DNA of 64,000 nt from an uncultured Bacteroidales bacterium. GTDB taxonomy: Bacteria > Bacteroidota > Bacteroidia > Bacteroidales > UBA11471. The stretch spans positions 1-64,000 of the forward strand of contig CANQQA010000001.1 in assembly GCA_947625885.1 (NCBI GenBank). The letters are read 5' to 3'. Below are positions 1-64,000 of this stretch, in pieces. Below the pieces are notes generated by a model. It saw only the letters and a list, made by a program, of their open reading frames with translations. It searched no databases and was not told the origin of the DNA. The stretch's first letter is position 1; every line of letters starts with the position of its first letter. The position numbers were made by a program, and so were the translations under genes.

Positions 1-90
1 TATCTTTGCAATAATTAGAACCGATGTAGTTCGGTTCAAGACATTTTGTGAAATAAGAAGCGTTATGCTTATCTTGTGATTTGAGAATCT

Positions 91-216
91 GAGAAATTTT
101 CGACCGAGCAAAGATAGCATAGTGGCTTCCACGCAATAAGCGTGGACTACTATTGTTACATTGTATTTAGAGTTCCTACGACTTTCAAGCAAGTATGGTA
201 TACGGTTCTACGCTTC
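91..216 (-). ncRNA. Candidate structured element, type 1, copy A
   Basis: Read on the minus strand this stretch resembles the element at 49760-49891. The best-kept part is a hairpin with arms 128-134 and 140-146 (TCCACGC / GCGTGGA), enclosed by a second pairing ATAG 119-122 with CTAT 150-153 and followed by the shared block GCCACTATG. An upstream AGCGT-GAAC block is also shared. Both copies lie in or next to accessory DNA. It could be a small RNA, a terminator-like structure or a recombination site. I do not recognise a known family. Orientation is inferred only from its partner copy. Confidence 0.35.
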
Positions 217-266
217 TTTATTTTATATCCCCTGTTAGAATCGCAGGGAAACAAATAATTTTTGCA

Positions 267-482
267 ATGAATAAGACAGCTAAAATTTTAGTGACAATTT
301 GCATTGTCTTGGTGTTCTTTTTATTATTTGCAGCTATAGTTGGAACGAGGGAAGCTTCAGGTCATAAAACTCCCGGATTTTTAGGCTTAATACTTTTTGC
401 TGCAGTTTTGGGGGCTATTAGAGCCATATGGAAGAGCAAAAAGAAAGATGATGATTCAGATTCATCAATGCTGCAAAAATAA
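267..482 (+). CDS. Small two-helix membrane protein of unknown function
   Basis: About 71 residues if translation starts at the ATG at 267. An earlier in-frame ATG at 195 would add 24 residues that look like translated upstream DNA. Two hydrophobic segments are visible ([19 protein letters not shown] and a second ending in GAIRAIW), followed by a highly charged tail rich in Lys, Asp and Ser, so a small inner-membrane protein with a cytoplasmic tail is likely. It sits 8 bp upstream of a J-domain gene on the same strand, suggesting co-transcription and perhaps a shared membrane role. I do not recognise the family. Confidence 0.6.
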
Positions 483-490
483 GCAGAAAT

Positions 491-1000
491 ATGTTTAAAG
501 ACTATTATAAAATACTTGGAATATCAAAGCAAGCATCTGCATTAGAGATAAAATCTGCATATCGAACAATGTCTAAGAAATGGCATCCTGATAGGAATCC
601 TAATACAGATGTTACTAGTATAATGCAAGACATTAATGAAGCTTATGCCATACTTAAGGACGAGGATAAACGTAAACGATATGATGATGAATATAGCCGA
701 TTTACAAAACAAAATTATCAAACTAACTACTCATATACATCAAATGTAAGTACAGAATTTTATAATAATTCACAAAAATATGAATATGATTATAATGTAC
801 AAGATGAAACTTTAAGAGAAGACATAAAAGATGCAAAAGAGTATGCACAAAGACTTGTTGATGAATTTATAAAGTCGTTCAAAGCCGCATCTAAAGATGC
901 GGCAAAAGGTGCATGGGAAAGTGTAAAATCATACATTTATATTGCAATATTCATGACTATAATAGGTATTATTATTAAAATGTGTAGTTCTATTACCTAA
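491..1000 (+). CDS. Membrane-anchored J-domain (DnaJ-like) protein
   Basis: The first 70 residues are a typical J domain ([13 protein letters not shown]...), with the HPD motif at residues 32-34 that stimulates Hsp70 (DnaK) ATPase. There is no Gly/Phe region, zinc-finger domain or CTD, so this is a class III J protein and not DnaJ itself. The middle is Tyr/Asn/Ser-rich and low in complexity. A hydrophobic segment near residues 149-166 would anchor it in the membrane, and it is followed by a short tail. The likely role is to recruit DnaK to a membrane site, but the client is unknown. It follows the small membrane protein by 8 bp, and both are AT-rich compared with the genes after 1.3 kb. Confidence 0.8.
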
Positions 1001-1327
1001 ATGAAACATATTTCGATTTAACGAATAAGCAGCTATAATATAAGTACTTACGTTTTTTATAAAGAAAAATGGTTAAAATGATAAATCATACAAAAGAAAA
1101 TAATCTCTAAATCTACAAATTTCTGAACATGAGAAAGATTATAGTGCTATTATTGTTCTTTACAGATGCAATAGAAAATACTTTGAATTAATTAAATTTA
1201 GAGGTTAATATGCAAAACCGAAATATGTGCATATTTAACCGAAATTTTTATAACAATCGGTGCCGCGCAATTTCCTATTTTTGTTCTGTTTTCAAGGATT
1301 TTACGAAACCCCTATTGAAATATCGAC
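1001..1327. other. AT-rich intergenic region with one imperfect inverted repeat
   Basis: No convincing gene is present. The strongest structure is an imperfect inverted repeat, GGTTAATATGC at 1203-1213 against GCATATTTAACC at 1229-1240, with the word AACCGAAAT on both sides. It could be an operator or a weak transcript hairpin between the J-domain gene and the DUF362 gene. An open frame starting at 1210 runs into the next gene in another phase and looks spurious. Confidence 0.5.
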
Positions 1328-2446
1328 ATGAAAAAAGGATTGTTTATTGCCTTTCTGGCGCTCGGGTTGTGGAGCGCAAAGGCGCAGGAACAGACGGAAA
1401 CCGCGTCAAAAGTATTTTTCACGCAGGAAATCACGCCCGAATCTCTTGTAAAGATTTACAAAGCACTCGGTGTGGAGGCAACCGGTCGCGTCGCCGTGAA
1501 GATAAGCACGGGCGAATCTTCACAAAGCAATCACCTGCGTCCGGAATTTATAAAGAATTTGGTGGACGAGGTAAAAGGTACGATAGTCGAATGCAACACG
1601 GCTTACGGAGGCAACCGTTCCTCGACGGAGTCGCACCTCCGAGCTATCGAGGAGCGCGGCTACAACGCCATTGCCACCGTCGATTTGATGGATAGCGAAG
1701 GTGCGACAGATATTCCCGTTTCCGATACGAAGTGGTTGCAATTCAACCGCGTGGGCAGCCACATCGCCAACTACGATTTTCTTATCAATTTAGCCCATTT
1801 CAAAGGACACGCCATGGCCGGCTTCGGTGGCGTTCTGAAAAATCAGAGCATCGGCATGGCATCGCCCGAAGGCAAAACGCTTATCCATACAGCCGGCATG
1901 TACAGCAGTCCGAGTCAGGTATTCAACACGCCCAACGGACAGAACGCCTTTCTCGAATCTATGGCTGCGGCGGCAAAATCGGTACACGATTATTATCATG
2001 GTCATGTTATTTACATCGACGTCATGAACAATCTTTCCGTCGATTGCGACTGCGACGGGCATCCGTCGGCACCGCAAATGAGGGATATAGGCATTCTGGC
2101 GTCGCTCGACCCCGTAGCTCTCGACAATGCCTGCCTCGATCTCGTATTCGATCATGAATCGACTCCGGGCGACAATGCTACACCGCTCCAAGAACGTATC
2201 AATGGCAATGGTAGAAATGGAAGACACATTGTCAATTATGCCGCACAAATAGGTCTCGGCAGCCTCGCTTACGAGTTGATAGACATCGACGAGCCGTCAT
2301 CGACGGAATCGGTAACAACCGACAATGCCCTGCGTTATAACGTTTACAACCTCGAAGGCGTAAAGCTGCTCACCAATGCCCGGTCGTTGAAATCGCTGTC
2401 GTCAGGCATCTATATCGTAAACGGAAAAAAGACCGTGATTAAATAA
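1328..2446 (+). CDS. Secreted DUF362 protein with type IX sorting tail
   Basis: 372 residues. An N-terminal signal peptide (MKKGLFIAFLALGLWSAKAQ) is followed by a DUF362 domain of about 290 residues (VAVKISTGES near the start; LINLAHFKGHAMAGFGGVLKN in the middle; DIGILASLDPVALDNAC late). DUF362 is often fused to ferredoxin domains, but no 4Fe-4S Cys clusters are seen here. The last 45 residues (YNLEGVKLL ... GIYIVNGKKTVIK) match the C-terminal sorting signal of the Bacteroidota type IX secretion system, so the protein is probably exported and attached to or released from the cell surface. The biochemical activity is unknown. It is monocistronic and followed by a strong terminator. Confidence 0.8.
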   Translation: MKKGLFIAFLALGLWSAKAQEQTETASKVFFTQEITPESLVKIYKALGVEATGRVAVKISTGESSQSNHLRPEFIKNLVDEVKGTIVECNTAYGGNRSSTESHLRAIEERGYNAIATVDLMDSEGATDIPVSDTKWLQFNRVGSHIANYDFLINLAHFKGHAMAGFGGVLKNQSIGMASPEGKTLIHTAGMYSSPSQVFNTPNGQNAFLESMAAAAKSVHDYYHGHVIYIDVMNNLSVDCDCDGHPSAPQMRDIGILASLDPVALDNACLDLVFDHESTPGDNATPLQERINGNGRNGRHIVNYAAQIGLGSLAYELIDIDEPSSTESVTTDNALRYNVYNLEGVKLLTNARSLKSLSSGIYIVNGKKTVIK

Positions 2447-2527
2447 ACATGAAAAGCACCGGTGCGGGCAGCATCGCGACAGTCGCTGTTGTGCGTTGAT
2501 GAGGCTGTCGGCGGAAAGCCCGCAGAA

Positions 2528-2565
2528 AAAAAGAAAGCGAAAAAAATTTTTTTCGCTTTCTTTTT
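2528..2565 (+). terminator. Intrinsic terminator after the DUF362 gene
   Basis: A perfect inverted repeat, AAAGAAAGCGAAAAAAA with its complement, is centred at 2546/2547. The right arm ends in a T run (2561-2565). The stem is long and the position between two independently promoted genes is right for Rho-independent termination. Confidence 0.8.
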
Positions 2566-2600
2566 GTATATCATGGTATTGCCATTTCAAATATACTTTC

Positions 2601-2608
2601 TATTTTTG
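2601..2608 (+). promoter_or_regulatory. Bacteroidota -7 element (TATTTTTG) for the AraC gene
   Basis: TATTTTTG fits the TAnnTTTG consensus and lies 11 bp before the AraC-family start codon at 2620, just downstream of the DUF362 terminator. The implied 5' leader is very short. Confidence 0.55.
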
Positions 2609-2619
2609 CGTAAACAAAT

Positions 2620-3426
2620 ATGGAAACAACGAGCGACATCATCGTTACCGACTGGAACCGACGGTTGGAAACAGATATTGAAGACGAATATCTGGCGCAT
2701 CTGTTTTGCGTAAGCGGTGCGTGTCGCTATACTTTCAATGGAAAAACATTTGAAATGCACGCCGGCGACCTCTCCATTATCCGCAAACGGAAAATGGTAG
2801 AGAACGTAGCGGCATCGGACGATTTTCAAGCCGAAATCATCTACGCAAAGCCCGGCTTCATCGAACTGTGTACGCCGCAGAGCAACTACGGCATGAAAGG
2901 CTCGCTGGCGCTGTTTCTGAATCCCGTGATGCACCTTTCGCCCGAACAGCAAAGCCTATGCCGGCGCAATTTCAAAATGCTGGCATCGCGCCTCCGCGAT
3001 ACAAGCCACCGCTTCTACCGCGAAACGCTGATAAACGCCATGCAGAACGCCATTCTCGATTTCTTCGACTTCCATGCCCGTCTCTATGGCGAAAACGACA
3101 TATCCACGCAGAACGCCTCTATCATGAGCCGTTTTTTGCGAATGTTGGAGGCGGGGAGCTATCGCGAGCATCGGGAAGTATCTTTCTATGCCGACAGCTT
3201 GTGCGTAACCGCCAAATACCTGTCGGAAGTTTCAAAAAAGGTGAGCGGATATGCCGCCAACTATTGGATAAACCGATACACGATACTCGACATATCGCGC
3301 CTGCTGCGCGACAAAACGCTCTCGCTCGTACAAATTTCCGATATGTTCGGATTTTCCTCGACAGCCTATTTCAGCCGCTACGTACAGCACCACTTGGGTG
3401 TGAACCCGACAAAATATAGAGAATAA
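2620..3426 (+). CDS. AraC-family transcriptional regulator
   Basis: 268 residues. The N-terminal half looks like a cupin-type effector or sensing domain (VSGACRYTFNGKTFEMHAGDLSIIRKRKMV). The C-terminal ~100 residues are the double helix-turn-helix AraC/XylS DNA-binding domain, with the second HTH in SLVQISDMFGFSSTAYFSRYVQ and the typical closing LGVNPTKYRE. It would act in the cytoplasm on a target promoter that is not evident from context, because it is a single-gene unit bounded by terminators. The ligand is not predictable. Confidence 0.88.
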   Translation: METTSDIIVTDWNRRLETDIEDEYLAHLFCVSGACRYTFNGKTFEMHAGDLSIIRKRKMVENVAASDDFQAEIIYAKPGFIELCTPQSNYGMKGSLALFLNPVMHLSPEQQSLCRRNFKMLASRLRDTSHRFYRETLINAMQNAILDFFDFHARLYGENDISTQNASIMSRFLRMLEAGSYREHREVSFYADSLCVTAKYLSEVSKKVSGYAANYWINRYTILDISRLLRDKTLSLVQISDMFGFSSTAYFSRYVQHHLGVNPTKYRE

Positions 3427-3457
3427 CGTTTTTTTTCAGCAGGTGCAGCAAAAAAAT

Positions 3458-3494
3458 GAAAGCGGGTGTAAATTTATGATTTACACCCGCTTTC
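3458..3494 (-). terminator. Terminator of tRNA-Ser (perfect 16-bp stem)
   Basis: Arms 3458-3473 and 3479-3494 are perfectly complementary around a 5-nt loop. Read leftwards, the hairpin is followed by a run of T (complement of 3451-3456), so it terminates the minus-strand tRNA transcript. It also stands between the convergent AraC gene and the tRNA. Confidence 0.8.
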
Positions 3495-3496
3495 TG

Positions 3497-3583
3497 CGGA
3501 AAGAGAGGGATTCGAACCCTCGGTACCCGAAAGGGTACAACGGTTTTCGAGACCGTCCCGATCGACCACTCCGGCATCTTTCC
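3497..3583 (-). tRNA. tRNA-Ser (CGA)
   Basis: On the minus strand the sequence begins GGAAAGATGCCGGAGTGG and closes with the acceptor strand TCTTTCC and discriminator G. The anticodon stem ACGGT/ACCGT encloses loop CTCGAAA, giving anticodon CGA (reads UCG). A long variable arm (TACCC TTTC GGGTA) is the class II hallmark of tRNA-Ser, and the T arm GAGGG-TTCGAAT-CCCTC is intact. The 3' CCA is not fully encoded (the next bases read CA). A TACTTTTG -7-like element lies upstream at 3607-3614 on the minus strand. Confidence 0.95.
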
Positions 3584-3606
3584 ATGGTCGTTCTCAAATG
3601 CGGGGA

Positions 3607-3614
3607 CAAAAGTA
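3607..3614 (-). promoter_or_regulatory. -7 element (TACTTTTG) for tRNA-Ser
   Basis: Minus-strand TACTTTTG fits TAnnTTTG and lies 23 bp before the 5' end of the tRNA. This is a suitable distance for a short leader removed by RNase P. Confidence 0.5.
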
Positions 3615-3690
3615 TAAACTCTTTTTCAATTATCCAACGCCCGTCGGAAAAATTTTTGATTTCATTTTTCCGCAGTCGAGCACGGAAGCG

Positions 3691-4158
3691 TTATTTCCAC
3701 TCGTTATAAGGGTGTTCCGAGAGGTAGGAATTGTAATAGCGCGGGTCGCCGCTCACTTCGTCGCCGAGCCAGTCGGGGCGGGCGAATGGTTCGGTTTCGC
3801 TCTGCAATTCGATTTCGGCAACGACAAGACCTTCGTTTACGCCCTTGAATTCGTCAATTTCCCACACCTTTCCGTCGCTGCCGGTGCAGCGGTAGCGGGT
3901 CTTTTCGATCAGCGGTTTCCGGCAAAGCGTGTCGAGCATCTGCCGGGCATCGGAGAGGGGAATTTCGTATTCATACTCTGTGCGTGTACAACCCTGCGTG
4001 CGCCCCTTTACGGTGATATAGCCTTTGCCGGCAGCCGTGCGCACCCGCACGGTACGGTCGGCATCGACACATAGGTAGCCCTGCCGGTATTCGACCGACG
4101 ACGCACCGGCTTTATAGCCGTCGTTCCGCACCAAAAACTTTCTTTCGATTTCCTGCAT
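3691..4158 (-). CDS. CYTH-domain protein (triphosphate tunnel enzyme family)
   Basis: 155 residues, spanning a whole CYTH domain. The signature EIERKFLV is at residues 3-10. Alternating charged strand motifs follow (RQGYLC, TVRVR, GYITVKGR, RTEYEYEIP, IEKTRYR, WEIDEF, VVAEIEL), and these line the metal-triphosphate tunnel in this family. Relatives act as inorganic triphosphatases, thiamine triphosphatases or class IV adenylate cyclases. The short bacterial form without a CHAD domain most often hydrolyses tripolyphosphate, but the substrate cannot be told here. The gene is solitary, convergent with the tRNA side and divergent from the large outer-membrane protein gene. Confidence 0.85.
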   Translation of the reverse strand: MQEIERKFLVRNDGYKAGASSVEYRQGYLCVDADRTVRVRTAAGKGYITVKGRTQGCTRTEYEYEIPLSDARQMLDTLCRKPLIEKTRYRCTGSDGKVWEIDEFKGVNEGLVVAEIELQSETEPFARPDWLGDEVSGDPRYYNSYLSEHPYNEWK

Positions 4159-4269
4159 GAAAGGGATATTTTTGTTCGTTTTGTCGGTAAAGATAAATAA
4201 AAGAGGCGAAATATTACGTTAATAAATGTGTTTCCGTCATTTTTCGCAAAAACGGACAGATATTTTTAC

Positions 4270-4277
4270 TACCTTTG
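4270..4277 (+). promoter_or_regulatory. -7 element (TACCTTTG) for the DUF5686 gene
   Basis: TACCTTTG matches TAnnTTTG and lies 29 bp before the ATG at 4307. Confidence 0.6.
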
Positions 4278-4306
4278 CGCCCGAAAAATGAAAAGCCGTC
4301 GTATAG

Positions 4307-6880
4307 ATGAATAAGTATATTACGCGATTCTTTATCTTGTTGCTGTTTTTGTGCGGCGCAACGAAAGGTTTTGCGCAAACGACCACCATTACGGGCGTGG
4401 TAACCGACTCGGTTACGCATGAGCCGTTGGGCTTCATTTCCGTATTCATCGGCGGCACCAACATCGGCGTGATGACCGATGCCGACGGGCGCTACACCCT
4501 GCGCACTTCGAAAAAAGATTTCACCGAAGTGGGAGCGACCTCCGTCGGTTACAGGGATAAACGTATAAAAGTAAATCCGGGCGGCACACACGTCGTCAAT
4601 ATAGAATTGGCACCGGCCGACTACATACTGTCTGCCGTGGAGGTGAAGCCGAAACGCGAGCGCTACTCTCGCAAAAACAATCCCGCCGTCGATTTCGTCA
4701 AGGAAATTATCGAGCGTCGCGACCTGAATAACCCTGAAAATCATGACTTTTATTCGTATGACCAATACGATAAAATGACGATGGCGCTCAACGACTTTTC
4801 CGAAGAAAAGCGGGACAAAAGAATTTTCCGAAAATTTCAATTTCTATTTGATTTTGTCGATACGTCGGAGATAACGGGAAAGCCCATTCTGACGGTCGCC
4901 ATACGCGAAAAAATATCGAACAGCTATTACCGGAAAGACCCGAAAATGCACCGTCAAAAGGTGTCGGGCTATTACCATGAGGGGGTGGACGAGATGTTCA
5001 GCCGCGAAGGCATCGCCGCCTTTTACGACGAAATTTTCAAGGAAATAGATATTTATCAAAACAACATCCCCCTGATGCTGACGCGGTTTGTAAGCCCTAT
5101 ATCGAGCTTGGGACCGGCGTTTTACAAATACTATCTCGGCGATACGCTCATGGTGGGAGGAGAGAAGTGCTTGAAACTTTCATTCGTACCTTTCAACTCG
5201 GAATCGGCGGGATTTGTGGGGCATCTTATCGTAACGCTCGATTCCACCTATTTCATCAAACAGTTTGCGATGGCGGTGCCCAAAGACATCAACCTGAATT
5301 ACGTGGAGGACTTGATTATCCAACAATCTTTCGACCGTGCACCGGACGGCACGCGGCTGAAAACGAAAGACGATATGGTGGTCGAGTTTCAAATCATACC
5401 CGGTACGCCGAAGCTCTACACCCGCAGGCTGGCATTGTACAAGAATTTCAGTTTCAAGCCTTTCAACGACAAAGAAACCTTGGCGTTATTCGAGCAGGAG
5501 AGCAGCACCGTTGTCGATGAAATGGCGGAGGTCATGCCGCAATCGTTCTGGGACGACAAGCGGCAGACGGAGCTGAAAGAAAAAGAGGGGCTTGTCAAAC
5601 AGCTGTTGGAAAAGCTCCGTTCCAACCCGATTTATTATTGGTTTGAAAAAATCATTAAGATTCTGATTACCGGATACATCGAGACGAATGAAAACAAGGA
5701 TTTGAGCAAATTCGACTTGGGTCCCATGAACACGACCATAAGCGGAAATACCGTAGAGGGCGTGCGTCTGCGTGCCGGCGGATTCACTACTGCCAATCTC
5801 AACAAGCACTGGTTCTGGAAAGGCTACATAGCCTACGGATTCCGCGACCATCGAGTCAAAGGTTCATCGCGGATAGAATACTCTTTCAACGAAAAGAATT
5901 ATTCGCCTGCCGAATATCCCATACACTCGCTCGCCCTTACATACACCAACGACATCAACCAGTTGGGACAGCAATACGAATATACGAACAAGGATAACGT
6001 ATTTCTGACGCTGAAACGTATGAGCGATACCAAATCGTCGTATCTGCAAAATGCCGAACTGGCTTACCAGCGTGAACACATGTTCGGATTGTCGTACAGC
6101 GCGAAAGTCCGCTTCAAACGAGAGGAATCGACCCGTTGGATTCCATTCGACGCCAACGACGGTTCGACCTATCGCTTCTACAACTGGGGCGAAACCGAAT
6201 TGCGTATACGGTATGCTCCGAACGAAAAATTCTACCAGACGAAAGGCATGCGCTATCCCATTACCCGCGACGCGCCGATATTCACCCTTTCGCATACGTT
6301 CTCGCCGAAAGATTTTCTGGGCAGCAAATTCATGCTCAACCGCACGGATTTCTCTTTTGCCAAAGACTTCTGGTTTTCGGCATTCGGACATATCGAAACG
6401 GAATTTCGCGTAAGCCACGTGTGGAATCAAGTACCGTTCACGATGCTGATACTTCCGAACGCAAACCTCTCTTATACGATACAGGAGGGGTCGTACAGTT
6501 TGCTTAGTCCGTTGGAGTTCGTACTCGACACATACGGGTCGTGGGATATAACTTATTTCGCCAACGGTATACTGCTCAACCGCATACCCTATATCAAAAT
6601 ATTGCGTATGCGCGAGGTATTCTCGTTCCGCGGATTCTTCGGACACCTTTCGGACAAGAACAACCCGTTGCTTACCCAAGAAAATCCCAACTTGTGGAAA
6701 TTCCCGGGCAACAATGTCGTTTATGTCATGAATCCCCGACTTCCTTATATGGAAGTAAGCGCCGGATTGGATAACATTTTCAAGATTTTACGCATCGAAT
6801 ATGTATGGCGCGTAACCTATCGCGACCATGCCCATGTAGCCAAAGGCGGCGTGCGCATATCGTTGCATTTCTCTTTCTAA
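4307..6880 (+). CDS. DUF5686 outer-membrane protein with carboxypeptidase-like regulatory domain
   Basis: 857 residues. A signal peptide (MNKYITRFFILLLFLCGATKGFAQ) is followed by a carboxypeptidase-regulatory-like beta-sandwich (TITGVVTDSVTHEPLGFISVFIGGTNIGVMTDADGRYTL), as in SusC/TonB-dependent proteins but with no plug domain. The remaining ~730 residues are of the DUF5686 type, with many alternating amphipathic strands and a terminal aromatic residue (ISLHFSF) suggesting an outer-membrane beta barrel. The function of DUF5686 is not established; similar proteins are widespread in Bacteroidota. It is monocistronic. Confidence 0.8.
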   Translation: MNKYITRFFILLLFLCGATKGFAQTTTITGVVTDSVTHEPLGFISVFIGGTNIGVMTDADGRYTLRTSKKDFTEVGATSVGYRDKRIKVNPGGTHVVNIELAPADYILSAVEVKPKRERYSRKNNPAVDFVKEIIERRDLNNPENHDFYSYDQYDKMTMALNDFSEEKRDKRIFRKFQFLFDFVDTSEITGKPILTVAIREKISNSYYRKDPKMHRQKVSGYYHEGVDEMFSREGIAAFYDEIFKEIDIYQNNIPLMLTRFVSPISSLGPAFYKYYLGDTLMVGGEKCLKLSFVPFNSESAGFVGHLIVTLDSTYFIKQFAMAVPKDINLNYVEDLIIQQSFDRAPDGTRLKTKDDMVVEFQIIPGTPKLYTRRLALYKNFSFKPFNDKETLALFEQESSTVVDEMAEVMPQSFWDDKRQTELKEKEGLVKQLLEKLRSNPIYYWFEKIIKILITGYIETNENKDLSKFDLGPMNTTISGNTVEGVRLRAGGFTTANLNKHWFWKGYIAYGFRDHRVKGSSRIEYSFNEKNYSPAEYPIHSLALTYTNDINQLGQQYEYTNKDNVFLTLKRMSDTKSSYLQNAELAYQREHMFGLSYSAKVRFKREESTRWIPFDANDGSTYRFYNWGETELRIRYAPNEKFYQTKGMRYPITRDAPIFTLSHTFSPKDFLGSKFMLNRTDFSFAKDFWFSAFGHIETEFRVSHVWNQVPFTMLILPNANLSYTIQEGSYSLLSPLEFVLDTYGSWDITYFANGILLNRIPYIKILRMREVFSFRGFFGHLSDKNNPLLTQENPNLWKFPGNNVVYVMNPRLPYMEVSAGLDNIFKILRIEYVWRVTYRDHAHVAKGGVRISLHFSF

Positions 6881-7009
6881 AAAACAGGGAAGATAAATCC
6901 AACGACAAAAATTTTTGTTATAAAAAAGGACGAACGGATTTTTCAAAAAACTGTCGGAATTGTTGATAAAAACTTAAAAAAACTTCCTCCGATATTCGTT
7001 CGAAAGCAT

Positions 7010-7017
7010 TATCTTTG
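7010..7017 (+). promoter_or_regulatory. -7 element (TATCTTTG) for the 7065 operon
   Basis: TATCTTTG is a perfect TAnnTTTG match 47 bp before the start at 7065. It probably drives the Mpl-like, DUF4924, rfbD and prfC genes together. Confidence 0.6.
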
Positions 7018-7064
7018 TCCACCTTTCGTAAAGAAAGAGGGGCTCTGTTTTTCAGATAAAAAAT

Positions 7065-7961
7065 ATGGCAGAAAATATACATATCGTTTCTTGCGGAAAT
7101 GTTTTTCCGGCACATTTCGCATTGGCATTACAACAGAAAGGATATGTCGTGTCGTGTTCCGGCTGTCCGGAAACGCTCTCGAAAGAATTGTTGCAAGAAG
7201 GCGTAAAACTGGGTACGCTGGCACAAATATGCAAAGCCGGAGAAACTGTCGATTGGGTAGTATGTTCCTCCGACATCTCCGATGCCGATATGAAATATGC
7301 CGAATCGGAACATCTTCGCACCATATCAATATACGATTTGCTGACTACTCATATCGAAGGAAAAGCTACGGTGGCGGAATACAATACGCACAATCCGAGT
7401 CGTATACTCTCCATTATACATTATATGTTGCAGTCGCAAAACAAAAAATGCGATTATGTGATAGGCATTCCGGCGACAGGATTTCCGACAGAGATTTTTT
7501 TATCGGAAAACACCCGTATATGCCTGCTCAGCGGCGATTGGTTGTCGCAATGCAACAAACGGGTATATAAGTCTAATATTCTGATACTTTCATCGCTGTA
7601 TTGGCGCGAAAGCAAATTCTATCCTACGTTCGAGTCTTACCTCGATGCCTGTCACAAGGTTGTCGAATCCATAGACCGGAACGGTACGCTTATTTACAAT
7701 CAGACGGTAAGCGCATTTCAAGAGTGGGCGGAATCGGTGCGCGACGATATTACGGCAATTCCTTTCAAAGCCCATGCCTGCCGCAGAGACGGCGACAAAT
7801 GCTTTCTTACACGCTCGAAAAGCGAAACGGAACTTCCGTTTGCCTGCGACGAAGATTTGTTACTCGACCTCAATGCTGCTCGGATAGCTTGTCGGCAGTT
7901 GGGTATCACCGAAAACACGTTTTACAACAAAATCGCATCTGCTTCTTTTTTAGGAAAATGA
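7065..7961 (+). CDS. Degenerate Mur-ligase (Mpl)-like protein lacking the ATP site
   Basis: 298 residues. The order of segments follows Mpl/MurC-type ligases: an N-terminal Rossmann start (IHIVSCGNVFPAHFALALQQKGYVVSCSG), a central region, and a stretch (RVYKSNILILSSLYWRESKFYPTFESYLDACHKVVESIDRNGTLIYN) matching the Mpl segment around the catalytic core. The P-loop position reads AEYNTHNPSR where active enzymes have AGTHGKT, and the C-terminal ligase domain is largely missing (normal length about 450). A catalytic role in peptidoglycan recycling is therefore unlikely; a regulatory or binding role is possible. The stop overlaps the next start (ATGA), so the two are translationally coupled. Confidence 0.6.
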   Translation: MAENIHIVSCGNVFPAHFALALQQKGYVVSCSGCPETLSKELLQEGVKLGTLAQICKAGETVDWVVCSSDISDADMKYAESEHLRTISIYDLLTTHIEGKATVAEYNTHNPSRILSIIHYMLQSQNKKCDYVIGIPATGFPTEIFLSENTRICLLSGDWLSQCNKRVYKSNILILSSLYWRESKFYPTFESYLDACHKVVESIDRNGTLIYNQTVSAFQEWAESVRDDITAIPFKAHACRRDGDKCFLTRSKSETELPFACDEDLLLDLNAARIACRQLGITENTFYNKIASASFLGK

Positions 7962-8503
7962 TTATCGCCGAACGTAAACGAAAAGAAAACATCGCGGAAT
8001 ATCTTCTGTATATGTGGCAAATAGAGGATATGATACGGGCTTGCAACGGCGACATCGACACAATAGAAGAACGCATCGTCAGCGGCTATCGGGGACAAAC
8101 ACCCGAGACGATGACGGCGATACGCGAATGGTATAACAATCTGGCTGAGATGATGCGTATCGAAGGTGTGTTGGAAAAGGGGCATCTGCAAATCAATAAA
8201 AACATCATCATCGAACTTTCCGACCTGCATGAGCGGCTGCTGAAATCGACTCGGGAACCTTTCTATACCGCGACTTTTTACAAGACCTTGCCTTATATCG
8301 TAGAGCTGCGCTCTCGTTCGGGCAATAACGGAGCAGGAGAGCTGGAAACCTGTTTTAATGCGCTGTACGGCATCTTGCTGCTGCGTTTGCAGAAGAAACC
8401 GATATCATCGGAAACACAACAGGCAATAGAGCAAATTTCCCGATTTTTGGCACTTCTCTCCGAAAAATACAAACAGGACAGAAACGGAGAATTGGAATTA
8501 TAA
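7958..8503 (+). CDS. DUF4924 family protein
   Basis: 181 residues starting at the ATG at 7958, which overlaps the previous stop. Upstream in-frame starts only translate the neighbour's DNA. The sequence is all-helical in character (MIIAERKRKENIAEYLLYMWQIEDMIRA) and fits the Bacteroidota-specific DUF4924 family, whose function is unknown. It is cytoplasmic, with no signal or membrane segment. It lies 15 bp upstream of rfbD in the same apparent operon. Confidence 0.75.
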   Translation: MIIAERKRKENIAEYLLYMWQIEDMIRACNGDIDTIEERIVSGYRGQTPETMTAIREWYNNLAEMMRIEGVLEKGHLQINKNIIIELSDLHERLLKSTREPFYTATFYKTLPYIVELRSRSGNNGAGELETCFNALYGILLLRLQKKPISSETQQAIEQISRFLALLSEKYKQDRNGELEL

Positions 8504-8518
8504 AATAAAAAAATTAAT

Positions 8519-9385
8519 ATGACAACCATTTTAGTAACAGGCGCAAACGGACAATTGGGTAACGAAATGCGCAACCTATCGCAGAACGACAAAGAAAACA
8601 AATACATCTTTACCGACGTACAGGAATTGGACATTACCGATGCTCATGCCGTAAACCGATTCGTAACGGAAAACGGCATCGGATTTATTGTGAATTGCGC
8701 TGCCTATACCGCTGTGGATAAGGCGGAAAGCGATTCCGACTTGTGCCGGAAAATAAACGCTGTCGCTGTGGAAAATCTTGCAAAAGCCGCCGCAGCCGTC
8801 GGTGCAAAGATGATACACATATCCACCGATTACGTGTATGGCGGCACCCACTATATGCCATACGTCGAGAGCGACCCTGTGGCACCGACATCGGTGTATG
8901 GCACGACCAAACTTGAAGGCGAACGCCTGCTGTTGGCAGCCAATCCGCAATCGGTCATTTTGCGCACGGCGTGGCTTTATTCTCCTTACGGAAACAATTT
9001 CGTGAAAACCATGATACGGTTGGGCAAAGAGAAAGAGCGCCTTACTGTTGTAGCCGACCAAGTGGGCACGCCCACCTGCGCTGCCGACTTGGCGGCAGCT
9101 ATCGGTACGATTATCCGCAGCGACAAATTCGTGCCCGGCATTTACAATTTTTCCGACGAAGGAGTTTGCAGCTGGTACGATTTCACCGTTGCCATACACC
9201 GGCTGGCTGGAATCACCGGCTGTACGGTCGTTCCCGTCGGCACGGACGAATATCCGACTGCCGCACGGCGTCCGCATTACAGCGTCTTGAACAAGAAAAA
9301 AATAAAAGAAACCTACCGCATCGTCATTCCCCACTGGGAACAGAGTCTGCGCCATTGCATCGACCTGCTGCAACAACAAAGCTAA
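8519..9385 (+). CDS. rfbD: dTDP-4-dehydrorhamnose reductase
   Basis: 288 residues, full length. It catalyses the last step of dTDP-L-rhamnose synthesis, NAD(P)H reduction of dTDP-4-keto-L-rhamnose, feeding surface polysaccharide. The Rossmann motif TGANGQLG is at residues 7-14. The extended SDR catalytic set is present: Thr103 in STDYVYGG, Tyr127 and Lys131 in YGTTK. HRLAGIT and [16 protein letters not shown] are also typical of RmlD. The other rml genes are not nearby. It is followed 13 bp later by prfC. Confidence 0.93.
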
Positions 9386-9398
9386 AATACCTGTAAAC

Positions 9399-10979
9399 GT
9401 GAGTACATTCATCGAAGAAATAGCGCGGCGACGCACCTTTGCGATTATCAGCCACCCCGATGCGGGAAAAACGACCCTTACCGAAAAGCTGCTGCTTTTC
9501 GGCGGTGCCATACACGTGGCGGGAGCGGTAAAGTCGAACAAGATAAAAAAGACGGCGACCTCCGACTGGATGGAAATCGAGAAGCAGCGCGGCATATCGG
9601 TCGCCACTTCGGTCATGGGATTCGACTACGGCGATTACAAAATCAACATTCTCGACACGCCCGGACACCAAGACTTCGCCGAAGACACCTACCGCACGCT
9701 GACGGCTGTCGATAGCGTCATCATCGTCATCGACGCCGCCAAAGGCGTTGAGACGCAAACGCGGAAACTGATGGAGGTGTGCCGTATGCGCAAAACACCG
9801 GTCATCGTTTTCATCAACAAACTCGACCGCGAAGGCAAAGACCCGTTCGACCTGCTCGACGAAGTGGAGGCGGAGTTGAAAATCGCCGTTCGTCCGCTCA
9901 GTTGGCCTATCAACATGGGGCAGCGTTTCAAAGGCGTTTACAATATTTACGAAGAAAATCTGAACCTCTATACGCCCAACAAGCAGACCATTTCCGATGC
10001 CATAGAGCTACGCGACATAAACAGCCCCGAACTGGAAAAACACGTGGGCGGGAGCGATGCGCAGAAACTTCGTGCCGACCTCGAACTGATAGCCGGTGTC
10101 TATCCCGACTTCGAGATAGAAAAATATTTGGTCGGCGATACGGCGCCGGTGTTCTTCGGCTCGGCATTAAACAATTTCGGCGTGCGCGAACTGCTCGACT
10201 GTTTCGTAAAGATTGCCCCGTCGCCCCGTCCCGTACAGGCAATGGAGCGACTGGTGCGCCCCGAAGAAGAGGCTTTCTCGGGATTCGTATTCAAGATACA
10301 CGCCAACATGGACCCCAATCACCGCAGCTGCATCGCTTTCGTCAAGGTATGCTCCGGACAATTCCTCCGCAACGAAAACTACAAACACGTGCGACTGGGA
10401 AAAATGATGCGCTTTTCCAGCCCGACGGCATTCATGGCGCAGCGCAAATCGACGGTCGAGGAGGCATTCCCGGGCGACATCGTGGGCTTGCCCGATACGG
10501 GAAATTTCAAAATCGGCGACACGCTTACGGCGGGAGAGGAGTTGCACTACAAGGGGCTGCCGAGCTTTTCGCCGGAGATGTTCAAGTACATAGAAAACGC
10601 CGACCCCATGAAAGCCAAACAGTTGAATAAAGGCATCGACCAACTGATGGACGAGGGTGTGGCGCAGGTATTTGTCAATCAGTTCAACGGGCGGAAAATC
10701 ATCGGCACGGTTGGACAACTGCAATTCGAGGTAATACAATACCGTCTGCTGCACGAGTACGGCGCGCAATGCCGCTGGGAAAACCTCAGCCTCTACAAAG
10801 CGTGCTGGGTGGAAAGCGACGATGCCGAAGCGCTCGAAAATTTCAAAAAACGCAAATACCAGTTCATGGCGAAAGACAAGGAAGGGCGCGATGTATTTCT
10901 CGCCGACTCGGGATATGTGCTGCAAATGGCACAAACCGATTTTCCCAAAATACGCTTCCACTTCACTTCCGAATTTTAA
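9399..10979 (+). CDS. prfC: Peptide chain release factor 3
   Basis: 526 residues, GTG start. RF3 is the GTPase that removes RF1/RF2 from the ribosome after termination. The G1 motif HPDAGKTT is at residues 19-26, DTPGHQDF is near residue 86 and NKLD near 141. The RF3-specific segments [20 protein letters not shown] and the C-terminal [13 protein letters not shown] region are present. It is the last gene of the operon that starts at 7065. There are no oddities. Confidence 0.96.
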
Positions 10980-11019
10980 GAGACGGCGGAAACCGTTTGT
11001 ATAATTAAGACGATATGAG

Positions 11020-11027
11020 TATCTTTG
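11020..11027 (+). promoter_or_regulatory. Promoter of guaA (TTTG at 10996, TATCTTTG)
   Basis: TATCTTTG is preceded by TTTG at 10996-10999 with 20 bp between them, a good fit to the -33/-7 arrangement of Bacteroidota promoters. The guaA ATG is 25 bp downstream. Confidence 0.7.
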
Positions 11028-11052
11028 TCGCAAGACAATAAAAACAAGTGCT

Positions 11053-12576
11053 ATGCAGGAAAAAATCATCATTCTCGATTTCGGTTCGCAGACGACGCAA
11101 TTAATCGGTCGCCGAGTGCGCGAACTGGATACCTATTGCGAGATACTTCCGTATAATAAATTTCCCCACGGCGACGAAAACATCAAAGGGGTCATTCTCT
11201 CGGGCAGCCCGTTTTCGGTATATGACGAAAAGGCGTTCAAGACCGACCTTTCCGCCATACGGGGTAAATACCCGATTTTGGGCATCTGCTACGGTGCGCA
11301 ATTTTTGGCATACAGCAACGGCGGCAAGGTAGAGCCTGCCGGAAGCCGCGAATACGGTCGCGCCCATCTTTCCCGCTTCTGCAAAGAAAATCCGCTTTTC
11401 AAAAATGTGCGGGACAACTCGCAAGTGTGGATGTCGCACGGCGATACCATCACCCAAGTACCCGACAATTTCAACATCATCGCATCGACCGACGAGGTAT
11501 CCGTTGCCGCCTACCAGATAGCGGGCGAACCGGTATGGGGCGTGCAGTTCCACCCCGAAGTGTTCCATACGGAAGACGGCACGCAGATACTTCGCAACTT
11601 CGTTGCCGATATATGCGGCTGCAAACAGGACTGGTCGCCGGCATCGTTCATCGAAAGTACGGTGGCGAAACTCAAAGAGCAATTGGGCGACGACAAAGTG
11701 GTGCTCGGACTTTCCGGCGGCGTCGATTCGTCGGTGGCTGCCGTGCTGCTCAACAAAGCCATCGGGAAAAACCTCACCTGCATCTTCGTCGATCACGGTC
11801 TGTTGCGCAAAAACGAATACGAAAATGTGCTGCACGATTACGAACATCTCGGACTGAACGTTATCGGTGTCAATGCCAAAGACAAGTTTTACAGCGAATT
11901 GGCAGGCGTGAAAGAGCCGGAGCGCAAACGTAAAATCATCGGAAAAGGATTCATCGACGTGTTCGATGCCGAAGCCCATAAAATAAAAAATGTGAAATGG
12001 TTGGCACAAGGTACGATTTATCCCGACGTCATCGAATCGCTGTCGATTACGGGCACCGTCATCAAGAGCCACCACAACGTCGGCGGACTGCCCGAAAAAA
12101 TGAATTTGAAACTGTGCGAGCCTCTGCGCCTGCTCTTCAAAGACGAAGTGCGCCGGGTAGGACGGGAGTTGGGTATGATGGAGCGGCTTATCAACCGCCA
12201 CCCCTTCCCGGGTCCGGGGCTTGCCGTGCGTATCTTGGGCGACATCACGCCCGAGAAAGTGCGCATACTGCAAGAAGCCGACGACATCTTCATTCAGGGA
12301 CTGCGCGACTGGAATTTGTACGACAAGGTTTGGCAGGCGGGCGCGATACTCCTGCCCGTACAGTCGGTGGGCGTCATGGGCGACGAGCGCACCTACGAAA
12401 ACGCCGTAGCCCTGCGGGCGGTTACTTCGACCGACGCCATGACTGCCGACTGGGCGCGTCTGCCGTACGAGTTTTTGGGAAAAGTCTCCAACGACATCAT
12501 CAACAAGGTGAAAGGCGTGAACCGCGTTACCTACGACATCAGCTCCAAACCGCCTTCGACCATCGAATGGGAATGA
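11053..12576 (+). CDS. guaA: GMP synthase (glutamine-hydrolysing)
   Basis: 507 residues, full length. It converts XMP to GMP using glutamine and ATP. The N-terminal class I glutamine amidotransferase domain has its nucleophile Cys79 in [10 protein letters not shown] and the His/Glu pair in FHPEV near residue 167. The ATP-pyrophosphatase P-loop SGGVDSS is near residue 220. The C-terminal dimerisation domain ends in the invariant KPPSTIEWE. The gene has its own promoter and terminator. Confidence 0.97.
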
Positions 12577-12595
12577 TTTTCTCCTCACGCGATAC

Positions 12596-12627
12596 AAAGC
12601 CGAGACACACCAAGTTTCGGCTTTTTT
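12596..12627 (+). terminator. Terminator after guaA
   Basis: AAAGCCGA (12596-12603) pairs with TCGGCTTT (12617-12624) and is followed by further T residues. It lies 20 bp after the guaA stop. Confidence 0.75.
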
Positions 12628-12802
12628 CGTATGACAGCGGAAACAAATTCGGCAAGCTGCAAATGTTATCAACAGAAAGACGCTTTTTTGCAGACAGATG
12701 AATTGTCTGTGAAAAAAAATATATATATTTGTTGCTAATACAGTTGCCGATGCAAATCGGCAACTGTCGAACCGGAAGAATAAACAAATAAAAAACAAGT
12801 AT

Positions 12803-13927
12803 ATGAAATTTGTAGTATCGAGTAATCTTTTACTCTCTCATTTACAGACCGTAGGCAGAGTTATCAACTCTAAAAACACGATGGCGATTCTCGATAATTT
12901 CCTCTTCCGTCTGGAAGGAAATCAATTGACGATTACGGCATCGGATCAGGAGACGACCATGACCACGACCATCGGGCTTATCGAAGCCGAAGGCAGCGGC
13001 GTATTCGCCGTATCGGCAAAAATACTTCTTGAACCGCTGAAAGAACTGCCCGACCAGCCGCTGACGTTCCAAATCAACGACGAAAATTTGGAAATCTTCC
13101 TTTACTACCAAAACGGAAAATACAATTTCGTGGGAATCAACGGCGACGAATATCCGCAACGCACCCCGATGAGCGAAACAGCCACCCTCCTTACGATGCC
13201 GGCATCGGCACTGTTGACGGGTATTTCGCACACCCTTTTCGCCACGGCCGACGACGAACTGCGTCCCGTGATGAACGGCGTATGTGTGGACATACACAAA
13301 AACGAAGTTTTCTTCGTCGCTTCCGACGGGTACATTTTGGTGCGCAGCAAAAACACGACGGTAAAACCCGACTTGGAATCCATTGTGATTCTGCCGAAGA
13401 AACCGGCGACTTTGCTGAAAAATATTCTGCCGAAAGAGACGGGCGATATTACCGTTACATTCGACGATAAGAATGCTTGTTTCCAACTGGCGAATTTCGT
13501 ACTGACCTGCCGGCTTATCGAAGGGCGCTATCCGAATTATATGTCGGTAATACCCCAAAACAACAGTAATCGTCTTATCATAGACAGAACATTGTTTATC
13601 AGCGTGCTGCGCCGCATATCGGTATTTTCCGACCCTGCCAGTTCGTTGATACGTCTTGACCTCAGTCCCAACCAAATCGTTGTTTCGGCACAGTATTCCG
13701 ATTTTTCGACGTCGGCAGACGAGAGCATAACCTGCAATTACAGCGGCGATACGATGAGTATCGGTTTCAGTGCGACGTATCTCATCGAGGTGTTGAACAA
13801 CATCGGTTCGCAGGAAGTCATTATCGACTTGGCAGATCCGGGACGTGCCGGCATCATTCTGCCTATGGAAAACGAAAACGACGAAGAGCTGTTGATGCTG
13901 CTGATGCCCATGATGTTGAAAGATTAA
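12803..13927 (+). CDS. dnaN: DNA polymerase III sliding clamp, beta subunit
   Basis: 374 residues, the usual clamp length. It forms the ring that tethers Pol III to DNA. Three repeated clamp folds are evident: N-terminal MKFVVSSNLLLSHLQTVGRVINSKNTMAILDNFLFRL, the middle PRTPMSE...LLTGISHTLFATADDELRPVMNGV, and the C-terminal end LLMLLMPMMLKD, which carries the peptide-binding pocket residues. It is followed 13 bp later by a DnaQ-like exonuclease gene, consistent with a replication operon. No dnaA or origin is visible nearby. Confidence 0.96.
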   Translation: MKFVVSSNLLLSHLQTVGRVINSKNTMAILDNFLFRLEGNQLTITASDQETTMTTTIGLIEAEGSGVFAVSAKILLEPLKELPDQPLTFQINDENLEIFLYYQNGKYNFVGINGDEYPQRTPMSETATLLTMPASALLTGISHTLFATADDELRPVMNGVCVDIHKNEVFFVASDGYILVRSKNTTVKPDLESIVILPKKPATLLKNILPKETGDITVTFDDKNACFQLANFVLTCRLIEGRYPNYMSVIPQNNSNRLIIDRTLFISVLRRISVFSDPASSLIRLDLSPNQIVVSAQYSDFSTSADESITCNYSGDTMSIGFSATYLIEVLNNIGSQEVIIDLADPGRAGIILPMENENDEELLMLLMPMMLKD

Positions 13928-13940
13928 TCGACCGCAACCG

Positions 13941-14711
13941 ATGCAACTGAATCTGAAAAGACCGCTTGTTTTCTTCGACTTGGAGACGACGGGCATCAAC
14001 ATATCGACCGACCGCATCGTGGAAATCAGTTATCTGAAAGTCTATCCCGACGGACGGGAAGAGGCGAAGACGATGCGCATCAATCCGGGTATGCCCATAC
14101 CGCCCGAAGCTACGGCAGTACACAAAATCACCGATGCCGATGTTGCGGGCTGTCCCACATTCAAAGAAGTGGCAGCCTCGATAGCCGCCGACATCGAAGG
14201 GTGCGACTTGGCAGGGTACAACTCCAACCGCTTCGACGTGCCGCTGTTGGTCGAGGAACTGTTGCGTGCGGGCGTATCGGTCGATATATCCAACCGCAAA
14301 TTGATAGACGTACAGGCGATATTCCATAAAATGGAGCAGCGCACGCTCTCGGCGGCATATCGTTTCTATTGCGATAAAGACCTCAACGATGCCCACTCGG
14401 CGCAAGCCGACACCCACGCCACCTACGAGGTACTGAAAGCGCAGTTAGACCGCTATCCGCAGTTGAAAAACGATATGGAAGCACTGGCGGAATTTACCTC
14501 GTACAACCGTAATGCCGACTTGGCGGGGCGCATCGTTTACGACGACAAAGGCGTGGAGATTTTCAATTTCGGAAAATACAAGGGCAGAGCTGTCGCCGAT
14601 GTATTCAAAAGCGACATAGGCTATTACGCATGGATGATGCAAGGCGATTTTCCACTGAACACCAAAAACGTGATTACCGACATCAAGATGCGTTCAGGCA
14701 ATCATAAATAA
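13941..14711 (+). CDS. DnaQ-family 3'-5' exonuclease (ExoX-like)
   Basis: 256 residues. The DEDD exonuclease core is present: ExoI FDLETTG (Asp14, Glu16), ExoII GYNSNRFDVPLL, and ExoIII with a catalytic His/Asp in HSAQADTHAT. Beyond the core, residues about 205-250 carry the GKYKGRAVADVF...YYAWMM pattern seen at the C-terminus of ExoX-like and related repair exonucleases. It is therefore more likely a repair or processing exonuclease than the Pol III epsilon subunit, although co-location with dnaN keeps the proofreading role possible. Confidence 0.88.
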   Translation: MQLNLKRPLVFFDLETTGINISTDRIVEISYLKVYPDGREEAKTMRINPGMPIPPEATAVHKITDADVAGCPTFKEVAASIAADIEGCDLAGYNSNRFDVPLLVEELLRAGVSVDISNRKLIDVQAIFHKMEQRTLSAAYRFYCDKDLNDAHSAQADTHATYEVLKAQLDRYPQLKNDMEALAEFTSYNRNADLAGRIVYDDKGVEIFNFGKYKGRAVADVFKSDIGYYAWMMQGDFPLNTKNVITDIKMRSGNHK

Positions 14712-14719
14712 AAAAAACG

Positions 14720-14753
14720 AAAGCGGTGGAATGAAAGCATCTGCCGCTTTTAT
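14720..14753 (+). terminator. Terminator-like hairpin between the DnaQ-like gene and coaBC
   Basis: AAAGCGG (14720-14726) pairs with CCGCTTT (14744-14750) and is followed by TATATT. Only 15 bp separate it from coaBC, so it may attenuate rather than fully separate the two genes. Confidence 0.6.
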
Positions 14754-14767
14754 ATTCATAGACGGAT

Positions 14768-15976
14768 ATGTTGGAAGGAAAGAAAATCATATTGGGCATT
14801 ACCGGCAGTATCGCTGCTTATAAAGCTGCCTATCTCACACGGGCGCTGATAAAAAAAGGCGCGGAAGTGCAAATCGTCATGACACCTTCGGGAAAAGAGT
14901 TTATCACGCCGGTTACGCTGTCGGCGCTCACGGGAAAGCCCGTTGTAAGCGAATTTTTCACGGCAAACGACGGAACGTGGCACAGTCATGTCGAACTCGG
15001 TTTGTGGGCAGATGCCATGTTGGTGGCTCCGGCTACGGCGTCCACCATCGGGAAAATGGCGAACGGTATTGCCGACAATATGCTCATTACCACCTATCTG
15101 TCGGCAAAATGTCCCGTGTTCGTGGCTCCGGCGATGGACTTGGATATGTTTGCCCACCCTTCGACGCAGCACAACCTCGAACGGCTGCGCTCTTACGGCA
15201 ATCACATCATCGAGCCGGCGACCGGCGAGCTGGCAAGCCACCTCGAAGGGAAAGGACGCATGGAAGAGCCCGACCGCATCGTAGCCTGCCTCGAAAACTT
15301 TTTCAGCCGCCGGCAATCGTTGGCGGGACGGAAAATCGTCATCACGGCAGGACCTACGTATGAAAAAATAGATCCGGTGCGCTTTATCGGAAATTACTCG
15401 TCGGGGAAAATGGGATTCGCCCTCGCTGCCGACTGCGCCGCACGCGGGGCAGAGGTCGTACTCGTGGCAGGACCGGTATCGCTGTCCACACCGCCTTCGG
15501 TGCGCCGTATCGACGTGGAATCGGCTGCTCAAATGTACGATGCCGCCACACGGGAGTTTTCCGACGCCGATGCCGCCCTCTGTTGCGCCGCCGTCGCCGA
15601 TTACGCTCCCGCCGCATACAGCGAACAGAAATTGAAACGCACCGGCGAAAACCTTGTCCTCACCCTGTCGCCGAATAAAGACATCGCCGCCGAATTGGGG
15701 CGTATGAAACGCGCCGGTCAATGCGTGGCGGGGTTTGCTCTCGAAACGGAACACGAAACCGTGAACGCCCAAGAGAAAATGCAGCACAAAAATCTGGATT
15801 TCATCGTATTGAACTCGCTGCGTGAACAGGGGGCAGGCTTTCGGATAGATACCAACAAAGTAACTATTTTCGAGCAGAACGGAAACAAAACGGAGTATCC
15901 GATGAAAAGCAAGCGCGAAGTCGCCGCCGATATTGTCGATGTGCTTTCGGAATATATCGCGCCCGTTAAAAAATAA
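14768..15976 (+). CDS. coaBC: Bifunctional phosphopantothenoylcysteine decarboxylase / synthetase
   Basis: 402 residues. It carries out two steps of coenzyme A synthesis: CoaB joins 4'-phosphopantothenate to cysteine and CoaC decarboxylates the product. The flavoprotein CoaC half starts GKKIILGITGSIAAYKAAYL, has its active-site His in HSHVELGLWAD and the flavin region APATASTIGKMANGIADN. The CoaB half begins near residue 186 with GRKIVITAGPTYEKIDPVRFIGNYSSGKMG and has the KLKRTGENL nucleotide-binding motif. It is part of the dnaN-rlmB run. Confidence 0.95.
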   Translation: MLEGKKIILGITGSIAAYKAAYLTRALIKKGAEVQIVMTPSGKEFITPVTLSALTGKPVVSEFFTANDGTWHSHVELGLWADAMLVAPATASTIGKMANGIADNMLITTYLSAKCPVFVAPAMDLDMFAHPSTQHNLERLRSYGNHIIEPATGELASHLEGKGRMEEPDRIVACLENFFSRRQSLAGRKIVITAGPTYEKIDPVRFIGNYSSGKMGFALAADCAARGAEVVLVAGPVSLSTPPSVRRIDVESAAQMYDAATREFSDADAALCCAAVADYAPAAYSEQKLKRTGENLVLTLSPNKDIAAELGRMKRAGQCVAGFALETEHETVNAQEKMQHKNLDFIVLNSLREQGAGFRIDTNKVTIFEQNGNKTEYPMKSKREVAADIVDVLSEYIAPVKK

Positions 15977-16018
15977 ACCGGATATTCTTCCGTATTATAA
16001 ACAGATACCGAACTTTTC

Positions 16019-16912
16019 ATGAAAAAACTCGTGTCGATAACGGCGATGCTTTTGTGGCTGGCAGCAGGTTTGCCGGCGCAGGAGCTGTCGTGCCGGGTGC
16101 AAATCAACAGCGACAAAATACAAGGCACGAATAAACAGGTATTTTCGACGCTGGAACAAGCTATTACGGAATACATCAACACCCGCAAATGGAGCGAAGC
16201 GCAGATAGCTCCTAACGAAAAAATAGACTGCACGCTGTTGATAGTCGTCAATTCCGTAAACGACAACCGATATACGTGCGAATTGCAGGTGCAGTCGCGT
16301 CGACCGGTTTACAACAGCTCGTACATGACTACGATGCTCAATTTCAGAGATACGCAGTTCGAGTTCGAATATCAGGAGTTCGACCCGTTGATATACAACG
16401 AGATGACGATGGAAAGCAACCTCACCGGCGTGCTCGATTTCTATGTAAACATGATTCTGGCGCTCGATTTCGACAGTTTTTCATTTCGTGGAGGCGAGCC
16501 GTTTTTCCAACGGGCGGCAGAGTTGGTGGCTATGGGTGAATCGTCGCAAGGGGTAGGCTGGGAGGCTTTCGGAAATTCCCGCAACCGCCATGCGTTGATT
16601 ACGGCTTTCACCGAAGGAAGCAATGCGGCTTTTCGCCAGCTTTGGTACGATTATCACCGGAGAGGGCTCGACGAAATGGCATTGAGCGTGGACAAGGGAC
16701 GTGCAAAAATTACCGAGTCGCTCAACAAGCTGGTCGAGGTGTATGAAAATTCTTCGACGTCGGTATTGCTTCCGCTGTTCAGCGACGCCAAGCTCGACGA
16801 GGTGGTCAATATCTATTCCGAAGCGCCCCGTCAGGAAAAAGAAGATACGTATAAAATATTAGACCGGCTCTATCCGACAGAGACCAAACGGCTCGAACCG
16901 CTGCGCAAATAA
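16019..16912 (+). CDS. DUF4835 secreted protein
   Basis: 297 residues with a signal peptide (MKKLVSITAMLLWLAAGLPAQ). The mature part begins ELSCRVQINSDKIQGTNKQVFSTLEQAITEYINTRKW, the hallmark of DUF4835, a periplasmic Bacteroidota family. It lies 42 bp after coaBC and 7 bp before recN, an arrangement common in this phylum. The function is unestablished; no enzyme motif is seen. Confidence 0.85.
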   Translation: MKKLVSITAMLLWLAAGLPAQELSCRVQINSDKIQGTNKQVFSTLEQAITEYINTRKWSEAQIAPNEKIDCTLLIVVNSVNDNRYTCELQVQSRRPVYNSSYMTTMLNFRDTQFEFEYQEFDPLIYNEMTMESNLTGVLDFYVNMILALDFDSFSFRGGEPFFQRAAELVAMGESSQGVGWEAFGNSRNRHALITAFTEGSNAAFRQLWYDYHRRGLDEMALSVDKGRAKITESLNKLVEVYENSSTSVLLPLFSDAKLDEVVNIYSEAPRQEKEDTYKILDRLYPTETKRLEPLRK

Positions 16913-16919
16913 TTCCGCC

Positions 16920-18581
16920 ATGATACAGAAATTGACGATTCGCAATTATGCTCTAATTGATTTTTTGGAAATCGACTTTTCGTCCGGACTTACTGTCATG
17001 ACGGGTGAAACGGGTGCGGGAAAATCCATTATCTTGGGAGCGCTTTCGCTTATATTGGGCGAACGTGCCGACAGCAAAGTCATAAAAAACGAAGCACGAA
17101 AAACGGTCGTCGAAGGGATATTCGATATTGCCGCCTACGACTTGCAGCCGTTTTTCCAAACCAATGATTTGGACTATGACGATACGGGCATCTGCATTTT
17201 GCGGCGGGAGCTATTGTCGGGCAAAAGCCGCTCGTTCATCAACGACACGCCGGTGTCGCTGGGCACGTTGAAAGAGTTGGGCGTGCAGCTTATCGACATT
17301 CATTCGCAACATCAGAATCTGCTGTTGGGCGACAACCGTTTCCAGCTGCGCATCATCGACCTCTGGGCGCACGATGAAAATCTGCTGTCGGAATACCGGC
17401 GCGAATACCGCACTTACAAAGAGTTGTGCGCCAAGCTCGAACAGTTGCGACGCACCTGCGAAGAAAGCCGCAAAGAGGAGGAATATCTGCGCTTTCAATA
17501 CAATCAACTTTGCGAAGCCCGTTTGCAGGAGGGCGAACAAAAACAGTTGGAGGAGGAACGGGAAACCCTTGCTCATGCCGAAGAGATAAAACAAGGATTG
17601 TATGCCGTATCCGGCTGTTTGGACAGCGAAGAAAACGGTGCGCTTTCGCAACTGCGGGAGGCGCTGCACACGCTGCGTTCGCTGCACACGATTTATTCCG
17701 GAGCCGACGAGTTGGCTGAACGCATGGAGTCTTCGGTAATAGAGTTGAAAGATATTCAAGCTGAAATAGAAAACCGACAGGAGCGCGTAACTGCCGACCC
17801 CGAACGCTTGCAACAAGTGGAGGAGAGGCTCGATTTGTTGTACGGGCTGCAACAGAAGCATCGGGTGCAATCGGACACTGAACTGCTTGCCATACAAGCC
17901 GATTTGGAAGCGAAACTGTCGGTCATAGACCATTCCGATGCCGCCATTGCCGACCTGCAACAGCAAGTGGTTGCACAGGAACAGCATATACTGAAATTGT
18001 CGGGCGAGCTGTCGGCGTGCCGCCAGACGGCTGCCGGAACTTTCACCGCCAAGTTAATAGAGCGTACTGCGCCACTGGGAATGAACCATTTGCGTTTCGA
18101 GGTGGAGTGGCTGCAAAAAGAGCGTCCCGACATCGACGGGGCAGAGTCGGCGCGTTACCTCTTTTCCGCCAACAAAAACCGTCCGCTGCAACCGGTAGCC
18201 GAAATCGCTTCCGGCGGAGAAATATCCCGCCTGATGCTCGGCATCAAGTCGCTGGCAGCCGATGCCACCGCGCTGCCAACAATTGTTTTCGACGAAATAG
18301 ATACTGGCGTATCGGGCGAAATAGCCGACAAAATGGGTGAAATCATGGCGGATATGGCAAAATATATGCAAGTCATCGCCATTACGCACCTGCCGCAGGT
18401 GGCATCACGGGGCGACCACCATTTTCGCATTTACAAAAACGACGAAGGCGATACCGCCCGCACCTGTATGGAACCGCTGTCCGACGAGCAGCGTTTGCAG
18501 GAAATCGCCCGTATGCTGAGCGGCGCGCAAATATCGGACGCCGCCCTGTCGAACGCCCGCGAACTGTTGAACCGGAATTAA
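16920..18581 (+). CDS. recN: DNA repair protein RecN
   Basis: 553 residues, full length. It is an SMC-like ATPase in double-strand break repair. Walker A GETGAGKSI lies near residues 35-43. A central coiled-coil region (about 160-380) contains the long Glu/Lys/Gln-rich stretches. The ABC signature ASGGEISRLMLGIK is near 430 and Walker B IVFDEIDTGVSG near 457, followed by ITHLPQVAS. It lies 7 bp before rlmB. Confidence 0.96.
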   Translation: MIQKLTIRNYALIDFLEIDFSSGLTVMTGETGAGKSIILGALSLILGERADSKVIKNEARKTVVEGIFDIAAYDLQPFFQTNDLDYDDTGICILRRELLSGKSRSFINDTPVSLGTLKELGVQLIDIHSQHQNLLLGDNRFQLRIIDLWAHDENLLSEYRREYRTYKELCAKLEQLRRTCEESRKEEEYLRFQYNQLCEARLQEGEQKQLEEERETLAHAEEIKQGLYAVSGCLDSEENGALSQLREALHTLRSLHTIYSGADELAERMESSVIELKDIQAEIENRQERVTADPERLQQVEERLDLLYGLQQKHRVQSDTELLAIQADLEAKLSVIDHSDAAIADLQQQVVAQEQHILKLSGELSACRQTAAGTFTAKLIERTAPLGMNHLRFEVEWLQKERPDIDGAESARYLFSANKNRPLQPVAEIASGGEISRLMLGIKSLAADATALPTIVFDEIDTGVSGEIADKMGEIMADMAKYMQVIAITHLPQVASRGDHHFRIYKNDEGDTARTCMEPLSDEQRLQEIARMLSGAQISDAALSNARELLNRN

Positions 18582-18588
18582 TACACCT

Positions 18589-19332
18589 ATGGAACGCCAC
18601 GACTTTATATTCGGCATACGCGCCGTTATCGAAGCGATAGATGCCGGCAAAGAGATAGATAAGATACTGATAAAAAAAGACCTGCAAGGCGAGTTGATAC
18701 AGGAGCTGTATGCTGCGGTAAAAGGCAGAAACATTTTGCTGCAACGGGTGCCGGTGGAAAAGATAAACCGTATCACCCGCAAAAACCATCAAGGCGTACT
18801 GGCATTCGTATCGCCCGTTTCCTACCAACGGATAGCCGACCTCATACCGACGCTTTACGAAGAGGGGCGAACGCCCTTTGTCGTATTGCTCGACGGGCTG
18901 ACCGATGTACGCAATTTCGGCGCCATAGCCCGCACCTGCGAGTGCGCCGGCGTCGATGCCCTTGTCATACCTGAAAAGGGGAGCGTGTCGGTAACGCCCG
19001 ACGCCGTCAAGACTTCGGCAGGTGCGCTGTTGCATATTCCCGTATGTCGGGAACCGTCGATTGCCGAAGCACTGCGTTATCTCCGAGAGTGCGGCATAAA
19101 AGCCATTGCCGCCTCGGAAAAGGCGGCAATTCCTTATACGTCTGTTGATTATACGGTACCGACAGCTATCGTCATGGGTGCCGAAGATACCGGCATATCG
19201 TCGGCAGCGATGCGGCTTTGCGAAACGCAAGTTTCTTTGCCCCAACAGGGACGCATCGGGTCGCTCAACGTTTCGGTGGCGGCAGGAGTGATGATATACG
19301 AAGTGGTGCGGCAGCGTATGCTCGCGGAGTAA
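18589..19332 (+). CDS. rlmB: 23S rRNA 2'-O-ribose methyltransferase RlmB (SpoU/TrmH family)
   Basis: 247 residues. The N-terminal L30e-like RNA-binding domain (FIFGIRAVIEAIDAGKEIDKILIKK) precedes the knotted SPOUT methyltransferase domain with motif 1 LTDVRNFGAIARTCECAGVDAL, motif 2 IVMGAEDTGIS and motif 3 GSLNVSVAAGVMIYE. It methylates 23S rRNA (G2251 in E. coli) using SAM. RlmB and other TrmH-type targets cannot be separated with certainty, but length and order favour RlmB. It is the last gene of the dnaN-coaBC-recN run. Confidence 0.9.
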   Translation: MERHDFIFGIRAVIEAIDAGKEIDKILIKKDLQGELIQELYAAVKGRNILLQRVPVEKINRITRKNHQGVLAFVSPVSYQRIADLIPTLYEEGRTPFVVLLDGLTDVRNFGAIARTCECAGVDALVIPEKGSVSVTPDAVKTSAGALLHIPVCREPSIAEALRYLRECGIKAIAASEKAAIPYTSVDYTVPTAIVMGAEDTGISSAAMRLCETQVSLPQQGRIGSLNVSVAAGVMIYEVVRQRMLAE

Positions 19333-19349
19333 TTAGATGCCGCGAGCAT
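19318..19349 (+). terminator. Hairpin at the rlmB 3' end
   Basis: ATGCTCGCGG (19318-19327) and CCGCGAGCAT (19340-19349) form a perfect 10-bp stem that overlaps the rlmB stop region, between convergent genes. There is no T run on either side, so termination would be atypical or the hairpin stabilises the 3' end. Confidence 0.4.
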
Positions 19350-19358
19350 ACACGGTCA

Positions 19359-20615
19359 TTACAAAATATTTCCGGCGGCATCTATACGCAGTTCCCGTTC
19401 GTTGTTCCCGCGTTCCAGTTCTATTCGATAACAATTGCCTGACGGAGTTTGTACGTATTCTATATCGTCTATAAAGAAGTCGGTATATTGTGTTTCAATG
19501 GTACTCGTTACGGCGGTCGGCAGTTCGTTTCTCGTAATGTCCCATTCCGTTCTCACCCAATTTTTCGCTCCGTTGAAATAGACGTTCTTTTCTTTGTTTT
19601 CGTGAACGATTTCCACTTCCAACATACCATCGTCGTAATCATATTCGATAATTCGGGCTGTGGGATATTTTTCTAAAATGAAATTTTTGACAGCCGCATC
19701 TAACATACCTCCGTTTTCAGGATTTTCGCCGGATTCCGGTTGCGGAGCGGGTTCGGGTATTTTCCCGTCGGTTCCGATGTTGATTTTTACATCTCCGCCG
19801 GCGGATTTCAAATCGAAGCGATAATAATTTCCGGTTGAAGTTTCGTAATAATCTACATCGTCAATATAATAATTTGCATAAGACGATGCTTTGAACGCCT
19901 CCATTACTTGGACGGGCACGTCGGCAAGGATTACTTCTGTTTTGGTATGTACCCATTCATTGGAGGCATTGAAGAGCAATTCGCGGCATACCCGCCCGTC
20001 TAAAATTTCAATCTCCGTCAATCCGTTCTCGCTGTCGATATCTACGATACGCGCTGCCGGATATTTTGAGGCGATAAATTCCTCTATGCTTCTTGCGGAG
20101 GGAGCCGGAATAAAGTCGCTGTAATCGTAATCGTTGTCGGCATCGAGAACGCTTTTTACCAACACGCCGTCTTCGGAATAATAGAGGTCGATTTCCGTTT
20201 TTACGCCGTTCGGCTCGCTCTCCGCTTCGATGACGTAAACCGTTTCCGCCCCTTCGCGGACGATTCTGTCTATGTCATCGACTCTCCACGCTGCATATTC
20301 GCTGCTGTTGAAGGCTTCTTTCACGGCTTGCGGAAGCTGCTCGAAGAACATATCGCTTTCGGTCATATACCAGTTTCCCGCGTTGTCGAGCCATGCCGTA
20401 TATAGGTTTGTATCCGCATGGAAATCGGCAACCACATAATCGCCTTTAACGCTCCATGTAATATTGTTTGCATCAGGAAAGAGCTTATACAAGGTCTCTT
20501 TGCTTGCATTGTTATTCATTGTTCCGTCAGTGGTAGAGGTATTCTCGTCATTACAACTTGCACCCATCACGGTCATGCAAGCGAGCATCATCATCGGTAA
20601 AAAATGTCTTTCCAT
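19359..20615 (-). CDS. Lipoprotein with three PepSY-like (DUF2874) repeats
   Basis: 418 residues if started at the ATG at 20615, which places a lipobox (MMMLACMTVMGASC) at the N-terminus. A longer frame to 20696 adds an implausible leader. Three repeats of about 130 residues follow, each with the pattern KYPTARI...YDDGMLEVEI...FNG..NWVRTEWDI...LP..V......Y..Y.IDDIEY. This is the PepSY-like, beta-lactamase-inhibitor-like fold common in Bacteroidota periplasmic proteins. The repeats are acidic (Asp/Glu rich). It is probably tethered in the envelope; the ligand is unknown. Confidence 0.8.
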   Translation of the reverse strand: MERHFLPMMMLACMTVMGASCNDENTSTTDGTMNNNASKETLYKLFPDANNITWSVKGDYVVADFHADTNLYTAWLDNAGNWYMTESDMFFEQLPQAVKEAFNSSEYAAWRVDDIDRIVREGAETVYVIEAESEPNGVKTEIDLYYSEDGVLVKSVLDADNDYDYSDFIPAPSARSIEEFIASKYPAARIVDIDSENGLTEIEILDGRVCRELLFNASNEWVHTKTEVILADVPVQVMEAFKASSYANYYIDDVDYYETSTGNYYRFDLKSAGGDVKINIGTDGKIPEPAPQPESGENPENGGMLDAAVKNFILEKYPTARIIEYDYDDGMLEVEIVHENKEKNVYFNGAKNWVRTEWDITRNELPTAVTSTIETQYTDFFIDDIEYVQTPSGNCYRIELERGNNERELRIDAAGNIL

Positions 20616-20761
20616 ATAAAAAATATTTTTAAGAATAGATTTTGAACGTAAAGGTATGATACTCCCGATATAAGTACAAACATTTTTACGCTCCAATATC
20701 CATGATTTTAATTCTTTTTTATCTTTCTATCGTCATACGGCTTTTACATTTTTCCCTTTCT

Positions 20762-21973
20762 TCACTTGGCTATGGCATTGAAACGTTCGAGTATGAAGAA
20801 ATTGGCTTGGTCGATTGAATTGTCGCCGATCGAAGCCAGATATATTTGTGTCGTCTTTTCCGACGTATGCCCCATGCCTGCACTGATAATCGACAGGGGG
20901 ATATTGTGATTCCGTGCACTGGTAGCCCACGAATGTCGGGCACAATACGATGACAGGGACGTCTCCGAATCAATAAGTTTTGATATTCTTTTCAACTCCC
21001 TGTTGTAATGTCTCAAAGCCGTTTCGTATTGACGGTAAGCCGCTGCCGGTTCGACAGTAGAAATAATAGGGAAAATGTAATCCGTATGACCGATGCGGGA
21101 ATAGCGGGCAAGTATCTGTTCGATACAGGGTTCTATCCGTATCGACAAACGTTGCATCGTCTTCCGGCGGATATACGAAATAGTACCTTTCCGAATATCC
21201 TGTTTGCGCAAAAAAGCCATATCGACGAATGCCATACCGCGAGTACAATAGCTGAACAGAAAGAGGTCGCGAGCCAGTCGCAGAGAGGCATCTTGCGACA
21301 AATCGAGCTGTTGTATCTGGTAAATCTTCTGCTCGTCGATAGCCCGTTTCCGTGTGCGATCGACTCCGGTATATACGCTTCTGAAAGGAAAAGATTGCAT
21401 TACGATATTTTGATTGACAGCTTTATTATAGACTGCCCGCAATATTCTCATGTAAAAAGAAACGGTATTACGGACGATTTTTCGATGCAACAGCCAGCCA
21501 TTGTATTCCATAATCAGCGGCTCATCGAGTTCCCGAAAACCGATGCGCCGTTCTTTCAAGAAAGTCGTAAAACTGTTATACGTACGCCGATAGTTCCGGG
21601 CGGTACCCAATTTATCGTTTTTTTGCAACTGCACGATTTGCTCTTCGAAGTAATGCAGAAACGTAGCCGATGCACACGAAAGCCGATGAAAAGAATCGAC
21701 AACCTGCCCGAGTGTATAGGATTTTGCGGCACTTTCCATACGTTCGGCAATACGGTGCAAGAGAGCTACCTCGCATTCTATCTGCACCTGCTTATTGCGG
21801 TCGTCCGGAGTATTCGCAATTATTCGTTCGTTTTTGTCGTCCCATTGTTCGGGAAACAGAGCGATTTTCGTTGTAATCTGTTTGGTTTGCCGGTCGTGAT
21901 GAAGCTGATAGTAAACAACCCCGGCTTTTCCTTCGATACTTGATTTTCGGAATTTTACTTTTATCGTTGTCAT
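20762..21973 (-). CDS. Tyrosine site-specific recombinase
   Basis: 403 residues from the ATG at 21973; an upstream frame to 22069 adds an unlikely extension. An N-terminal SAM-like domain of the Bacteroidota type (TIKVKFRKSSIEGKAGVVYYQLHHDRQTKQITTKI) is followed by the catalytic domain: Arg in FLFSYCTRGMAFVDMAFL, YCARHSWAT (this family has Tyr at the first His position), GMGHTSEKTT and the nucleophile Tyr in QIYLASIG. No mobile cargo lies beside it, so it may be a phase-variation recombinase or a relic integrase. A 14-bp perfect inverted repeat brackets its start codon. Confidence 0.9.
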   Translation of the reverse strand: MTTIKVKFRKSSIEGKAGVVYYQLHHDRQTKQITTKIALFPEQWDDKNERIIANTPDDRNKQVQIECEVALLHRIAERMESAAKSYTLGQVVDSFHRLSCASATFLHYFEEQIVQLQKNDKLGTARNYRRTYNSFTTFLKERRIGFRELDEPLIMEYNGWLLHRKIVRNTVSFYMRILRAVYNKAVNQNIVMQSFPFRSVYTGVDRTRKRAIDEQKIYQIQQLDLSQDASLRLARDLFLFSYCTRGMAFVDMAFLRKQDIRKGTISYIRRKTMQRLSIRIEPCIEQILARYSRIGHTDYIFPIISTVEPAAAYRQYETALRHYNRELKRISKLIDSETSLSSYCARHSWATSARNHNIPLSIISAGMGHTSEKTTQIYLASIGDNSIDQANFFILERFNAIAK

Positions 21974-22019
21974 ATCGGTAAATAAATTAATGATATGCGA
22001 AATTCGTAAAATTCCGAAA
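21945..22019. repeat. 14-bp perfect inverted repeat around the recombinase start
   Basis: TTTCGGAATTTTAC (21945-21958) and GTAAAATTCCGAAA (22006-22019) are perfect complements 47 bp apart. The left arm lies within codons 6-10 of the recombinase and the right arm upstream of its ATG. Between them a second pair (CATATC / GATATG) sits close to the start codon. It may be a recombinase binding or inversion site, or an mRNA stem enclosing the start codon. Confidence 0.7.
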
Positions 22020-22127
22020 TAGAGATTTCCGTGAAAGATGAGACCTACAAAGTCAATGAGTGGAAACAATGCGTTTATCGTTTCCTTAGAAAGATTCTGC
22101 CGTTCCCGACAATGTAAAAAATAGAGT

Positions 22128-22490
22128 TTATATTCGGATTATTTCCTGCCAATACAAGCGATGCGTCCGAATATCGAAGCCCAAAGCATAAAGGGCGGAG
22201 AGGGGCGGTTTCACAACTGCCGATAAATGCGGCGACAAGAAAAGGGCATTCGCCGCGTCGTGCAACGAATCGTATTCTCTCTCATTCAACGCATCGAGAA
22301 GTTCCTGTTTCTTCGACTGAAAAGATGAATTGACCGCCAATAAAATGCCATCGCAAAAGCGGGTATCGGGTGTTTCTTTCTCGTAAGGAAAAATCGAAAC
22401 TTGCCCTGTCGCCTCGTCGATATGCAATACCGACTGTTCGAAAATGCCTTGTTCCGTACAGATATAATGAGCTAAAAAAGAGCGGTACAT
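22128..22490 (-). CDS. Small protein of unknown function (120 aa)
   Basis: Starts 3 bp after the DUF4296 gene stop and is the last gene of the ileS-lspA run. The N-terminal half (SFLAHYICTEQGIFEQSVLHIDEATGQVSIFPYEKETPDTRFCDGILLAVN) faintly resembles the small beta domain that opens many amidohydrolases, but no metal-binding HxH or catalytic domain follows. The C-terminal half is helical. No signal peptide or membrane segment is seen. I cannot assign a function. Confidence 0.6.
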   Translation of the reverse strand: MYRSFLAHYICTEQGIFEQSVLHIDEATGQVSIFPYEKETPDTRFCDGILLAVNSSFQSKKQELLDALNEREYDSLHDAANALFLSPHLSAVVKPPLSALYALGFDIRTHRLYWQEIIRI

Positions 22491-22493
22491 CGT

Positions 22494-23264
22494 TTAGGAT
22501 TTGGGCAGATTCGGACGATATTTGTAGCGAATGCGCAACAGCGAAATATGATTGGCATAAGAGGTCTGCCAAGCCGGATAAGCCGGCACTTCAATGCTGC
22601 CCATGATACGGACAACGCGATTGTTTCGTGCCTGTACCTGAATCTGCGTAATGCCGTCGTGCAGCACATCGGTCGATACCGTTGCTATCGAATCGTTGCG
22701 ATGTTTGATAAGAAGCGTCATGCGGGCATTTTCAGGAATATTTGCAGGCAGCTTTCCGAAATCGACGGAGAGTTGGAAAATATCGTCATCACGGTAGTTG
22801 TCGTCGGAAGGTATGTCAAAAGTCAGAACATGACGCTGTTTGTGTGGCTCGAAGAGATAAAAAGGTTCTTTGTTCCAAACATTTACTGAATCTCCCGGAC
22901 TCGAAAGCGGGGCGCTCTTTTTCTCTACCAGCAACACTTTTACTTCATCGTCCTCCGATTTCAGCAAGGAAGAAACAGTTCTGTATATTTCCGAATACTT
23001 TTTCATGTGTTTGCTGTACCACACCAGAGAGGTATCGAACTCTTCCTGCGTAATGTCGTGTTTTTTGTATATCGACCGTTTCAACGCTTCTTTTCCTTCG
23101 GGAGTGCCGTATTCCCGGATATTCTCGGATATGGCTTCCGCCTTGTGAATATCGACCAGCACTTCCGTCATTTTATCGGGACGTATGATGTGCGACGGTA
23201 TTTTTTCGCAAGCGACAATACCGACAAGCAATATCCCGAAGCAGAGCGTCTTTACGATTCGCAT
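22494..23264 (-). CDS. DUF4296 lipoprotein
   Basis: 256 residues. The N-terminus MRIVKTLCFGILLVGIVACEK has a clear lipobox (GIVAC). The DUF4296 signature follows directly (IPSHIIRPDKMTEVLVDIHKAEAIS...). The start overlaps the lspA stop by one base, so the lipoprotein is made together with the signal peptidase that processes lipoproteins. The function is unknown; family members are Bacteroidota-specific and envelope-associated. Confidence 0.85.
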   Translation of the reverse strand: MRIVKTLCFGILLVGIVACEKIPSHIIRPDKMTEVLVDIHKAEAISENIREYGTPEGKEALKRSIYKKHDITQEEFDTSLVWYSKHMKKYSEIYRTVSSLLKSEDDEVKVLLVEKKSAPLSSPGDSVNVWNKEPFYLFEPHKQRHVLTFDIPSDDNYRDDDIFQLSVDFGKLPANIPENARMTLLIKHRNDSIATVSTDVLHDGITQIQVQARNNRVVRIMGSIEVPAYPAWQTSYANHISLLRIRYKYRPNLPKS

Positions 23265-23899
23265 TATTTCGATTTAGTCGGAAAAAGTTCTGAAAACGAC
23301 TTTGAAAAAGTGTTTCGGTAGAAAAGTATCAAAACGATTACACCTACCGATATGGCGGAGTCGGCAATGTTAAATACCGGTCGGAAAAATTCGAAATACT
23401 CTCCGCCGACAAACGGCACCCACTGCGGCCAATAGAAACCGAACAGCGGAAAGTAAAGCATATCGACCACTTTTCCGTAAAGGAATGGCGCATAGCCGCC
23501 ACCCGCCGGCAAAAACACCGCCACACTGCGGTAGGTCGATTCGCTGAACAGAAGTCCATAGAAAAGCGAGTCGATGATATTGCCCGCCGCTCCGGCGAAT
23601 ATCAATGCGATACATACGATGTAACCGTATTTATACGAGCCTTTTTTGCCGGTCAGTTTATAGAGAAAATAGCCGATAAGCGCAATGGCGGCGATGCGGA
23701 ACAGGCTCAAAAACAGTTTGCCCAACACTTCGATGCCGAATGCCATACCGTTGTTTTCAACGAAAAGTATCTTGAACCAGCCGGTTACGGAAATACTCTC
23801 GCCCAGCGTGAAATGCGTCTTTATCCAGATTTTGGAAATCTGGTCGATAAGGAGTATCAGCAATACGGTGAGCAGGGCGGCTTTGCGTTTTCCCGTCAT
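23264..23899 (-). CDS. lspA: Lipoprotein signal peptidase II
   Basis: 211 residues, longer than the ~165 of E. coli as is usual in this phylum. It is an inner-membrane aspartyl protease that cleaves prolipoproteins. Four hydrophobic segments are visible, and the two catalytic Asp motifs are present: AGAAGNIIDSLFYG and FNIADSAISVG. An insertion between them (FLPAGGGYAPFLYGKVVDMLYFPLFGFYW) is typical of Bacteroidota LspA. It overlaps the previous gene (23896-23899, ATGA). Confidence 0.95.
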   Translation of the reverse strand: MTGKRKAALLTVLLILLIDQISKIWIKTHFTLGESISVTGWFKILFVENNGMAFGIEVLGKLFLSLFRIAAIALIGYFLYKLTGKKGSYKYGYIVCIALIFAGAAGNIIDSLFYGLLFSESTYRSVAVFLPAGGGYAPFLYGKVVDMLYFPLFGFYWPQWVPFVGGEYFEFFRPVFNIADSAISVGVIVLILFYRNTFSKSFSELFPTKSK

Positions 23900-24273
23900 T
23901 TCCGACCTTTCTTTGCGTCAATACTCAACGTGGCATGGGGCACGGCATAGAGGCGTTCTTTCGGTATCAGTTCGCCCGTTTCCCTGCAAATGCCGTAGGT
24001 CTTGTTTTCGATACGCACCAAGGCGGCTTGCAGGTTCTGTATGAATTTCATCTGCCGCTGTGCCAACAGCCCGGCTTCTTCTTTGGAGAGCGTCGTGGCG
24101 CCTTCTTCCAAAACCTTGAATGTGGGGGAGGTATCGGTAACGTCGTTTCCGTCGGCATTCATCACGGAGGCTTTCAACAAATCATAATCTTTGTAGGCTT
24201 TTTCGAGCTTTTCCTGAATGATAGCACGAAATTCCTCCAATTCGGCATCTGAGTAGCGTTTTTTTGTTCCCAT
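23896..24273 (-). CDS. DksA/TraR-like protein without zinc cysteines
   Basis: 125 residues. The coiled-coil region (LEEFRAIIQEKLEKAYKDYDLLKASV) and the closing motif YGICRETGELIPKERLYAVPHATLSID belong to the DksA/TraR family that binds RNA polymerase through its secondary channel. Only one of the four zinc-ligand Cys residues is seen (GICRETG), so the zinc finger is not canonical. It lies between ileS and lspA, a conserved Bacteroidota order. The likely role is transcription regulation in the manner of DksA. Confidence 0.85.
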   Translation of the reverse strand: MGTKKRYSDAELEEFRAIIQEKLEKAYKDYDLLKASVMNADGNDVTDTSPTFKVLEEGATTLSKEEAGLLAQRQMKFIQNLQAALVRIENKTYGICRETGELIPKERLYAVPHATLSIDAKKGRK

Positions 24274-24341
24274 AGCTTGAATTATTTGTTCGATGCGAAA
24301 TTAAATCATATTTGTGAATAAATACGGCATATCCGCTTTAT

Positions 24342-27300
24342 TTACGCTTTTATAACAGACAGGCGGACGGTGAACGTCTCGAAATCGAGTTCCGTACTTT
24401 CGGCTTCGAGGCTGTCGCACAATACGATAGAGTCTGCCAATACCTGTCGGGCTATGTAGTCGCCGAAAGTTTCGACAGCATCGTTTATTTCCGCCTGCCG
24501 GACTATGCGCACGTGTATCTTGTCGGTGATATCGAATCCGCTCGATTTGCGGATATTCTGTATGCGGTTCACCAGTTCGCGGGCGATACCTTCGCGTTTC
24601 AACTCTTCCGTTACCGTAATGTCGAGTGCCACCGTCAGACGACCTTCGTTGGCGACGAGCCAGCCCGGTATGTCTTCCGATATAATATCGACGTCGGCAA
24701 GTTCCACGACTGCCTGCTGCGCCTCTATCGTGAACGTGAAGCTGCCTTCTTTCTCGAATCGAAGTATGTCGGCTTGCTCCATGCGGGTAATGGCGTCTGC
24801 CAGCTGCTTCATGATTTTTCCGTAGCGCGGACCCAGCTTTTTGAAATCGGGCTTCACCCGTTTTACCAGTATGCCGGCGGCATTGTCGGCAAACTTCAAT
24901 TCCTTCACATTTACCTCGTTGAGAATCAAAGTTTTTACGCTTTCTATATCTTGACGCTGCCGGTCGTCGAGCACCGGCACGAGCAGCATGGTCAGCGGTT
25001 GGCGCACCTTGATGTTCACCTTGCGGCGGAGCGCCAACACCATAGAGGTGATGTCTTGGGCTATCTGCATGCGCTCTTCGAGAGGTTTGTCGATGCACTC
25101 TTCGTGTACGGCGGGGAAGCGGCTCAGATGCACCGAATGCGTGTCGCGTCCGGTCGCCGTCGTCAAGTCGGTATAGAGGCGGTCGGCGAAGAAAGGCGCG
25201 ATAGGCGCCATCAGGGCGGCAATCGTTTTAAGACAGGTATAGAGCGTCTGATATGCCGACAGTTTGTCGGTGTCCATATTTCCGCCCCAGAAGCGTTTCC
25301 GGTTCAATCGCACGTACCAGTTGCTGAGATTGTCGTTTACGAAATCGGATATGGCACGACCGGCGCGCGTAGGCTCGTAATCGTTGTAATATCCATCGAC
25401 CTCCTTGACCAGCGTATTGAGCAGCGATATAATCCAGCGGTCTATTTCGGGACGTTGGCTTACCGGTATTTCCGGTTCGGAGAACGTGAAGCCGTCGACA
25501 TTGGCGTAAAGAGCGAAGAACGAATAGGTGTTGTAAAGCGTGCCGAAGAATTTGCGGCGCACTTCTTCCACGCCTTCGACGTCGAATTTCAGATTATCCC
25601 ACGGCGACGAGTTGGTAATCATATACCAGCGCAGGGGGTCGGAGCCGTATTTTTCGATTGCCGAGAACGGATCGACGGCATTGCCGAGCCGCTTCGACAT
25701 CTTGTTCCCGTTCTTGTCGAGTACAAGACCGTTGGATATGACGGCTTTGTACGCCACTTTGTCGAACACCATGGCGGCAATGGCGTGCAGGGTAAAGAAC
25801 CACCCGCGCGTCTGGTCTACGCCTTCGGCGATGAAATCGGCGGGATATACCTGCCCGTTGTCCAACAATTCCTTGTTCTCGAACGGATAGTGTATCTGCG
25901 CGTAAGGCATCGCACCGGAATCGAACCAAACATCTATCAGGTCGCTTTCCCGTTTCATCGGTTCGCCGTCGTCCGACACCAAAATTATGTCATCGACGTA
26001 AGGACGATGCAAGTCTATTTTGTCGTAATTCTCTTTGGTATATACACCCGGCTCGAAACCTTTTTCCTTGTAGGGATTGGTTTTCATAAAGCCGGCGGCG
26101 ATGGATTTTTCGATTTCGGCATACAACTCCGCCACCGAGCCGATACATTTCTCGGCTCCGCCTTCCGACCGCCAAATGGGCAGGGGAGTGCCCCAGTAGC
26201 GCGAACGGCTCAAATTCCAGTCGTTCAGGTTTTCGAGCCACTTGCCGAATCGTCCCGTGCCGGTGGATTCCGGCTTCCAGTTGATGGTTTTGTTCAACTC
26301 CATCATGCGCTCCTTGCAAGCGGTGGAGCGAATAAACCAGCTGTCCAACGGATAGTAGAGCACCGGTTTGTCGGTGCGCCAACAGTGCGGATAGTTGTGC
26401 GTATGCTTCTCTATTTTGAACGCCTGCCCGCGCTGCTTCATCATCATACAGAGCACGATATCCAGCGATTCGGCAGCCTGCGCCGCTTTCTCGTCGTATC
26501 TGCCGTCGATAGTGAATTTCGGGTCGTAGGCATTTTTCACCCACGCTCCTTGATATTCTTTATACCGTTCGACATCGACGCAGTTTTTCACAAACGTTTC
26601 GTCGAGTTCGTCGAGGAGATAGAATTTGCCGGTGAGATCGACCATCGGGCGAGTTTCGCCTTTGCGGTTTATCATAAAGAGCGAAGGTATGCCGGCAGCT
26701 TTTGCCACCTGTGCGTCGTCGGCGCCGAAAGTCGGAGCGATGTGCACGATGCCCGTACCGTCTTCGGTCGTAACGTAGTCGCCCGGAATGACGCGGAATG
26801 CTTTGCTGCTTACCGACCAATTGCCTTCGTTATCGACATCGACCGGTTTCACCCAAGGTATGAGCTGTTCGTATTCCATGCCTACCAAGTCGCTGCCTTT
26901 GTATTCGCCGACCACTTTGTAGGGTATCAGCTTGTCGCCGGCTTTGTAGGCATCGAGCGGCAATTCGGCGGCTTTGACATTGAAATGTGCGTTTAAGAGG
27001 GCTTTCGCCAAAACGACGGTGATAGGTTCGCCCGTATATCCGTTATAGGTCTGTACGGCAACGTAGTCGATTTGCGGACCGACGCACAATGCCGTGTTCG
27101 AAGGCAGTGTCCACGGAGTCGTCGTCCATGCGATGAAGCAGGGTGTACCCCATGCCGCCATTTCGGGTCTCGGATTTTTCATCTTGAACAGGGCAACGAC
27201 GGTCGTGTCTTTGACGTCGCGATAGCAGCCCGGCTGGTTCAGCTCGTGCGAGCTAAGTCCGGTTCCCGCCGCAGGCGAGTAGGGTTGTATGGTATAGCCC

Positions 27301-27827
27301 TTGTAGAGCAGCCCTTTGCCGTAAAGCTGTTTGAGCAGCCACCACAGCGTTTCGATGTAGCGGTTGTCGTAAGTGATGTAGGGGTCTTTCATATCGACCC
27401 AATATCCCATTTTGTGGGTGAGATCTTCCCATTCTTTGGTAAATTTCATCACGTCTTTGCGACAGGCGGCATTGTAGTCTTCCACCGAAATTTTCTTTCC
27501 GATGTCTTCTTTGGTGATTCCCAATGCCTTTTCCACGCCGAGCTCCACCGGCAGCCCGTGCGTGTCCCAACCGGCTTTCCGTTTCACGTGGAAGCCTTTC
27601 ATCGTTTTGTAGCGGCAAAATATGTCCTTGATGGAACGCGCCATGACGTGGTGAATGCCGGGCATACCGTTCGCCGAAGGAGGTCCTTCATAAAAGACGA
27701 AAGAGGGGCAGCCTTCCCGCGTTTTCATGCTTTGCTGAAAGAGCTGTTCGGAATCCCATTTCTTCAACACTTCTTTGTTTATCTCCGATAAATCGAATCC
27801 GGAATACTCGGTAAATTTCTTGCTCAT
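24342..27827 (-). CDS. ileS: Isoleucyl-tRNA synthetase
   Basis: 1161 residues, the long eukaryote-like type common in Bacteroidota. It charges tRNA-Ile. The HIGH-type signature is SANGMPGIHHVMARS near residue 52, followed by GWDTHGLPVELGVEKALG. The KMSKS loop is KMSKRLGNAVDP. An editing (CP1) domain with the WTTTPWTLPSNTAL motif lies in between, and the C-terminal anticodon-binding and extra domains account for the length. It is the first gene of an operon with the DksA-like gene, lspA, DUF4296 and a small unknown gene. Confidence 0.97.
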   Translation of the reverse strand: MSKKFTEYSGFDLSEINKEVLKKWDSEQLFQQSMKTREGCPSFVFYEGPPSANGMPGIHHVMARSIKDIFCRYKTMKGFHVKRKAGWDTHGLPVELGVEKALGITKEDIGKKISVEDYNAACRKDVMKFTKEWEDLTHKMGYWVDMKDPYITYDNRYIETLWWLLKQLYGKGLLYKGYTIQPYSPAAGTGLSSHELNQPGCYRDVKDTTVVALFKMKNPRPEMAAWGTPCFIAWTTTPWTLPSNTALCVGPQIDYVAVQTYNGYTGEPITVVLAKALLNAHFNVKAAELPLDAYKAGDKLIPYKVVGEYKGSDLVGMEYEQLIPWVKPVDVDNEGNWSVSSKAFRVIPGDYVTTEDGTGIVHIAPTFGADDAQVAKAAGIPSLFMINRKGETRPMVDLTGKFYLLDELDETFVKNCVDVERYKEYQGAWVKNAYDPKFTIDGRYDEKAAQAAESLDIVLCMMMKQRGQAFKIEKHTHNYPHCWRTDKPVLYYPLDSWFIRSTACKERMMELNKTINWKPESTGTGRFGKWLENLNDWNLSRSRYWGTPLPIWRSEGGAEKCIGSVAELYAEIEKSIAAGFMKTNPYKEKGFEPGVYTKENYDKIDLHRPYVDDIILVSDDGEPMKRESDLIDVWFDSGAMPYAQIHYPFENKELLDNGQVYPADFIAEGVDQTRGWFFTLHAIAAMVFDKVAYKAVISNGLVLDKNGNKMSKRLGNAVDPFSAIEKYGSDPLRWYMITNSSPWDNLKFDVEGVEEVRRKFFGTLYNTYSFFALYANVDGFTFSEPEIPVSQRPEIDRWIISLLNTLVKEVDGYYNDYEPTRAGRAISDFVNDNLSNWYVRLNRKRFWGGNMDTDKLSAYQTLYTCLKTIAALMAPIAPFFADRLYTDLTTATGRDTHSVHLSRFPAVHEECIDKPLEERMQIAQDITSMVLALRRKVNIKVRQPLTMLLVPVLDDRQRQDIESVKTLILNEVNVKELKFADNAAGILVKRVKPDFKKLGPRYGKIMKQLADAITRMEQADILRFEKEGSFTFTIEAQQAVVELADVDIISEDIPGWLVANEGRLTVALDITVTEELKREGIARELVNRIQNIRKSSGFDITDKIHVRIVRQAEINDAVETFGDYIARQVLADSIVLCDSLEAESTELDFETFTVRLSVIKA

Positions 27828-27862
27828 ATCTGTTTTTGAATAGCGTTTCTGAAAAATCGGTG

Positions 27863-27870
27863 CAAAGGTA
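27863..27870 (-). promoter_or_regulatory. -7 element (TACCTTTG) for ileS
   Basis: Minus-strand TACCTTTG fits TAnnTTTG and lies 35 bp upstream of the ileS start, just after the cstA terminator. Confidence 0.6.
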
Positions 27871-27905
27871 CAAAATTCATCTGAAATTCAGAATAAAATA
27901 CAAGA

Positions 27906-27937
27906 AGAAAGCCGAAGAAAATTTTCTTCGGCTTTCT
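27906..27937 (-). terminator. Terminator after cstA (perfect 16-bp palindrome)
   Basis: AGAAAGCCGAAGAAAA (27906-27921) is directly followed by its exact complement (27922-27937). The hairpin is followed on the minus strand by a T-rich stretch. It ends the radA-FAD-cstA transcript before the ileS promoter. Confidence 0.8.
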
Positions 27938-27959
27938 GTATCGTAAAACCCTGTCGCAG

Positions 27960-29420
27960 TTATATTTTATCGGCGTCCTGCATCTTGGGCAGACGCAGGA
28001 AAAACCATACTGCCGACAACAGGGTAACGACAACGGCTGTCGTTACCGATACCGTATAGGAGAGGGCGATACCCGAACGGTCGAACAGAATGTAGGTAAG
28101 TATGACCGACATCATAAAGAGGGCGGGTATGAGCGTTATCCAATAGGGTTTCTTCTTTTGCGCCAGATACACGGTAATCGCCCACAAGGTGAAAGTCGCC
28201 AGCGTTTGATTGCTCCATGCGAAGTATCGCCAGATTTTTTCAAATCCGGCGGGGTCGGAAAGGCTGTAAATCAATATCAATATAGCCACAATGAACATGG
28301 GTATGCAAATCATCAGCCGTTTGACGACGCTGCGCTGTTCGAGGTGCAGAAAGTCGGCGACGATAAGCCGTGCCGAACGGAATGCCGTATCGCCGGAGGT
28401 AATGGGGGCTGCCACCACGCCGAGTATCGCCAATGCACCGCCGACGACTCCCAACCAGCCGGTGGAGAGAAGATTGACGATGACGGCGGAATTGCCGTTC
28501 ACTTTTTCGGGTTCGGTAACGCCGAAAAATGCCTGTCCTTCGGGACTGAAAAAGTAAGTCGCCGCCGCTGCCCATATCAGCGCCACGATGCCTTCGGTTA
28601 CCATGGAGCCGTAAAAGATGTAGCGACCTTGCTGCTCGTTGGTCATGCAGCGTGCCATCAGGGGCGACTGCGTGGCGTGGAATCCGGAAATGGCACCGCA
28701 GGCTATACTGATGAACAGCATGGGAAAGAGGGGATTGTTTTCGGGCGAAGCGCTTTTGTTGCCCAAACCGTCCGTCAGTTCGGGAATGTCGGGACAGGTA
28801 ACGAACAGCATGATAAGAATGCCGATAGCCATGAATATCAAGGCTATGGCGAAAAGCGGATAGACGCGCCCGATGATTTTGTCTATCGGGAAAAGGGTTG
28901 CCAAAATATAGTAGGCGAAGATGACGAATATCCAAAATCGGGCATCGAACGTTTCTGGCGTAAGCATCGCCAGCAGGTCGGAGGGTCCGGCTACGAACAC
29001 CACGCCCACGAGTATCATGAGTATCACGGTGAACGCCCGCATCACTTGTTTGGCGGTAATGCCCAAATAGCGGCCGATGGTCTCGGGCAGGCTCTCGCCG
29101 TTGTGCCGCAGGGAAATCATGCCGGCGAGATAATCGTGTACGGCTCCGGCGAAGATCGTGCCGAAGACAATCCAGAGGAACGCCGACGTACCGAATTTCG
29201 CGCCCATGATAGCGCCGAATATCGGACCCAGTCCGGCGATGTTCAGGAATTGAATCATAAAGATTTTCCATGCCGGCAGCGGAACGAAATCCACACCGTC
29301 GGGGTTGGCGACAGCCGGCGTCTTGCGGTTCGGCTCTATGCCGAAAACCTTTTCCACGAATTTGCCGTAAATGAGAAATCCGGCAATCAAAACAACTAAT
29401 GAAATACAAAAGGAAATCAT
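27960..29420 (-). CDS. cstA: Carbon starvation protein A (CstA-like transporter)
   Basis: 486 residues with about 13 hydrophobic segments. CstA family signatures are clear: QFLNIAGLGPIFGAIMGAKFG near residue 57, and HDYLAGMISLRHNGESLPE near residue 95. Family members import peptides or pyruvate under carbon limitation; this shorter form lacks the C-terminal extension of E. coli CstA (about 700 residues). It overlaps the FAD-dependent oxidoreductase gene by 4 bp (ATGA), so the two are co-translated. The substrate cannot be inferred. Confidence 0.9.
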   Translation of the reverse strand: MISFCISLVVLIAGFLIYGKFVEKVFGIEPNRKTPAVANPDGVDFVPLPAWKIFMIQFLNIAGLGPIFGAIMGAKFGTSAFLWIVFGTIFAGAVHDYLAGMISLRHNGESLPETIGRYLGITAKQVMRAFTVILMILVGVVFVAGPSDLLAMLTPETFDARFWIFVIFAYYILATLFPIDKIIGRVYPLFAIALIFMAIGILIMLFVTCPDIPELTDGLGNKSASPENNPLFPMLFISIACGAISGFHATQSPLMARCMTNEQQGRYIFYGSMVTEGIVALIWAAAATYFFSPEGQAFFGVTEPEKVNGNSAVIVNLLSTGWLGVVGGALAILGVVAAPITSGDTAFRSARLIVADFLHLEQRSVVKRLMICIPMFIVAILILIYSLSDPAGFEKIWRYFAWSNQTLATFTLWAITVYLAQKKKPYWITLIPALFMMSVILTYILFDRSGIALSYTVSVTTAVVVTLLSAVWFFLRLPKMQDADKI

Positions 29421-30988
29421 AATGATATGTAATTATTGAATATTTTTTCTGCCAATGCTTCGGCGCAGCGTTCGCCGTCGATGGCTGCCGAAACGATGCC
29501 GCCGGCATATCCGGCACCTTCGCCGCAGGGGTAAAGCCCTTCCAAACGAATGTGGTGCAGCAGTTCGCCGTCGCGCGGAATGCGGACGGGCGAGGAGGTG
29601 CGGGTTTCCACACCTATCATCAGCGCTTCGCGGGTAAGAAATCCGTGCGACAGCTTGCCGAAATGCAAAAAGCCCTGACGCAACCGCTCGGTGATGAACT
29701 CGGGCATCCAAAAGTGGAGCGGCGAGGCAAGCACTCCGGGTGCATACGAAGAGGCGGGGAGGTCGAATGAGTTTTTCCGGTTCACGAAATCGGTCATGCG
29801 CTGTGCCGGTGCCGTTTGGCGGCTGCCGTTCACAAAGCAGCAATGTTCCAATTCTTCTTGAAATTCCAGTCCTGCCAATACATTGTTTTTATCATAATTC
29901 GGCAGGTCTTCCGGTCGTATTTCGACCACCATGCCCGAATTTGCCCACTTGGAACCGCGATTCGAGGGCGACATGCCATTGACGACTATCTGCTCGGGGG
30001 CGCTGGCTGCCGGCACGACAAAACCGCCCGGACACATGCAGAACGAATAGACGCCTCGCCCATCGACTTGGGTAACGAAGCTGTATTCCGCCGCAGGCAG
30101 ATACTCGCCGCGACCGTCGGGGCTGTGGTACTGTATGCGGTCTATCAGTTCTTGCGGGTGTTCGAGCCGCACGCCTACGGCAAATCCTTTGGCTTCCAGC
30201 TCGATGCCGCTACGGTTCAGGTAACGGTAAACGTCGCGGGCAGAGTGTCCCGTTGCCAGAATCACCGGACCCGAAAATATTTTTCCACAACAAGTTTTAA
30301 CGCCGATAACACACTCTTTATCAAATAGAAGTTCATCTACTCTTGTCCCAAAATACACTTCGCCTCCGGAGGCGAGAATCGTGTGTCGGATATTCTCGAT
30401 GACTGCCGGAAGTTTGTCGGTGCCGATATGCGGGTGGGCGTCCGACAAGATAGCGGTGTTGGCGCCATGTTGGCACAAGATGTTCAAAATGCGCTCCACC
30501 GAACCGCGTTTTTTGCTGCGGGTATAGAGCTTTCCGTCGGAAAACGCGCCGGCTCCGCCTTCACCGAAACAGTAGTTCGATTCGCTGTTTACGAGGTGTT
30601 CCCGACTGATGCGGGCGATGTCTTTCCGGCGGGTATGCACGTCTTGCCCCCGTTCCAGCACGACAGGTTTCAATCCTAATTCTATCAGACGCAGGGCGGC
30701 AAACAGTCCGGCAGGACCGGCACCCACGACGACAACCGCCGGTTTCGATACGACATTTTGATATTCAATGCGTTGATATATATCGTCTTGCGGCTTTTCG
30801 TTCACGTAAACGCGCACCGACAGATTCACCATGACCTGCCTTTTGCGGGCGTCGATAGAGCGTTTCAGTATGCGCACCGCCTCTATGGCCTTACTGTCGA
30901 GCGCATACTCCCGCACGAGAAACTCCCGCAGGGCAGTTTCCGATGCCGCCTGACACGGCAACAATCGCAAGGTAAGTTCCTGTATCAT
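29417..30988 (-). CDS. FAD-dependent oxidoreductase, uncharacterised dehydrogenase type
   Basis: 523 residues. An N-terminal ~90-residue domain (LTLRLLPCQAASETALREFLVREYALDSKAIEAVRILKRSIDARKRQ) precedes the FAD Rossmann fold with VVVVGAGPAGLFAALRLIELG. Later come FGEGGAGAFSDGKLYTR and the C-terminal GLYPCGEGAGYAGGIVSAAIDGERCAEAL, the usual FAD pyrophosphate closing motif. This is a widespread family whose substrate is unknown. It lies 2 bp downstream of radA and overlaps cstA by 4 bp. Confidence 0.85.
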   Translation of the reverse strand: MIQELTLRLLPCQAASETALREFLVREYALDSKAIEAVRILKRSIDARKRQVMVNLSVRVYVNEKPQDDIYQRIEYQNVVSKPAVVVVGAGPAGLFAALRLIELGLKPVVLERGQDVHTRRKDIARISREHLVNSESNYCFGEGGAGAFSDGKLYTRSKKRGSVERILNILCQHGANTAILSDAHPHIGTDKLPAVIENIRHTILASGGEVYFGTRVDELLFDKECVIGVKTCCGKIFSGPVILATGHSARDVYRYLNRSGIELEAKGFAVGVRLEHPQELIDRIQYHSPDGRGEYLPAAEYSFVTQVDGRGVYSFCMCPGGFVVPAASAPEQIVVNGMSPSNRGSKWANSGMVVEIRPEDLPNYDKNNVLAGLEFQEELEHCCFVNGSRQTAPAQRMTDFVNRKNSFDLPASSYAPGVLASPLHFWMPEFITERLRQGFLHFGKLSHGFLTREALMIGVETRTSSPVRIPRDGELLHHIRLEGLYPCGEGAGYAGGIVSAAIDGERCAEALAEKIFNNYISL

Positions 30989-30990
30989 GG

Positions 30991-32361
30991 TTATCCGAAT
31001 AGTTGTCGAAAAGCCTCCTCGACTTTTTTTACGGGTATGATTTCTATTTTCAGGCGTTTCGTATCGAATCCTTTAAGATTTCCGGCAGGGATAAGGATTC
31101 GCGTAAAGCCCAATTTGGCGGCTTCGAGCACCCGTTGTTCGATACGGGTTACAGGGCGTATTTCGCCCGACAGCCCCACTTCGCCGGTCATGGCGATGCT
31201 TTTGTCGATAGCCATATCCATGTTCGACGAGAGTATAGCGCTGATGACGCCCAAGTCCATGGCGGGGTCGTTCACCTTCAATCCGCCGGCGATGTTGAGA
31301 AAAACATCTTTTTGAGCCAGCTTGAAGCCGACCCGTTTTTCCAGAACAGCCAGCAGCATATTCATGCGGCGCAGGTCGAAGCCCGTAGCCGACCGCTGCG
31401 GCGTGCCGTAAGCCGCCGTGCTCACCAGTGACTGCACCTCGATAAGGAAGGGACGCACGCCTTCGATTGCCGCCGAAATGGCAACGCCGCTCAGTCCTTC
31501 ATGGTCTTGGGTCAAAAGGAGTTCCGACGGGTTGCTCACTTCGCGCAGCCCGTTTTGCAACATCTCGTAAATGCCCAATTCGGCGGTGCTGCCGAAACGG
31601 TTTTTTATCGAGCGTAAGATACGGTACATATAATGGCGGTCGCCCTCGAATTGCAGAACGGCATCGACGATATGCTCCAAGACTTTCGGTCCGGCTATGC
31701 TGCCTTCCTTGTTGATATGTCCTATCAGCAGCACCGGCGTATGGCTCTCTTTGGCGAATTTCAGTATGGCAGCGGCGCACTCCCGCACCTGCACGATGCT
31801 GCCGGGCGACGACTCGACGAGGTTCGTGGAAATCGTCTGTATGGAGTCGATAATGACGAGGTCGGGATTGACGTTGCGGATATGCACGAATATCTCTTCA
31901 AGAGAGGTCTCGCACACGATAAAACATTCGGGATTGACGTTTTTGCCCAAGCGGTCGGCGCGCATTTTGAGCTGGCGCGCACTTTCTTCGCCCGAAACAT
32001 AAAGCACCTTGCGGTCGGTGAGGCGCAGCACGGTCTGCAACACCAGCGTCGATTTGCCGATGCCGGGCTCGCCGCCTATCAGCACCATGGAGCCGGGCAC
32101 GAGCCCGCCGCCGAGCACACGGTTCAATTCGGCATCGTGCAGGTCGATGCGTTCTTCCTGCGACACCGGTATTTCATTGAGGCGTAACGGCTTGCTGCGT
32201 CCGTATTCCGAAGCGGAAACGGGAGAGGGGGCAGCCGGTTTCGCACTGACTACCTCTTCGACGTAGCTGTTCCATTCGCCGCAGGAAGGGCATTTTCCTA
32301 ACCATTTCGGCGATTCGGCGCCGCATTGCGTGCAGACATAGACGGTTTTGAGTTTTGCCAT
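30991..32361 (-). CDS. radA: DNA repair protein RadA (Sms)
   Basis: 456 residues. The N-terminal C4 zinc finger is CTQCGAESPKWLGKCPSCGEW. Next comes a RecA-like ATPase with Walker A GGEPGIGKST near residue 93, the RadA-specific KNRFGS motif, and a Lon-like C-terminal domain. It is a branch-migration helicase in recombination repair. It is first in an operon with the FAD protein and cstA, with a TATCTTTG promoter 61 bp upstream. Confidence 0.96.
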   Translation of the reverse strand: MAKLKTVYVCTQCGAESPKWLGKCPSCGEWNSYVEEVVSAKPAAPSPVSASEYGRSKPLRLNEIPVSQEERIDLHDAELNRVLGGGLVPGSMVLIGGEPGIGKSTLVLQTVLRLTDRKVLYVSGEESARQLKMRADRLGKNVNPECFIVCETSLEEIFVHIRNVNPDLVIIDSIQTISTNLVESSPGSIVQVRECAAAILKFAKESHTPVLLIGHINKEGSIAGPKVLEHIVDAVLQFEGDRHYMYRILRSIKNRFGSTAELGIYEMLQNGLREVSNPSELLLTQDHEGLSGVAISAAIEGVRPFLIEVQSLVSTAAYGTPQRSATGFDLRRMNMLLAVLEKRVGFKLAQKDVFLNIAGGLKVNDPAMDLGVISAILSSNMDMAIDKSIAMTGEVGLSGEIRPVTRIEQRVLEAAKLGFTRILIPAGNLKGFDTKRLKIEIIPVKKVEEAFRQLFG

Positions 32362-32421
32362 AAGGTTCGTTTCTTACATCGCCCGCACCTATCGACGGAC
32401 AACATGCTCGTGTTTCGCCTG

Positions 32422-32429
32422 CAAAGATA
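32422..32429 (-). promoter_or_regulatory. -7 element (TATCTTTG) for radA
   Basis: Minus-strand TATCTTTG, a perfect TAnnTTTG match, lies 61 bp upstream of the radA ATG. Confidence 0.6.
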
Positions 32430-32593
32430 ATCATTAAAAAAGAATAGGAATAGAAAACGAAAATAAAGTTTGCATACTCCCTACAAGTAATAAAATGTAA
32501 GTTATCCGAAAAGTTACAGTCGTTTATACACAAAAAATTCCGACACGGCATCACTGTCGCGTCGGAACCGGAAACACATAATTGAGAACCTAT

Positions 32594-33115
32594 CTATCTT
32601 GACTTTTGCTTCATTTTTACATCGCGGGGCGAATTGAGCTTGTCTTCTTTCGCCATCATCATCGCCTTGTGGGCATCGTGCGGCTTCATCTTGCCGCTCG
32701 GACAGCATTGCGACATTTCGCCGTGCATCATCTCGCCGGTGCCGTTCTGCATAGCCGGCAGCGCATTCAGCGCGGCGATTTGCTGCGGTGTAAGTATTTT
32801 CTTTATCTCGTCGTTCTGCATGGAATACTGATTCATCTGCTCGGTGCGCAGGCGGTTGATTTCGCCGGAAATGATACTGTCCCTACGCCCTTGCGCCAAA
32901 AGCAGGGAATGAATCTTTTTACTTTGATCGGCAGAGAGTTGCAGCAGCGTGGTCATGTGTTCGGTGCGCGCCTTGGCAAGTTGTGCCACCGTCATGTTGC
33001 ACACGGGATTCATCATCTCTTTCTGTCGCGGGTTATCTTGCCGCATCGGTTGTTGTGCGGCGGCTGCCGTCGATAACAGACTCAACGAAAACAGCCATAA
33101 AAAAACTTTTTTCAT
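32594..33115 (-). CDS. Spy/DUF4890-like periplasmic protein
   Basis: 173 residues with a signal peptide (MKKVFLWLFSLSLLSTAAAAQ). The helical body has LTPQQ-type motifs (KKILTPQQIAALNAL) and a Lys/Glu/Gln-rich composition as in Spy/CpxP-like chaperones and Bacteroidota DUF4890 proteins. The C-terminal part is Met- and His-rich (MMHGEMSQCCPSGKMKPHDAHKAMMM) and includes a CC pair, which could bind metal such as copper. It is a single-gene unit. A role in envelope stress or metal handling is an inference. Confidence 0.7.
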   Translation of the reverse strand: MKKVFLWLFSLSLLSTAAAAQQPMRQDNPRQKEMMNPVCNMTVAQLAKARTEHMTTLLQLSADQSKKIHSLLLAQGRRDSIISGEINRLRTEQMNQYSMQNDEIKKILTPQQIAALNALPAMQNGTGEMMHGEMSQCCPSGKMKPHDAHKAMMMAKEDKLNSPRDVKMKQKSR

Positions 33116-33184
33116 AACGATTTATTGATTGATATACCCTAAAAACAAGCGGGTACGGAAAATGTTTTCCGGAGAAGAAAATTT

Positions 33185-33634
33185 TTACAACTCGGCATAT
33201 GCCGGTATATCGGCGAGAAAACGGCAGCGCCCCAGCTCGTAATCGACGGCGCAACAGTAGTGCGAAAGTCCGTTCGTAACCATCAGGTAGCGCACTTGCA
33301 GTACGGAGTTGTAGCGGACAATCTGATCGAACGTCGCTTGCGATATTTCCACCTGCGGGGCTTTGTATTCGACGACGACGAGCGGACGACCTCCGACATC
33401 GTAGATGAGCGTGTCGCAACGGCGTTTGCGACCGTTTTGCAGCAGCGAAATTTCATTGCCCATACGACCTGCCGGATAGCCTTTCTCGTTTATCAGATAA
33501 GCGACGAAGTGCTGCCGTACCCATTCTTCGGGCGTGAGCGAGACATAACGCTTGCGCAAGGCATCGAATATCGAGGTCTTGCCGTCTTGCTCTTTCAGAC
33601 GGAACGGATATGCCGGCAGATTCAAAGGTATCAT
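33185..33634 (-). CDS. HsdR N-terminal-like nuclease domain protein
   Basis: 149 residues consisting of one domain, the type I restriction R-subunit N-terminal nuclease fold (HSDR_N_2). PD-(D/E)xK elements are seen in CDTLIYD and VVVEYKAP. Stand-alone copies of this size are common in Bacteroidota, next to housekeeping genes and without other restriction subunits, as here. It is therefore probably not part of a restriction system. It is divergent from holA with about 100 bp between them, containing a small inverted repeat. Confidence 0.85.
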   Translation of the reverse strand: MIPLNLPAYPFRLKEQDGKTSIFDALRKRYVSLTPEEWVRQHFVAYLINEKGYPAGRMGNEISLLQNGRKRRCDTLIYDVGGRPLVVVEYKAPQVEISQATFDQIVRYNSVLQVRYLMVTNGLSHYCCAVDYELGRCRFLADIPAYAEL

Positions 33635-33670
33635 TCTTGGTCGGAAATTTGCGCGTACCGATAAGATTCG

Positions 33671-33692
33671 CTAATTTTACCTCCAAAATTAG
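33671..33692. repeat. Inverted repeat between divergent nuclease-domain gene and holA
   Basis: CTAATTTT (33671-33678) and AAAATTAG (33685-33692) are perfect complements with a 6-bp spacer. The position in a divergent promoter region suits an operator, but no regulator is known. Confidence 0.4.
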
Positions 33693-33732
33693 ACAAAAAG
33701 GCGGAATCCGCCAAATTACCGTTTACGAAATC

Positions 33733-34761
33733 ATGGCAAAAAAGTCGCCGACAGCCGAATATACCTCGATCATTGCCGACATACGCAGGCAGGAGTTCAA
33801 ACCCGTATATCTGCTTATGGGAGAGGAGCCTTACTATATCGACCTGATTACCGATGAAATCGTAAAAAACGCGCTGGCAGACAGTGAGCGCGACTTCAAC
33901 CAAACCATCGTTTACGGTGCCGACACCGATATGGCGACCATACTCAATGCCGCCCGCCGCTATCCCATGATGGCGCAACGGCAGCTGGTCGTAGTCAAGG
34001 AGCTGCAACAGATGCGCAGCATCGACGAATTGTTATACTATATGCAGAATCCGCAACCGACCACCGTGTTGGTGCTGAATCATAAAAGCGGTACATTCAA
34101 AAACAAAAAAATCCTTGCCGAAGCCAACCGACTCGGCTTGGTATTCGAGTCGAAACGCATATACGACAGCCAATTGCCGGCGTTTATCGCGGATTATGTT
34201 CGTGAAAAAAATTTGTCCATAGACGATAATGCCGCCTCGATGCTGGGCGAAGCCATCGGAACGAACCTGTCGCGCCTGACAAGCGAAATCGACAAATTGG
34301 GTGTACTGCTGTCGGCGGCAGGGCAGAACCGCATCACCGCCGACACGGTGGAGCTGCATATCGGCATCAGCAAGGAATTTAACAACACGGAGCTGATAAA
34401 AGCCGTAGCGCGTCGAGATTTGCTCCGCGCCGGACGTATCGTGCAATATTATGCCAATACCAAAAGCGACCAGCCTTTCATCGCTTTCAGTTCGCTGTTT
34501 TCCTATTTCGCCAACCTGCTTTTGCTGCACTATTCGTCCTGTCAAAAAAACGCCGCCGGCATCGCTTCGGAATTGGGCGTCAATTGGTATGCCGCCGACG
34601 ATTATCTGCAAGGATTGAAAACTTACAAGGCAGGAAAATGCGTCGAAATCATCTCGAATATACGACGTTACGATGCACGCTCGAAAGGAGTGGAGTGCGC
34701 TCCCGATACCTCGCTTGCCGAATTGCTCCAAGAGCTGCTCTACAAAATCATGCATAACTAA
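33733..34761 (+). CDS. holA: DNA polymerase III delta subunit
   Basis: 342 residues from the ATG at 33733. A longer frame from 33610 translates the divergent promoter region and is rejected. The clamp-loader delta pattern is present: FKPVYLLMGEEPYYIDLITDEIV, MMAQRQLVVVKELQQM, TVLVLNHKSGTFKNKK, and the helical C-terminal domain with LIKAVARRDLLRAGRIVQYYA. It opens the beta clamp (dnaN product) during loading. It is monocistronic. Confidence 0.93.
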   Translation: MAKKSPTAEYTSIIADIRRQEFKPVYLLMGEEPYYIDLITDEIVKNALADSERDFNQTIVYGADTDMATILNAARRYPMMAQRQLVVVKELQQMRSIDELLYYMQNPQPTTVLVLNHKSGTFKNKKILAEANRLGLVFESKRIYDSQLPAFIADYVREKNLSIDDNAASMLGEAIGTNLSRLTSEIDKLGVLLSAAGQNRITADTVELHIGISKEFNNTELIKAVARRDLLRAGRIVQYYANTKSDQPFIAFSSLFSYFANLLLLHYSSCQKNAAGIASELGVNWYAADDYLQGLKTYKAGKCVEIISNIRRYDARSKGVECAPDTSLAELLQELLYKIMHN

Positions 34762-35406
34762 CGGTTTTCTCCGGTTGCTCAAAAAGAGTAGGGGACTTAA
34801 AGCTGTTTAATCAACTGTAATACAATCTATTAAGAACCATTATAAGCTGTTTTAACGCTAAATGGCTGGCATATTTCCGTTTGAATGTCCGTTTGGACGG
34901 CACAAAACGAATAAAAACGAATTTAAGTCATTTCAATAATTCACAGTTCATATATGTGAACAGAATCGCACTAATCCTGTAAATTTTCTTGTAAAATTCA
35001 AATGTTCAAAAATTCATTTGTTCTTATTTCGAAACAGTATGTAATTAGAAGCAAACAGCCTCAAAAACAATATGCAAAATACGGTAGTAACCCGCATTAC
35101 CAATTATAAATCAATAGAATAATCATATTTATTGAATTTGCCGAATAGCAACCGGCAAAATATCGCTGCATAAAAATAAATGCCGAAAAGCGCCTAAGAA
35201 AATTTACGTAATATGAGCGCAATAACAATATATGAACCAATTCGATAGATGTAAATATTGAAGTAAGATTGTAGATACTTTTCCGTTTATAATAACAAAT
35301 ATTTTTATTTATGAAACAGCTGTGTTTATAATTATAAATTTTGAAACTTGAATTTTATTGTTTATATTTGCAAACACAAGCATAAATACAAAATATACGG
35401 TAATTT
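34762..35406. other. AT-rich 645-bp gap with no gene seen
   Basis: No frame looks coding on either strand. Composition is strongly A+T rich compared with holA, and it leads into an accessory patch (XRE regulator, glycosyltransferase). A short inverted repeat GTCCGTTTGGAC lies near 34890. A TATATTTG promoter element near the right end belongs to the next gene. It may be degraded mobile DNA, but nothing recognisable remains. Confidence 0.6.
35363..35370 (+). promoter_or_regulatory. -7 element (TATATTTG) for the XRE gene
   Basis: TATATTTG fits TAnnTTTG and lies 36 bp before the ATG at 35407. Confidence 0.6.
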
Positions 35407-35898
35407 ATGGCAGAAGATAAGGACACCGACCTGAAAGAACGCATCAAACAGTTGATACGTCACTACAATCTCAACGATGCTGCATTTGCCCAAAATATAC
35501 GAACCAACCGTTCCACGTTGTCGCAATGCCTGAACGGAACAAATGGCGTCAGCAAAGAAATCATATCGAAGATACATACAGCCTATCCCGAGGTCTCTAC
35601 GGATTGGTTGCTGTATGGCGAAGGCGAACCTTTCAAAAAACAGGTACGAAATCCGCTCAGTTTCTTCCCCGAGAATGGAATATTTCGGGCAGATGACGGG
35701 AATGCGTCAAAATATAGCAAGGATTCGGAGATAAAATCAGGCGACAATTCAAGACAAACGTCTGATGATAAAGCAAAAACGGGCAATACATCGACAGGAA
35801 ATTCCGACTTGCAACAACGAGAAAATAAACGTCGTGTCGTAAAAATCATGATATACTATTCCGACAATACATTCGAAACCTATTCGCCGGACAAATAA
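35407..35898 (+). CDS. XRE-type HTH regulator (phage-repressor-like)
   Basis: 163 residues. The N-terminal helix-turn-helix (LKERIKQLIRHYNLNDAAFAQNIRTNRSTLSQCLNGTNGVSKEIISKIHTAYPEVSTDWLLYGEGEPF) is of the Cro/C1 type and common in Bacteroidota. The rest is Ser/Asp/Lys-rich and looks disordered, ending in a short beta-like tail (RVVKIMIYYSDNTFETYSPDK). It is a single gene beside AT-rich DNA. Its target is unknown. Confidence 0.85.
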   Translation: MAEDKDTDLKERIKQLIRHYNLNDAAFAQNIRTNRSTLSQCLNGTNGVSKEIISKIHTAYPEVSTDWLLYGEGEPFKKQVRNPLSFFPENGIFRADDGNASKYSKDSEIKSGDNSRQTSDDKAKTGNTSTGNSDLQQRENKRRVVKIMIYYSDNTFETYSPDK

Positions 35899-36132
35899 TT
35901 TCAGTGATTCCATAATATCGTTTATTTCGTCATAAAAGCTATATATTTTCTCTGTTGTTCTATAATTAATATTATGTTAAATAATAAAAAGAGAATTATC
36001 TCCTAATAGGGTCTCTAATGACTGATTTTGACGTTTTGAAAGAACGATTCTCTATTTTTGCCTGTTCTCCGGTCGTCGCGACAGCAGTACACACAAAATA
36101 GAATTTATTATTGCCTATATACCTAAAACCAT

Positions 36133-36140
36133 TATCTTTG
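36133..36140 (+). promoter_or_regulatory. -7 element (TATCTTTG) for the glycosyltransferase
   Basis: A perfect TAnnTTTG match 20 bp before the ATG at 36161. A second match (TATTTTTG) lies near 36052. Confidence 0.6.
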
Positions 36141-36160
36141 TAAAAATAAAGCGAAACCGT

Positions 36161-37345
36161 ATGAATGTTCTTTTTTATACTTATTGCGAGGTATCGCCGC
36201 AAAAAGGCGGCATAGAACGTATTACTTCTACAATAGCAAGTGAATTGTCAAAGAATTACGGAATAGCTTGTTTTTCCGTTTATCAGATACCCATAGCAAA
36301 TACTTTTGCACGGACTTCTTTCGTCAAATCCAGTTGTATCGGTACAAGAGATTTAAGAGAAAAAATATCCTCATTTATCATCGAAAATCAAATAGATGTT
36401 ATCATCAATCAAAGTGCATTCTACCTCTCTTCGCTTTTCCGTGAAATTGTAAACACAGTCCGCCCCCAATGCAAAATCATTTTCTGCCATCATTTTGCTC
36501 CCGGAAGCGAACAAAATTTCTACTCTTTTTCAACGCTTTGCCAGAAGATAAAAGATGGGCAGAATCGGGTGAAAACGGGGATAAAACTCGCCCTATACCC
36601 TATTTGGAGACCGAAACAAATACGCCGTTTGCACGCAAATTACAAGGAAACGTATCGGTGTGCCGATTGCATCGTATTGCTCTCTCGCGAATATATAGAC
36701 GATTTTATGAAATGGGGTAAAATAACCGATAGCTCAAAATTCAGAGAAGTACATAACAGTCTATCTTTCAGTTCGTTTTTTGATATAAATAAATATGCTC
36801 AAAAGGGGGAAACGGTCTTGATAGTGGCAAGAATGGACGAAAAACCGAAAAAAATTTCCCTTGCATTGAAAATTTGGAAGCTATTGGAAAATGACACCCT
36901 CCTCTCCGACTGGCAATTGAAAATCGTCGGACACGGAAGCGACCTCGACGGATACCGTCGTTTTGTTGCCCGACACGACTTGAAACGGGTTTCGTTCGAG
37001 GGACGACAAATTCCAGAACCCTACTATACGGAAGCCTCTCTGTTTATGATGACTTCGGCATGGGAAGGCTGGGGACTTACGCTTACCGAGGCGCAACAAA
37101 TGGGTTGCGTACCGTTGGCATTCGACAGCTACGCTTCGTTGTCGGACATCATAACCGATGGCGAAAACGGTTGTATTGTCCCTTACGGCGATTTACGGCA
37201 ATATGCCGATAAAATGAAAGAGCTTATGCTCGATGCCGGCAAACGGCGAAAAATGGCAGCAAATGCCATCGAAAGCAGCAAACGATTCGAAAAACAGGTT
37301 ATTATAGAACAATGGAAATCGCTGCTTGACGAATTGATAAAGTAA
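36161..37345 (+). CDS. Glycosyltransferase family 4
   Basis: 394 residues. A GT-B fold is indicated by the N-terminal MNVLFYTYCEVSPQKGGIERITSTIASEL and the C-terminal donor-binding part with VLIVARMDEKPKKISLALKIW and the GT4 E-x7-E region EGWGLTLTEAQQMGCVPLAFD. It probably transfers a sugar from a nucleotide sugar to a surface glycan. The gene stands alone, away from any polysaccharide cluster. Its 5' part is AT-rich while the 3' third (from about 36890) has the base composition of the core genome, suggesting a mosaic or acquired gene. Confidence 0.88.
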   Translation: MNVLFYTYCEVSPQKGGIERITSTIASELSKNYGIACFSVYQIPIANTFARTSFVKSSCIGTRDLREKISSFIIENQIDVIINQSAFYLSSLFREIVNTVRPQCKIIFCHHFAPGSEQNFYSFSTLCQKIKDGQNRVKTGIKLALYPIWRPKQIRRLHANYKETYRCADCIVLLSREYIDDFMKWGKITDSSKFREVHNSLSFSSFFDINKYAQKGETVLIVARMDEKPKKISLALKIWKLLENDTLLSDWQLKIVGHGSDLDGYRRFVARHDLKRVSFEGRQIPEPYYTEASLFMMTSAWEGWGLTLTEAQQMGCVPLAFDSYASLSDIITDGENGCIVPYGDLRQYADKMKELMLDAGKRRKMAANAIESSKRFEKQVIIEQWKSLLDELIK

Positions 37346-37365
37346 TAATTATAAGAGCTGAAACA

Positions 37366-37397
37366 ACAAAAGCCGCTTTCAAAGAAGCGGCTTTTGT
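37366..37397. terminator. Bidirectional terminator between glycosyltransferase and TPR genes
   Basis: ACAAAAGCCGCTT (37366-37378) and AAGCGGCTTTTGT (37385-37397) form a perfect 13-bp stem with a 6-nt loop between convergent genes. T-rich arms on both sides allow use in both directions. Confidence 0.8.
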
Positions 37398-37416
37398 CAT
37401 ATTTGAATCCGGATTT

Positions 37417-38649
37417 TTATTTTCCCTCCAATGTTTTCAGTTTTTCGTTATCGCCCAAGGTATAATATATACTTCTCAGAGCGAAAATGCAATCGGCATT
37501 GTTGGGATCAAGCTCATAGGCTTTCTCATAATATGTCAATGCCTGACGGCAGAGCGGGAAGATACGTTCTTCGCGGGCTTTCCGGTATTCGGCATCATTT
37601 TGTATTTTATTGACTTCTTGTCCTGCCACCACAGCTTTATTGTAATAGAAACGACCTAATTCAGCCCACACGTCTGCCAAGCTCGAATCCAGTTCCAATG
37701 CCGTTTCAAAGCAGGCTTTTGCAGCATCTTCGTTATTTATTTCTTCATACAAACGACCTTTTACTTTCCAATATTCGGCTCGCGGATTGGCGGCAATAGC
37801 TTTATCCAAATAAGCAATGGCATCTTCTGTTTTACCGAGAGCAATGTAGATATTGATCATCTGTTGGAGATAGAACTCGGTGTCTTTATTGATACCGAAA
37901 CGGTCGAGGATTTCTTCCGAGATAGCCATTATATTTGTGGTATCTTTCCGGTTTCCATACAATTCGCCTAAACATTGATATATGGTAAAGGAGTCGTAAT
38001 TATCGGTTTCCTTGGCTCTGATCAATGCCGGAATAGCCAAATCGTAATCTTTCGATATATAGGCAGCCAAAGCGACATAATAACGGCTGAAAATATAAGA
38101 ACTATCTATAATACCGTTATTAATCATTTCCTGACGTTCCTTACTGATACCGTATTTCTCGGGAATTGCCAAATAGGTTTCCCACATTTCACAAGCCTTT
38201 TTATATTCCTGATCTTTATAGTAAGTAACGGCAGCGTCCCAAAATCCTTGATGTCTTTGCTGTATCTGGTCAATGATTTTTTTTGAATATTTCGGGGAAA
38301 CTTTACCTTTTGCATTCGGCAGGGAATCCAAATACAGGGCGTGTTCGAGGTAGTTGTATTCGTCTTCCAGCGCTTTGTACATAACATCAGCGTCGAATTT
38401 CTGATTAGTAATGCGCTTGTTGTCGTTTTGGTTATAAATGGCATCTTCTACTTCTGCCGACACCCACCATGTTTTCGGGTCGTTTTGCGATTCGGGATTT
38501 TCGCGGGCTTCGCTCAAGCGGGCACGCGCTTCGTCGTAATTCGGTTTTTCCTGTTTCAATTCGTTGTTAGCCCAATTGACATTTTTTTTCTGAGCGAAAG
38601 CTCCGCTTCCGATCAGACCGATAGCAATAAAAAGAAAAATCTTTTTCAT
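37417..38649 (-). CDS. Secreted tetratricopeptide-repeat protein
   Basis: 410 residues with signal peptide MKKIFLFIAIGLIGSGAFAQ. The body consists of TPR helices, clearest near the C-terminus (AIAYLDKAIAANPRAEYWKVKGRLYEEINNEDAAKACFETALELDSSLADVWAELGRFYYNKA...ALTYYEKAYELDPNNADCIFALRSIYYTLGD). It is periplasmic and probably mediates protein-protein contacts. It starts 16 bp after the gyrA stop and is likely co-transcribed, an order often seen in this phylum. The partner is unknown. Confidence 0.88.
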   Translation of the reverse strand: MKKIFLFIAIGLIGSGAFAQKKNVNWANNELKQEKPNYDEARARLSEARENPESQNDPKTWWVSAEVEDAIYNQNDNKRITNQKFDADVMYKALEDEYNYLEHALYLDSLPNAKGKVSPKYSKKIIDQIQQRHQGFWDAAVTYYKDQEYKKACEMWETYLAIPEKYGISKERQEMINNGIIDSSYIFSRYYVALAAYISKDYDLAIPALIRAKETDNYDSFTIYQCLGELYGNRKDTTNIMAISEEILDRFGINKDTEFYLQQMINIYIALGKTEDAIAYLDKAIAANPRAEYWKVKGRLYEEINNEDAAKACFETALELDSSLADVWAELGRFYYNKAVVAGQEVNKIQNDAEYRKAREERIFPLCRQALTYYEKAYELDPNNADCIFALRSIYYTLGDNEKLKTLEGK

Positions 38650-38665
38650 CTTCGTTTATTTTTAA

Positions 38666-41191
38666 TTATTGTTGTTGTTTTTCAGTTGGTATTTCTCCGG
38701 TAACATTCGTACCCTCGGTATTTTCCATTGCGTCTTCTGCCGAATCGGACAAGACCTTGCATACCGACGCTATTTCGTCGTTGCGCTTTTCGAGGTTGAT
38801 GAGCCGCACACCTTGCGTAGCGCGTCCCATAACCCGTACGTCAGCCACTTTCAGCCGCAGCGTGATGCCGGACTTGTTGATGATTACCAAATCGTTTTCG
38901 TCGGTAACGTTCTTTATGGCGACCAGCTTGCCGGTTTTCGGCGTGATGTTCAAGGTCTTCACGCCTTTTCCGCCACGGTTGGTTACGCGGTAATCCTCTA
39001 TTTCGGAACGTTTGCCGTAGCCCTGTTCCGACACGACCATAACAGTCTCTTTCTCGGGATCATTGACACAAATCATGCCGATGACTTCATCGCCCACATT
39101 TTCGTCGAGCGTCATGCCGCGCACACCGGTAGCAGTACGACCCATTTCACGCACTTTCGTTTCGTGGAAGCGGATTGCCCTACCCTCTTTGTTCGCCATG
39201 ATGATTTCGCTGTCGCCGGTGGTCAGACGCACTTGTATCACTTGGTCGTCTTCGCGTATGGTGATAGCGTTCACGCCGTTGGTACGTGGACGTGAATAGG
39301 CTTCGAGACGGGTTTTCTTGATAACGCCTTTTTTCGTACAGAACACCAGATTGTGGGTCATGTTGTACTCCGGATCCTGCAATTGCTTGATGCGGATAAA
39401 GGCATTGACTTTATCGTCGGCGTCGATGTTCAGCAGGTTCTGAATGGCACGTCCTTTCGAATTTTTCGCCCCTTCGGGTATTTCATAGACTTTGAGCCAG
39501 AAGCATTTTCCTTTTTGGGTGAAGAACAGCATATAGTTGTGCATCGACGCGGGATAGATGTACTCGATAAAGTCTTCTTCGCGCGTATCGCTGCCGCGCG
39601 CCCCTACTCCGCCTCGGTTTTGTGCGCGGAAGTCGGTCAGTGGCGTGCGTTTGATGTAACCCATATGCGAAATGGTGATAATCATCTCGTCGTCGGCATA
39701 GAAGTCTTCGGCGTTGAATTCTTCCGAAGAATAGATGATTTCGGTTTTCCGCTCGTCGCCGTACTTCTCTTTTATTTCGACCAACTCGTCTTTAACGACC
39801 TGCATACATACGTTTTCGTCGGAAAGTATTTCATGGAAATATTTGATTTGCCGCATCAGTTCGTCGTATTCTTCATGCAGCTTTTCCTGCATCAGACCGG
39901 TCAGCTGGCGCAGACGCATATCGACGATTGCCGTAGCCTGCACTTCGGAGAGAGAGAAGCGCTCCATAAGGCGGTTGCGGGCTTCTTCCGGGCTTTTCGA
40001 AGAGCGAATGATTTGCACCACTTCGTCGATGTGGTCGCAGGCGATAATCAAGCCGTCGAGAATGTGAGCGCGCTCCTCCGCCTTTTTCAAGTCGTAGCGG
40101 GTGCGGCGTATCACCACTTCGTGGCGGTGTTCCACAAACGATTCGATGAGCTGTTTGAGATTGAGCGTTACGGGGCGACCTTTCACCAGCGCAATATTGT
40201 TTACGCTGAACGACGACTGCAACGCCGTCATTTTGTAAAGTTTGTTGAGTACGACGCTCGAATTGGCATCTTTCTTTACGTCGATGACGATGCGCATACC
40301 GGCGCGGTCGGATTCGTCGTTGATGTTGGAAATGCCGTCGATGCGTTTATCCTCGACCAAATCGGCAATACTCTTTATCAACTCGGCTTTGTTTATGCCG
40401 TAAGGAATTTCGGAGATAACGATTTTTTCGTGCGGACCGTCCGTCTCTATTTCGGCTTTGGAACGTATCACGATGCGACCGCGACCCGTTTCATACGCCT
40501 CTTTTACGCCATTATAACCGTAGATATATCCGCCGGTAGGAAAATCGGGGGCTTTGATATAGCGCATCAATTCCTCTATGGTAATGTCGCGGTTATCTAT
40601 GTAGGCGATAATGCCGTCGATGGACTCTGAAAGATTGTGAGGCGGCATATTGGTTGCCATACCTACGGCAATACCCGACGACCCGTTAATCAACAGGTTG
40701 GGAATGCGAGTGGGCAGCACCACCGGTTCATCGAGCGTATCGTCGAAGTTCTTTTGGAAATCGACCGTTTCCTTGTCGATGTCGCGCAACATCTCCTCTG
40801 CCATTTTCGAGAGGCGGGCTTCGGTGTAACGCATGGCAGCGGGGCTGTCGCCATCGACGGAGCCGTAGTTGCCCTGTCCATCGACAAGCGGATAACGCAG
40901 CGACCATTCCTGTCCCATGCGCACCATGGCGAAATATACCGACGAATCGCCGTGCGGGTGATACTTACCCAGCACTTCGCCTACGATTCTCGCAGATTTT
41001 TTATAGGGTTTGTCCGAGGTATTTCCCAATTCATTCATTCCGAAAAGCACTCGGCGGTGCACCGGTTTGAAACCGTCGCGGACGTCGGGTAATGCCCGGG
41101 CTACAATCACCGACATGGAGTAGTCGATGTACGATTGTTTCATCTCCTTCTCGATGTCGATTTTCAAAATTCTGTCGTTTTGCTCAATCAT
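38666..41191 (-). CDS. gyrA: DNA gyrase subunit A
   Basis: 841 residues. It is the breakage-reunion subunit of gyrase. The N-terminal [30 protein letters not shown], the quinolone region [17 protein letters not shown] (Ser at the main resistance position, so wild type in form) and the active Tyr in AMRYTEARL are present. The GyrA box QNRGGVG distinguishes it from ParC. The C-terminal beta-pinwheel repeats ([24 protein letters not shown]) follow, with an acidic tail. Confidence 0.97.
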
Positions 41192-41493
41192 GTATTTTCA
41201 ATCGGTTTTGTTTGTTTTTTCGCTCATGGCAGTATGCCATGAAAAAGCGCACTAAGATACGACTTTCTTCCCGATTAGAAAAATTTTCATTCGGAAAAAA
41301 CGGTGTCGGGCGATTTATTTTCCGCAAAAATTCCCGATTCTACTCCTACTCGGCAGTTATAACTGTCAAAACGGCAGAAATATTTTCTGAAACGGTTAAA
41401 ATGCGACCGCGGCATATTATTTGCACACAATAAAAGGGAAAACGACGTTTTACAAAAATAGTTCGTATATTTGTACATTAATACAGTGATTTT
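41192..41493. other. Divergent promoter region between gyrA and clpC
   Basis: 302 bp between divergent genes, with no coding frame of note. It carries the clpC -7 element at 41466-41473. No clear gyrA promoter match was found on the minus strand; TATCTTAG-like sequence occurs near 41255. Confidence 0.5.
41466..41473 (+). promoter_or_regulatory. -7 element (TATATTTG) for clpC
   Basis: TATATTTG fits TAnnTTTG and lies 20 bp before the clpC ATG. Confidence 0.6.
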
Positions 41494-44049
41494 ATGGAAA
41501 GAAATTTTTCGCAACGAGTACGTAATGTTTTAGGTTACAGCCGGGAAGAAGCCGAACGGTTGCAAACGCCGTTCATCGGACCGGAACATCTGCTGCTGGG
41601 AATTTTGCGAGACGGCGCCGGCAAGGCGGTCGAAGCCCTGCACTATCTGGGGGTGGAATCCGACCGGCTGAAACATACCGTAGAAGAAAAACTGCGCAGC
41701 GCCGAAACGGTTTCGACCGACAACAATCAAGATATAGTCATCAACAAAAATACCGATAAAGTACTGCGGACGAGCCTGCTCGAATCGCGTCTGTTGAAAA
41801 GCGAGGTTACCGATACCGAGCATCTGCTGCTGGCGATACTCCGCGACCCCTCGACTATGGCTGCGCAAGCGCTCAACACCTACAACGTCAATTATCAGAA
41901 CATTTGCGATTTCGTCAAAAACGGAGCAATGCCGAAAAGCGGTGCGGCAGACGAGACGAATGCCTCGCCCCGCATGGGCGCCGACTTTGCCGACGACGAT
42001 GACGACGAAATGGACGACAACCGGTTTTCGGGAAAAGAGAAAAACGCTTCCACCATTCAGATGAAAGAATCGGGTAGCGACACGCCCGTGCTCGACAACT
42101 TCGGAAACGACATGACGCGCGCCGCCGAAGAAAATCGCCTCGACCCCGTCGTGGGCAGAGAGAAAGAAATCGAGCGGCTGGCGCAGATATTGAGCCGCCG
42201 CAAAAAGAACAACCCCGTGCTGATAGGCGAGCCGGGTGTGGGTAAATCGGCTATTGTCGAGGGACTTGCCCTGCGCATCGTGCAGAAAAAAGTGTCCCGT
42301 GTGCTTTTCGACAAACGGGTCATTGCTCTCGATATGGCATCTATCGTAGCCGGCACAAAATACCGCGGACAATTCGAGGAGCGTATCAAAGCCATTCTCA
42401 ATGAGTTGGAAAAGAATCCGAACATCATACTGTTCATCGACGAGATACACACCATTGTCGGTGCGGGAGGTGCAGCCGGTTCGCTCGACGCTGCCAATAT
42501 GCTTAAACCGGCGCTGGCACGCGGTGAAATACAGTGCGTAGGCGCCACCACTCTCGACGAGTATCGGAAAAGCATCGAAAAAGACGGCGCCCTCGAACGC
42601 CGTTTCCAGAAAATCATGGTATCGCCGACGACGCCAGAAGAGACGTTGCAGATACTGAAAAACATCAAAGACCGATACGAAGAACACCACAACGTGTCTT
42701 ACACCGATGCCGCTTTGGAAGCCTGCGTGAAATTGGCTGACCGCTATATCAGCGACCGGAATTTCCCCGACAAAGCCATCGACGCGCTCGACGAAGCAGG
42801 GTCGCGCATACACATCACCCACATTGTCGTGCCCAAGCGCATCGAGGAGTTGGAGGCGCAAATAGAAGCAACCCGAAAAGAAAAGCTCGATGCCGTGAAA
42901 GCGCAAAAATTCGAGGAGGCTGCCATGTTCCGCGACAAAGAAACCTCCCTGCAAGGCGAACTCGAAGAAGAGAAACGCAACTGGGAGAAAACCATGCAGG
43001 AACAGCGCGAAGTGGTTGATGCCGAAGATATTGCCGAAACCGTAGCTTCGATGTCGGGCGTACCCGTGCAGCGCATCGCGCAAGCCGAAGGGCTGCGTCT
43101 GTTGAAGATGAGCGACGATTTGAAGCAATACATCATCGGGCAAGACACGGCAGTCGATAAAATCGTCAAAGCCATACGCCGCAACCGCATCGGGCTGAAA
43201 GACCCGAACAAGCCTATCGGCACGTTCCTGTTCTTGGGTCCGACGGGCGTAGGCAAAACGCACTTGGCAAAGAAACTGGCGGAATACCTGTTCGACTCGT
43301 CCGACGCCCTGATACGGGTGGATATGAGCGAATATATGGAAAAATTCACCGTGTCGCGGTTAGTCGGTGCGCCTCCGGGATACGTGGGCTACGAAGAGGG
43401 CGGTCTGCTCACCGAAAAAGTGCGCCGCAACCCCTACTCCGTCGTCCTGCTCGACGAGTTGGAGAAGGCTCACCCCGACGTGTTCAACCTGCTGCTGCAA
43501 ATCATGGACGAGGGACACGTTACCGACAGTCTGGGGCGCAAAATCGACTTCAAGAACACGATTATCATCATGACGTCGAACATCGGTACGCGGCAGCTCA
43601 AAGACTTCGGGCGCGGCGTGGGCTTCGATACCGGCGCCGTTTCCGACAAAGAGCTTTCGCGCTCGGTCATACAGAAGTCGCTGAACAAAGCCTTTTCGCC
43701 GGAATTTTTGAACCGCATCGACGAAATCATCACGTTCGACCAGCTCGACAAGGAGGCGATTTATAAAATCATCGACATCGAGTTGAAAGGATTTTTCGCC
43801 CGCATTGCCGAAATGGGTTATCATATCGAACTGACCGATGCCGCCAAAAATTTCGTTGCCGAAAAAGGGTATGACAAGCAATTCGGGGCGCGTCCGCTGA
43901 AACGGGCTATCCAAACCTACCTCGAAGACGAATTGGCAGAAACGATTTTGAAAGGCGAACTGCACGAGGGCGACACCATCGTACTCGACTGCCGCGAGGG
44001 CGATACGAAAATCACCGCCTCGATACGGCAGCAGGAGCAGCCGCTCTGA
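41494..44049 (+). CDS. clpC: ATP-dependent Clp protease ATP-binding subunit ClpC
   Basis: 851 residues. It is an Hsp100 unfoldase that feeds ClpP. It has two N-terminal Clp_N repeats ([43 protein letters not shown]), a first AAA domain with Walker [10 protein letters not shown] near residue 243, a UVR-type linker ([21 protein letters not shown]) that marks ClpC rather than ClpA/ClpB, and a second AAA domain with Walker [10 protein letters not shown] near residue 584. An acidic insert lies at about 165-180 ([13 protein letters not shown]). Confidence 0.95.
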
Positions 44050-44073
44050 CAGAAACTCCGAAAAACAAGTCAA

Positions 44074-44110
44074 AATGTCAGACCGCAGGGTCTGGCATTT
44101 TTTTTGTCTT
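44074..44110 (+). terminator. Terminator after clpC
   Basis: TGTCAGACC (44076-44084) pairs with GGTCTGGCA (44089-44097), with one G-U pair, followed by a run of T. It lies 26 bp after the clpC stop. Confidence 0.8.
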
Positions 44111-44152
44111 TTTACGGACGAACCTATGAATTAACTTATAAAACATAAAATC

Positions 44153-46204
44153 ATGCAAAAAGGAACCATTGGGGTAACAACCGACAACATCTTCCCCGTC
44201 ATCAAAAAGTTTTTGTACAGCGACCACGAAATATTTTTGCGCGAATTGGTATCGAATGCCGTCGATGCCACGCAGAAAATAAAAACGCTGTCGTCGGTGG
44301 GCGACTATAAAGGCGAACTCGGCGACCTGAATGTAACCGTATCAATCAATGAAAAGGCGGGGACGCTGACCGTCTCCGACCACGGCATCGGCATGACCGC
44401 CGAGGAGATAGAGAAGTACATCAACCAAATCGCTTTTTCCGGCGCCGAAGAGTTCCTCGAAAAATACAAGAACGACGCCAACGCCATTATCGGGCATTTC
44501 GGCTTGGGCTTCTATTCGTCGTTCATGGTGTCGAAGAAGGTGGAGATACGCACGCGCTCTTATCAGGACGGCGCACAGGCTGTCATGTGGAGCTGCGACG
44601 GCTCGCCCGAGTACACGATGGAAAACATCGACAAAAACGAGCGCGGTACCGACATCGTGCTCTACATCGACGATGAAAACAAAAACTTCCTCGAAAAATC
44701 GGAAATCGAAACCCTGCTTAAAAAATATTGCCGCTTCCTCCCCATTCCTATCGTATTCGGGAAAGAACAGGAATGGAAAGACGGAAAATACGTCGATACC
44801 GACAAAGACCGCATCGTCAATGACACGACGCCCGCGTGGACGAAAAAGCCGGCAGATCTGACCGACGAGGAGTACCGCAAATTTTACGGCGACCTCTACC
44901 CCATGATGGACGAACCGCTGTTCTGGATTCACCTCAACGTCGATTACCCCTTCAAGCTCACGGGTATTCTCTACTTCCCTAAAATCCGCAACAATTTCGA
45001 CATCAACAAAAACCGCATACAACTCTACTGCAACCAAGTGTTCGTAACCGATTCCGTCGAAGGCATCGTGCCCGAATTTCTGATGCTGCTGCAAGGTGTC
45101 ATCGACTCGCCCGACATTCCGCTGAACGTGTCGCGCTCGTACCTGCAAAGCGACTCCAACGTGAAGAAAATTTCGACCTACATAACCAAGAAGGTCGCCG
45201 ATCGGTTGCAGGAAATCTTCAACAGCGACCGCAAGCAGTACGAAGAAAAGTGGGACGACATCAAGCTGTTCATCGAATACGGTATGCTCTCCGACGAGAA
45301 ATTCTATGAAAAGGCGCAAAAATTCGCCCTGCTCAAAGATACGACAAACAAATATTATACCCTCGACGAATACAAAACTTTGATTGAGAGCGAACAGACC
45401 GACAAAGATAAAAATCTGGTTTACCTCTACGCCACCGACCACATTGCCCAGTACAACTACATCGAAGCCGCTCAAAACAAAGGATACAGCGTGCTGTTGA
45501 TGGACGGACAGCTCGACGTGCCTTTCATCGGTATGCTGGAGCAGAAGCTGGAAAAGAGCCGTTTCGTGCGCGTCGATAGCGACACCGTCGAAAATCTGAT
45601 TCGCAAAGAGGATAAGAAAGAGGTTTCCCTCACGCCGGAACAGCGCGAAATGCTCACGACCGTATTCAAGTCGCAGATACCGACGGTGGAGAAAGCCGAA
45701 TTCATGGTCATGTTCGAGGCTGTGGACGAAACTGCTGCTCCTATCGTCATCACGCAAAACGAGTTTATGCGCCGTATGAAAGATATGTCCGCCCTGCAAC
45801 CCGGCATGAGCTTCTACGGCGAGATGCCCGACAGCTACAACCTCATCGTCAATACGTTGCACCCGCTTTCGCAACGGGTATTGAGCGAGAGCGAAACGGC
45901 TTGCGGCAATGAGCTGACACCGCTGCGCACACAACTGAAATCGCTGAACGACGAAATCGCCAAGCTGCAAGAGGCTGCCAAAGGCAAGAAAGACGAGGAA
46001 ATTCCCGTCGCCGACAAAGATGCCCTCAAAAACAAAGAGGACGAAGCGGCAGCGCTGCGCAAAAAGGAGGAAACGATACTCTCCGACTACGCCGCACAAA
46101 ACAAGCTCGTCCGTCAATTGATAGACTTGGCTTTGATTTCCAACAATATGCTGAAAGGCGAAGCGTTGAGCCGATTCGTAAAACGTTCGGTGGAACTGTT
46201 GTAA
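44153..46204 (+). CDS. htpG: Hsp90-family chaperone HtpG
   Basis: 683 residues. It is an ATP-driven dimeric chaperone. The N-terminal GHKL ATPase has the N-box ELVSNAVDA (near residue 27), DHGIGMTAEEI and GHFGLGFYSSFMV. The middle domain includes NFDINKNRIQLYCNQVFVTD and the C-terminal dimerisation part has a Lys/Glu-rich insertion (KLQEAAKGKKDEEIPVADKDALKNKEDEAAALRKKEE). It follows clpC but has a terminator in front and behind. Confidence 0.96.
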   Translation: MQKGTIGVTTDNIFPVIKKFLYSDHEIFLRELVSNAVDATQKIKTLSSVGDYKGELGDLNVTVSINEKAGTLTVSDHGIGMTAEEIEKYINQIAFSGAEEFLEKYKNDANAIIGHFGLGFYSSFMVSKKVEIRTRSYQDGAQAVMWSCDGSPEYTMENIDKNERGTDIVLYIDDENKNFLEKSEIETLLKKYCRFLPIPIVFGKEQEWKDGKYVDTDKDRIVNDTTPAWTKKPADLTDEEYRKFYGDLYPMMDEPLFWIHLNVDYPFKLTGILYFPKIRNNFDINKNRIQLYCNQVFVTDSVEGIVPEFLMLLQGVIDSPDIPLNVSRSYLQSDSNVKKISTYITKKVADRLQEIFNSDRKQYEEKWDDIKLFIEYGMLSDEKFYEKAQKFALLKDTTNKYYTLDEYKTLIESEQTDKDKNLVYLYATDHIAQYNYIEAAQNKGYSVLLMDGQLDVPFIGMLEQKLEKSRFVRVDSDTVENLIRKEDKKEVSLTPEQREMLTTVFKSQIPTVEKAEFMVMFEAVDETAAPIVITQNEFMRRMKDMSALQPGMSFYGEMPDSYNLIVNTLHPLSQRVLSESETACGNELTPLRTQLKSLNDEIAKLQEAAKGKKDEEIPVADKDALKNKEDEAAALRKKEETILSDYAAQNKLVRQLIDLALISNNMLKGEALSRFVKRSVELL

Positions 46205-46230
46205 TTTCCCCGACCCTTTTCGATATCCCG

Positions 46231-46265
46231 AACAGCAGGCATTTGCAATGATGCCTGCTGTTTTT
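46231..46265 (+). terminator. Terminator after htpG
   Basis: AACAGCAGGCAT (46231-46242) and ATGCCTGCTGTT (46251-46262) form a perfect 12-bp stem followed by T residues. Confidence 0.85.
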
Positions 46266-46301
46266 GCGTTTTCCGGATTGCCGTTTTTACAAACAGATTC
46301 G

Positions 46302-46309
46302 TATATTTG
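46302..46309 (+). promoter_or_regulatory. -7 element (TATATTTG) for the aldo/keto reductase
   Basis: TATATTTG fits TAnnTTTG and lies 16 bp before the ATG at 46326. Confidence 0.6.
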
Positions 46310-46325
46310 CAAAAAACAGAAAGAC

Positions 46326-47324
46326 ATGGAAAACGCATATACCGCCGATGAGCATCGCTACGATGCCATGAATTACCGCCGCTGCGGGCGGAGCGGAATT
46401 TTGCTGCCGGCTATCTCGCTCGGACTGTGGCACAATTTCGGCAGTGTCGACGATTACGCCAATTACAGCCGCATCGCCTTTACGGCGTTCGACAACGGCA
46501 TCACGCACTTCGACCTTGCCAACAACTACGGACCTGTTTACGGCTCGGCGGAAGAAAATTTCGGCAAAATACTGAAAAACGGTTTGGGGCGTTATCGGGA
46601 CGAATTGATTATTTCCACCAAAGCGGGATACGATATGTGGGCAGGGCCTTACGGAAACTGGGGCAGCCGTAAATACCTGATGGCGAGCCTCGACCAAAGC
46701 CTGCGGCGTATGGGGCTCGAATACGTCGATATATTTTACTCGCACCGCCCCGACCCAGAAACGCCTGTTGAAGAAACAATGGGCGCGATGGTCGACATCG
46801 TGCGGCAGGGAAAAGCCCTGTATGCCGGCATATCGAACTATAAGCCCGAGCAGACGCGCAAAGCCGTCGAGGCGCTGCGGGCGTGCGGTGTGCCGTGCCT
46901 GATACATCAGGCGCGCTATTCGATGTTCGACCGCTGGGTGGAGCCGGAACTGCTTTCGGTGCTGGACGAAACGGGCATCGGCATGATTGCCTTCTCGCCG
47001 CTGGCGCAAGGGCTATTGAGCGACCGCTACCTGCACGGCATTCCTGCCGATTCGCGCGCGGCTCGGGAAACAGGGCGGCTGAAACGGGAACAGATTACCG
47101 ACGAACGGCTTTCGCAAATTGCCCGATTGAATGAAATCGCCCGCCGACGGGGGCAGTCGTTGGCGGAAATGGCGCTGGCATGGCTGCTCCGCGACCGGCG
47201 GGTAACGTCGGTGCTGATAGGCGCAAGCTCCGTCGAACAATTGAAAACCAATCTCCGCGCCCGGAACAACACGGCTTTTTCCGACGAAGAGCTGACGGAA
47301 ATAGAAAAAATATTGCGTGCATAA
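46326..47324 (+). CDS. Aldo/keto reductase (YghZ/Tas-like)
   Basis: 332 residues from the ATG at 46326. A frame opening at 46248 includes the terminator and is rejected. It has a TIM-barrel NADPH reductase pattern: the RRCGRSGILLPAISLGLW start, the catalytic tetrad in HFDLANNYG (Asp, Tyr), STKAGY (Lys) and YSHRPDP (His), and the cofactor loop SVLIGASSVEQLKTNLRA. It is related to methylglyoxal or voltage-gated K-channel beta-type reductases. The substrate is unknown. Confidence 0.9.
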   Translation: MENAYTADEHRYDAMNYRRCGRSGILLPAISLGLWHNFGSVDDYANYSRIAFTAFDNGITHFDLANNYGPVYGSAEENFGKILKNGLGRYRDELIISTKAGYDMWAGPYGNWGSRKYLMASLDQSLRRMGLEYVDIFYSHRPDPETPVEETMGAMVDIVRQGKALYAGISNYKPEQTRKAVEALRACGVPCLIHQARYSMFDRWVEPELLSVLDETGIGMIAFSPLAQGLLSDRYLHGIPADSRAARETGRLKREQITDERLSQIARLNEIARRRGQSLAEMALAWLLRDRRVTSVLIGASSVEQLKTNLRARNNTAFSDEELTEIEKILRA

Positions 47325-47346
47325 AAGAATTTTTACGCATGCAATA
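47311..47346. terminator. Hairpin between the aldo/keto reductase and pyrD
   Basis: TATTGCGTGC (47311-47320) pairs with GCATGCAATA (47337-47346), with one G-U pair, between convergent genes. The spacer is T-rich. It probably acts as a terminator for one or both directions. Confidence 0.5.
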
Positions 47347-47366
47347 TCACACTGTATTATAGATTG

Positions 47367-48278
47367 TTATACTTGTAATCCGCCGATGATTTCTTCGACC
47401 GAGCGACACCCCTGCCGGTCGAGATAAGCCGCGATGCCGTCGATGACTTTCACCGACACCTGCGGGTCGATGAAATTGGAGGTACCTATCTCCACTGCCC
47501 GTGCTCCTGCCAGCAAAAATTCCACAGCATCGGTCGCATTCATGATGCCGCCCAATCCCACAATAGGTATTTTCACGGCATGGAACACCTGCCAAACCAT
47601 GCGCAGCGCAACGGGCTTGACACACGCACCCGACAATCCGCCCGTAACGGTGGAAAGCACAGGGCGCCGTCTTTCGGCATCGACAGCCATACCGAGCAGA
47701 GTATTGATAAGCGACACGGCATCGGCGCCCTCCGCCTCTACGGCGCGGGCTATCTCGGCGATGTCGGTAACATTGGGCGAGAGTTTGACGATGAGCGTAC
47801 CGCCGTAAACCGCACGCACGGCTTTCACCACCGAAGCGGCGCTCCGGCAGGAAGTGCCGAAAGCCATGCCCCCCTCTTTCACATTCGGACAGGAAATATT
47901 CAATTCGATGGCGGGAATCTTTTCCAACGGCGACAGGCGGCGTGCCGTTTCGGCATAATCGTCGAGGCTTGCGCCCGATACATTGACGATGATATGCGTA
48001 TCTATATCTTTGATTTCCGGATAGATATATTCAACGAAATAATCTACGCCCTTGTTCTGCAACCCGACGGCATTGAGCATACCCGACGGCGTTTCCGCCA
48101 TACGGGGATAAGGATTGCCCTCGCGCGCTTTCAGCGTCGTGCCCTTTACGATGATGCCGCCCAAACGGGAAAGGTCGATGAAGTCGGCGAACTCCACCCC
48201 GTAACCGAATGTACCCGAAGCCGTCATCACGGGATTTTTCAACGACAGCCTGCCGATATTTACTCTTAAATCTGCCAT
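47367..48278 (-). CDS. pyrD: Dihydroorotate dehydrogenase, class 1B catalytic subunit
   Basis: 303 residues from the ATG at 48278, which overlaps pyrK by 13 bp; a longer frame to 48377 lies inside pyrK and is rejected. It oxidises dihydroorotate to orotate in pyrimidine synthesis. It has the FMN TIM barrel with [29 protein letters not shown] (Cys as catalytic base region, class 1), [12 protein letters not shown], and the phosphate site [26 protein letters not shown]. Pairing with pyrK makes it the NAD-linked 1B type. Confidence 0.95.
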
Positions 48279-49045
48279 AACAATTTTTCTATATTGAATA
48301 CGGGACCTTCCTTGCACACGCACACGTGTCCGTCGCGGGTATTTTCCACACAGCACAGACAGGCGCCCACGCCGCACGCCATCGTGTTTTCGAGCGACAC
48401 TTCGCAGGCAATGCCGTTGGCTCGGGCATATCGCGCCACCGCCACCATCATGGGCTTGGGACCGCAGGTGTAAATGCGGTCGAAACGTTCTTTCTGCAAC
48501 AGGGAATGCTGCGTTACATATCCCCGCTCGCCGGCGCTGCCGTCTTCGGTCGTTATATCCACCGTGCCGAAACGCCGGAACGCTTCCGCTTGCAGCACAT
48601 CGCCCGCCGAGCGCGCGCCCAAAAGGAAATGCGGCGCATCCCCCTTTTCATGCAACACGCTGCCTAAATAGAGCAGCGGGGCTGTTCCCACGCCGCCGCC
48701 CACGAGCAGCAGGCGTTCATCGCCCGACGGCAGCGAAAAGCCGTTGCCCAGCGGATAAACGACATTGAGCGTGTCGCCCTGCCGCAACGTTGCCAACTGC
48801 CGCGTGCCGTCGCCCACAAGCTGTATGAGAAACCAAACTTCGTTTGCCGCCCTATCGACATAGTTGATGGAAATAGGGCGCCGCAGAAAAGTCGTCGGCG
48901 AACCGTCCACCCGCAGCTCGGCAAACTGTCCGGGCAGCATTTCGGGCAGCGGCGTGCCGTCGGCAGGCGCAGCCTTCAACAAAACATAACGATCGTGCAA
49001 CGCAACGTTTTCGGTTACACGCAAATCCGAAATCAGTTTTTTCAT
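48266..49045 (-). CDS. pyrK: Dihydroorotate dehydrogenase electron-transfer subunit
   Basis: 259 residues. It passes electrons from the PyrD FMN to NAD through FAD and a 2Fe-2S cluster. FAD binding is indicated by [12 protein letters not shown] and [17 protein letters not shown] binding by [16 protein letters not shown], and the cluster by [25 protein letters not shown] near the C-terminus. It is transcribed first, with a TATCTTTG element 20 bp upstream. Confidence 0.95.
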
Positions 49046-49064
49046 CTTGCAATCATATTCCGCA

Positions 49065-49072
49065 CAAAGATA
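49065..49072 (-). promoter_or_regulatory. -7 element (TATCTTTG) for pyrK-pyrD
   Basis: A perfect TAnnTTTG match on the minus strand, 20 bp upstream of the pyrK ATG. Confidence 0.65.
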
Positions 49073-49129
49073 GAAAAAACCGTCGGCAGCTACAAATTAT
49101 TCCGCTATCTCTCGCCGCAAAAAAACAGA

Positions 49130-49705
49130 TTATAAATCTTCTCCGTTTGCTTGGTTGTATTCGTTGTCATAGTACAAAAAAATGTTATATGTTCCATGTA
49201 ATATCCCCTCCCCCGCTCTTATCATAAACCAAACAGATCTTTTTTCATAATCCGATGTCAAAGGTCGTTGGTAATAAGCAGCTTCATAACGTTTTTTATG
49301 AATAGACATTTCATACCCGATATCTTCACTTTCAGGTATAGTATAATCTTGTAGCGATATATATTTGGGATTGTTGGCGAATTGGGAACAAAGTTTGTTG
49401 AATCTTATTTTGATATTTGTCTCATCAATTTGATTTTTATCCCTCACCGCAATCCGATAAACTTTATTGTTATTCGTTACGACAGCGATATAAACGTCCT
49501 GTCCGTTAAATTCTCCTTCCAAATCGGCGCCTCTAAATTCAGCAGCTTCCGTATGTTGGAATCCTTTTGCTTGGAGTTTCCGTATCATTTCGGTTTTACT
49601 CCCATCGACGGGAATCCCTAAAAATTGGGTAACCGTTTTCTCCTGCTGCGCATATACCGCTATCGCAAATGCGAGCAACATCGTAATCGACAATAATTTT
49701 TTCAT
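49130..49705 (-). CDS. Secreted protein of unknown function
   Basis: 191 residues from the ATG at 49705, giving a clean signal peptide (MKKLLSITMLLAFAIAVYAQ). The 49744 start would add 13 residues before it. The mature part (VTQFLGIPVDGSKTEMIRKLQAKGFQHTEAAEFRGADLEGEFNGQDVYIAVVTNNNKVYRIAVRDK) resembles small Bacteroidota periplasmic proteins with a repeated strand-turn pattern, but I cannot name a domain. It is AT-richer than pyrK and stands at the edge of the accessory region. Confidence 0.75.
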   Translation of the reverse strand: MKKLLSITMLLAFAIAVYAQQEKTVTQFLGIPVDGSKTEMIRKLQAKGFQHTEAAEFRGADLEGEFNGQDVYIAVVTNNNKVYRIAVRDKNQIDETNIKIRFNKLCSQFANNPKYISLQDYTIPESEDIGYEMSIHKKRYEAAYYQRPLTSDYEKRSVWFMIRAGEGILHGTYNIFLYYDNEYNQANGEDL

Positions 49706-49759
49706 GTCATTAAATTTTGTGTCCCCCAGCTGCCACAAGGACATTCATAGAATACAGCA

Positions 49760-49891
49760 AAAGCGTGGAACTGCGATGCCACGTCTTAAGTTAGAGGTCC
49801 TGAGAAACCTTGTAGTACAGATATGGGAATAGCAGCCACGCTATAGCGTGAAAGCCACTATGCCATTCTTGTGCTAAATTTGAAAATTTTC
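49760..49891 (+). ncRNA. Candidate structured element, type 1, copy B
   Basis: Second copy of the element at 91-216. The core hairpin CACGC-TATA-GCGTG is at 49837-49850, closed by an outer pairing ATGG..ATAG with CTAT..CCAT (about 49823-49866), then the shared block GCCACTATG. A 5' hairpin CGTGG/CCACG lies near 49774-49792, and AGGT/ACCT forms a third small stem. The loop and stem sequences differ from copy A while pairing is kept. It lies between the last core gene and the integrase. Possible identities are an RNA or an attachment-linked structure. Confidence 0.4.
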
Positions 49892-50074
49892 TACATTCAT
49901 AAAGTAATGAAGTAAAATGGAAGGAAGAACGAAACAAATGCAAATATATTTATTGTATATCAATGTTTTATTGCCGTATAGTCTTTTTCATATTCTTTCA
50001 CCCGTTTCATATATTCGGCAGGTTTTTGCACCATTTTTGTTTCTCATTTGTTTCTCTATTTCGATTATTCTTTC

Positions 50075-50082
50075 TACCTTTG
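50075..50082 (+). promoter_or_regulatory. -7 element (TACCTTTG) for the integrase
   Basis: TACCTTTG fits TAnnTTTG and lies 31 bp before the ATG at 50114. Confidence 0.65.
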
Positions 50083-50113
50083 CGGCATAAAGAAAACAAC
50101 AAAAGGATCAACT

Positions 50114-51256
50114 ATGGCACGAGTAAAAAAGCCGTCCAAAATCAAAGAGCCGATTCGCCTCCGCATGAAGCCGCTCAACAACGGCAGCAAAAGCCTGTAT
50201 CTCGACATCTACCGTAACGGCAAACGTTCGTATGAATATTTGAAGATGTATACCATCCCCGAAGTAGATGACAATGCCCGCAAGCAGAATATCGTTACCA
50301 TGACGGCCGCCAATGCCATCAAGTCGAAACGCATTATCGAGATGACCAACGGCGAAGCCGGCATCAAGATGCCTGACGAGAAACCGAAGACGTTGCTGTC
50401 GGAGTGGATGCAGCAGTATATGGCTAATCAGGAGAGCAAGGGCAAAAAGGGGTTTCATCAAATTAAAGTCGCCATGCAGATTCTGAAAGATTATGCCGGA
50501 GAACAAGTAACGATGGAGGATGTAGACAAGACCTTCTGTAAAGGGTATATCGGCTACCTGCTGACCGAATACCAGCCTATGGGGAAACCGATATCGCGGT
50601 TCACGGCGCAGAATTATTATCGGGCGTTGAACGGTGCGCTGAATGCGGCCGTGAGAGCCGACATTATAAAAGTCAATCCGATGAACAAGTTGGATAACTC
50701 GGAGAAGATACGCCGTCCTGACAGCAAGCGCGAGTATATGACGATTGAAGAGATACGTTCTTTAATAGCTACGCCGATGGAGTATTCTGCAGTGAAGAAT
50801 GCCTACCTCTTTTCCTGCTTCTGCGGCTTGCGTATCAGCGATATTATCGGGTTGAAATGGAAGAACGTGTATATCGACAACGGGCAGTATCGGTTGGAAG
50901 TCGTGATGCAGAAGACAAAAGAACCGATATACCTGCCGTTATCCGAAGAAGCACTCAAATGGATGCCGGAACGAGGAGAGAAGACGGCAGAAGACCATGT
51001 TTTCGACCTGCCCTCTCCGACGTATATAAATGTCATTCTCAAACCATGGGCAAAGGCTGCAGGTATAGACAAGCATTTTACTTTTCATACGGCGCGCCAC
51101 ACGTTTGCCACGATGATGCTGACGTTAGGAGTCGACCTCTATACGACCTCGAAACTGCTCGGGCACTCCGATGTGCAGGTAACGCAGGTATATGCGAAAA
51201 TCGTCAATCGGAAGAAAGACGAGGCGGTCAATCTCGTGAACGGATTGTTCGATTAA
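50114..51256 (+). CDS. Tyrosine-type site-specific integrase
   Basis: 380 residues from the ATG at 50114; the in-frame 50048 start precedes the promoter and is rejected. The N-terminal Arm-binding-like part (IRLRMKPLNNGSKSLYLDIYRNGKRSYEYLKMY) is of the Bacteroidota transposon type, followed by a SAM-like core-binding domain. The catalytic residues are complete: Arg in FCGLRISDIIGLKW, HTARHTF, GHSDVQVT and Tyr in QVYAKI. It probably integrated the AT-rich island that follows. Its own base composition is close to the core genome. Confidence 0.93.
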   Translation: MARVKKPSKIKEPIRLRMKPLNNGSKSLYLDIYRNGKRSYEYLKMYTIPEVDDNARKQNIVTMTAANAIKSKRIIEMTNGEAGIKMPDEKPKTLLSEWMQQYMANQESKGKKGFHQIKVAMQILKDYAGEQVTMEDVDKTFCKGYIGYLLTEYQPMGKPISRFTAQNYYRALNGALNAAVRADIIKVNPMNKLDNSEKIRRPDSKREYMTIEEIRSLIATPMEYSAVKNAYLFSCFCGLRISDIIGLKWKNVYIDNGQYRLEVVMQKTKEPIYLPLSEEALKWMPERGEKTAEDHVFDLPSPTYINVILKPWAKAAGIDKHFTFHTARHTFATMMLTLGVDLYTTSKLLGHSDVQVTQVYAKIVNRKKDEAVNLVNGLFD

Positions 51257-51394
51257 CGACTTCGGGGAAATAGTGACAAAAAGAGTTTAGTTTACAAGGG
51301 TGGGCATATATAGGCTATAAACTAATCTAAATCGAATTTTGCAAACAAATGAAAAAAATAACCGAGCAGCGAAATTCGACATATAACAGGCAAA

Positions 51395-51506
51395 CATATC
51401 GGACAGACAAATGGCAGATGAGACCTCCGAGAAGACAACATAACAGTCGCTTTTCGGAAGCGACTTGTGCAACGACAATTCGCCGATATGTGGCAGACAG
51501 GAGGTC
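51395..51506. repeat. Interleaved inverted repeats around a perfect hairpin
   Basis: CATATCGG (51395-51402) pairs with CCGATATG (51483-51490). GACCTCC (51422-51428) pairs with GGAGGTC (51500-51506). Between them is a perfect 8-bp hairpin AGTCGCTT/AAGCGACT (51445-51465). The order A-B-hairpin-A'-B' is that of a pseudoknot if transcribed. The word GGCAGA recurs between A and B and between A' and B'. Integrase arm-type sites are another reading. Confidence 0.55.
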
Positions 51507-51744
51507 CGACATTGGCGCGACACTTAGTCGGTCTGCTGTTCCGCGAGATAATGACTATAACAGGAAACGCCTGCAACATATAGTTGCGGTTATCTTATCG
51601 AACAGTCCCGCACGCCGCCAACCTCACCCGAAAATGCGCACCAATTTCCGCTCTCTCCTTTCCCTTATTTCGCCCAATCATTAGATGGTCAAGCGACAAA
51701 ATAAGTAACAAATTTGCACGCCTTTGCCATACGCCCGAAGTCAT

Positions 51745-51883
51745 CATTGTACATTGCAGCCCACTTTGCTTGCAGATTATGTGGACATTCCCATACGAGC
51801 GCCAGTGTGTATGAGGGATTAGGCTACCCCAAGGAAAAATTTGTGGACAACGGGCAAGCCTGCATAATGATAATGAATGGCAT
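51745..51883 (+). ncRNA. Candidate structured RNA, type 2, left copy
   Basis: Shares with 63616-63766 the blocks CATTGTACAT (51745), GCTTGC (51768), ATTAGG (51818) and a GGCAAGCCTG block (51853). Offsets between blocks are 23, 50 and 36 nt here against 23, 50 and 37 nt in the other copy. Between them, CCCATAC pairs with GTAT-GA-GGG; the other copy forms the same stem from different bases. GCTTGC can pair with GCAAGC (51854-51859). It sits about 180 bp before the first island gene. Confidence 0.5.
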
Positions 51884-52029
51884 ATATCAGAGGGGTTAAC
51901 ATCCCCGTTTGACAGGTTGATTATACGGTTACCCTATCGGTGATTTTCTAAAATAGTTTTTAATTTGTAAAAATTCGAATTTTTGAAAAACTTTAAGCCA
52001 AAGTATGATCGGATGTGAGCAATTAGTCC

Positions 52030-52037
52030 TATATTTG
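52030..52037 (+). promoter_or_regulatory. -7 element (TATATTTG) for the island operon
   Basis: TATATTTG fits TAnnTTTG and lies 26 bp before the ATG at 52064. It may drive the AlbA_2 remnant and the ATPase-helicase genes beyond it. Confidence 0.6.
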
Positions 52038-52063
52038 TAAATGTCTAAAGAACAAATTACGAT

Positions 52064-52389
52064 ATGTTGACAGAAGGAGTTATAACGGAATTAGCGTGCA
52101 GAGTCGAAGATTTCAATGTAGACTTCAAGCGGAATATCTCCTCAAAGGTTCGAGATATTGCAGCGAAAATATGCTGTTTTGCAAACTCTGCCGGAGGATA
52201 TGTCATAAATGGCGAGGATAATGGCAATCGGATTGTCGGGATTGAGATGTCGAGATAGACAATAAAAACGCTCTCTATTCAAGATTCCATTGGTGAGATT
52301 TATATAAAAAAGTCTGAAGTGTCGTAGTCTTTGACTCGTGAAGATCGTAGAAGAAACGGTAAATGAATTTATTACGGACAGCATAACAT
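52064..52389 (+). pseudogene. Decayed AlbA_2 (Schlafen-like) domain gene
   Basis: The open frame 52064-52258 gives 64 residues matching the start of an AlbA_2 domain (EDFNVDFKRNISSKVRDIAAKICCFANSAGGYVINGEDNGNRIVGIEM), then stops. About 80 bp later another frame reads KIVEETVNEFITDSIT (52341-52388), which fits the end of the same domain. Intact relatives are longer and carry further domains. I read it as a broken remnant. It lies just after the island promoter, so its loss may leave an untranslated leader for the next gene. Confidence 0.55.
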
Positions 52390-52400
52390 AATGTTAAAGT

Positions 52401-52814
52401 ATGAACAACGATAACCATTCAGTGGGCGAAAAGATTTTAGTCCAGATCAATAAAATACAAGAAAATGGATGTTTTTGCACATTCCTGCCGACATGGCAAA
52501 ATCAATTCGGATTTATGCCGAACGAGCTAATGCATAGTTTTTTTGACGAGAATGGGAATTTAACCATATCTGTTAGAGATAAAATCGATGTAGTTATCTA
52601 TAAAATTACTGAAAAGGGATTTATTTTATCGGATGTCTCAACGTACGAGAAGAAAGAAAAAAATGTACAGCGATCTGCTTTGATTAGCGATTTTGTCTCA
52701 AAAAATAAAGCGGGAACTATTTTTGAGGCAGAGGTAACCGAAGTTCTTGATACCAAAGTTTTCATTAATCGTGGAGGCATTCAAGGAATCATCAAAAAGG
52801 AAGATACAAATTAG
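52401..52814 (+). CDS. S1-like RNA-binding N-terminal part of the large ATPase gene
   Basis: 137 residues ending at a TAG (52812-52814). Two S1/OB-like segments are visible: VGEKILVQINKIQENGCFCTFLPTWQNQFGFMPNEL, and AGTIFEAEVTEVLDTKVFINRGGIQGIIKKED. The second S1 unit is cut in its middle. In the same frame beyond the TAG the text continues NGIDRLEDLLFVGETIRAVYIGNEKGQLYFSIKLL, which supplies the missing VGE-V-V-G-LYFSIK strands of an S1 fold. This is therefore the front of one gene running to 57557, not an independent gene. Confidence 0.75.
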   Translation: MNNDNHSVGEKILVQINKIQENGCFCTFLPTWQNQFGFMPNELMHSFFDENGNLTISVRDKIDVVIYKITEKGFILSDVSTYEKKEKNVQRSALISDFVSKNKAGTIFEAEVTEVLDTKVFINRGGIQGIIKKEDTN

Positions 52815-52841
52815 AATGGAATAGATAGGTTAGAAGATTTA

Positions 52842-55800
52842 TTGTTCGTGGGAGAGACAATTAGAGCGGTTTACATTGGAAATGAAAAAGGACAATTATA
52901 TTTTAGCATAAAACTCTTAAATGAGAAGCCCTACGAAGATTGTCTCTATAATCTATCGCTGGTTGATTTGTTGAAATATGCAGGACACGATTCAAATGAG
53001 TTTATTGGGCAAGCCAAACAATATCATTATGGATTATTTATTGAAAATCTGTATTCTGCGAATGAACAGCAGCGAGGAAAACTTTTAATCGATCCTATTT
53101 TTGGATATAATCTTCGAGCCATTGTTCCAAATCCCGATTCGAATATCGAAGAAAATAGATATTATAAAGTAAAGTTGAAGTTGGTCGACAAACTCAAACG
53201 ATTAGAAAGAAATCAACTATTCCAATTCACCGCTGTAAATATTGAAGAAACCGATAATCCATACAAGGCGGATGTAAATTTGACTTTTGAGAAGTTCACA
53301 TCGCCAGCTGGCAATGTGGCGACCGCCCATTTATTAGCAGAGGTTGGAAAGAATATGTATTCTTCCAAAGATAGAATGTTTTTTGAGTTGATTCAAAATG
53401 CCGATGATGCGGCATCGGAAAAAGGCGTTCTAATCAATGTGAAAACATCGGGTGATTATTTGATCGTTCGTCATAATGGAAACAGTTTCGATAAAGACGA
53501 TTTTGAGGCCATTACATCGGCGGCAAATGGTACGAAAAAGGCTAATGAGAACAAAACCGGGTATAAAGGAATTGGCTTTAAATCTGTATTTACGGATTCT
53601 GAAAAAGTTTTTATTAAAACAGGGGGATACCAATTCAAATTTGATAGAAGCGATGACCGATTCACCGACTTTGAGTCATTTTATTTTTTAGTAAATAAAC
53701 TACAGACGGAAAAACAGCAGTCGTCCTTTTTGAAAAAGTTTCATAGCGAGTATACGAGGTTCAAGGGAGTCGTTGATATTCCTTGGCAATTAGAACCTAT
53801 TTGGATAGATAATTTTCCTCCTGAGCTAGGCGATGATTTCATATTCTCGAATGTCGCTATTGCCTTGAAATTAGGGGAAGCAAAAATCGTTGACAACAAT
53901 GGTTACAGGCAAGCCATAGAGGATATTATCCGCAATCCACGATTTATGTTATTCTTGCGCAAGACCAAGCGAATTGATTTTAATGAATTGTCTGTCAGCA
54001 AACAAACGAGCGGAGATGCCATTACGCTTAAAAACTCATTTTGCAAAACCCGAATCGAAAAATTTCAGCGAATCGATTTTGAGGTAGATGTCAATAATAC
54101 AGCATTTGAGGAGCATGATATCGATGTTAGAATCGATATAGAGGAACAAGACGAGACCGGAAAAATAATCGAAGCTAAATTTGTCGACATTCACAATCAA
54201 GAATTGGAGAATATTCCAAAGAAAATAGCTATCAATAATTCAACAGAGATTTCCTTTGCGATACCTATCGCAGAAGATGGCACAGTTATGCCAGATAAAG
54301 AACGTTCTGAAATATCGATGTTCGCATTTTTGCCGACACTGGTAAAAGATTTCAAGTTCCCATTTTTTATAAATGCCAACTTTATTCTCGATCCGCCTCG
54401 GCAAAGAATCTTGGGAGATAACCCGTGGAATTTCTATCTTATGCAGGAAATTGCAAGATGTATGGTCCGGTGGTGCATATCCCTGAATAAGAGGCACGAT
54501 AAGAATGCCTTAAACATTCTTATCCCTAAATTCTTCGAAGAAGACAGCGCAGACATAAAACGACTTGCGGAACATTTTAACCAAGCATATAAGTTTGCAA
54601 TTGAATCTGAAGCATTCATTCTTAACCATAAAGACAATCTCGCAAAGCAAGAGGAGATAGTTATTGATAAAACGGGTTTGTCAGTAATTGTCGGCGCAGA
54701 TTTATTCTGCCAATTACTGCAAACTGACAAATGCCTCCCATCGGAAAAGATCGACAGCAAGATATTGGAAGAAGATATTTTTGATGTAGAAATTCTAAAA
54801 TTCGAAGATATTATAAATGAAATTATAAATAATTCGGATTTCGATAATTGGTATTTCGCAGCATCGGACGATCAAAAGAAAATATTATATAAATGGCTAA
54901 ATGATAACAATATACAAACACGAAGGAACGATTTGCAGTCATTCGTAGCGTATTTGCCGGCATTCAAATTCGGCACAGATAACAAATCGTACAAGGACAT
55001 TGTTGAATCTGAATCTCCAAATTACGTTATTACAACAGAGTCCATAGAACCGATCAAAGAAATCCTGACTAAAATAGGCTTTATTTGTTCTGATAATGTT
55101 TTCGATGAGAACAGCCCTTTATATAAGTTCATTGAAATGCCTGATGAGGTGAATTTATTCGATCTCATCAAAGAATGTGATTTTTCGAAACTGGAAACAA
55201 AAGAAAGACAGAGTTTGTTCAAGACATTGAAAGACTTTGATGGCGTAGACGAAACAAAACTTAAAACGATACCCTTATTTAGGAATCAGACCGGAACACC
55301 AATGCCTTTAGGAGAGATGACGACATACCGAGAAAATGTCCATAAATGGTTGTATCCGTATGTTATATACAAAGATGATTATTGTGACGAATTGGACGAT
55401 TATATTATTAAACGAGAAGATGAATTTAAGAGTGTAATACAGAAACATTATGCAGATATAGATGCTTCATTGGGTGAATTATATAATGTTTATAAAAAAG
55501 AATGGACAGGGCAGTTCACTTGTCATCTTATAGAAAATTGCAAGATTGACGATGACATTCTCTCCATTATCGAAGAATCCGACAAGACGACACAAGAATA
55601 CTTTTTGGAAAGATGCGATAAGTTAAAATTGTTATCGTCTGCGACATACAAAAATAATTCATACGAGTCTCGTATTCTTCAATTAGCATTGTCCGTGTAT
55701 GACGAGCAGCCGTCAGACTTTTCCTCAAGGATTTATTTCGATGGACAATGCATCAAATCTTTTTCTGTATCCGATGAAGTCGTCTGCGATTTTCGTCAGA

Positions 55801-57557
55801 ACGGAGAAGAGAAGAAAGTTAAAATGTCGTTAGCGAAATTATTGCCGCAATATGAAAATCAGTCGGATACGATTGACAAAATAAAAGGATTATTTGAGAA
55901 TAAAAAGGGGTTGGGTAAATTCTTTGAGACGACACCTAAATCTATACTTGAAGTACATAGAGAGATAAATCAATCTCTCAATATTCCAGAGTCAGACTTT
56001 TCAGAATGGAAGGTTAATGGCGGCAATGCGTTTCAGTACTTATTTGCCACATATTACCGAAGAGAGAAGAAGAACTGTTTATATGTTCCTAAAATAGACC
56101 TCACCAAAGAAACGGATGAATTTATAAATGATATGCTAAATTTTCTTTTCATCAATGGTATTTCAGTGGAAGAGTCGCCTTTTACGTACCACATTAGAGA
56201 ATATTTCACTAATAAGTATTTTGATTCAGATTATATTTTTGAGAACGAACTATTATTGCCAGTTATCGAAAAATGGGCTGCCGATGACAAAAAGAAACAA
56301 TATCTCCTCCAAAATGGCGTAAAGGCAGCTAATAGTCCTGCGATATCATTTCGGCGTCTCTTTTTAGAAAATAAACCCATAGAATTCATAGATCGGTTAT
56401 CTAACGCAGAGTTGTACTCCGGTGTCGAATTTATTGCAACAGCGGCTGGATATAAGAGACCCTTTGTCGGAAAGTATCAGAAGAAAATTCTTTTGTCATT
56501 AAAGGATAAATGCCATGATTTGCAGGGTTGGGAGGATCGGTGGTATAAAGAAAAAATAGAAAAATCTGCCAAAGAATGGGATACTACGGAATACAGTAAA
56601 TGGATTAACGATCATAATCTTCGTATCTTTATTTATCCTGGAGTTCTGCCACGCCAGTTATCGTACAACAAGAAGGAGAAGGTGGTCATATTGAATTATG
56701 AGGATAATGAATACGATTATTATAATGATAAAGAGAAACGGTTGTTTGTTTGCGGTCGCCGGAAAATAGAAGATGTCTTATTCGCAGTCGCCAAAGAAGA
56801 AGAGGACGCCGATTTTGATTTCGATGATTACAAGGCTCTTTGTGTTGATGGAATATCGATTTCGAAAAAAGAAATTGCCGATAAAGAAGAAAAGATAAAA
56901 TCGTTATCTGAAGAAAATCGCAGGAAAGATGAAATTATTGCGCAATATAAAGCGAAATATGGCGATCTAACGAAAGGTATGGAAAATCCGACTGATGATA
57001 GCGAAATAGATTCTGATGACAAAATAAAACAGCCGATTGAACGTGATGGATTATCTCGTGAGCAACAAATAGCGGCCCATAACGAGGCCGAACATATAAT
57101 AAAAGAGAAATTAGAGGGGTCGGGCTATGATTGCTCGAGCTGGATTATAAATGATGATATACCAGAATATCGACATAGTATCATTAATCCCGATGGTAAA
57201 CCCATAAATCTGATTATAAAAAGTGTCAAAGGAGGGTATATATATCTAAGCGCTACTGATTTTGAGTTCTTAACATCGGATAGTAATAATGTGTTGATGG
57301 TATGGGATGGTAGGACTGTTCATAGTGTTACGGCGGACGATATTTTTAACAAAGATTCCACTGTTAATTTGATTTTTGATACAGAATATACCCCAAAACA
57401 TTACTATGCGGCACTTAGCAGAGTTTTCCAATATGTCAAACGGACTACTTTTGCGGTCAAAAATCCGAACTATAATGCGTATGACGCAATAAAGACGTTT
57501 GGTATGGATTCAAAAACTGAAGGTGTTCAAGAATTGTTCGATGATAATGATTTATAA
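52842..57557 (+). CDS. Large sacsin/Hsp90-type ATPase with DUF3883-like C-terminus
   Basis: 1571 residues if started at a TTG at 52842, but the frame is open from 52815 and continuous with the S1 part except for the TAG. The domain order is: rest of an S1 unit (1-30), linker, GHKL/sacsin-type ATPase at about 165-330 with N-box FFELIQNADDA (near 179), RHNGNSFDKDDFEAIT and TGYKGIGFKSVF (near 238), a long middle of unknown fold, a coiled coil (about 1340-1375, KEEKIKSLSEENRRKDEIIAQYKAKY), then a DUF3883-like domain (about 1410-1540, HIIKEKLEGSGYDCSSW...INLIIKSVKGGYIYLSATDFEFL). Proteins of this architecture occur in defence islands. The next gene starts 3 bp later. Confidence 0.85.
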   Translation: MFVGETIRAVYIGNEKGQLYFSIKLLNEKPYEDCLYNLSLVDLLKYAGHDSNEFIGQAKQYHYGLFIENLYSANEQQRGKLLIDPIFGYNLRAIVPNPDSNIEENRYYKVKLKLVDKLKRLERNQLFQFTAVNIEETDNPYKADVNLTFEKFTSPAGNVATAHLLAEVGKNMYSSKDRMFFELIQNADDAASEKGVLINVKTSGDYLIVRHNGNSFDKDDFEAITSAANGTKKANENKTGYKGIGFKSVFTDSEKVFIKTGGYQFKFDRSDDRFTDFESFYFLVNKLQTEKQQSSFLKKFHSEYTRFKGVVDIPWQLEPIWIDNFPPELGDDFIFSNVAIALKLGEAKIVDNNGYRQAIEDIIRNPRFMLFLRKTKRIDFNELSVSKQTSGDAITLKNSFCKTRIEKFQRIDFEVDVNNTAFEEHDIDVRIDIEEQDETGKIIEAKFVDIHNQELENIPKKIAINNSTEISFAIPIAEDGTVMPDKERSEISMFAFLPTLVKDFKFPFFINANFILDPPRQRILGDNPWNFYLMQEIARCMVRWCISLNKRHDKNALNILIPKFFEEDSADIKRLAEHFNQAYKFAIESEAFILNHKDNLAKQEEIVIDKTGLSVIVGADLFCQLLQTDKCLPSEKIDSKILEEDIFDVEILKFEDIINEIINNSDFDNWYFAASDDQKKILYKWLNDNNIQTRRNDLQSFVAYLPAFKFGTDNKSYKDIVESESPNYVITTESIEPIKEILTKIGFICSDNVFDENSPLYKFIEMPDEVNLFDLIKECDFSKLETKERQSLFKTLKDFDGVDETKLKTIPLFRNQTGTPMPLGEMTTYRENVHKWLYPYVIYKDDYCDELDDYIIKREDEFKSVIQKHYADIDASLGELYNVYKKEWTGQFTCHLIENCKIDDDILSIIEESDKTTQEYFLERCDKLKLLSSATYKNNSYESRILQLALSVYDEQPSDFSSRIYFDGQCIKSFSVSDEVVCDFRQNGEEKKVKMSLAKLLPQYENQSDTIDKIKGLFENKKGLGKFFETTPKSILEVHREINQSLNIPESDFSEWKVNGGNAFQYLFATYYRREKKNCLYVPKIDLTKETDEFINDMLNFLFINGISVEESPFTYHIREYFTNKYFDSDYIFENELLLPVIEKWAADDKKKQYLLQNGVKAANSPAISFRRLFLENKPIEFIDRLSNAELYSGVEFIATAAGYKRPFVGKYQKKILLSLKDKCHDLQGWEDRWYKEKIEKSAKEWDTTEYSKWINDHNLRIFIYPGVLPRQLSYNKKEKVVILNYEDNEYDYYNDKEKRLFVCGRRKIEDVLFAVAKEEEDADFDFDDYKALCVDGISISKKEIADKEEKIKSLSEENRRKDEIIAQYKAKYGDLTKGMENPTDDSEIDSDDKIKQPIERDGLSREQQIAAHNEAEHIIKEKLEGSGYDCSSWIINDDIPEYRHSIINPDGKPINLIIKSVKGGYIYLSATDFEFLTSDSNNVLMVWDGRTVHSVTADDIFNKDSTVNLIFDTEYTPKHYYAALSRVFQYVKRTTFAVKNPNYNAYDAIKTFGMDSKTEGVQELFDDNDL

Positions 57558-57560
57558 ACG

Positions 57561-59672
57561 ATGAAATACACAAGAAAAGATTTTGAAAATTTTCTCAACA
57601 CAGAATTAGAGTCGCAAGTCAAAGAGTATGAACAGGTGGTTTGTACTAAAGCTCTTGTGTTGAAAGAGCGTGGCGATGTTTTTGTCGGTCGCTTTATCAA
57701 GTTGCAGCCTAACGGAATAGCAATCTTCAAAGTTCGTAATACGGACAATATGCCACGTAAAAACTCATTTTGGATTGCGTCATTTCTGATTGGGGAAATG
57801 GGTAGTTTCAAAAATTGGGGAAATAACTCTTGGGCCGAACTTCGACAGAACTATCAAAGTGCTTATTCCGATGCATTATGTGTCTGGATACAGAAATCCG
57901 ATGAAAATGATTTCTGCATTATCGGCATAAAAAATTTAACGATAGAGTTTGCGCAGCTATTAAAAGAGAACGAAACCATTATTGCATTCGGGCCTAAAGA
58001 CCCTCCGTTACAATATCTAATGAACTTAATTGACATAGTGCGTGATTCATCGTGTGTGGAAACTCGGCAGATTTTAGATTACGATGAAACAGCGAATCGG
58101 TGGAATCCTCATAAAGTTGAAGCAAAAGAAGATCTTACCTCTATGCTGATTAACGATATGCAAGGGAATAATAATTGCATTGTAGTACAAGGTCCTCCGG
58201 GGACGGGTAAGACATATCGTATGGCCAAATTTACAGCTAAATTGTTAGCGGATAGCAAAAGTGTTTTAGTTACTGCGCTTACCAATCAGGCTCTGATGGA
58301 ATTGGCAAAAAAAGAAGATATTATACCATTTCTCGATAATGGCAAAGTATCAAAAACGAGCCTGACAGTCGATGAAAATAGAGAACTCTCTAAGCTTCTG
58401 CCGATAAAAGACAATCTATGCAATGCTTCTCGAGGGAATCTTTCGCTGGCTACATTTTATTTGTCAAGTGGCTGGGCAAAAGGGAATGTAGACAAACCTT
58501 TCGACTATGTTATTGTTGATGAGGCTAGTCAAGCTCTTCTTCCAATGATAGCAGCAACAATGAAATTAGGTGAAAAGGTCGTTTTAATCGGCGATCAGAA
58601 CCAATTACCTCCAATTGTAATAACTAATGAAGATGCGATAAATAAATTTCAATGGAACTCAATTGTAAAAGGTTTTGAAACAGTATGTTATAATTTTCCT
58701 TTCAAAACTTATATGCTTAGAGATACTTTTCGTTTAACCAAGCGAGGTGCGGAAAGTACGGGCATTTTTTATAATAACGAATTGCGATCTGTATCGGAAA
58801 CACAAATAATCCCAACGGAGTTAGAAGTAATCAATCCACAAGGCGGTCCTGTGTTTGTCGGATTGGATATGAAAAATGGAGATAAGGCTCCTGTTAACGC
58901 TTTTGATGCGATCTTTGATCATGTCTGCAAGATTTTAGTAGAATCGCCCCAAACAGAGATTGCGGTATTATCAAAATTCAGGGAATCGGTTCGGCAATTA
59001 CAAAAGCACTTCGTAATAAAATGGAATGCATCTAAAGGATTGCCAGATAATATTCGTATTGAAACGGTAGATAGAGTTCAAGGATTGACGGTTGATTATT
59101 GTGTTTTTTTTATTCCCAATGCATCATTATATTACTCCTTACAAAACGAATTATTCAATGTAGCGACTTCCCGTGCAAGATATGGGACTCTAATCGTTGC
59201 CGATAATTCCATTTTGAAGAATAATATGTCCGAAGAGGTACGAAAGTATTTACTCAAAGCGCAAGAGGATAAATTCGCCACATTCGCACCACAAACTATA
59301 ACAGCAGGGAATATCGGTGTAACAATTACAGGTAAAATAGACCTCTCTAAATTTGAAAGAAAAAGAAAAGAAATTGTTGAAGATAAGGAAAATATCTATA
59401 TTATTGATACCAATGTTTTTGTGAACTGCCCCGATATAATTTCTCGCATCGGTAATAAATACAAAATAATCATTCCAGCAAAAGTGTTGGAAGAACTTGA
59501 TAAACTAAAATTAAAAGCCGATATCGATAAGAAAAACTTGAACGAGGCAGCAAAGAATATCAATACTGCGTTTGTCAAACATTATACTCAAATGGAAGAA
59601 GCAAACTTGTCATTATTGCCAAAAGATTTTGATCGACACAACCCGGATTGTATGATATTGTCTGTCGCATAA
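57561..59672 (+). CDS. SF1 (Upf1-like) helicase fused to a PIN nuclease, frameshifted at the end
   Basis: 703 residues as read. An N-terminal ~200-residue domain precedes an SF1B AAA_11/AAA_12 helicase: Walker A QGPPGTGKT (near 212-220), Walker B YVIVDEASQ (near 316), motif III GDQNQLPP, motif IV LRDTFRL, motif V TVDRVQGLTVDY, motif VI NVATSRARYG (near 530). From about 610 a PIN domain starts (IYIIDTNVFVN, VLEELDKLK, DRHNPDCMILSVA) with three acidic residues. The TAA follows, but in the -1 frame KYKTDNPILLTSDNMLQSRASGLGITTISLKEFLRR continues the PIN fold and brings the fourth Asp, ending at 59782. Confidence 0.88.
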   Translation: MKYTRKDFENFLNTELESQVKEYEQVVCTKALVLKERGDVFVGRFIKLQPNGIAIFKVRNTDNMPRKNSFWIASFLIGEMGSFKNWGNNSWAELRQNYQSAYSDALCVWIQKSDENDFCIIGIKNLTIEFAQLLKENETIIAFGPKDPPLQYLMNLIDIVRDSSCVETRQILDYDETANRWNPHKVEAKEDLTSMLINDMQGNNNCIVVQGPPGTGKTYRMAKFTAKLLADSKSVLVTALTNQALMELAKKEDIIPFLDNGKVSKTSLTVDENRELSKLLPIKDNLCNASRGNLSLATFYLSSGWAKGNVDKPFDYVIVDEASQALLPMIAATMKLGEKVVLIGDQNQLPPIVITNEDAINKFQWNSIVKGFETVCYNFPFKTYMLRDTFRLTKRGAESTGIFYNNELRSVSETQIIPTELEVINPQGGPVFVGLDMKNGDKAPVNAFDAIFDHVCKILVESPQTEIAVLSKFRESVRQLQKHFVIKWNASKGLPDNIRIETVDRVQGLTVDYCVFFIPNASLYYSLQNELFNVATSRARYGTLIVADNSILKNNMSEEVRKYLLKAQEDKFATFAPQTITAGNIGVTITGKIDLSKFERKRKEIVEDKENIYIIDTNVFVNCPDIISRIGNKYKIIIPAKVLEELDKLKLKADIDKKNLNEAAKNINTAFVKHYTQMEEANLSLLPKDFDRHNPDCMILSVA

Positions 59673-59782
59673 AATATAAAACCGACAATCCCATACTTTT
59701 GACCTCAGACAATATGCTTCAGTCGAGAGCCAGTGGATTAGGTATAACAACAATATCTCTCAAGGAGTTTCTGAGAAGATGA
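59673..59782 (+). pseudogene. Frameshifted C-terminal end of the helicase-PIN gene
   Basis: Read one base back from the annotated frame, this stretch encodes 36 residues that complete the PIN domain (strand NPILLTSDN with the conserved Asp, then LGITTISLKEFL). Its TGA at 59780-59782 overlaps the ATG of the next small gene at 59779, a normal coupled arrangement. This supports the view that the ancestral gene ended here and that a one-base loss occurred near the A-rich run at 59670-59685. Confidence 0.7.
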
Positions 59783-60033
59783 CTCAATATGGCTTATCAA
59801 TTGGTAAAGCAGCTGGACAGTATAAGCGTTCTTCCATCAAACGACATTTGATCGCCGCTAAACAAAATAGTTGCAATCCCAATGATGATGTTAGAGATTT
59901 TCTTGTGGGATTCCGTCCGGATTGTATAATCGAATGCGATCGCCATTTCTTCCTTGTGCGAGAACTTTGCCGATCTTCGACTTTTCTGATGTACGATAAG
60001 TTATATCGAATATCAGCAACCGTCATCTATTGA
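59779..60033 (+). CDS. Small protein of unknown function (84 aa)
   Basis: Starts MTQYGLSIGKAAGQYKRSSIKRH and ends with DKLYRISATVIY. It has several Cys residues but no motif I recognise. An open frame of similar length exists on the opposite strand. The only support for this strand is the ATGA overlap with the repaired end of the helicase-PIN gene and its place between that gene and the restriction operon. It may be a degraded gene. Confidence 0.35.
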   Translation: MTQYGLSIGKAAGQYKRSSIKRHLIAAKQNSCNPNDDVRDFLVGFRPDCIIECDRHFFLVRELCRSSTFLMYDKLYRISATVIY

Positions 60034-60096
60034 GACGTAAGTTAGTCGGCATAAAATATATCTGCCGCCTCCATATGTTTATTCAATTAAAATCAT

Positions 60097-60104
60097 TATT
60101 TTTG
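60097..60104 (+). promoter_or_regulatory. -7 element (TATTTTTG) of the restriction-system regulator
   Basis: TATTTTTG fits TAnnTTTG. Only 7 bp separate it from the ATG at 60112, so the mRNA would start at or next to the start codon. Confidence 0.6.
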
Positions 60105-60111
60105 CCAAATA

Positions 60112-60378
60112 ATGACAAACCGATTCGATATGTTGTTCGGAGATAAGATAAAAGAGTTGCGGGAGAATCGGCGATTGCTACAACGTCAAATGGCAATGTC
60201 ATTAGGTATCAATGTGCCTATGTATAGCCGCATTGAGCGCGGAGAACGTCGGGCAAAGAGGGAGCAAGTAATAATTCTCTCTCAAATTCTCGATGTCGAA
60301 ACCGAAGACTTGCGGTGTTTATGGTTAGCCGATAAAGTAGTATCTGTAATTCATGAAGAATCCGATTTTGGCAGATAG
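60112..60378 (+). CDS. XRE-family regulator of the restriction-modification operon
   Basis: 88 residues, nearly all helix-turn-helix (MLFGDKIKELRENRRLLQRQMAMSLGINVPMYSRIERGERRAKREQVIILSQILDV), followed by a short tail. This is the size and shape of a controller (C) protein or the small XRE regulators that precede methyltransferase genes in Bacteroidota. It is 42 bp upstream of the methyltransferase gene. It probably sets the delay or balance between methyltransferase and nuclease. Its transcript appears leaderless. Confidence 0.85.
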   Translation: MTNRFDMLFGDKIKELRENRRLLQRQMAMSLGINVPMYSRIERGERRAKREQVIILSQILDVETEDLRCLWLADKVVSVIHEESDFGR

Positions 60379-60420
60379 GACATTGCAAATGATAATAGAA
60401 ACTCGTAATACGACAGGTTT

Positions 60421-61698
60421 ATGAAAACAACGCATAGACTGATACAGGGAGATAGCCGCAATTTGTCCCGTATAAAGGATAAATCCGTCCACCTCATAAT
60501 TACATCGCCTCCATATTGGCAATTGAAAGATTATGGTAATGACGGACAAATCGGCTTTCATGACAGTTACGAAAATTACATAAACAATCTGAACGCGGTT
60601 TGGGCAGAATGCTATCGCGTGCTGCATGACGGTTGCCGTTTGTGCATAAATATCGGCGACCAATTCGCCAGATCGGTCTATTACGGCAGGTACAAGGTTA
60701 TCCCTATTAGAACAGAGATAATCCGCTTCTGCGAGACACTCGGAATGGATTATATGGGAGCCGTAATATGGCAAAAACAGACTACGATGAATACGACCGG
60801 CGGTGGTGCCGTCATGGGGAGTTTCCCTTATCCGCGCAATGGAATTCTTAAAATCGACTACGAATTCATACTTATTTTCAAGAAACAAGGCAAAGCCCCG
60901 GTGCCGACTATCGAGCAGAAAAAGCTCTCGGAGATGACGAAAGAGGAGTGGAACACCTGTTTCGCTTCGCATTGGAATTTCGGCGGAGCGAAACAAGACG
61001 GACATATCGCTGTATTTCCAGAAGAACTTCCGCGCCGTTTGATTAAGATGTTTTCTTTTGCAGGGGAAATCGTATTCGATCCGTTTATGGGTAGCGGCAC
61101 GACGGCATTAGCGGCTCGCAATCTGCAAAGAAACTCTATCGGATATGAAATCAACCCCGACTTCAGGCAGTATTACGAGCAGAAGTTGGTTTCATCATTA
61201 CTGTTCGATGAGGCTGAATATTCATTCGAGCGGGACGATGCGAAATTCGATATCGATGATAAAATGAGAGCGCTACCCTATATGTTCCGCGATCCTCATA
61301 AGATGAACAGCAAAATAGACATCAAGCAGTTGCAGTTCGGTTCTAAAATAGATAAGAGCAGTAAGGAGCGGGAGGAATATTTTTCGGTAAAAACGATTTT
61401 GTCGCCCAATACCATGATACTTAACAATGGTCTTACGATAAGACTTCTCGGCATCAAAGAAAAACCATCGGTAAATGGGAATGCTACCAAGTTCCTGATG
61501 GAAAAAACGAAAGGTAAAAAAGTCTTTCTTCGGTACGATACGGTAAAATATGATGACCACGATATGCTATTGTGTTACTTGTATCTGGACAACAAGACAT
61601 TTATTAATGCGCATATGCTAAAAAACGGATTAGCGGATGTGGACTATTCTTTCGATTTCAAATATAAAGACAAGTTCGAAAAATTGATAAACGCATAA
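60421..61698 (+). CDS. Beta-class DNA methyltransferase with SNase-like C-terminal domain
   Basis: 425 residues. Motif IV TSPPYW (residues 28-33) comes before motif I FDPFMGSGTT (219-228), the beta-class order; SPPY suits N4-cytosine or N6-adenine methylation. Residues about 337-425 resemble staphylococcal nuclease (LTIRLLGIKEKP...KGKKVFLRYDTVKYDDHDMLLCYLYLDNKTFINAHMLKNGLADVDY), but the usual second catalytic Glu and Arg are not obvious, so this domain may be inactive or used for DNA binding. The nuclease gene follows 3 bp later. It protects host DNA from that enzyme. Confidence 0.85.
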   Translation: MKTTHRLIQGDSRNLSRIKDKSVHLIITSPPYWQLKDYGNDGQIGFHDSYENYINNLNAVWAECYRVLHDGCRLCINIGDQFARSVYYGRYKVIPIRTEIIRFCETLGMDYMGAVIWQKQTTMNTTGGGAVMGSFPYPRNGILKIDYEFILIFKKQGKAPVPTIEQKKLSEMTKEEWNTCFASHWNFGGAKQDGHIAVFPEELPRRLIKMFSFAGEIVFDPFMGSGTTALAARNLQRNSIGYEINPDFRQYYEQKLVSSLLFDEAEYSFERDDAKFDIDDKMRALPYMFRDPHKMNSKIDIKQLQFGSKIDKSSKEREEYFSVKTILSPNTMILNNGLTIRLLGIKEKPSVNGNATKFLMEKTKGKKVFLRYDTVKYDDHDMLLCYLYLDNKTFINAHMLKNGLADVDYSFDFKYKDKFEKLINA

Positions 61699-61701
61699 AA
61701 T

Positions 61702-62385
61702 ATGGAAATATACTCGATGAATTTCGGCAAGAAAGAGCGCGTACTGAACTACGCTTGCCAAACATACCAACTCTCTCGCCCGAACAAGGTAGGCGCTGTT
61801 ATGGCTCTTATCCGCGATTGCCAGCCGTCATCATTCGAAGAGTGGAGGACATGGTATTTCGAAAATGCTCATACGGCAGGCAAGAATTCGACGAAAATTA
61901 CCGTCGAAAGTCTGAAAGAGTTGGGTGAAAGATTATATACAAAAATTACGGAGGTGGTTATTCCCGAATGGGAAGCGGCATTCCGTGAGTTAACGGAGCA
62001 AGATTGCATCGATTATATCTATAACCTGACGATAAATCGCACTTATGATGGATATCTGCGAGAGAAATCGGTCATCAATGATGGCTTGGCAAAAATATTT
62101 CCCGATATCGTTTTCGAAGAGAGCGATCCGGAATTAGACCACGCCGGAGATATCGATTACATTGCAAAGGTTAGTGACAAATGTATCGGAATACAAATCA
62201 AACCGATAACGGCGAGTGCCAATTTCGGAAGCTATTCGCTGACCGAGCGAATGAAAGCGAGCTTCGCGTCGTTCAAAGAGCAGTTCGGTGGTGAGGTATT
62301 TATCGTATTCAGTTTAGACGGTGAAATTGCAAACAAAGATGTCGTCGAACAAATACGCGAAGAAATAATGCGTCTATCCGAATAA
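61702..62385 (+). CDS. Type II restriction endonuclease, MjaI-family-like
   Basis: 227 residues; a second ATG at 61714 is also possible. The sequence fits my recollection of the MjaI family: YQLSRPNKVGAVMALI, EEWRTWYFENA, YIYNLTINRTYDGYLREKSVI, and a PD-(D/E)xK-like core LDHAGDIDYIAKV...GIQIKPITASANFG with Gln before the Lys. MjaI cuts CTAG; whether this enzyme does is not known. It lies directly behind the methyltransferase, which favours a cognate pair. Confidence 0.75.
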   Translation: MEIYSMNFGKKERVLNYACQTYQLSRPNKVGAVMALIRDCQPSSFEEWRTWYFENAHTAGKNSTKITVESLKELGERLYTKITEVVIPEWEAAFRELTEQDCIDYIYNLTINRTYDGYLREKSVINDGLAKIFPDIVFEESDPELDHAGDIDYIAKVSDKCIGIQIKPITASANFGSYSLTERMKASFASFKEQFGGEVFIVFSLDGEIANKDVVEQIREEIMRLSE

Positions 62386-62395
62386 CTATAATGTC

Positions 62396-62862
62396 ATGAA
62401 GAAAACGGCGGTGAAAGATTGTAGGAAGATTCCTAAAATAGGGGTTATAGACCTATTCTGCGGTATTGGTGGACTTAGTTTCGGAATGAAAAGCAAAGGT
62501 TTCAATATTCTTGCAGGTTACGACCTCGATTCGACATGTCGATATGCCTACGAAACGAATAATGAGGCGAAATTCATATACAAAGACATAAAAACTGTAA
62601 AACGGTCGTATTGGTTAATGGCTGTTTCTGGCATGGACATAAAGACTGTAAACCTGCGCATCTGCCATCTACGAATTTGGACTATTGGGAGAAAAAGATT
62701 GCCGATAATGTAGAACGAGATGAACGAAAGAGGCAAGAATTAGAAAAGTTAGGATATAAAGTTCTTATCGTGTGGCAATGCCAACTTAAAACGAAAGTCC
62801 GTTCCGATAATTTAGAAAAATTATATAGTGACATAATAAATGGAAGAACAAGCATTTGCTAA
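62396..62862 (+). pseudogene. Chimeric remnant: start of a C5-cytosine methyltransferase joined to the end of Vsr
   Basis: The frame 62396-62713 begins like Dcm (IGVIDLFCGIGGLSFGMKSKGFNILAGYDLDSTCRYAYETNNEAKFIYKDIK, motif I and acidic motif II), then loses similarity. From about 62585 another frame, open to 62862, reads VVLVNGCFWHGHKDCKPAHLPSTNLDYWEKKIADNVERDERKRQELEKLGYKVLIVWQCQL, the C-terminal half of a very-short-patch repair endonuclease. Motifs IV-X of the methyltransferase and the N-terminus of Vsr with its catalytic Asp are gone. This is best explained by one internal deletion of a dcm-vsr pair. Confidence 0.8.
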
Positions 62863-63577
62863 ACAACTGCAAATATGTGCAGATACGATACAGGCGGTAG
62901 CCTCTAATGTTGAACGAGGAGTTCCGTGTGAAAAGATCGACTACTCCGATTTGTATGCAGTGTTATACAAGTTAATACCGTTATTTCCTCGCTCATTAGA
63001 CTTGTATCAAAAGAGGCTCCGCGATATAATCCTTCCAAACATAAAGCTGCAAAATGCGGTTCAATATAATCAATTCGGACAGCAGATAATTATCCCAAAC
63101 AATGGGATTAACCCGATTGTCTTTGGGCAACTAATCGCTACCATACGCTATATACAAGCTCATATCACTTCGAATAACGATGTAGGCTTTTGGTCTGAAA
63201 TTCACCCCGAGATAATTAAATCTTCCCGAGAGTTATTCGAAAATTCGCATTATCCGGAGGCTGTAGAAGCTGCATTTTTAGAGATAACGATTCGAGTAAA
63301 AACTATCGTACGAGATAAAACAGGAGAGAAGGTTGATGGGACATCTGCTATGGAAAAGGCTTTCTCAGCAAATAACCCAATAATTAGTTTAGGCGATACT
63401 TCCACACAAACAGGTCGAGATATTCAGCGTGGATACATGGAATTATTTACCGGCAGTGTACGATGCATTCGCAATCCGAGAGCTCATGAAAGGATCGTCG
63501 TAGATAGAACGGAGGCTATAAGAAAATTGCATTTAGCGAGCCTTCTGATGTCTGCAATAGACAATGCCACTATTTAA
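62840..63577 (+). CDS. Abortive-infection Ymh-like protein (TIGR02391 type)
   Basis: 245 residues. The C-terminal ~130 residues match the Ymh family found in phage-defence and prophage settings: EIIKSSRELFENSHYPEAVEAAFLEITIRVK, MEKAFSANNPIISLGDTSTQTGRDIQRGYMELFTGSVRCIRNPRAHE. The RNPRAHE block is a HEPN-like RxxxH-type element, so RNase activity is possible. The N-terminal half is helical. It overlaps the Vsr remnant by 23 bp and is the last island gene. Confidence 0.75.
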   Translation: MEEQAFAKQLQICADTIQAVASNVERGVPCEKIDYSDLYAVLYKLIPLFPRSLDLYQKRLRDIILPNIKLQNAVQYNQFGQQIIIPNNGINPIVFGQLIATIRYIQAHITSNNDVGFWSEIHPEIIKSSRELFENSHYPEAVEAAFLEITIRVKTIVRDKTGEKVDGTSAMEKAFSANNPIISLGDTSTQTGRDIQRGYMELFTGSVRCIRNPRAHERIVVDRTEAIRKLHLASLLMSAIDNATI

Positions 63578-64000
63578 TTGCGGTAATCGCAATTCTAAGA
63601 GAGTGCCAAATAAGCCATTGTACATGTGGACTTATTCTGCTTGCAGGTGTACTTGATTAAAAGCTCTCCCGACCGAAAGGGTTAGGGCATTAGGTCACCC
63701 ATGGTTTATGAAAAGTATACAACAGGCAAGCCTGTACGAATTCTACAACTGGCAATGAATTTTGCCTGATAGAAGAAAAATGTCGTGTCGCTGTTCGATG
63801 CAATTGCCTCAATACGACGGATAACAGCCCCTACAACAGCCGTCCATCACGTAACTGACCAGATATGGGAAGCAATGCCGATTGTATTATATCGCCCGTA
63901 AAAAGCCGAAAATGGAGTAAGCGCACTGCCCTGTTGCATAGACAATCGTAAAAATCGCTCCAAGCAAAAAGATTCTTGCAGCCAAAAGAAAAATATACGA
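63578..64000. other. Non-coding right end of the island
   Basis: 423 bp without a gene. It holds the right copy of the type 2 structured element. Downstream (63840-63880) a short match CAGATATGGGAA to the type 1 element is seen, but the rest of that element does not align clearly. Confidence 0.5.
63616..63766 (+). ncRNA. Candidate structured RNA, type 2, right copy
   Basis: Blocks CATTGTACAT (63616), GCTTGC (63639), ATTAGG (63689) and AGGCAAGCCTG (63725) repeat the left copy at 51745. The variable stem is CCC-GACC, loop, GGTT-A-GGG, with an unpaired A at the same place as in the other copy. The hairpin ends in a GAAA-type loop. A final hairpin GGCAA/TTGCC lies at 63751-63766. The stretch begins 38 bp after the Ymh-like gene stop, so the two copies bracket the island. 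Confidence 0.5.

What the first reader, a model, noticed from the sequence alone, without database searches (positions are those of the whole stretch)
52790..52870. In-frame TAG splits an S1 domain of the large ATPase gene
Seen: the frames 52401-52814 and 52842-57557 are the same phase, and the 9 codons between are open apart from TAG at 52812. The text before (VTEVLDTKVFINRGGIQGIIKKED) and after (VGETIRAVYIGNEKGQLYFSIKLL) together make one S1 unit. One base change explains the split. Options are a recent inactivating mutation, suppression or readthrough of the amber codon, re-initiation at TTG 52842, or a sequencing error.
Basis: seen in the sequence. Interest (0 to 1): 0.7.

Follow-up and report, generated by a model that had tools for sequence, protein, structure and literature searches.

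The report
Recently broken two-gene defence-type operon
A stop codon has appeared where all four close relatives have a tryptophan, in the first gene of a foreign, defence-type operon whose second gene is also broken, so this is most likely an ordinary, recent gene death and not a new way of reading the code.

Summary
TAG 52812-52814 is the only stop in a 1719-codon frame (52401-57557). The four closest homologues (48-59% identical) cross the site without a stop and have TGG (Trp) there, the Trp of the 'D-x-S-W' motif of ribosomal-S1-type domains.

The best explanation is recent inactivation of one gene in a decaying foreign island. The next gene (SF1 helicase-PIN, 57561-59672) is also broken: its conserved last ~37 residues lie in another frame at 59672-59782. 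Nearby are a truncated AlbA_2 gene and a C5-methylase/Vsr deletion remnant. A sister species 95-97% identical in flanking DNA lacks the ~19.7-kb island.

Sequencing error is unlikely but not excluded: 101 genes (44,175 codons) on the same contig show no confirmed nonsense or frameshift against the sister, while two lesions fall in 7.4 kb here. Suppression is unlikely: RF1 is present, no CUA-decoding tRNA was found, and TAG ends 20 of 157 long ORFs. Apart from the two lesions both genes are well conserved, so the damage is young.

Intact relatives encode an uncharacterised pair (S1 + sacsin-type GHKL ATPase, then SF1 helicase + PIN), distantly like Tiamat TmtA and Mokosh MkoA.

The parts
52401..52814 (+). 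5' part of the S1-sacsin ATPase gene: N-terminal region and first half of an S1 domain, ended by the TAG
   Evidence: PF00575, profile 3-34/74
52812..52814 (+). in-frame TAG (codon 138); TGG/Trp in the four closest homologues
   Evidence: S1 motif Trp in ribosomal protein S1
52815..57557 (+). rest of the gene: second half of the S1 domain, sacsin/HSP90-like GHKL ATPase region, long C-terminal part
   Evidence: PF25794 SACS 3.6e-10; TmtA 8.4e-93
52842..52844 (+). TTG proposed for re-initiation; a Leu codon (TTG) in three of four homologues
57561..59672 (+). partner gene: SF1 helicase + PIN_4, cut short (PIN profile 1-96/132)
   Evidence: homologues 738-750 aa; intact PIN 1-131/132
59672..59782 (+). 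conserved C-terminal tail of the PIN domain in another frame: second lesion (frameshift)
52064..52258 (+). truncated Schlafen/AlbA_2 gene fragment just upstream
   Evidence: (PF04326 3.5e-8, 1-48/118)
62396..62713 (+). 5' fragment of a C5 cytosine methylase (profile 3-56/324)
62614..62862 (+). 3' fragment of Vsr endonuclease in another frame, overlapping the methylase fragment (deletion remnant)
   Evidence: (TIGR00632 3.4e-18, 63-119/119)
50048..51256 (+). tyrosine integrase near the left end of the island
   Evidence: PF00589 7e-27
49122..64000 (.). part of the foreign island that lies in the window (runs on to about contig position 68784); absent from sister species G005

Best explanation
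This is a recent loss-of-function (nonsense) mutation in a horizontally acquired, defence-type two-gene operon that is decaying as a whole. Inferred working: the intact system is a large protein with S1 RNA-binding domains and a sacsin/HSP90-like ATPase, paired with an SF1 helicase fused to a PIN ribonuclease, plausibly acting on foreign nucleic acid, RNA in particular. Shown by sequence: in this genome the ATPase frame stops inside its S1 domain at a position that is Trp in close relatives, and the PIN domain of the partner is cut off by a frameshift. Inferred: the operon no longer makes a working system and is no longer kept by selection.
For: All four close homologues are open across the site with Trp (TGG) there. 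That Trp matches the 'D-x-S-W' Trp of ribosomal protein S1. The partner gene has an independent lesion, with its conserved tail in another frame at 59672-59782. Further decay lies in the same island: AlbA_2 fragment, C5-methylase/Vsr remnant. The island is absent from sister species G005, which has about 52 bases at the site. On the same contig 101 genes, 44,175 codons, have no confirmed nonsense or frameshift against G005. The lesions are young: the window departs from otherwise invariant columns in 5.7% (ATPase) and 3.0% (helicase), the lowest of five sequences.
Against: No reads or second isolate were available, so both lesions rest on one assembly. The rest of the 5.1-kb gene is undamaged, which a still-expressed gene would show as well. 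A more distant relative (L002) lacks S1 domains, so an S1-less product need not be dead.
Confidence: 0.86

Rival explanations
1. Sequencing or assembly error, or a consensus mixed from strains, put the TAG (and perhaps the frameshift) into an intact operon.
For: One draft assembly of 46 contigs, no reads; each lesion is a single-base event; apart from them both genes are clean.
Against: 101 genes (44,175 codons, about 132 kb) of the same contig have no confirmed nonsense or frameshift against G005, yet two lesions lie in 7.4 kb. If two errors fell at random over the 140 kb, both would fall here with probability about 0.003. The island holds other decayed genes that base errors cannot make.
Confidence: 0.07
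2. Functional split: a short S1 peptide and a re-initiated ATPase (TTG 52842) are made as separate working proteins.
For: Same frame, 9 codons between stop and TTG; distant relative L002 begins directly at the ATPase without S1.
Against: The break lies inside one S1 fold; TTG there is a Leu codon in three of four homologues; no homologue has two genes; the partner gene is broken as well.
Confidence: 0.05
3. Readthrough or suppression of the UAG gives the full-length protein (recoding or conditional expression).
For: A single TAG in an otherwise open frame; weak local structure downstream (z -1.9, 13 of 200 shuffles as good).
Against: RF1 present; 43 tRNA matches, none with anticodon CTA in ARAGORN output; TAG ends 20 of 157 long non-overlapping ORFs on C1; no homologue has TAG here; nothing in this would explain the frameshift in the partner.
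Confidence: 0.02

Closest known systems
Tiamat (PADLOC TmtA)
   Same: Best PADLOC family for the ATPase region: TmtA 8.4e-93, 1e-89 for intact L009; large sacsin/GHKL-type ATPase.
   Different: The best stretch covers about a third of the best model; S1 domains are added in front and a helicase-PIN partner follows in all four close loci. That Tiamat is a single-gene system is from my own knowledge.
Mokosh (MkoA helicase)
   Same: The partner helicase matches MkoA at 5e-32 and MkoC at 1.6e-18, through the SF1 helicase core.
   Different: It carries a PIN_4 domain; PMC10952713 lists a PLD-like domain for Mokosh types I and II and a NERD domain for type I. No PLD or NERD hit appears in the Pfam scans.
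Ribosomal protein bS1 S1 domains
   Same: The split domain aligns with a solved ribosomal protein S1 at 3.6e-7, Trp included.
   Different: Here the domain belongs to an ATPase of about 1,700 residues, not to the ribosome.
Ordinary pseudogenes of acquired defence islands
   Same: Nonsense, frameshift, truncation and deletion in several genes of one island beside an integrase.
   Different: Nothing that sets it apart, except that the damage in the two operon genes looks very young.

Membership tests
Pseudogene by recent nonsense mutation | Sense codon at the site in homologues with an otherwise conserved frame | tested here: met
   TGG (Trp) in L006-L009; frame otherwise open for 1719 codons
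Pseudogene by recent nonsense mutation | No evident route to full-length product: RF1 present and no suppressor tRNA | tested here: met
   (genome 94% complete)
Pseudogene by recent nonsense mutation | Lesion real in the organism, not in the assembly only | not testable with these tools
   no reads; indirect support
Stop-codon readthrough / recoding | Stop conserved among homologues | tested here: not met
   no homologue has a stop at the site
Stop-codon readthrough / recoding | Spanning peptides detected | not testable with these tools
   -
Tiamat (TmtA) | Full-length match to TmtA models | tested here: inconclusive
   strong but partial matches
Mokosh | SF1 helicase with PLD-type (and, type I, NERD) domains | tested here: not met
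   PIN_4 instead; no PLD or NERD hit in Pfam scans (PMC10952713)
Anti-phage system | Protection against phage shown | not testable with these tools
   -

The most novel reading that the evidence does not exclude
The S1-sacsin ATPase/helicase-PIN operon is a new RNA-directed conflict system that is costly enough to be switched off often, by mutation or by phase variation; the window and L006 (broken near a C8 tract and once more downstream) would be two independent off states.
Probability: 0.1. Interest if true: 0.55.

Novelty: new member of a known kind. Interest (0 to 1): 0.22.

Why it matters
It removes a candidate case of amber recoding and shows that what an annotation pipeline would call two genes is one broken gene. 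The useful by-product is the intact form in relatives: a conserved pair, S1 + sacsin-type ATPase next to SF1 helicase + PIN, for which I found no description in the papers that could be searched, and which is a reasonable candidate for testing as a phage defence system.

Tried and rejected
Suppressor tRNA and recoding: looked for, nothing. Local RNA structure for readthrough: weak. Promoter for a separate downstream gene: promoter-like sites no more frequent than in shuffles. Other copies of the exact site: none in viral contigs; no relative in viral contigs or phages, one distant match in plasmids; ATPase protein not found in six other genomes of the genus, and a DNA search of the genus with 49778-64000 gave only short matches. 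Ten apparent breaks in a first, cruder comparison were examined; most look like antisense shadow ORFs or start differences, and with the coding strand chosen by synonymous excess one remained (C1 22500-23615), which covers two adjacent intact C1 ORFs and was not resolved further. One phylum search failed and was repeated. Papers: no description of this operon found.

Full report
Observation. The frame 52401-57557 is open for 1719 codons except for TAG at 52812-52814, codon 138. A six-frame search with an intact homologue recovers the locus as one match with one TAG inside. The upstream ORF holds only the first half of an S1 domain, so the stop falls within a fold, not between two domains.

Homologues. 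A scan of 84,980 species genomes by peptide patterns gave four loci: L006 (59% identical), L007 (49%), L008 (50%), L009 (48%), all from metagenome-assembled genomes, three of them titled as rumen or rectum samples. In all four the S1 region and the ATPase are joined across the site in one frame, and the codon is TGG, Trp, in the context K-K-E-D-x-N-W-N or close to it. By alignment with solved ribosomal proteins S1 this is the Trp of the 'D-L-S-W' motif. A fifth, more distant homologue (L024, 35%) is also joined there, without Trp. L002, more distant still, begins at the ATPase without S1 domains.

A second lesion. The next gene, 57561-59672, is an SF1 helicase with a PIN domain. It ends after 703 residues, at PIN profile position 96 of 132; the four homologues have 738-750 residues and an intact one reaches position 131. 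The missing tail is present in the window in another frame, 59672-59782. The gene order ATPase, then helicase-PIN, is kept in all four homologous loci. Both genes of the operon are thus broken, by unrelated events.

The island. Against sister species G005 the contig is colinear up to 49121 and again from 68785; G005 has about 52 bases in between. The 19.7-kb insertion holds an integrase (50048-51256), an AlbA_2 fragment, the operon, an MjaI-type restriction enzyme with its methylase (apparently intact), a C5-methylase fragment overlapped by a Vsr fragment, and further genes. The left edge is not exact: G004 shares sequence to about 49777, where its contig ends.

Error or real? Using ORFs of G005 and choosing the coding strand by excess of synonymous changes, 101 genes with 44,175 codons (4085 synonymous, 1047 nonsynonymous codon differences) were compared with contig C1. 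One gene was flagged, at C1 22500-23615, where C1 has two adjacent ORFs; it looks like a wrong frame but was not resolved. A general error rate that gives two lesions in 7.4 kb is therefore unlikely (about 0.003 that two random errors in 140 kb both fall here). Without reads it is not excluded.

Suppression? RF1 is present. Rfam finds 43 tRNAs; ARAGORN on the loci that hold them shows no CTA anticodon. TAG terminates 20 of 157 long non-overlapping ORFs on C1. The genome is 94% complete, so a missing tRNA cannot be wholly ruled out.

Age. Among columns invariant in the other four sequences, the window departs in 5.7% (ATPase) and 3.0% (helicase, its lost tail counted as gap); the others depart in 9.9-19.9% and 4.8-30.2%. 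Part of this is due to the window's central position among the five, but L006, nearest to it, has 11.0% and 6.5% (L006 is itself broken). There is no sign of long neutral drift.

What the intact thing may be. PADLOC gives TmtA (Tiamat) for the ATPase and MkoA (Mokosh) for the helicase; NCBIfam gives the sacsin N-terminal ATP-binding domain. Neither PADLOC match is full-length, and the PIN domain does not fit Mokosh. S1 and PIN domains point to RNA. That it is a defence system is inferred from domains and neighbours and has not been tested.

Verdict. The thing itself is ordinary: a young nonsense mutation in a decaying foreign operon.

Noticed in passing
L006:2100-2420 and 6150-6260: The nearest homologue is broken too: a frame change near a run of eight C in an AT-rich stretch, and another near 6200. 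Slippage at the C run could be phase variation, decay or sequencing error.
   Followed up: partly
window 62396-62862: Start of a C5-methylase gene and end of a vsr gene overlap in different frames, as a deletion joining the two would leave.
   Followed up: partly
L007:2985-5135: A retron-type reverse transcriptase (NCBIfam retron/TIR RT 7.4e-88, under cut-off) and an unassigned gene lie directly upstream of the intact operon.
   Followed up: no
window 49778-49897: A 100-120-base sequence that recurs elsewhere in this genome (C18, 97%) and at several places in G004 and G005 (77-86%).
   Followed up: no
contig C1 67908-68759 (L015:7908-8759): DUF1848-like gene at the right end of the island, matching PADLOC's RTasDUF1848 (1.3e-30), next to an uncharacterised 755-aa gene and a UvrD-like helicase gene.
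   Followed up: no
window 60115-60375: Small HTH_3 protein (1.1e-10) just before the methylase gene, likely a controller of the restriction-modification system.
   Followed up: no
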